A DNA stretch of 22,610 nucleotides from Eudoraea sp. (lineage in GTDB: Bacteria > Bacteroidota > Bacteroidia > Flavobacteriales > Flavobacteriaceae): contig JABDPH010000151.1 in the NCBI GenBank assembly GCA_013042925.1, positions 1 to 22,610 of the forward strand, given 5' to 3'. The notes under the pieces are model-generated. The model was given only the letters and a program-made list of their open reading frames with translations, ran no database searches and was not told where the DNA came from. Of the stretch, positions 1 to 22,610 are shown one piece after another. The first letter of the stretch is position 1. Each line of letters begins with the position of its first letter. Both the position numbers and the translations under genes were made by a program.

Positions 1-60
1 AGAAACGCCTTTTTGGAAAAGAGAAAACCCGATTTTGGCAAAGATAAATGGATTCCTTAA
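1..60 (+). CDS. menB: C-terminal end of 1,4-dihydroxy-2-naphthoyl-CoA synthase (MenB), partial
   Basis: Frame 1 from the first base is open for 19 codons and ends in TAA at 58-60. The visible tail contains NAFLEKRKPDF and ends in WIP. MenB proteins of the crotonase family typically finish with an (R/N)AF-x-x-KRKPDF stretch and a short aromatic/proline tail, so this is very probably the end of menB, which closes the naphthoate ring in menaquinone synthesis. The start and the whole catalytic region lie outside the window. Another enoyl-CoA hydratase family member is possible, but the KRKPDF tail is characteristic of MenB. A hairpin terminator lies about 120 bases downstream. Confidence 0.7.
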   Translation, partial: RNAFLEKRKPDFGKDKWIP

Positions 61-483
61 TAAGACTAGGTCAGTTGACATCTAGCCTTAATCGGATATC
101 CCGAAAAATACACTACCCTGGCCATAGGTCTATCAATATCGATTAAAAGTAATAGTGTTGAAAGTTTTTAAAACTAAAAAGAGCCCTGTCTTTACGATCA
201 GGACTCTTTTACGAGAACACTATATGAAAATGAAAAAATTAACTTCTTATTATTTACACTGTAAACTTACAATCAACCTCTCTGAAAATATAATTATTGT
301 TGTGAGCCATCCCAAACTTGTGGTAAAATGAGCAATTCCTGATATCTGACCATTAAATGAAGTCCAAAATGTTTTATCCATCTTATATTTAGCCTAATCA
401 TCGAATTCTAAAATCATTGATTGAATTTTATTAACTTAACTTCTTGGAATAACATGTTCATTGTGAAATTTAAATATGATTAA
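61..483. other. Intergenic stretch of 423 bases between menB and the pirin gene
   Basis: No convincing gene is visible on either strand. The only structure I can support is the hairpin terminator at 179-208. A 35-codon reading frame near 224-331 starts with ATG but has no ribosome-binding site or recognisable content and is probably chance. The last 60 bases before the pirin start are very AT-rich and probably hold its promoter, but I could not identify a clear TAnnTTTG-type box. Confidence 0.5.
179..210 (+). terminator. Rho-independent terminator downstream of menB
   Basis: AAGAGCCCTG (179-188) can pair with CAGGACTCTT (199-208) with one C/A mismatch around a 10-base loop. The right arm runs into TTTT, and the left arm is preceded by an A-rich run, so it could act in both directions. 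Confidence 0.6.
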
Positions 484-1356
484 ATGTCTAATATAGGATT
501 GATTATAGCCGAAAGGAGCAGGGATATCGGTGACTTCCTGGTAGGGAGACTTATACCGTTTCGTAAAAAAAGAATGATTGGCCCTTTTATTTTTATTGAT
601 CATATGGGGCCTACTAATTTGGGCCCTGATAAATATTTGGATGTTGATCAACATCCGCATATCGGACTGGCTACTTTGACATTTATGTTGGAAGGAGAAA
701 TTATGCACGAAGATAGTTTAGGTACCAGACAAAGGATTACACCCGGATCTGTAAATTGGATGATAGCAGGTAAAGGAGTATCCCATACAGAACGTACCCC
801 TTCTGATCTTCGCGATAGAAGTAGTTTAGTTGCCCATGGATACCAGATTTGGGTAGCCCTACCAAAGCATTTAGAGAATATAGATCCAGAGTTTTATCAT
901 TTTAATGCTGATGAACTTCCCAAATGGCATGATGGTAGTACAACTTTTAATTTAATAGCAGGCAATGGATATGGCAGAAGATCTCCTGTGCCTGTTCATT
1001 CCTCTTTATTTATGTTAGAAATTAAGACCAGTGAAGATTATGTTCTTGATACATCAAATGAATTATATGGAGAAATTGGAATTTGTATTGTCGAAGGCAC
1101 TATAGTAGCTTGTGATAATGAAATTAAAAAAGGTAATATTTTGGTTTCCAAAGTATCCGATGTATGCAAAATTAAGGTCAAATCCAATTCCCATCTTTTG
1201 TTGTTCGGGGGAGAATCGTTTCCTGAGGAAAGGCATATATATTGGAACTTAGTGTCTCACAGTAAAAATAAAATTGAGGAAGCTAAGGAGTCATGGAAGA
1301 ATAAGACCTTTCCGATGATGAAAACTGATAAAACCTATGTGCCACTGCCCGGTTAG
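484..1356 (+). CDS. Pirin family protein (bicupin)
   Basis: The 290-residue product matches pirin length and layout. The N-terminal cupin carries HPHIG at residues 57-61 and HTER at 101-104, giving His57, His59, His101 and Glu103. These are the classical pirin metal-ligand set in the expected spacing. The segment LEGEIMHEDSLG (69-80) is also typical. Pirins are cytosolic iron- or other metal-binding cupins; some have quercetinase activity and others are redox-sensitive regulators, so the substrate here is unknown. The gene stands alone: the upstream gap is long and the next gene starts 67 bases later. The ATG at 484 follows directly on a TAA at 481-483. No clear Shine-Dalgarno is visible, which is common in Bacteroidota. 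Family assignment is secure; the biological role is not. Confidence 0.9.
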   Translation: MSNIGLIIAERSRDIGDFLVGRLIPFRKKRMIGPFIFIDHMGPTNLGPDKYLDVDQHPHIGLATLTFMLEGEIMHEDSLGTRQRITPGSVNWMIAGKGVSHTERTPSDLRDRSSLVAHGYQIWVALPKHLENIDPEFYHFNADELPKWHDGSTTFNLIAGNGYGRRSPVPVHSSLFMLEIKTSEDYVLDTSNELYGEIGICIVEGTIVACDNEIKKGNILVSKVSDVCKIKVKSNSHLLLFGGESFPEERHIYWNLVSHSKNKIEEAKESWKNKTFPMMKTDKTYVPLPG

Positions 1357-1423
1357 ACCAGGAGAATTGCCAGATAGTCTAAAAAAATAATCCGAATATT
1401 TTATAATTTATTCATCAAACTTA

Positions 1424-2098
1424 ATGAAGCAGTTTCTCCTAACTTTTATGGCAATCATTTTTTTATCCTGTACAACTTCGAAAGGAATTAAATACAAGCC
1501 AATTGTCTTTGACCAAGAACGAACAGAATTAACGCGTGCATATCTGTTGGAACACTACGGAATTAAACAGAACTCTCCGGATATTTCCCCAAAAATCATT
1601 GTATTGCACTGGACTGTAATCCCTACTTTAGAAGAAACTTTTGAAGCTTTTGATAAGCCAACTATACCGAATTCACGGCCCGATATAGTGAATGCAAGTA
1701 GTTTGAATGTCTCTTCACAATTTATGGTAGACCGTGATGGTACTATCTATAGTTTGATGCCCGAAACAAATATGGCAAGACACGTCATTGGCTTAAATCA
1801 TTGTGCAATTGGCGTGGAAAACGTTGGAGGTACTGAAGCACTGCCCTTGACCAGGGCACAGCTAAAAGCAAATATATGGTTAGTGGAATATTTGTACGAA
1901 AAATATCCTATTGAGTATTTAATTGGGCATTATGAGTATACAAATTTTGTGGACCATCCTTTATGGCTGGAGAAAGACAATAACTACAGAACTTTAAAAA
2001 CAGATCCGGGTAAAGATTTTATGGAAAAAGTACGAAAAGCAACCAAAAATCTTAATTTTAAACCTGTACCAAAAAAACCTGATAGTAATGACCAATAA
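1424..2098 (+). CDS. N-acetylmuramoyl-L-alanine amidase, AmiD-like lipoprotein
   Basis: The 224-residue protein begins with a short lipoprotein signal peptide whose lipobox FLSC places the lipidated cysteine at residue 16, so it is probably membrane-anchored and faces the periplasm. The rest is an amidase_2 (PGRP/AmpD/AmiD) domain. Likely zinc ligands are His62 (in VLHWT), His169 (in IGHYE) and Asp194 (in KTDPGKDF). Glu132 in GVENVGG and Lys192 fit the catalytic positions of the family. The enzyme should cut the amide between MurNAc and L-Ala in peptidoglycan or its recycled fragments. Its 3' end overlaps the following carboxypeptidase gene by 11 bases, suggesting co-translation and a joint role in trimming cell-wall peptides. 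The extreme C-terminus is a Lys/Pro-rich tail with no known function. Confidence 0.9.
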   Translation: MKQFLLTFMAIIFLSCTTSKGIKYKPIVFDQERTELTRAYLLEHYGIKQNSPDISPKIIVLHWTVIPTLEETFEAFDKPTIPNSRPDIVNASSLNVSSQFMVDRDGTIYSLMPETNMARHVIGLNHCAIGVENVGGTEALPLTRAQLKANIWLVEYLYEKYPIEYLIGHYEYTNFVDHPLWLEKDNNYRTLKTDPGKDFMEKVRKATKNLNFKPVPKKPDSNDQ

Positions 2099-3557
2099 AT
2101 ACCTGAGTGTACTGCTCCTAATTATACTTAATTCTGCATTATATGCCCAATCCACGGATATAACAAATTCCTTGTATGAGACTTATGAATCTTACAAAGA
2201 ACAAACCCTGAATAATAGACGAATTAAGCATCATGAGTTAGTTCCACTAGTAAATAGTTACCGGAATAATCCCAAATTTGATGTTACCACTGTTGGAAGT
2301 TCCATAGAAGGCAGAACACTATCTCTCATTAGTATTGGCAGCGGTAAAACAGATGTCTTTTTATGGTCACAGATGCATGGTAACGAACCAACTGCTACCC
2401 AGGCCATATTTGATATTTTAAACTTTCTGAATAGTGATGATTTTAAAGATGAAAAAGATGAGATATTGAAAAATTTAAGACTTCACTTTTTGCCCATGTT
2501 AAACCCCGATGGTGCAGAAGTATTTCAAAGAAGAAATACCCTTGGAGTAGACATTAACAGGGATGCACTTCGTCTCCAATCACCTGAAAGCAAAACCCTT
2601 AAAGGTGTTCGTGATAGTTTAAAAGCCGACTTCGGATTTAACCTTCACGACCAAAGTACTTATTATAATGCCGAACGAACCAGTAAACCGGCTACTATTT
2701 CATACCTGGCTCCCGCTTATAATTATGAGAAAGAAATCAATGAGGTTAGGGGGAATGCTATGAAAGTGATTGTTTTTATGAATAATATCATTCAGAAATA
2801 TGCGCCCGGGCAAGTTGGTAGATATAATGATGATTTTGAACCACGTGCTTTTGGAGATAATATTCAAAAGTGGGGGACAAGTACAATTTTAATTGAATCT
2901 GGTGGTTATCCGGGCGATGTTGAAAAACAGGAAATACGAAAATTGAATTATGTCTCTATTCTTTCGGCAATTTATACTATTGCAAATGGTAATTATAAGA
3001 ATATTGCCCTTGAAGACTATGAAAAAATACCACAAAATGATCGAAAGCTTTTTGATTTAAAAATTGAAAATGTTGGTTATGAATTGATAGGCTCAAAATA
3101 TATCCTGGATTTAGGTATTCAAAGACCGGAAGTTGATATAAAAGGACATAACGATTTTTGGTATAGTAGCCGAATAATTGACCAGGGTGATCTTTCGACC
3201 TATTACGGATATCAAACGTTTAATGCTGCCGACTATACAATTAAACCGGGTATGGTATATCCAGAGATCTTAAAATCAATTAAATCTTTGGATAAATTGA
3301 ACCCTACAGAATTACTTAAATCTGGTTACACGTATATCAGAGTGGAACAACTTGAAGAAGAGATCTTAAATTCACCAATACCAATACATATAATTTCAAC
3401 TGCCTACAAAATACCAAAGTTTAGTCTTGCAGTGGGTAAAAATCCAACTTTCTTGCTTACCAAAGATCAAAAAATTGAAAAAGCAGTGATCAATGGTTTT
3501 TTAATAGATTTGGATACAGGCGATACCGATTTTGTAAATGCTATGATTTACAAATGA
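2088..3557 (+). CDS. M14-family zinc carboxypeptidase, secreted
   Basis: This 489-residue protein has an N-terminal signal peptide with a hydrophobic core at about residues 7-18 and a likely cleavage site after ALYA. An M14 peptidase domain follows. The HxxE zinc motif is HGNE (His97, Glu100) and the third ligand is His187 in FNLHDQ. Asn157-Arg158 in VDINRD fits the substrate carboxylate site, and Glu270 in LIESGG is the catalytic glutamate, so all key residues are present. The roughly 200 C-terminal residues form an extra region I do not recognise. The start overlaps the end of the amidase gene, so the two are probably one operon. Exported M14 enzymes in Bacteroidota either trim peptidoglycan stem peptides or digest protein; the amidase partner mildly favours a cell-wall role. 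A hairpin terminator follows. Confidence 0.88.
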   Translation: MTNKYLSVLLLIILNSALYAQSTDITNSLYETYESYKEQTLNNRRIKHHELVPLVNSYRNNPKFDVTTVGSSIEGRTLSLISIGSGKTDVFLWSQMHGNEPTATQAIFDILNFLNSDDFKDEKDEILKNLRLHFLPMLNPDGAEVFQRRNTLGVDINRDALRLQSPESKTLKGVRDSLKADFGFNLHDQSTYYNAERTSKPATISYLAPAYNYEKEINEVRGNAMKVIVFMNNIIQKYAPGQVGRYNDDFEPRAFGDNIQKWGTSTILIESGGYPGDVEKQEIRKLNYVSILSAIYTIANGNYKNIALEDYEKIPQNDRKLFDLKIENVGYELIGSKYILDLGIQRPEVDIKGHNDFWYSSRIIDQGDLSTYYGYQTFNAADYTIKPGMVYPEILKSIKSLDKLNPTELLKSGYTYIRVEQLEEEILNSPIPIHIISTAYKIPKFSLAVGKNPTFLLTKDQKIEKAVINGFLIDLDTGDTDFVNAMIYK

Positions 3558-3578
3558 GTTTTTCCCTATTTATAAGTC

Positions 3579-3603
3579 TGGTTAGTGAAGTTTAACCATT
3601 TTT
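3579..3603 (+). terminator. Possible terminator after the amidase-carboxypeptidase pair
   Basis: TGGTTA (3579-3584) pairs with TAACCA (3593-3598) around an 8-base loop and is followed by TTTTT. The stem is short, but the position 22 bases after the M14 stop codon supports it. Confidence 0.45.
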
Positions 3604-3615
3604 ACAACACCAAGA

Positions 3616-3801
3616 TTATATAATTCCCCCAAATAAGTAACTAAAATTTGTAGAAATTTGGGAAGCATTTGCCAATAAGACCACCAACATTGTGAACAAC
3701 ATTACTACTATTGATGAGAAAACTAATAGTACGGCACTTTGATACCATTTGGATAATGACCCTATTGCACTCTGACGGATAATTTCGTTTAATATTTGCA
3801 T
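3616..3801 (-). CDS. Small single-pass membrane protein of unknown function
   Basis: I place the start at the ATG whose last base is 3801, because it is preceded by AAGGAA, a good ribosome-binding site in a region where such sites are rare. This gives 61 residues. A longer reading to 3858 adds 19 low-quality residues. The peptide has an amphipathic, mildly basic N-terminus followed by one strong hydrophobic helix at about residues 22-46, then a short polar tail. I do not recognise a family. It lies alone between a + strand operon and the VWA lipoprotein. That lipoprotein shares its strand, but a terminator separates them. Coding status rests on the ribosome-binding site and the clean membrane segment. 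Confidence 0.5.
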   Translation of the reverse strand: MQILNEIIRQSAIGSLSKWYQSAVLLVFSSIVVMLFTMLVVLLANASQISTNFSYLFGGII

Positions 3802-3930
3802 GATTTCCTTTTTAAGCGTTAAACAATTTTTAATTTTTAATACAGTTTTAAGTTGCAATAGTTGTTTGTGGTTTATACATATAAAACAAGTGACTTCGTA
3901 AAAACCCTACTTGGCCGGGATATTTGGCAA

Positions 3931-3960
3931 TAAAAAAAAGGTGCTTTTCAGCACCTCTTT
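3931..3960 (-). terminator. Strong terminator of the VWA lipoprotein gene
   Basis: GGTGCT (3940-3945) and AGCACC (3950-3955) form a perfect 6-bp stem with a TTTC loop. Read on the - strand the stem is followed by eight Ts (the A-run at 3932-3939). It lies 23 bases after the VWA lipoprotein stop. The + strand side has only TCTTT. Confidence 0.8.
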
Positions 3961-3982
3961 ATATAATCTGTTGAATGTCCGT

Positions 3983-5080
3983 TTACTGGCAGCCGCCTGT
4001 AAATCCTGTAGTATCAAATTTAGTTTGAACACCCCCTTGCAGGTTGCCATTTTTTACTTGTATGACCAAATTGTTTTCACCGCTGCCATCTCGTTTAGGG
4101 GTGCAATATTCAAAAAGATAAAAACTATTTGCCTGTTGGGTTACCCTTAATGAAATGTCATTAAAAGTTGTTTCAAGTTCTTCTGTGCTCCCTGCAAAAA
4201 CACTGGAAGTTTTACCAATTTTCATTAGTATTTCAGTATCTATTTCAGACCCTAAACCAATTGCGAAAAAAGAAATATTACTGTTAGATTCATTCACTTT
4301 TTGGAGGGCCTCCTCTTCACTATATCTCGAAGCCTGGTCTGTACCATCTGTAAAAACAACCACTGAAGTAGCACCAATACTATTATTATTTGTGCTTTCG
4401 ATAAGTAGTTCGGAGGCAACGTTGGCAGACTTAATTACCGCCCCGTATAAATCTGTTGAGGGGTCATTGCTTATAGAAGGTGTTATATCTTCTACTGCAG
4501 CTATTAATTCTTCTCGTGAGGCGGTTAAAGGGTTTAACAGGTGTAGTTCATCTTCTCCGTCAAACCAATAAATTGCCATCCTAAATGAGTCTTCTTCCAC
4601 AGCCGGCATAACATTTGTTATAAAACTTGTTGTGGCAGATTTTAGTTCCTCCAAACTACCACTGAGAACACTATTGCTAAGGTCGAGTACTAATAATGTG
4701 CTGTTATTAAAAATCTGTGAATTCGGAGAAATCCTAGCATAGGACTCAGAGGCGGATATGGTATTAAAACAATCGTCATTTCGGCCTTGTTCATAGATAG
4801 TAAATTGTTCTGCTGTCAATCCGGGAACAGGATTACCGGTTTTGTCAGAAACTCTAAAAAATATAGATACTTTACCAGGTAAGGTAGTGAATTGATCCTG
4901 AATAGATAATACGAGATCATTTTCTCCAAGGTCAAGACATTGATCAACAGTTTTGCCTAACCCAAGGGAACCGGCTTGGTTGATATCAAAATTTACATCA
5001 TCATCCGCATTCCCACACGAAGAAAACAGGATAACAGTACAAATAACGCTGAGTAATTTCAGATACGTTTTCATTTTCAT
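3983..5080 (-). CDS. VWA-domain lipoprotein
   Basis: The 365-residue protein starts with a signal peptide ending in FSSC, a lipobox with Cys22, so it is an outer- or inner-membrane lipoprotein. After a presumed beta-rich N-terminal region (about residues 30-125), a von Willebrand factor A domain begins with LLVLDLSNS. Asp133, Ser135 and Ser137 form the MIDAS metal site, supported further on by STDLYGA and FTDGTD. VWA domains bind a divalent cation and usually mediate protein-protein contacts. The C-terminus contains paired cysteines (FEYC and the final GGCQ) that could form a disulphide outside the cytoplasm. The gene is monocistronic between the small membrane gene and the Moco region, and has its own strong terminator. 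It is unrelated in sequence to the VWA protein CoxE further right. Its partner is unknown. Confidence 0.85.
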   Translation of the reverse strand: MKMKTYLKLLSVICTVILFSSCGNADDDVNFDINQAGSLGLGKTVDQCLDLGENDLVLSIQDQFTTLPGKVSIFFRVSDKTGNPVPGLTAEQFTIYEQGRNDDCFNTISASESYARISPNSQIFNNSTLLVLDLSNSVLSGSLEELKSATTSFITNVMPAVEEDSFRMAIYWFDGEDELHLLNPLTASREELIAAVEDITPSISNDPSTDLYGAVIKSANVASELLIESTNNNSIGATSVVVFTDGTDQASRYSEEEALQKVNESNSNISFFAIGLGSEIDTEILMKIGKTSSVFAGSTEELETTFNDISLRVTQQANSFYLFEYCTPKRDGSGENNLVIQVKNGNLQGGVQTKFDTTGFTGGCQ

Positions 5081-5145
5081 AAGTTTTGTTGTTCAACCTG
5101 CACAACGGCCAATTCTATTTAAAATTATGAAGAGAATGAAAAACT

Positions 5146-5163
5146 TTGTTAAATCTTGTTAAA
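5146..5163. repeat. Tandem TTGTTAAA boxes spaced 10 bp
   Basis: TTGTTAAA occurs at 5146-5153 and again at 5156-5163, exactly one helical turn apart. More copies in both orientations lie about 70 bases downstream. They fall in the gap between the - strand VWA lipoprotein and the remnant dehydrogenase gene. This arrangement would suit a regulator, but in AT-rich DNA it can also arise by chance. Confidence 0.4.
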
Positions 5164-5224
5164 GCTTAGAAGATGAGATTTAATGCCCATAATTACAATA
5201 GAATACTAAAATTTTACTCTTTAA

Positions 5225-5245
5225 CATTTAACAATTTGTTAAATG
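5225..5245. promoter_or_regulatory. 21-bp perfect palindrome, possible operator
   Basis: CATTTAACAA and its exact reverse complement TTGTTAAATG flank a single T at 5235. Another TTTAACA lies directly upstream (5220-5226). The element shares the TTGTTAAA core with the boxes at 5146-5163. It lies about 100 bases upstream of the remnant dehydrogenase and moaD, where a regulator of the Moco genes could bind. No downstream T-run makes a terminator unlikely. Confidence 0.45.
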
Positions 5246-5335
5246 GGTGTCAGATACCTATAATTTTGATAACTTTAAGAAGAATATTAATAACTGCTAA
5301 AACAACAAAAGCATGCCAGCGTATCAATTATATTA

Positions 5336-5629
5336 ATGATGAATCTAAGTCATTCAATGTATGGCGATTTTGGTTTTGAGGATGGCATGCCAATGGCTAA
5401 TAATTTTGATAAATATCGATTAATTCGAATGAAGGAAGCTCCTTTAGTAGAAACTCATTTAATGAAAAATGAGTTTTCACCAACAGGACTTGGAGAACCA
5501 ACACTTCCTCCAGCAGGTGGTGCAATAGCAAATGCTTTTAAAGCCGCTACCGGAAAGAGATTGTACAAACAGCATTTTAGCAAGTATCCTGAATTATTAA
5601 AAGGACCGGAAAAAGAAATAATTGGTTAA
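5336..5629 (+). pseudogene. C-terminal remnant of a molybdenum hydroxylase large subunit (IorB/xanthine dehydrogenase type)
   Basis: The 97-residue frame reads as the end of an isoquinoline 1-oxidoreductase beta-type (xanthine oxidase superfamily) molybdopterin subunit. HSMYGDF, NFDKYR, IRMKEAP and especially FSPTGLGEPTLPP followed by GGAIANAFKAATGKR match the conserved C-terminal block, which includes the catalytic-glutamate loop GLGEP. Full-length family members are around 700 residues, so about 85-90% is missing. Homology begins at SHSMYG (about 5348). The sequence just upstream shows no family similarity in any + frame, so the break is sharp rather than a frameshift. The remaining frame is intact up to TAA and lies two bases before moaD, so moaD may still use its old transcript. 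A functional small protein cannot be excluded, but a decayed gene is much more likely. Confidence 0.75.
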
Positions 5630-5630
5630 T

Positions 5631-5876
5631 ATGACGATATTATTATTTGGTATAACCAAAGATATAGTTGGCAGTTCAACCCTGTCAATGCCCGATGCAA
5701 AATCGGTAAAAATAAAAACGGTAGGAGAATTAAAGTCCTATCTTTCCGATGCTTATCCTGAATTATCCAGGCTTAGTTCGCTGGCAGTAGCGGTTAACAA
5801 CAATTATGCAACGGATGATGTTGCGATAAATAGTTTTGATGAAATAGCATTGATTCCTCCGGTAAGCGGTGGTTAA
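5631..5876 (+). CDS. moaD: MoaD, molybdopterin synthase small (sulfur-carrier) subunit
   Basis: The 81-residue ubiquitin-like protein begins MTILLFG, has the expected beta-grasp length, and ends in PPVSGG. The terminal Gly-Gly is the residue pair that MoeB adenylates and that becomes the thiocarboxylate donating sulfur to precursor Z. I prefer the ATG at 5631 to an in-frame TTG at 5622, because it follows the upstream stop by one base and gives a normal N-terminus. The partner large subunit MoaE is not in the window. The gene is separated from mobA by 211 bases and is tightly coupled to the dehydrogenase remnant upstream, suggesting it once belonged to that operon. Confidence 0.9.
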   Translation: MTILLFGITKDIVGSSTLSMPDAKSVKIKTVGELKSYLSDAYPELSRLSSLAVAVNNNYATDDVAINSFDEIALIPPVSGG

Positions 5877-6042
5877 ACACGGCGGTGGCATGAGTCAGAA
5901 TATTTGCACAGTATTGCATGTTTTTAGTGAATCATAGATAAAAAAATTAGTTGTTGTGACAGTCGGTCAAATTGGAATTTATTCCGAATGATATTTTTTT
6001 CTGCCGAAAGGGAACATATTCTCTGCAAAAAAGAAAAGTTCC

Positions 6043-6050
6043 TTACTTTG
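6043..6050 (+). promoter_or_regulatory. Possible Bacteroidota -7 box upstream of mobA
   Basis: TTACTTTG matches the TAnnTTTG consensus of Bacteroidota promoters at seven of eight fixed and free positions and lies 37 bases before the mobA ATG. I could not find a convincing TTG at the -33 position, so support is weak. Confidence 0.3.
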
Positions 6051-6087
6051 GTTAAACGTATAAAATTAGTTTTAAATCTAATTAATA

Positions 6088-6699
6088 ATGGATATAGAAG
6101 ATTGCAGTTCTCATACTAAACTATTTGGCCTGGTACTCTCAGGAGGTAAGAGCACAAGGATGGGGCAGGATAAAGGAGCAATACAATATCATGATCTTCC
6201 ACAGAGAGAGCATTTGTATAATTTGCTTTCACAGGTATGTACAAGAACATTTTTGAGCATAAGGAAAGATCAGACCGATGAAATTTCAACGGATATAGAT
6301 ACGATAATTGACCTAGATAAATACAAAGGACCTTTTAATGGCTTACTTAGTGCACATTCTATCTATCCAGAAGTTGCCTGGCTTGTAATAGCTTGCGATC
6401 TTCCGTTGATAGATCTTAATGCAATAAATCAATTAATTAATTTAAGAGATACATCAAAAATTGCTACCGCATTTGCCACGAGAGAAAGCGGACTGCCAGA
6501 ACCTCTGGCGGCAATATGGGAACCGGGAGGATTGACCAGATCTATTGATTATTTGGAGCATGCTACTAGTAGTTGTCCGAGGAAATATTTAATTAATTCT
6601 GATATAAAATTGGTTTTCCCGAGGGAGGATATTGTTTTAATGAATGCAAATTCAGAGGAAGACTATAGGGAAGTAATGTCCAAATTAGAAGCCACTTGA
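6088..6699 (+). CDS. mobA: MobA-type molybdenum cofactor guanylyltransferase
   Basis: The 203-residue cytosolic enzyme shows the nucleotide-binding loop LSGGKSTRMGQDKG at 17-30, with GQDKG following RM as in MobA rather than the KQLL of MocA. YKGPFNGLLSA (79-89) and IACDLPLI (101-108, Asp104 as the metal ligand) complete the fold. MobA joins GMP to Mo-molybdopterin, making the MGD cofactor of DMSO-reductase-family enzymes. CODH and other xanthine-oxidase-family enzymes normally use the cytosine form, so this gene suggests that another class of Mo enzyme exists in the cell. The stop overlaps the TTG start of the next gene in TTGA, so the two are translationally coupled. Specificity for GTP is inferred from motif resemblance only. 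Confidence 0.85.
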   Translation: MDIEDCSSHTKLFGLVLSGGKSTRMGQDKGAIQYHDLPQREHLYNLLSQVCTRTFLSIRKDQTDEISTDIDTIIDLDKYKGPFNGLLSAHSIYPEVAWLVIACDLPLIDLNAINQLINLRDTSKIATAFATRESGLPEPLAAIWEPGGLTRSIDYLEHATSSCPRKYLINSDIKLVFPREDIVLMNANSEEDYREVMSKLEAT

Positions 6700-7790
6700 A
6701 TTCAAATCGCTACATACGTCAGACTTCGCTTAAAGATTTTGGTAATAAATCACAGGATTTATTGTTCAGATCACGTGTTTTGGTAGTGGGAGCAGGTGGT
6801 CTGGGTATTCCCGTACTTCAATATTTAAACGCCATGGGCGTAGGAACCCTGGGAATTGTAGAGGGAGATAAGGTGGAGTTTTCTAACCTGCAGAGACAAG
6901 TGATCTATGGTGAAAAAGATATTGGAAAATCAAAACTTGAAGTAATCATTCAAAGATTAAAAGCGCAAAATTCAAACACCGACCTAATACCTTATGACAC
7001 TTTTCTAACTAGAAATAACGCTCTGAATATTGTCAAAGATTATGATATAGTTGTAGACGCTACAGATAATTTTCCATCGCGTTACCTTATTAATGATGCT
7101 TGTGTTATATTAAAAAAACCTTTTGTTTATGGTGCCTTGCATAGTTTTGAAGGCCATATTTGTGTATTTAACTACAAAGGTGGACCTACCTATCGATGCT
7201 TGTTTCCTGTTGCTCCCGAGGGTTCATTGATACCCAATTGTGATGTCAATGGAGTGTTGGGGATAATTCCGGGAATTGTTGGCACTTTACAGGCGTTGGA
7301 AGTAGTTAAATGTCTTACAAATTTAGGTGAAGTTTTATCTGGTAAGCTATTAATATATAATGGGTTAAATCAATCATTATATAAAACAGTTTTTTCATTG
7401 AAGGCTGAAAATTCTTTGCGTTCCCAACTTGAGGGTTCTTACGAAATTTCCAATTGCACTTTTGAAAACGAGATCACTGTTGAAGAATTCAAAAAGATAA
7501 AAAATGAGACCATTTCTTGGCAATTAATTGATGTGCGGACGAAAGAGGAATTTAACTCAGAGCCATTGGAGGGGGCCATAAATATTCCTTTGTCTGAATT
7601 GGAATCTTGTATTCATAAACTTAGGGCTGGGCGGTCTCTTTTTTTTATTTGTCAATCAGGAATCCGAAGTCTTCAGGCGGCAAGCATCGTAAGCAGTCAA
7701 TATCCGGATTGTGAATCTTATTCAATAAAAGGGGGTGTAAACCTTTGGAATAATTTAATAAACTCTACTTCTTCCGGAAGAAACTCCTAA
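6696..7790 (+). CDS. moeB: MoeB/ThiF-type adenylyltransferase with C-terminal rhodanese domain
   Basis: The E1-like domain (about residues 5-240) has the RYIRQ start motif, the ATP loop GAGGLG (32-37), QRQVIYGEKDIGKSK (66-80) and DATDN (121-125). Cys182 in PNCDVNG lies at the position of the family's active-site cysteine. A rhodanese domain (about 262-355) follows, with catalytic loop CQSGIR and Cys319. This MoeZ/MOCS3-like layout allows one protein to adenylate MoaD and deliver persulfide sulfur. Each of the two zinc CxxC pairs known in MoeB seems to keep only one cysteine (TYRC at Cys168; Cys254), so zinc may be absent. The start is TTG at 6696, overlapping the mobA stop; no nearby ATG would preserve RYIRQ. 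A role in thiamine sulfur transfer as well cannot be excluded. Confidence 0.88.
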   Translation: MNSNRYIRQTSLKDFGNKSQDLLFRSRVLVVGAGGLGIPVLQYLNAMGVGTLGIVEGDKVEFSNLQRQVIYGEKDIGKSKLEVIIQRLKAQNSNTDLIPYDTFLTRNNALNIVKDYDIVVDATDNFPSRYLINDACVILKKPFVYGALHSFEGHICVFNYKGGPTYRCLFPVAPEGSLIPNCDVNGVLGIIPGIVGTLQALEVVKCLTNLGEVLSGKLLIYNGLNQSLYKTVFSLKAENSLRSQLEGSYEISNCTFENEITVEEFKKIKNETISWQLIDVRTKEEFNSEPLEGAINIPLSELESCIHKLRAGRSLFFICQSGIRSLQAASIVSSQYPDCESYSIKGGVNLWNNLINSTSSGRNS

Positions 7791-7819
7791 GAATGAATCG
7801 ATTTAAAACAAAAAAATGG

Positions 7820-7831
7820 ACACGCGCGTGT
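7820..7831. repeat. Perfect 12-bp GC-rich palindrome ACACGCGCGTGT
   Basis: The palindrome lies in the short gap between moeB and moeA, in otherwise very AT-rich DNA. It has no loop and no T-run, so it is not a terminator. A protein-binding site or an alternating purine-pyrimidine (Z-DNA-prone) element are possible readings. Confidence 0.5.
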
Positions 7832-7879
7832 AAATAAAGCAATCAGATTTATGAATGGTTTAAAGCTAATTTGTATCAT

Positions 7880-9079
7880 ATGATTTCATTTGAGGAAGCC
7901 TACTCAATAGTTCTCAATCAATCTAATGATTATGGTACAGAATCTGTTCGCATAATTAATGCCATAGGAAGGGTTTTAGCAGAAGATGTTTATGCAGACA
8001 GAGATTTTCCTCCTTATAAAAGAGCAATGAAAAATGGTATTGCCCTAAACTTTGATGCTATTGAGAATGGACGCAGGTCCTTTGAAATTAAAGGAATCTT
8101 AGCTGCCGGAAAACCTACATTCCCTTTTCTTGAAACTGGAGATTGTATTGAAATAATGTCTGGTGCCGTAGTTCCCTTCGAAGCCGATACGGTAATTAGA
8201 TATGAAGATCTGAGTATAGAAAAAGATATAGCTACAGTCCATAATCTGCCGACTAAGGGCCAAAATATAAACCTCCGTGGAAGTGATAAACTCAAAGGCG
8301 AAAATATTTTAAAAAAACACAAGCTACTCTCAGCCGCTGAAATGGGAATCTTATCCAGCATTGGCCAAAATAGGGTATTGGTTAAAAAGTTGCCTCGGGT
8401 AGCTGTCATTGCTACAGGAAACGAGTTGGTAAAAATAAATGATCAACCATTGCAGCATCAGATTAGAAGATCAAACGAATATTCGCTTCATGGTGCCTTG
8501 GAAAGAATGTGCATTACTCCTATGCTTTTGCACGTGGAGGATGATAAGGACTTGATGCGCCAAAAGTTGAGTTATGCAATAGAAGCTATGGATGTGTTGC
8601 TTTTAAGTGGTGGTATTTCAGCTGGAAAATTTGATTTTATTCCTGAAGTCTTGGGGGATTTAGGCGTAGATAAATTGTTTGGTCAGGTAGCTCAAGAACC
8701 AGGCAAACCATTTTGGTTCGGCACTCATCAGAATGCCAATACGGTAGTTTTTTCTTTTCCTGGAAATCCAGTTTCCACCTTTGCAAATTTTCATATTTAT
8801 TTCAGGGATTGGTTGCACAAATCGTTAGGATTACCACTCAATAAAAAAGATGTGCTTTTAAATGATTCTTTTGAGGTTAGTGGGGAATTAACTCAAATTA
8901 TCGGGGTAAACATAAATTGGGATAACGGAATTGTTTTTGCATCAAAGTCTATCATTAATAACCCTGGCGACTTGATTTCCTTGTCAAAAATAGATGGTTT
9001 TATTCTCCTCTCTCCTGTCAATAAAAACTATCAGAAAGGGGAGTCAGTACCATTTATACCAACGAGACAAATAATTTAA
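7880..9079 (+). CDS. moeA: MoeA paralogue with altered active-site residues
   Basis: I start at the ATG at 7880 (MISFEEA), typical of MoeA, rather than the TTG nine bases upstream; this gives 399 residues, the normal family length. Conserved blocks are present: IRYEDL, NLRGSD, QIRRSN, SGGISAGKFD, EPGKPFWFG and FPGNPVST. MoeA inserts molybdate into adenylated molybdopterin. Several core residues differ from the second copy at 9602-10816. MDG is replaced by KNG, so the residue equivalent to E. coli Asp59 is Asn52. MTGA becomes MSGA (Ser94, equivalent to Thr100), and TGDEL becomes TGNEL (Asn181). The frame is intact, so this looks like a diverged function or partner rather than decay. It follows moeB by 89 bases and could share its transcript. 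Confidence 0.88.
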   Translation: MISFEEAYSIVLNQSNDYGTESVRIINAIGRVLAEDVYADRDFPPYKRAMKNGIALNFDAIENGRRSFEIKGILAAGKPTFPFLETGDCIEIMSGAVVPFEADTVIRYEDLSIEKDIATVHNLPTKGQNINLRGSDKLKGENILKKHKLLSAAEMGILSSIGQNRVLVKKLPRVAVIATGNELVKINDQPLQHQIRRSNEYSLHGALERMCITPMLLHVEDDKDLMRQKLSYAIEAMDVLLLSGGISAGKFDFIPEVLGDLGVDKLFGQVAQEPGKPFWFGTHQNANTVVFSFPGNPVSTFANFHIYFRDWLHKSLGLPLNKKDVLLNDSFEVSGELTQIIGVNINWDNGIVFASKSIINNPGDLISLSKIDGFILLSPVNKNYQKGESVPFIPTRQII

Positions 9080-9155
9080 ATAAAAATCAAGATCAAGATA
9101 AAAAAGGACGCTTGGTCAATATACAGGCGATGACTTTAAGAGAAGAAAATATACC

Positions 9156-9596
9156 TTATTGTTTTTTCCATCTTAAATAGCGAAAGAAATATTCAAAGTT
9201 ACCATTATACCAAATTGCAAAAACAAAACTTGTATATAAGACCCATTGCGGCATTATTTCAATATAAAAGTAGGCATTCAATATTAAAAGCATTAACGCT
9301 GTCACCGAAATAACAGTGGAAATAATTGTTTTCCGACCTCGATTATTAAGTAGAATCATTAAAACAATAATGCCCCCCAAAATTGGTTTTGCATGTAATA
9401 GAAAAGGAGCTAATTGTGAATAATTTATATCAAAGAACATAAGGATCGCTCCTGTATACGCTACAACACAAAAAGGACACTTTGGCAGCAGTATCAACAA
9501 TAATGTGGATAGAAATGAAATATATCCTTTAGACCCGCTTCCAATTTCAGTTGGCCTATGGATTTTTTTACAACAGGATGATTTCGAAGTTTCCAT
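9156..9596 (-). CDS. Four-helix membrane protein with cysteine motifs, in the moaA-moeA operon
   Basis: The 146-residue product has about four hydrophobic segments (roughly residues 25-55, 66-84, 89-112 and 115-131). The cytosolic-looking N-terminus carries adjacent cysteines SSCCKK (Cys8, Cys9), and the first helix contains KCPFC (Cys40, Cys43). Paired cysteines in a first helix plus N-terminal cysteines recall small metal-transport membrane proteins of the MerC/MerT type, but I cannot assign it to a named family. The start lies only five bases after the moeA stop on the same strand, so it is almost certainly the third gene of the moaA-moeA operon. A role in metal or sulfur supply for Mo enzymes is inference from this position alone. 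Coding status is well supported by length, spacing and membrane topology. Confidence 0.75.
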   Translation of the reverse strand: METSKSSCCKKIHRPTEIGSGSKGYISFLSTLLLILLPKCPFCVVAYTGAILMFFDINYSQLAPFLLHAKPILGGIIVLMILLNNRGRKTIISTVISVTALMLLILNAYFYIEIMPQWVLYTSFVFAIWYNGNFEYFFRYLRWKKQ

Positions 9597-9601
9597 CTTT
9601 T

Positions 9602-10816
9602 TTAAAGATAAGATCTATAAGGTACAAAAGGATATACTTCACCCTTCATAAATATTGTTTTATTTTGAGGCAATATCAAAAAACCATCTGCTTTTACTAA
9701 ATTGGCAAAATCCCCTGATCCATTCCCTTTTACCGGGTTTGCAATCAAGTATCCATCGGTTTTACTTTCTAATTTTGCCTCTAAAAAATAAATTAAGTTA
9801 GGTTTAAAGTGGACTTCTTCATTCAAGGCCACATAAAACAATGTTTCCTCTATGCCTAAGGATTTAATTAACCAAAACCTAAGATAGATATATACGCAAA
9901 CAAATGAAGATACCGGGTTTCCCGGAAGTGCAAAAACCCGTTTATTATTTTTACTTGTCCCAAACCAAAAAGGTTTGCCTGGCCGTTGCTGTATTTTATG
10001 AAAATGTTTTACCACACCAAGCGATGTCAATACATCAGGTAAATAATCGAACTTCCCTTTAGATACACCTCCTGTAATTATGAGCAAATCAAATTCCTGA
10101 AGTAATTGGGCAAGAATAGTCTGCATTTTTTCCTTGTCATCTGGTAAATGCCTTAATTCTGCTGGAATTCCCCATTCTATTAAAGTGTTCTGAATACCAT
10201 AAACATTAGATCTTCGTATCTGATGAGTAAGAGGTGTTTCGTGTACATCTACCAGTTCATCGCCAGTAGAAATTATAACGGCTTTAGGCATTTTCTTAAC
10301 CGCTATAGTAAATTTTCCGGTAGCGGCAGCAACATTTATTTCGGCACTAGAAATAAGATTCCCCGCTTTAGTGATTACAGAGTCCTTGACAATATCCGAT
10401 CCTTTAAAATGAATGTTTTGGCGGTATTCAATTTCGGCAATATTAATATGGGCGTTTCCATCAGCTATGGTAAGGTCTTCATATCTAATTACCGTATCCG
10501 TATTATTAGGTAAAATTGCGCCAGTCATTACCTCTATACAAGAGGTTTTATCGTCGAGAGTTTGCTGTGGTGACCCGGCTGGAGCTACCCCTTTAATAGG
10601 AAACTCACGTTGTCCATTTCGAAATGTATCATAATCAATGGCAATGCCATCCATTGTTATTCGATCATAAGGCGGCAAATCACGATCTGCTGTTAAATCC
10701 TCTGCAAGGACATAACCTCCACATTCCTTTATAGGAACTTGAATAGTCACAAAATTATTTTTATTTAGTTCTATTATGCTTAATGCCTCCTCGTATGTTA
10801 TAAATGTCTTCTCCAC
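9602..10816 (-). CDS. moeA: MoeA, molybdopterin molybdenumtransferase (canonical copy)
   Basis: The 404-residue protein carries the full MoeA residue set: DLPPYDRITMDGIAI with Asp56 (E. coli Asp59 equivalent), VMTGAILP with Thr98, STGDEL, TGGVSKGKFDY, RPGKPFWFG and LPGNPVSS. It should catalyse molybdate insertion into MPT-AMP in the cytosol. It is the middle gene of a - strand operon, five bases downstream of moaA and five bases upstream of the cysteine membrane protein. It converges on the other moeA paralogue, whose stop lies about 520 bases away. The two share many blocks but differ clearly along their length, so they are old paralogues rather than a recent inverted duplication. Having all key residues, this copy is the better candidate for the main transferase. 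Confidence 0.93.
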   Translation of the reverse strand: MEKTFITYEEALSIIELNKNNFVTIQVPIKECGGYVLAEDLTADRDLPPYDRITMDGIAIDYDTFRNGQREFPIKGVAPAGSPQQTLDDKTSCIEVMTGAILPNNTDTVIRYEDLTIADGNAHINIAEIEYRQNIHFKGSDIVKDSVITKAGNLISSAEINVAAATGKFTIAVKKMPKAVIISTGDELVDVHETPLTHQIRRSNVYGIQNTLIEWGIPAELRHLPDDKEKMQTILAQLLQEFDLLIITGGVSKGKFDYLPDVLTSLGVVKHFHKIQQRPGKPFWFGTSKNNKRVFALPGNPVSSFVCVYIYLRFWLIKSLGIEETLFYVALNEEVHFKPNLIYFLEAKLESKTDGYLIANPVKGNGSGDFANLVKADGFLILPQNKTIFMKGEVYPFVPYRSYL

Positions 10817-10821
10817 AAAAT

Positions 10822-11811
10822 TCAGCCTCCTATTGAACTCATACTTACCTCTCTACCCAGGGTATTTTTCCCGGATTTTTCTGCTTCAAAGCCGTTCATG
10901 GGTTTTAATTTAATCAATTCCACAAACTTGGTTGTCAGTTCTTCATCTGAAATACCCCGGCGCATAAAGTCCCTTATACTAAATACGCCACCATCATATA
11001 GACAGGTTTTAATTTCGCCTTTCGCCGTAATACGTAATCTGTTGCATGTATTGCAGAAAGTGCGCGAAAAGGCAGGAATAATCCCAATATCGCCCTTAAA
11101 CTCATTTATCTGGTAATTGGTGGCAGTTTCACCATGCGATTTAGGTCTTGCGGACAAGCTGGGATATTCATTTTTAATAATTCGGTAGATATCGTTCGCC
11201 TTAAATATTTGAGCATTTTTTTTATAACCACCATTAAAGGGCATCTCTTCGATAAAGCGAATATTCACCGGATGGCTTTTAGCAAATTCTGCAAGAGGGA
11301 GTATGTCCTGTGTATTTACACCAAACATCACCACAGCATTGATTTTAAGATTGAATCCCTCATCTAATAGATTATTTAAGGCTCTAATTACTTTCGTAAA
11401 ATCATTTCTACGTGTAATTTTTTTAAAGCGTACTTCATCGAGGGAGTCTATACTTAAATTAATGTTTTTTATTCCGAGTTCTTTTAGTTTTGGGATATGC
11501 TTTTCTAACAATGTACCATTGGAAGTAATATGAATTGAGTCATACATTTGCAGTTCATTAGTACTATCTAGCAACTTTACAAAGTCTTTCCTCAAAAAAG
11601 GTTCACCACCAGTAAATCGAACTTTTTTGAACCCTAGTTTGCCAAGAACAGACAGGAGCCGGGTTATTTCTTCATAAGTTAGTAAATGTGCCTTAGGTTC
11701 ATATGTAATGCCCTCCATAGGCATACAATAAAAGCATCTCAGGTTGCAGCGATCTGTTACAGCAATTCTTACATAGTCTATTGTTCTGTCAAAACTATCT
11801 TTAAGCTGCAT
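10822..11811 (-). CDS. moaA: MoaA, GTP 3',8-cyclase
   Basis: The 329-residue radical-SAM enzyme has the CxxxCxxC cluster motif in DRCNLRCFYC (Cys22, Cys26, Cys29). VRFTGGEP (64-71) is the SAM-binding region. The second, C-terminal 4Fe-4S site is in FCNTCNRLR (Cys253, Cys256) and KTCLYD (Cys270). The protein ends in a conserved Gly-Gly (328-329), which in MoaA reaches into the active site and is essential. It performs the first step of Moco synthesis with MoaC, converting GTP to the 3',8-cyclo intermediate. No moaC gene is in the window. It heads the moaA-moeA-membrane protein operon and diverges from xdhC across a 201-base AT-rich gap. Confidence 0.96.
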   Translation of the reverse strand: MQLKDSFDRTIDYVRIAVTDRCNLRCFYCMPMEGITYEPKAHLLTYEEITRLLSVLGKLGFKKVRFTGGEPFLRKDFVKLLDSTNELQMYDSIHITSNGTLLEKHIPKLKELGIKNINLSIDSLDEVRFKKITRRNDFTKVIRALNNLLDEGFNLKINAVVMFGVNTQDILPLAEFAKSHPVNIRFIEEMPFNGGYKKNAQIFKANDIYRIIKNEYPSLSARPKSHGETATNYQINEFKGDIGIIPAFSRTFCNTCNRLRITAKGEIKTCLYDGGVFSIRDFMRRGISDEELTTKFVELIKLKPMNGFEAEKSGKNTLGREVSMSSIGG

Positions 11812-12012
11812 GTTAAAAAATGAATTAATTAAAAATTAAACGAACTTGAATATTTAACCTAAATTTTGGAGATGAAAATCTAAAAAAATTTTAATATTGT
11901 TAAAGGCTGGATGTTAAAAATACAACAAAATCTAATTACAGGCATGTGAATTATCTGTTAATTAAAATGGCCACTTGTCACTAAATAATGAAATTAAATA
12001 AAATAATAAAAG
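11812..12012. promoter_or_regulatory. Divergent promoter region between moaA and xdhC
   Basis: This 201-base, very AT-rich gap lies between two divergent gene starts and must hold both promoters. I find no clear TAnnTTTG box or strong inverted repeat on either strand, so no specific site is called. Confidence 0.4.
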
Positions 12013-13122
12013 ATGAAGGAAATTAAATCCATTTTATCTCTTTATAATAAATTTAAGTCTTCAAACGAAAAAGCAGCTATTGCTCAAGTAGTTAGGGTAG
12101 AAGAATCATCTTACCGAAGAGAAGGAGCAAGGATGCTTGTTTTTGAATCTGGAGTTTTTGAGGGAGGTATAAGTGGAGGCTGCCTGGAGGGTGATGCCTT
12201 AAAACGATCACAGATGGCAATTTTTAAAGAGAAGCCGTCCATAGTAACTTATGACACTTCAAAGGATGATGAAAACCAAATAGGGGTAGGCCTAGGTTGC
12301 AATGGGGTGATTGATGTATTAATTTCACCCATAACAAATACTTCATCTACCATACCCTTACTGGAAAAATGTGTTTCTTCCAGACAGTCTCATGTTTTGA
12401 TTACAATAACGGCTTGTCCGGAAGATCCTGAATTGTTGGGAACTACTTACTATTTTGACACAAAAGAAAACACTATAGAAGGCGGTAAATTAGATCTTGA
12501 ACTTAAAGAATACCTGCTTAAGGATATTAAGTCAGTGGCCAATACTAAAAAATCCAACATTTACAACTATCAATTATCGGAAAAATCTGTAAGTGTATTT
12601 GTTGAATTGATTCCGCCGCAGTTTCATCTTGTTATCTACGGTGATAATTATGACGTATATCCCATGCTGGAATTAGCCAAAGTAATGGATTGGGAAGTCA
12701 GTTTGGTAGGTAATATACAGAAGTTAAAAAAAGAGAAACTAGCCACTGTTAAACATATTATTAGCAAAGGGGATAAAGAAGAACCATTTATAGATGACCG
12801 TACTGCCATTATCTTAATGGCTCATGATTTTAAAACAGATATGTCGAATCTCAAATTGGCATTGGAAAGTGAAGCTGCTTATATTGCATCACTCGGACCT
12901 AAAAAACGTTTTATTAAAATGGAAAATGAGTTCAAGGAGCAAGGCCAACCACTTTCCAAGACTTCTTTGGACAGAATATATGCTCCTTGCGGTTTGGAAT
13001 TAGGAGCAAATACCCCTGAGGAAATCGCAACAAGTATTTTTGCAGAAATATTGGCGGTATTTGCCGGAAAAAAAGGAGGGATGTTACGTGATAAGGCAGG
13101 TCCAATACATCAAAGGAATTAA
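12013..13122 (+). CDS. xdhC: XdhC/CoxI family Moco chaperone
   Basis: The 369-residue cytosolic protein has the N-terminal XdhC/CoxI domain with SSYRREGARML (32-42) and GGISGGCLEGD, where Cys57 is the conserved GGC(V/L)E cysteine. A C-terminal Rossmann-like domain begins near HLVIYGDNYDVYPM. The usual glycine-rich GAGxDA loop is changed to GDNYDV, so nucleotide binding may differ. The C-terminus has the GGMLRDKAGPIHQR end seen in XdhC proteins. XdhC binds Moco, protects the sulfurated form and hands it to xanthine-oxidase-type enzymes. Next to it, on the opposite strand with only four bases between stops, is a cysteine desulfurase, the enzyme class that supplies the Mo=S sulfur with XdhC in Rhodobacter. 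It may serve CODH, or may be left from the lost dehydrogenase at 5336-5629. Confidence 0.85.
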   Translation: MKEIKSILSLYNKFKSSNEKAAIAQVVRVEESSYRREGARMLVFESGVFEGGISGGCLEGDALKRSQMAIFKEKPSIVTYDTSKDDENQIGVGLGCNGVIDVLISPITNTSSTIPLLEKCVSSRQSHVLITITACPEDPELLGTTYYFDTKENTIEGGKLDLELKEYLLKDIKSVANTKKSNIYNYQLSEKSVSVFVELIPPQFHLVIYGDNYDVYPMLELAKVMDWEVSLVGNIQKLKKEKLATVKHIISKGDKEEPFIDDRTAIILMAHDFKTDMSNLKLALESEAAYIASLGPKKRFIKMENEFKEQGQPLSKTSLDRIYAPCGLELGANTPEEIATSIFAEILAVFAGKKGGMLRDKAGPIHQRN

Positions 13123-13126
13123 TAAA

Positions 13127-14296
13127 TTAACGCCTATCCCAAAGTAAATTACTCGCACGCTGCTTTGCCACTTCTTTGGTAATGATGAGGATTGCCTGTT
13201 GTATATCTTCTTCGGTTGTATATTTGCCTAAACTGATGCGCAAGGTTGAAAGGGCTAGGTTTCTGCCAATCCCCATGGCAGTTAGTACATGAGAGGGATT
13301 TATCGAGGCAGAGTTACAGGCAGAGCCATTGGAAACGGCTAAATTTTGGCTGAGGGCAGCCAGCAATTGCTGGCCATCAACATACTCATAAGATATATTC
13401 AGAGTGTTACATAGTCGATCTGATTTTTTGCCATTTATGGTAGCCTCTTCTATTAAAGAAAGTCCTTCTTCCAATTGATTTCTGAGGTTGGACAATCTAT
13501 CCCTTTCAGCCTCCAAGTTATTAATTCCAAGCTTAATGGCTTTAGCCAATCCAACTATGGCAGGAGTATTGTAAGTTCCTCCACGCAATTTTCGCTGTTG
13601 TCCTCCACCTTGAATAAAACTTTGCAGGCTTGCCTGGCTTTCCAATTTCGCAAAAGTAAACCCAATTCCCTTTGGGCCATAAATTTTATGGGCTGAAAAA
13701 CAAGCAAAATCCACCCAGGAAAAGAAATTGTCTAATGGGATTTTTCCAATGGCCTGTGTCGCATCAGAGAAAAGAAGCGTGTTTTTTTGTTTACAGATCT
13801 TGGCAATAGCTTCCATGGGTTGAATTACACCCGTCTCATTATTGGCATACATGACCGATACGATAAGGGTATTATCTGAAATTGCAAGTGCAAGTGCATT
13901 AAGATCAATAAGCCCATTTCCATCAACATCTAAATAAGTAACATCAGCACCCTCTTCCTGAAGATATTCACACACATCCAAAGTAGCTTTATGTTCCGTT
14001 TTGACAGTCAAAATTTGATTCCCTTTATGTTTTAATTTGCGGTATACACCTTTTAATACTGCATTAATACTCTCTGTAGACCCGGAAGTATAAATAATTT
14101 CCTTTTCATCTATTTTCAGAAGAGAAGAAATATGCAGAGTGGCGTCCTCAATTGCTTCTTTGGCCACCCAACCATATGGGTGATGTTCACTGGATGCATT
14201 GCCAAAATCTAAAGTAAAATATGGAAGCATACATTCTAACACCTTCTTATCGCATGGTGTGGTTGCATTATAATCTAAATATAATGGGTAATTCAT
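13127..14296 (-). CDS. Cysteine desulfurase, IscS/NifS class
   Basis: The 389-residue PLP enzyme opens with YLDYNATTP. Key residues are His102 (TEHKAT), NNETG (152-156), Asp178 and Gln181 (SDATQAIGK), the PLP lysine Lys204 in SAHKIYGPKG, and the persulfide cysteine Cys327 in SNGSACNSAS. The mobile-loop length is typical of class I enzymes. It releases alanine from cysteine and passes a persulfide to acceptors such as IscU, a rhodanese or Moco. No iscU or other Fe-S assembly gene is nearby. Its place between xdhC and coxM suggests a role in sulfurating Moco or feeding the MoeB rhodanese, in line with the NifS4-XdhC pair of Rhodobacter capsulatus. A housekeeping role cannot be ruled out. It diverges from coxM. 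Confidence 0.92.
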   Translation of the reverse strand: MNYPLYLDYNATTPCDKKVLECMLPYFTLDFGNASSEHHPYGWVAKEAIEDATLHISSLLKIDEKEIIYTSGSTESINAVLKGVYRKLKHKGNQILTVKTEHKATLDVCEYLQEEGADVTYLDVDGNGLIDLNALALAISDNTLIVSVMYANNETGVIQPMEAIAKICKQKNTLLFSDATQAIGKIPLDNFFSWVDFACFSAHKIYGPKGIGFTFAKLESQASLQSFIQGGGQQRKLRGGTYNTPAIVGLAKAIKLGINNLEAERDRLSNLRNQLEEGLSLIEEATINGKKSDRLCNTLNISYEYVDGQQLLAALSQNLAVSNGSACNSASINPSHVLTAMGIGRNLALSTLRISLGKYTTEEDIQQAILIITKEVAKQRASNLLWDRR

Positions 14297-14497
14297 GACT
14301 CTTATTTAACGTATAAAATCTTTATAAAAATATGAAAATTTTTATCTGTTATTTGCTCATCATAAGGTATAAATATATAAGAATAATTATTCCTTATTAT
14401 ATATGTGAAATTTTTCGTTAAAGTCCACTTAATTTGCTATATTCAAAATATATTTCTTAATATATTTACTTCTTGTTAATTTAACTTACAAATTATT
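14297..14497. promoter_or_regulatory. Divergent promoter region for the cysteine desulfurase and cox operon
   Basis: This 201-base gap is extremely AT-rich. It contains a perfect 12-bp palindrome GAATAATTATTC (14381-14392) whose flanks extend the symmetry if one C is bulged. TTAATTTG (14429-14436) is a near match to the TAnnTTTG -7 box on the + strand, about 60 bases before coxM, though I see no convincing -33 TTG. No regulator gene adjoins it. Confidence 0.4.
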
Positions 14498-15367
14498 ATG
14501 ATTCCAGCTAATTTCAACTATCACAAGGCGTCTTCTTTGCAAGAAGCATTTGCTTTGTCTGCGGAATTTGGTGAAGAAGCAAAATACATGTCGGGCGGGC
14601 ATAGTCTGTTGCCGATGATGAAACTTCGCTTTGCCACACCCGAGCACATTATCGATATCAGTAAAATCGAAGGACTATCTTATATAAAGGAAGATGGAGA
14701 TTTTTTGAAAATTGGGGCCTTAACAACCCAGACTGAATTAGAACATAATGCAATTTTAAAATCAAAATATCCAATTTTTGGTGATGCGGTATGGTTAACT
14801 GCCGACCCTTCCGTAAGAAATTTTGGAACTATTGGTGGTAACATTGCGCACGGAGATGCTGCAAATGATCAACCGGCTTTGATGCTTGCACTTCGTGCAA
14901 CTATTGTTGCAGAAGGCGCTGATGGTAAAAAAACCATACCGATAGATAAATTTTTCCATGGTTTTTATATGACTGCTTTGGAACCAGGTGATATTTTGAC
15001 TGAAATTCAAATCCCGAAATCGAAAAAGAATAGTGGCGGTGCATATCATAAAGTAGAACGTAAGGTTGGTGATTATGCTACGGCTGGAGTTGCTGTTCAT
15101 ATCGAACTAGATGATGATGGCGTTTGTCAAGAAATTGGCATTGGTCTCACCAATGTCAGCGCGGTGCCTATGCGTTTGGAACGAGGCGAAGAAGTATTAA
15201 GAGGAAAAAAGGTTACTGATGAATTGATAAAACAAGTAGGTGTTATTGCTGGTGAAGATGCTGAACCTGAATCTGATTTAAGAGGTTCTGAAGCCTATAA
15301 AAGATCAATATTGAATACAATTACAAAACAAATGTTGAATAAGGCTTTAGAAAGAGCAAGACAATAA
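14498..15367 (+). CDS. coxM: CoxM, FAD-binding medium subunit of aerobic CO dehydrogenase
   Basis: The 289-residue protein has the two FAD pyrophosphate-binding motifs of CODH medium subunits at the usual positions: SGGHS at 32-36 and TIGGN at 111-115. The latter continues into [13 protein letters not shown], which is highly typical of Cox[16 protein letters not shown] marks the C-terminal CODH flavoprotein domain. CoxM takes electrons from the CoxS iron-sulfur clusters and passes them on towards quinone. It is the first gene of the cox operon, in the M-S-L order usual for form I enzymes, and coxS starts eight bases after its stop. No Shine-Dalgarno precedes the ATG. The length equals that of characterised CoxM proteins. 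Confidence 0.95.
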
Positions 15368-15375
15368 AAATCACT

Positions 15376-15867
15376 ATGGGAAAACACAATGTAACAATGA
15401 CAATTAATGGCGAAAGCGTTTCTGCGGAAGTTGATTCTCGCCTGCTCTTAGTTCATTTTATTAGAGAAAATTTAGATATGACAGGCACCCATATTGGATG
15501 TGATACATCTAGTTGTGGTGCTTGTACCATTTTAATTGATGGTAAATCAGTAAAATCTTGTACGTATTTAGCCGTTCGTGCCGATGGTGCTAATATAACT
15601 ACAATAGAAGGTATTGCTGCTGATGGCACCAATCATCCTTTACAAAAAGCATTTCACGATCAACATGGTCTGCACTGTGGTTTCTGTACTCCAGGTATGA
15701 TAATGAGGTCTATAGATATGCTGGAGACAAACCCAAATCCCACGGAGAAAGAAATTCGTTGGGGTATTTCAGGAAATTTATGTCGCTGTACAGGATATAA
15801 CAATATTGTTAAATCCGTTCAACAGGCCGCAGAAGAAATGTCCAAAGAAAAAGAAGCTTCAGTCTAA
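15376..15867 (+). CDS. coxS: CoxS, 2Fe-2S small subunit of aerobic CO dehydrogenase
   Basis: The 163-residue subunit binds two 2Fe-2S clusters. The plant-ferredoxin-type site uses Cys42, Cys47, Cys50 and Cys62 ([10 protein letters not shown] and KSCTYL). The second, four-helix site uses Cys101 and Cys104 (HCGFCTPG) and Cys136 and Cys138 (NLCRCTGY). Cluster spacing and length match CoxS closely. The residue before the first cysteine of the second site is His100; the family usually has Gln there, where it contacts the molybdenum-cofactor pterin, so this is a small oddity. It lies between coxM and coxL with gaps of 8 and 18 bases and is surely co-transcribed. It carries electrons from the Mo-Cu site to the FAD. 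Confidence 0.96.
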
Positions 15868-15885
15868 CCTCTAAACAAAAAAATT

Positions 15886-18252
15886 ATGTTCTCATGTAAA
15901 ACAACACCAGAGGTAGGCGGAATGGGTCACTCTGTAAAACGAAAAGAAGATGCTCGATTTTTGCACGGCAAAGGTAATTATACCGATGATGTCAAATTAC
16001 CGGGTATGTTACATATGGTTATTGTACGCAGTCCGTACGCCTATGCCAAAATATTAAGTATCAATAAAGAAAAAGCATTGGCTATTGAAGGCGTTTTAGC
16101 AGTCATTACTGGTGAAGATTTGGCACAATACAATCTACATTGGATGCCCACTTTACTTTCGGATTCGCAAATGGTTTTACCAACGGATACCGTGATGCAC
16201 CAGTCGCAAGAAGTTTGCGCTGTTATTGCAACGGACAGATATATCGCTGTAGATGGAGCGGAAGCTGTAGATGTGCAATATGAGCCAATGAAAGCATTAA
16301 TCGATCCATTTAAAGCTCGCGATGAAGATGCTCCTTTACTACGACCAGACAAAGAAGGTCAAAAAGATAATCATATTTACCATTGGGAACGAGGCGATAG
16401 GGAAAAAACGGATGCGGCAATTGCTGCTGCTGACGTGGTGGTAAAAGAACGTATTTACCTTCCTAGAATTCATGTTGCTTCAATTGAAACATGTGGCGTG
16501 GTTGCGTCTTATGACAAGGATACAGAAAAAATGTTGATTTATTTGACATCTCAAGCGCCTCATGCTATTCGAACGATTCTAGCTTTAGTTGCAGGTCACG
16601 TTGGCTTATCCGAAGAAAAAATTCGAATTATCGCTCCGGATATAGGAGGTGGTTTTGGAGGAAAAGTTCCTGTTTATCCAGGATATGTAATTGCAATTGC
16701 CGCTTCTTTCTTAATTGGTAAACCAGTAAAATGGATTGAAGACCGTTCTGAGAATTTGGTGAACGGATTTGCGCGTGATTATCATATGGATTGTGAATTG
16801 GCGGCAACTAAAGACGGAAAAATTCAAGCCTTTAAAGTTTCGACATTAGCAGATCATGGGTATACCGATTCTTCAGCGAACCCTTCTAAATATCCTACGG
16901 GAATGTTCTCTATCTGTACAGGTTCGTATGATTACGAACATGCTTTTGCAGAATTAGATGCAGTATATACGAATAAAGCTCCAGGTGGGGTCGCGTATCG
17001 TTGTTCTTTTCGTGTTACGGAAGCTGTGCATGCTATCGAACGTATGGTAGATAAATTGGCTGCGGAAATAGGGAAGGATCCTGCGCAATTACGTTTCGAA
17101 AACTTTATAAAGAAAGAGGATTTTCCATATGCTTCGCCTTTAGGATGGAGCTATGATAGTGGTGATTATAAAGCTACGCTGGAGAAAGCCATGGAAATGG
17201 TGGGCTATGCCGATTATAAAAAGGAGCAAGCTGAAAAGCGAGCCCAAGGAAAATTGATGGGCATTGGAATTTGCACTTTTACCGAAGTAGTAGGTGCAGG
17301 GCCATCTAAGGATTTTGACATCTTAGGTATTGCCATGTTCGATAGTGCCGAGATTCGGGTACATCCAACAGGAAAGGTGTTAGCTCGTTTTGGAACCAAG
17401 TCACAAGGTCAAGGTCATGAAACTACCTATGCTCAGATTCTAGCAGAAGAATTGGGAATTCCCTATTCTGATATTGAAATCGATGAAGGGGATACCGATA
17501 CCGCACCCTATGGTTTAGGTACTTATGCTAGTAGAAGTACACCTACAGCCGGAGCAGCAGCAGCAATCGCAGCACGTAAATTACGTGACAAAGGAAAGAA
17601 AATCGCAGCCCATTTATTGGAGGTGAGTGAAGAGGATATTGAATGGGAAGTAGGAAAGTATTTTGTAAAAGGAGCTCCCGAAAAATCTAAAACGATACAG
17701 GACGTTGCCTTTGCCGCATACACGAATTTCCCACAAGGAATGGAGCCCGGTTTTGAAGAAACTCATTACTATGACCCACCAAATTTAACCTTCCCTAACG
17801 GTGCCTATATCTGTGTTGTTGAGGTAGATGAAGAAACGGGTGCTATTGATGTAAAACGTTTTGTGGCCATCGATGATTGTGGAAACATTATCAACCCTAT
17901 GATTGTAGAAGGTCAAGTGCATGGCGGATTAACACAAGGAATTGCGCCGGCCATGTACGAGGGTATTGTTTATGATGATGAGGGAAATGTACTGAACGGA
18001 ACACTAATGGATTATCTAGTGCCTACGGCGGTAGAATCGCCGCATTGGGAAACAGGTCATACGATTACACCATCACCACACCACCCATTAGGTGCGAAGG
18101 GTGTTGCTGAATCTCCTACCGTTGGAGCACCTCCAGCAATTGCAAATGCGATCATAGATGCCTTATATCCTTTAGGAATTAAGCATTTGGATATTCCTAT
18201 TACGCCAGACAAAGTTTGGGACGCGATTCAAGTAGCAAAAGCGAAAGTGTAG
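15886..18252 (+). CDS. coxL: CoxL, form I molybdenum-copper large subunit of aerobic CO dehydrogenase
   Basis: The 788-residue protein contains AYRCSFR at 370-376, the signature that separates true form I CO dehydrogenases from form II enzymes (AYRGAGR). Cys373 would hold the copper of the Cu-S-Mo cluster. Other active-site pieces are GGGFGGK (254-260), followed by VPVYPGYV as in form I proteins, and GVAESPTVGAPPA near the C-terminus with Glu742, the likely catalytic base equivalent to Glu763 of the Oligotropha enzyme. The enzyme oxidises CO to CO2 in the cytosol and needs the cytosine dinucleotide form of Moco. It follows coxS by 18 bases. The downstream gap of 225 bases with hairpins separates it from coxG. 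Function is assigned with high confidence from the active-site loop; activity itself is not shown. Confidence 0.96.
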   Translation: MFSCKTTPEVGGMGHSVKRKEDARFLHGKGNYTDDVKLPGMLHMVIVRSPYAYAKILSINKEKALAIEGVLAVITGEDLAQYNLHWMPTLLSDSQMVLPTDTVMHQSQEVCAVIATDRYIAVDGAEAVDVQYEPMKALIDPFKARDEDAPLLRPDKEGQKDNHIYHWERGDREKTDAAIAAADVVVKERIYLPRIHVASIETCGVVASYDKDTEKMLIYLTSQAPHAIRTILALVAGHVGLSEEKIRIIAPDIGGGFGGKVPVYPGYVIAIAASFLIGKPVKWIEDRSENLVNGFARDYHMDCELAATKDGKIQAFKVSTLADHGYTDSSANPSKYPTGMFSICTGSYDYEHAFAELDAVYTNKAPGGVAYRCSFRVTEAVHAIERMVDKLAAEIGKDPAQLRFENFIKKEDFPYASPLGWSYDSGDYKATLEKAMEMVGYADYKKEQAEKRAQGKLMGIGICTFTEVVGAGPSKDFDILGIAMFDSAEIRVHPTGKVLARFGTKSQGQGHETTYAQILAEELGIPYSDIEIDEGDTDTAPYGLGTYASRSTPTAGAAAAIAARKLRDKGKKIAAHLLEVSEEDIEWEVGKYFVKGAPEKSKTIQDVAFAAYTNFPQGMEPGFEETHYYDPPNLTFPNGAYICVVEVDEETGAIDVKRFVAIDDCGNIINPMIVEGQVHGGLTQGIAPAMYEGIVYDDEGNVLNGTLMDYLVPTAVESPHWETGHTITPSPHHPLGAKGVAESPTVGAPPAIANAIIDALYPLGIKHLDIPITPDKVWDAIQVAKAKV

Positions 18253-18477
18253 AGTAATAAAGTAATTTGGTTAGAAGTATCAAATACTAAGTACTAAGGT
18301 AAAATAAAGTGGCTCCTCCCTCTAGACGTTGGGTGTCCAACTTTGTTGGATCGAAGGATTTAAAGCAAGCCATACGGTTAGATAGTTTTTAGCTCAGAAA
18401 GCTCTTCACATGAATAAAACTTTTAGTAAAAACAAATAGATTTCCACCGTTGTGGGAATCAAATAAAATTCCATTTT
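18253..18477. other. Structured intergenic region between coxL and coxG
   Basis: The 225 bases hold no gene I can support. They contain a short AGTAT/ATACT inverted repeat with tandem TACTAAG units (about 18277-18299) and then two overlapping stems. TCCAAC (18336-18341) pairs perfectly with GTTGGA (18345-18350). Alternatively GTTGG (18328-18332) pairs with CCAAC (18337-18341). Only one of the two can form at a time. No T-run follows either. A dispersed intergenic repeat or an RNA-processing site between the catalytic subunits and the accessory genes are both possible. Confidence 0.45.
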
Positions 18478-18954
18478 ATGAAAACACAATTAGATAAATC
18501 ATTTGAAGTTCCACAAAGCACAGATTTAGTTTGGGAACATTTAATCGACCCAGAAAAAATAATGGATTGTGTACCTGGAGTTTCAGTAGATGAGAAAGTC
18601 GGTGATAACCATTATAAAGGAAAAGTTGGAATGAAATTCGGCCCTATGGGTGTCAAATACGATGCTGATATTTTTTATAAGGAAATAGATAAGGCAAACC
18701 GTAAAATAATATTGACTGGTGATGGGGTAGATTCCAAAGGTAATGGAAATGCAGAAATGATGATGACCATTGACCTTATTGAACGTGCTGAAGGTGGGGT
18801 AAAGTTAGATGCCATTATGGATGTTACCATTAATGGAAAAATAGCACAATTTGGTTCTCGATTAATTACCACGGTTTCTAATCAATTATTCAAACAATTC
18901 GTTTCGAATTTTTCAAAAAAACTAGCCGCAGCAGAAGCAGCGACATCGGCTTAG
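18478..18954 (+). CDS. coxG: CoxG, SRPBCC-fold CO dehydrogenase accessory protein
   Basis: The 158-residue protein shows the CoxG pattern of the START/SRPBCC superfamily. VPQSTDLVWEHLIDPEKIMDC is followed by VPGV near the N-terminus, then GVKYDADI, and a final helix with GSRLITTVSNQLFKQF before NFSKKL. CoxG proteins have a deep hydrophobic pocket. In other bacteria they are linked to membrane attachment of CODH and to quinone delivery, so this copy may connect CoxMSL to the respiratory chain. The sequence ends in an Ala-rich KKLAAAEAATSA tail with no hydrophobic anchor, unlike longer CoxG proteins. It lies downstream of coxL after a structured gap and is followed by a hairpin before coxD. Confidence 0.9.
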   Translation: MKTQLDKSFEVPQSTDLVWEHLIDPEKIMDCVPGVSVDEKVGDNHYKGKVGMKFGPMGVKYDADIFYKEIDKANRKIILTGDGVDSKGNGNAEMMMTIDLIERAEGGVKLDAIMDVTINGKIAQFGSRLITTVSNQLFKQFVSNFSKKLAAAEAATSA

Positions 18955-18977
18955 ATATTCCCGGAATCTATAATCAG

Positions 18978-19010
18978 AAGCTATGCTCCCCAAGCATGGC
19001 TTTTTAAAAT
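18978..19010 (+). terminator. Hairpin between coxG and coxD, terminator or attenuator
   Basis: AAGCTATGC (18978-18986) pairs with GCATGGCTT (18994-19002), nine pairs including one T-G, around a 7-base loop, and is followed by a T-run. It ends about ten bases before the coxD start, so it probably lowers rather than blocks expression of the accessory genes relative to coxMSLG. Confidence 0.65.
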
Positions 19011-19018
19011 TTTAGCTA

Positions 19019-19891
19019 TTGAATAAAGAAATCGATGCGCTGATAAGAGACTTTTATGAGCACGACTACATTCTCAACGAAGCATTGGCGACTTCCATTT
19101 TCCTTTTAAAGAATTTGGAAAAACCGTTATTATTGGAGGGTAACCCCGGAGTTGGTAAAACTATGCTAGCCAAAACCTTAGCGGAACATTTAGGAACGAA
19201 TTTAATTCGTTTGCAATGTTACGAAGGTTTGGATGTAAGTACTACCATTTACGAATGGAATTACCAAAAGCAGCTGCTCCATATCAAACTTTTTGAACAA
19301 GACGAGGATAAGCTGGCGCTCCAAAATCAGATTTTTGGAATGGATTATGTCCTTCAACGCCCTTTGTTACAATCAATAAGCGCTGATAAACCTGTGGTGC
19401 TCTTGATTGATGAAATTGATAGGGCTGATGAAGAATTTGAAGCATATCTATTAGAACTACTTTCTGATTTTCAAATCAGTATTCCTGAATTGGGTACGAT
19501 AAAAGCAAAATCAAAACCTTTGGTGATTTTGACTTCCAATCGAACTAGAGAGCTCAGTGATGCTTTACGACGACGATGTTTGTATCATTGGGTTGACTTT
19601 CCATCAAAGATGGGTGAGATTAATATCATTGCAAAAAAACTTCCGAATATTGATGAAGCATTGGCTACGCAGGTGGTTACTTTTATTCACAATTTGAGAA
19701 AGTCAAGTTTACACAAACCACCGGGTATTGCAGAATCTCTAGATTGGGCAAAAACCTTATTGTTGATGAATCAAAAGAATATCACCGATGAGATTGTAAA
19801 AACTACCATAGGTAGTATTCTGAAACATAAAGATGATATAGAGTTTGTGAGGAACAAGTCAGTTCAAGAATTTTTATATCCTATTGCCTAG
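19019..19891 (+). CDS. coxD: CoxD, MoxR-type AAA+ ATPase for CODH maturation
   Basis: The 290-residue AAA+ protein has Walker A GNPGVGKT (41-48), Walker B VVLLIDEIDRAD with the DE pair at 131-132, sensor 1 in LVILTSNRTRE, and the arginine-rich LRRRC box. In Oligotropha, CoxD is a chaperone-like ATPase needed for sulfuration of the Mo site of CODH, and it pairs with the VWA protein CoxE. The start is TTG at 19019; no ATG lies before Walker A in this frame, so an ATG start would remove the ATP site. It sits directly behind the coxG-coxD hairpin and 93 bases ahead of coxE. The role is inferred from family and order. Confidence 0.92.
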   Translation: MNKEIDALIRDFYEHDYILNEALATSIFLLKNLEKPLLLEGNPGVGKTMLAKTLAEHLGTNLIRLQCYEGLDVSTTIYEWNYQKQLLHIKLFEQDEDKLALQNQIFGMDYVLQRPLLQSISADKPVVLLIDEIDRADEEFEAYLLELLSDFQISIPELGTIKAKSKPLVILTSNRTRELSDALRRRCLYHWVDFPSKMGEINIIAKKLPNIDEALATQVVTFIHNLRKSSLHKPPGIAESLDWAKTLLLMNQKNITDEIVKTTIGSILKHKDDIEFVRNKSVQEFLYPIA

Positions 19892-19984
19892 AATATTATC
19901 CTAAGCGGAATGAAACATGGGACGGCAACGATATAAAAAACACCAATTTCAAGTTCATTTTTAAAAGCAAAATTTCTATAATCC

Positions 19985-21121
19985 GTGCAAGCTTTAGAAA
20001 ATACTTTCAAAGAACGCCTAATCGACTTTACCATGTATTGTCGGGAGCGGCAGTTTGTTTTGGGCCCACAAGAAACAAGTGATGCTTTTGAAGTTGCAAA
20101 GCGTGGTTGGGTATTAGATCGTAAACTATTTCAGTATAGCTTAAAGGCTATTTATTGTAAACGCAAAGAGCATTTTGACCGTTTTGATGAAATGTTCGAT
20201 CGTTTTTGGAGTCGTTATTACGAAGAGAAATTAGAACAACGCAAAAAGCAAGTCAAGCTACTTAAAAAGGAAAAAGACACTGCCACAGTTATATTTTTGG
20301 GAACGGAATTTAAAGTCCCAAAAAAGGAAGTTAAAGAACAAGAGGCTAAAGAAACTGTTGGGGCAAATGAAAGTATACGCTTAAGACGGACTGATTTTTC
20401 TAAGGTAAATGTTAATGATAAGGAAAAACTGGAAGAACTGGCCGAAGAGCTATTTCATCAAATGAGTATGCGTTTTAAGCGTAGACTTGAGAATGCGAAC
20501 AAGGGCAGCATCGATATTCGAAATACGATTCGTCACGGAGTGTCTAAAGGGGGAATAATGTTAGACTTGTCCCATAAAAGAAAGCGCAAAGAAAAGCGCA
20601 AAGTGGTTTTTATTCTCGATGTGAGTGGTTCAATGGATACATATAGCTATTATCTTTTGCGATACGTAATGGTGTTAAAGAATTATTTTAAGAGTCTGGA
20701 ATTTTTTACCTTTAGTACAACCCTGACTCATGTTACGCCAATGCTTCGACAAAACAATGAACAGGAAGTTTTAAAACAGATTGGCAAGAATGTACATTCT
20801 TGGTCGAGTGGTACCAAGATAGGGGAGTCGCTCACGGAATTTCTCTCTGAGTATGGAAGTAAATTTTTGAGCCAAAAACATATTGTAGTGATACTCAGTG
20901 ACGGACTCGAAACCGGAAGTGTAACAGTGCTTAGGGAGGCCGTAAGAACCATACGCAGAAAATGCAAGACCTTGGTTTGGCTGAATCCGTTGAAAGGAAT
21001 GGATGGCTATCAGCCCATTCAAAAAGGAATGGTGAATGTGATGCCGCATTTAGATGCATTTGAATCGGCGCACAACTTGGATAGTTTATTAAAATTAGAA
21101 AAATTATTGATGGATGTTTAA
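19985..21121 (+). CDS. coxE: CoxE, VWA-domain CODH maturation protein
   Basis: The 378-residue protein has an N-terminal helical CoxE-type region, a very charged linker (about residues 78-150), and a C-terminal VWA domain. MIDAS residues Asp212, Ser214 and Ser216 lie in ILDVSGSMD, with further support from SSGTKIGESL and VVILSDGLETG. CoxE works with the AAA+ partner CoxD and is required in Oligotropha for placing copper in the active site. The basic stretch KRKRKEKRK before the VWA core may contact nucleic acid or an acidic partner. It starts with GTG at 19985 and its end overlaps the next gene by eight bases, so CoxE and the CoxF-like protein are translationally coupled. Confidence 0.92.
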   Translation: MQALENTFKERLIDFTMYCRERQFVLGPQETSDAFEVAKRGWVLDRKLFQYSLKAIYCKRKEHFDRFDEMFDRFWSRYYEEKLEQRKKQVKLLKKEKDTATVIFLGTEFKVPKKEVKEQEAKETVGANESIRLRRTDFSKVNVNDKEKLEELAEELFHQMSMRFKRRLENANKGSIDIRNTIRHGVSKGGIMLDLSHKRKRKEKRKVVFILDVSGSMDTYSYYLLRYVMVLKNYFKSLEFFTFSTTLTHVTPMLRQNNEQEVLKQIGKNVHSWSSGTKIGESLTEFLSEYGSKFLSQKHIVVILSDGLETGSVTVLREAVRTIRRKCKTLVWLNPLKGMDGYQPIQKGMVNVMPHLDAFESAHNLDSLLKLEKLLMDV

Positions 21122-22124
21122 CGAACTAGCTTTACAAATAGAAAAGCATTTGGCCAAAGGCACAAACTTTGCCATTGCTCAAGTAGTGGACCGTATTGCT
21201 CCGAGCTCTGGTAAAGTAGGGGATAAAGCGCTGATTTTGGAAACGGGTGAATTGATTGGCTGGATAGGAGGTGGCTGCGTTCGTGGTATCGTAATAAAAG
21301 AAGCCATTGATGTCATCAGAACGAAACGCTATCGACGTGTACGTATTTCACCTGAAGGTGGTTCTAGGGAAACCGCTACCTATAAAGAGTACGTAATGTC
21401 TTGTCAAAGTAAAGGAACATTAGAAGTTATGATAGAACCTGTAATACCACAGCCGGAATTAATTGTAATTGGCAAATCGAATATCGCAAGAAAGTTGGTG
21501 CAAATGGCTGCGGCAGCAGATTTTAGGGTATCGGTGATGGCTACTGAAGCAGATGTGCAGATGTTTCCAGATGCCTATAGTATTTCTGATATAGTAGATT
21601 TCAGTGCTTTTAAAGGGCTAACAAATACTTATATTATAGTTACTACACAAGGCGAAAATGACGAACGTTCCATCAAAGAGGCATTAGAAACCTCCGTTGG
21701 TTATGTAGGCTTTGTAGCTAGCGCTAAAAAGGCAGACGATATAAAAATATATTTAAAGAAAGAAGGTATTTCGGAAGCTCGTGTAGCGGTATTGAGAAGT
21801 CCCGTTGGTTTGGATATAAATGCGAAGTTGCCAAGTGAGGTGGCTATAAGTATCTTAGCGGAAGTTATTGATCATTTTCGGAATGAAAATAAATCTGAGG
21901 CCTCGTGCTGTGGTTCCAAAAAATTGGAACAAACATCGGGTGCAGAAGAACAAGATAAGTTTTCAGAAGAATATTATATTAATCCTGTTTGTCAAGTTCC
22001 TGTTTCAAAAAAAAATCCTAAACACATTGTGGAATATCAGGGAGAAAAGGTATATTTCTGCTGTGATGGATGCAAGGTAAGTTTTGATAAAAACCCATCA
22101 CAATACATAGGAAAGACCGTATAG
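21114..22124 (+). CDS. coxF: CoxF-like XdhC-family protein with C-terminal YHS domain
   Basis: The 336-residue protein has an N-terminal XdhC/CoxI domain (about 10-105; SSGKVGDKALIL and WIGGGCVRG with Cys55). A Rossmann-like middle domain begins at PELIVIGKSNIA and ends in LPSEVAISILAEVI. A spacer containing SCCGSKK follows, then a separate C-terminal YHS-type domain (about 287-336) with NPVCQVPV (Cys293) and YFCCDGCK (Cys316, Cys317, Cys320). YHS domains bind soft metals such as copper. In Oligotropha, CoxF is needed for copper insertion into CODH, so the fusion could give the chaperone its own Cu(I) site. It overlaps coxE by eight bases and is followed by the mocA-like gene after 39 bases. 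The XdhC part is clear; copper binding is inferred. Confidence 0.88.
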   Translation: MFNELALQIEKHLAKGTNFAIAQVVDRIAPSSGKVGDKALILETGELIGWIGGGCVRGIVIKEAIDVIRTKRYRRVRISPEGGSRETATYKEYVMSCQSKGTLEVMIEPVIPQPELIVIGKSNIARKLVQMAAAADFRVSVMATEADVQMFPDAYSISDIVDFSAFKGLTNTYIIVTTQGENDERSIKEALETSVGYVGFVASAKKADDIKIYLKKEGISEARVAVLRSPVGLDINAKLPSEVAISILAEVIDHFRNENKSEASCCGSKKLEQTSGAEEQDKFSEEYYINPVCQVPVSKKNPKHIVEYQGEKVYFCCDGCKVSFDKNPSQYIGKTV

Positions 22125-22163
22125 AATCTTCCATTCTTAATTTCTTTAAGGTTTCCTTTATTG

Positions 22164-22610
22164 ATGACCCATTCAGAAACAAAAATAGCTATCCTGATAT
22201 TGAGCGCCGGGGCATCGAGCCGCATGGGATCCACTACCAAACAATTATTACCCTGGCGGGATACCACATTACTGGGCAACGCTATAAGGTCTGCAAAGCA
22301 GGCATCTTGTAATACGGTTGCCGTCGTGTTGGGTTCTCAGGCCAATACAATTCAAAAACAAGTCGAGAACGAAAAAGTTCAAATAGTTTTTAATAAAAAC
22401 TGGAAATCCGGTTTGGGGTCTTCTATATCCTGTGGTATTAGCGCTTTAGAAAAAAACAAAATGAAGTATGAAGCTGTGCTTATACTACTGGTTGATCAAC
22501 CTTTCATAGATACTGCCTATTTAAATTTGCTTATTACTAACTACCTTAACAGCAGTAATGGGATAATTGCCACAAACTATTTTGATAAGGCAGGGGTACC
22601 TGCTATTTTT
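22164..22610 (+). CDS. mocA: MocA-like molybdenum cofactor cytidylyltransferase, 3' end cut by the window
   Basis: The frame is open from the ATG at 22164 to the last base, 149 codons, of an expected 190-200. It carries the NTP-transferase loop LSAGASSRMG followed by TTKQLLPW, which is the MocA pattern (RMG-x-x-KQLL) rather than the MobA one (RMG-x-DKG). GLGSSISCGI and LLVDQPFID complete the fold. MocA adds CMP to Moco, giving the MCD cofactor needed by CODH. Its position as the last visible gene of the cox operon fits that task and contrasts with the MobA-type gene at 6088. CTP specificity is deduced from motif and context. The same family includes NTP transferases of unknown specificity. 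Confidence 0.88.
   Translation, partial: MTHSETKIAILILSAGASSRMGSTTKQLLPWRDTTLLGNAIRSAKQASCNTVAVVLGSQANTIQKQVENEKVQIVFNKNWKSGLGSSISCGISALEKNKMKYEAVLILLVDQPFIDTAYLNLLITNYLNSSNGIIATNYFDKAGVPAIF

Follow-up and report, generated by a model that had tools for sequence, protein, structure and literature searches.

A form I CO dehydrogenase operon in a Eudoraea-like flavobacterium, with a CoxF that probably carries its own copper-binding arm

Introduction

How does copper reach the Mo-S-Cu site of aerobic CO dehydrogenase? The copper-insertion model that we found, in the accessible part of PMC4240915, rests on one organism and a suspected motif. The question arises anew at the locus studied here, a stretch of 22,610 nt (the window) from a Eudoraea-like member of the Flavobacteriaceae, where the maturation gene coxF encodes an additional C-terminal domain. 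We propose that the operon encodes a form I CO dehydrogenase of the ordinary kind, and that its CoxF has a copper-binding arm of its own, a reading to which we assign a probability of about 0.7. A form I operon is already known from this group; the tethered YHS domain on CoxF is the new point, and term searches of an open literature library found no mention of this CoxF-YHS architecture.

Results

The genes coxM-S-L-G-D-E-F occupy positions 14498-22124 of the window, all intact and on the plus strand. The FAD subunit is encoded by coxM (14498..15367; 289 aa; FAD_binding_5, CO_deh_flav_C), with GGHS and TIGGN sequences, and the 2Fe-2S subunit by coxS (15376..15867; 163 aa; Fer2_2, Fer2), with eight cysteines in two groups (residues 42, 47, 50, 62, 101, 104, 136 and 138). 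We take the two cysteine groups to be 2Fe-2S motifs and GGHS and TIGGN to be FAD motifs. The initial annotation had described a complete form I operon in M-S-L order with the CoxM and CoxS cofactor ligands intact, and so we find it. The Mo-Cu catalytic subunit, coxL (15886..18252; 788 aa), is followed by coxG (18478..18954; 158 aa), an SRPBCC/CoxG protein (PF06240, COXG) that lacks a hydrophobic C-terminal anchor, its best tail hydropathy being 0.63 as against 2.11 in Oligotropha CoxG. Then come coxD (19019..19891; 290 aa, with a TTG start as listed), a MoxR-type AAA+ ATPase (AAA/AAA_5) with Walker A GNPGVGKT and Walker B LLIDE; coxE (19985..21121; 378 aa), a VWA domain protein (PF05762, VWA_CoxE, 176.9 bits) with a DVSGS motif; and coxF (21114..22124; 336 aa), an XdhC-family maturation protein with a C-terminal YHS domain. 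All of these downstream genes had been listed, together with a mocA-like NTP transferase (PF12804), which is indeed there, also on the plus strand, but begins at 22161, outside the 14498-22124 range given for the operon, and runs off the window at 22610. As had also been stated, no coxB, coxC, coxH or coxK is found within the window.

Is the enzyme a true CO dehydrogenase? CoxL has the diagnostic AYRCSFR loop, as claimed for it, at residues 370-376 (DNA 16993-17013). It scores 1197 bits against TIGR02416 (cut-off 991) and is the sole match to that model at E 0.001 in its own assembly (2.9 Mb, 76.5% complete); the four solved structures closest to it in sequence are all CO dehydrogenase large subunits (8uem, 1ffu, 1n5w, 1zxi). 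In a tree of 118 rows made by a quick method, which left out 18 loci with unknown CoxF state, near-identical flavobacterial loci, locus L268 and 31 of the 41 form II rows, the window's CoxL falls in the form I clade, a branch with support 100 parting the 108 form I rows from the 10 form II rows. Judged by its sequence, then, the window encodes a form I aerobic Mo-Cu CO dehydrogenase, and given form I membership the CO oxidation that had been predicted is the right prediction. A substrate other than CO might be imagined, as sequence alone is in hand; the loop, the score above the TIGR02416 cut-off, the form I clade and the full maturation set together make this highly improbable.

The host had been thought unusual enough to suggest either lateral acquisition or an under-described lineage. 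The second suggestion was partly right; what tells against it is that form I coxL has already been described in Bacteroidota (PMC6794299, PMC13203968 and PMC13240472, from the portions available), so that the operon's presence in this host is ordinary, and that CoxL 90-99% identical to that of the window occurs in named Maribacter, Robertkochia, Robiginitalea and Eudoraea genomes, those of Maribacter arcticus DSM 23546, Robiginitalea aurantiaca M39 and Eudoraea chungangensis KCTC 42048 among them. Recent arrival of the operon from Pseudomonadota, Actinomycetota or Chloroflexota would be in keeping with an operon GC of 0.391 (0.424 for coxL), slightly above the 0.376 of a 47-kb genome sample, and with a patchy distribution in the genus, where the cluster occurs in two of nine other genomes. 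One 'absent' genus mate, however, has a contig that ends inside the cluster, and the operon's GC is near enough to that of the sample that the comparison, proposed earlier as a check, does not support an origin in another phylum. The flavobacterial CoxL proteins form one clade adjoining other Bacteroidota, and the window's CoxL nests within the Bacteroidota. Among loci at least 90% identical, any lower taxon given is Flavobacteriaceae or Flavobacteriales; the others are labelled no more closely than Bacteroidia or Bacteroidetes. We therefore set aside acquisition from another phylum, unsupported by the CoxL tree and GC, as having hardly any chance of being correct. The lateral acquisition that had been suggested finds some support at closer range, since the comparison of CoxL with RpoB suggests transfer among Flavobacteriaceae.

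Directly upstream of the cox operon, at 6088-14296, lies a set of molybdenum-cofactor genes. It begins on the plus strand with a mobA-like NTP transferase (6088..6699; PF12804), a MoeB/ThiF-like adenylyltransferase with a rhodanese-like end (6696..7790; best NCBIfam matches MoeB models, below cut-off) and a first moeA (7871..9079; MoeA_N, MoCF_biosynth). On the minus strand follow a small orphan membrane protein (9156..9596), a second moeA (9602..10816; MoeA_N, MoCF_biosynth, MoeA_C) and moaA (10822..11811; Radical_SAM, Mob_synth_C). The orphan has an invariant PKCxxC, with P38, K39, C40, C43 and Y47 the same in 39 of 39 sequences; it matches no Pfam or NCBIfam family above cut-off, and it is a candidate metal transporter. 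The set ends with a second XdhC/CoxI paralogue (12013..13122, plus strand), which has XdhC_CoxI and XdhC_C only and no YHS, and an IscS/NifS-like cysteine desulfurase (13127..14296, minus strand; Aminotran_5; best NCBIfam match TIGR02006, below cut-off), a possible source of sulfur for the Mo site.

The naming of coxF was correct, the protein having XdhC_CoxI and XdhC_C domains and the gene standing beside coxE, but the gene is coxF plus a YHS domain, a feature that the initial annotation missed. All three domains score above the Pfam gathering score, and no NCBIfam model scores above its cut-off for CoxF. The YHS domain (21960..22115, plus strand; residues 283-334; PF04945, 45.4 bits, cut-off 30.3) has the putative ligands N290, C293, C316 and C320, the cysteines being spaced C-x22-C-x3-C. 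A structure model, for which Foldseek returns nothing but XdhC structures at E 0.001, predicts that the domain is folded (pLDDT 75-89 at residues 281-330) and that the linker before it is disordered (residues 259-280, pLDDT below 50). Two other sites in CoxF were considered for the metal. A CC pair in the linker (265-266) is present in only 9 of 115 CoxF and is therefore not a general site. The second is a CxSxG motif, CQSKG at residue 97, shared with Oligotropha CoxF. This motif occurs in 111 of 115 YHS/HMA CoxF (it is absent from the other four), in all 12 YHS-less CoxF and in none of 24 full-length form II XdhC. It was set aside as the sole copper site; being specific to CoxF, it was retained as a site that may work together with YHS.

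How widespread is the arm, and does it follow the copper enzyme? Form I CoxL has a CoxF-YHS next to it in Bacteroidota, Chloroflexota, Actinomycetota, one haloarchaeon and others. XdhC reading frames nearest form I CoxL have YHS in 113 of 204 cases and HMA in one; those nearest form II CoxL have YHS in none of 35, many of the 40 form II loci fetched having no XdhC. Among 62 form I loci with at least two full-length XdhC, exactly one carries YHS or HMA in 59 and none does in three. (Loci L268 and L055, although one and the same stretch, each count in the 204-, 62- and 115-based tallies; L159 and L329 are close kin.) By genome, XdhC-YHS is present in 23 of 23 form I Chloroflexota and in one of the other 128, leaving out G1109, whose match extends to position 314 but through three stops. 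In Bacteroidota, form I CoxL and a close CoxF occur in the same 8 of 395 genomes. The Actinomycetota listing misses YHS in 4 of 36 form I genomes and matches it in 6 of the other 210. Six of these ten exceptions were looked at one by one: G872 genuinely lacks YHS (L270), G846 has a CoxL cut by a contig end, G871 and G735 have a partial CoxL, G739 has a cut CoxF and G883 has YHS by local model (L274). Four of the ten are put down to cut genes or to the reading rule; G911, G839, G825 and G943 make up the rest of the list. The locus tables draw on 20 of the 23 form I genomes in Chloroflexota, 30 of the 36 in Actinomycetota and all 10 in Pseudomonadota.

Within the domain, the three YHS cysteines are invariant in 46 of 46 CoxF sequences, of which 45 are found by Pfam YHS, and C-x22-C-x3-C lies near the C-terminus in 111 of 115 CoxF (108 when a cruder pattern is used). 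In Deinococcus the first YHS cysteine is missing from CoxF, which falls just below the YHS cut-off. The residue three before the first cysteine is D in 61 of the 111, N in 49 and C in one. The resulting D/N-x2-C-x22-C-x3-C matches D178-C181-C204-C208 of the Cu-activated Mycobacterium phlei cyclase (PMC4626032, in part), which supports a copper role. Counting against the copper reading, the window and other Bacteroidota have Asn rather than Asp as first putative ligand, and the same source has the YHS of toluene-4-hydroxylase solved without metal. Might YHS, or HMA, be instead a module for structure or protein docking, with CoxE or CoxL as its partner and Zn, or no metal, bound? Some YHS/TRASH domains do bind other metals or were solved metal-free (PMC4626032). 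Invariant cysteines, the exchange of YHS in one group for an unrelated metal-binding family, and the lack of YHS in all 35 XdhC nearest form II enzymes, which themselves lack the loop Cys, argue against such a module, and we consider it quite doubtful. In form I CoxL, the loop Cys holds the copper.

The exchange just mentioned is an HMA tail at the YHS position in one Bacteroidota/Rhodothermota group of CoxF, above the gathering score in four of four tested (L051, L120-L122). Did it arise more than once? The CoxL tree requires three changes, two of them forced. In a tree of the CoxF body, from which 11 rows whose body was not separable were skipped, the six HMA rows form one side of a branch (support 85, not starred). 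Several origins were therefore set aside, and a single swap of YHS for HMA appears the likelier course from the CoxF-body tree. HMA domains are classic Cu(I) carriers, and HMA at the same place fits delivery better than sensing. This bears on the idea that YHS is a copper sensor or gate that lets CoxF act on apo-enzyme only when Cu is available, the Cu itself coming from a general chaperone or from the CxSxG site alone. A sensor is indeed the biochemical precedent that we found, the M. phlei cyclase (PMC4626032, in part), and YHS-less CoxF works in Oligotropha (available text of PMC4240915). We judge a sensor unlikely, and favor a copper donor.

YHS is absent from CoxF of Oligotropha (L158), the one CoxF studied by genetics, and from eight of nine sampled Pseudomonadota loci with XdhC. 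No stand-alone YHS or HMA protein lies near the 12 YHS-less loci; in the scan of 13 loci the single match was the CoxF-YHS of the control locus L162. YHS is therefore not needed for copper insertion everywhere.

Discussion

What might the arm do? CoxMSL would oxidise CO and CoxG would pass the electrons to the quinone pool, the most likely use being to draw energy from trace CO. CoxD would drive sulfuration of the Mo site, possibly helped by the second XdhC and the upstream cysteine desulfurase; the CoxD and CoxG roles are taken from the literature (for CoxG, a portion of PMC13240472). CoxF would insert copper after this sulfuration; in Oligotropha, the CO dehydrogenase produced by coxE and coxF mutants contains no Cu, according to the accessible part of PMC4240915. 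We infer that the YHS domain of the window's CoxF binds Cu and passes it to CoxL, perhaps with a relay through C97. On its flexible linker, YHS (N290, C293, C316, C320) would hold copper, which would be handed, perhaps via the Cys of the CoxF-specific CxSxG, to the Mo-S-Cu-Cys373 site of CoxL. HMA would stand in for YHS in one Bacteroidota/Rhodothermota group.

We lean, with somewhat less assurance than for the window itself, toward a wider proposal: that in most form I systems outside the Pseudomonadota copper is loaded by a tethered chaperone domain of CoxF, which is YHS or, in one group, HMA, and that the form I ancestor already had this arm, which the Oligotropha clade then lost. If so, the loss took place in the clade of the model enzyme, and the textbook maturation model would rest on an exception. 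Tied as it is to form I, the CoxF arm is a direct candidate for the copper donor. As a marker in genomes, it might also tell form I enzymes that are loaded with copper from their form II relatives, and it might help in producing active enzyme heterologously; Cupriavidus necator H16 has served in this way for the Oligotropha cox genes (PMC6011924). Uptake of CO by bacteria of this kind is relevant to the atmosphere and the ocean.

Comparison with known systems

The cox cluster of Oligotropha (Afipia) carboxidovorans OM5 (pHCG3) shares with the window coxM-S-L, coxD, E, F and G, AYRCSFR and a second XdhC. The window differs in having coxG before coxD, a CoxF with YHS, a short anchorless CoxG and attached Moco genes, and in lacking MHYT genes; the gene tables of the annotated loci in Thermomicrobium, Deinococcus, Natronorubrum and Paraburkholderia, which are incomplete, likewise list no MHYT-type gene. 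Thermomicrobium roseum (L159) has a form I CoxL 66% identical to that of the window and a CoxF with YHS, but its coxF directly follows coxL. The XdhC of xanthine dehydrogenase (relatives 2we8, 3on5) has the same XdhC_CoxI plus XdhC_C body; XdhC paralogues at the studied loci are without YHS and, once YHS-less CoxF are set aside, without CxSxG too. The Atx1-type HMA found in YHS's place in some Rhodothermota and Bacteroidota CoxF belongs to another Pfam family and is absent from the window. The YHS of the M. phlei adenylyl cyclase shares D/N-x2-C-x22-C-x3-C with that of CoxF; there it regulates a cyclase, whereas in the window it is attached to a metal-cluster assembly protein.

The CO dehydrogenase operon

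The form I CO dehydrogenase operon reported in the initial annotation is real and intact. In the window coxM, coxS, coxL, coxG, coxD, coxE and coxF follow in this order (14498-22124), with only the start of a mocA-like gene after coxF at the window end; all cox reading frames are intact, CoxL has AYRCSFR at residues 370-376, and it scores 1197 bits against the CO dehydrogenase model (cut-off 991). Upstream lie pirin, amidase, carboxypeptidase and VWA genes (484-5080), then a Moco set of mobA, a MoeB-like gene, moeA, a gene for a small membrane protein, a second moeA, moaA, an XdhC/CoxI paralogue and a cysteine desulfurase gene (6088-14296). At many flavobacterial loci this IscS/NifS-like desulfurase (13127-14296, minus strand) sits next to the XdhC paralogue; it is a possible source of the Mo-site sulfur, a source termed unknown in excerpts of PMC4240915.

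A form I operon in a Bacteroidota host had been the headline of that annotation, and the observation stands, but it is not new, since Bacteroidota form I coxL is already listed in the consulted portions of Cordero et al. 2019 (PMC6794299) and of two 2026 surveys, one of the ocean (PMC13203968) and one marine (PMC13240472). The window operon encodes a form I CO dehydrogenase of the ordinary kind, and its lineage was known to have such operons. The point deserving attention is a metal-binding arm on CoxF, which makes the copper-insertion step testable.

Host range and origin

The window (G000:C113, 22610 bases) belongs to a 2.9 Mb assembly of 76.5% completeness, and its CoxL shares 99% identity with the CoxL of an uncultured Eudoraea, 97% with that of Maribacter arcticus and 95% with that of Eudoraea chungangensis. 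In the window's genome and 59 relatives (60 in all), CoxL at least 92% identical occurs in five: the window's, two of nine other genus members, and two from other genera in the family; one further genome matches at only 43%. Absence among genus mates may be overcounted, because the contig of one scored as absent (G003) ends inside the cluster and matches the window at 98.4% identity along 3588 bases. The final 246 bases of that contig (L361, 3589-3834) do not align to the window. In an even phylum sample, 8 of 395 genomes have CoxL over the cut-off, the window's included. The Eudoraea sp. Ww469 MAG has form I coxL on three contigs (L032, L057, L079), and is possibly a mixed assembly.

What is the origin of the operon? 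In a CoxL tree of 118 rows, built by a quick method with SH-aLRT as the only support, form I occupies one side of a branch with support 100, as the initial annotation expected, and the 18 flavobacterial rows form one clade, also with support 100, whose neighbours are Saprospiraceae and other Bacteroidota. The tree thus gives no support for recent transfer from another phylum, which had been raised as worth testing, and the GC content of the operon, 0.391 versus 0.376 over 47 kb of genome, does not help that idea either. Exchange within the Flavobacteriaceae fits a mismatch between CoxL and RpoB. No RpoB match was found in a search of the window's own assembly, so an isolate with 99%-identical CoxL stands in for it; against this isolate M. 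arcticus has 94.3% identity in RpoB and 97.5% in CoxL (97.1% to window CoxL), and E. chungangensis 97.2% and 94.8%, and across 136 pairs from 17 genomes the correlation of the two identities is only 0.33. Between the window and M. arcticus (L010), the genes of 6088-14296 are 48-68% identical and the cox genes (14498-22124) 85-97%, an abrupt change that may be the boundary of a transferred segment.

A putative metal-binding domain on CoxF

Window CoxF (336 aa) consists of XdhC_CoxI and XdhC_C, followed by a YHS domain at 289-334 (45.4 bits; Pfam gathering score 30.3). In its AlphaFold model the body is confident, residues 259-280 form a disordered linker with pLDDT below 50, and the YHS domain has pLDDT 75-89 across 281-330. 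Pfam finds YHS in 45 of 46 aligned CoxF proteins, where C55, C97, C293, C316 and C320 are invariant, the last three within the YHS part. Our search of the open-access literature found no paper pairing YHS with XdhC, carbon monoxide dehydrogenase or coxL; the architecture can be seen in annotation, where database entries carry names like 'YHS domain-containing protein [Robertkochia marina]'.

How widely is the arm found? The survey covered 199 loci, of which 153 have a form I CoxL, 43 have form II alone and 3 gave no readable motif; their 242 XdhC-family ORFs were scored with local models for YHS and for HMA, an unrelated metal-binding family. Of the 204 ORFs nearest form I CoxL, 113 have YHS and one has HMA; among the remaining 90 are cut genes, second paralogues and CoxF from Pseudomonadota. 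Neither domain was detected in the 35 nearest form II, and YHS is in 2 of 3 without a readable CoxL motif nearby. YHS occurs at 20/20 loci of the Chloroflexota sample, at 25/30 of the Actinomycetota sample (of the remaining five, three have no XdhC next to their form I gene, one is cut short, and L270 lacks the domain), and in one of the nine having an XdhC among ten Pseudomonadota loci. CoxF of Thermomicrobium, Natronorubrum and Paraburkholderia exceeds the gathering score, and that of Deinococcus, missing the first Cys, falls just below it (29.1 vs 30.3); YHS was not found in Oligotropha OM5 or Marivivens, nor in the Halococcus form II XdhC. The 62 form I loci with at least two full-length XdhC proteins provide an internal control, as exactly one has YHS or HMA in 59, and none in 3. 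Because relatedness inflates Fisher values, we put weight on the CoxL tree, in which every sampled deep branch of form I has YHS; the domain is missing from one Actinomycetota row and one 10-row clade (Oligotropha, Marivivens and eight from the sample around a gammaproteobacterial genome).

In the reverse test, whole genomes were searched with CoxF, the Chloroflexota and Actinomycetota handles being compared by eye. Among the matches listed, a CoxF match runs into YHS in 23/23 Chloroflexota form I genomes and 1/128 without form I (G1054, at a contig start), and in 32/36 Actinomycetota form I genomes and 6/210 others. In Bacteroidota, the genomes whose CoxF match is below 1e-50 are exactly the eight that have form I CoxL; the XdhC match ranking after them is at 1e-20. 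The match spans YHS in three; the other five have an HMA-type tail, with GMSCAHC in four (L121-L124), and Pfam HMA exceeds its cut-off in L120-L122, the three of the five that were scanned, and in L051. Among 74 other Bacteroidota genomes with a match, none extends from XdhC beyond residue 287; one, G433, matches YHS alone.

Putative accessory membrane proteins

A 146-aa orphan membrane protein (9156-9596, minus strand), with an N-terminal CC and an invariant PKCxxC, is a candidate copper importer for CO dehydrogenase. It is present at 38 cox loci, the window counted, and in 7 of the 60 genomes, of which five also have form I CoxL; in one database entry it goes by 'MerC mercury res...'. The copy at L054 (8065-8538) ends in a CVRC stretch resembling an HMA domain start.

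CoxG is cited, in excerpts of PMC13240472, as a membrane protein binding menaquinone. Window CoxG (158 aa, 18478-18954) lacks a hydrophobic C-terminal tail, its best tail hydropathy being 0.63, whereas that of Oligotropha, like several others, has such a stretch (2.11). A short CoxG is also found in Marivivens and at some loci of the Chloroflexota sample; the window form is a variant, and we claim no loss of function.

Copper as the putative CoxF metal

The coxF and coxE genetics, the CxSxG motif, the cyclase-like cysteines and the replacement of YHS by HMA together point to copper as the putative CoxF metal. According to the portions of PMC4240915 consulted, Oligotropha coxE and coxF mutants produce CO dehydrogenase without Cu, and CoxF is proposed as the Cu supplier, with MCPSHGTM as the suspected site. 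That stretch contains CxSxG, which is in 111 of 115 YHS/HMA CoxF proteins. At form I loci this motif is also in 12 of the 78 full-length XdhC proteins without YHS, these 12 being the YHS-less CoxF; among form II XdhC proteins it is in 0 of 24. HMA, itself metal-binding, occupies the YHS place in one group, and the tree of the CoxF body (support 85, the node not starred) suggests a single swap. Near the C-terminus, C-x22-C-x3-C is found in 111 of 115 CoxF proteins (108 by a cruder pattern). These YHS cysteines match the D178-C181-C204-C208 site of an adenylyl cyclase that, in the excerpts of PMC4626032, is activated (with Mg) by Cu and by none of six other metal ions. At the cyclase Asp position, 61 of these 111 CoxF proteins have Asp, 49 have Asn and one has Cys; Asn is found in the window, in L162 and in 47 loci that belong to Bacteroidota or nest among them.
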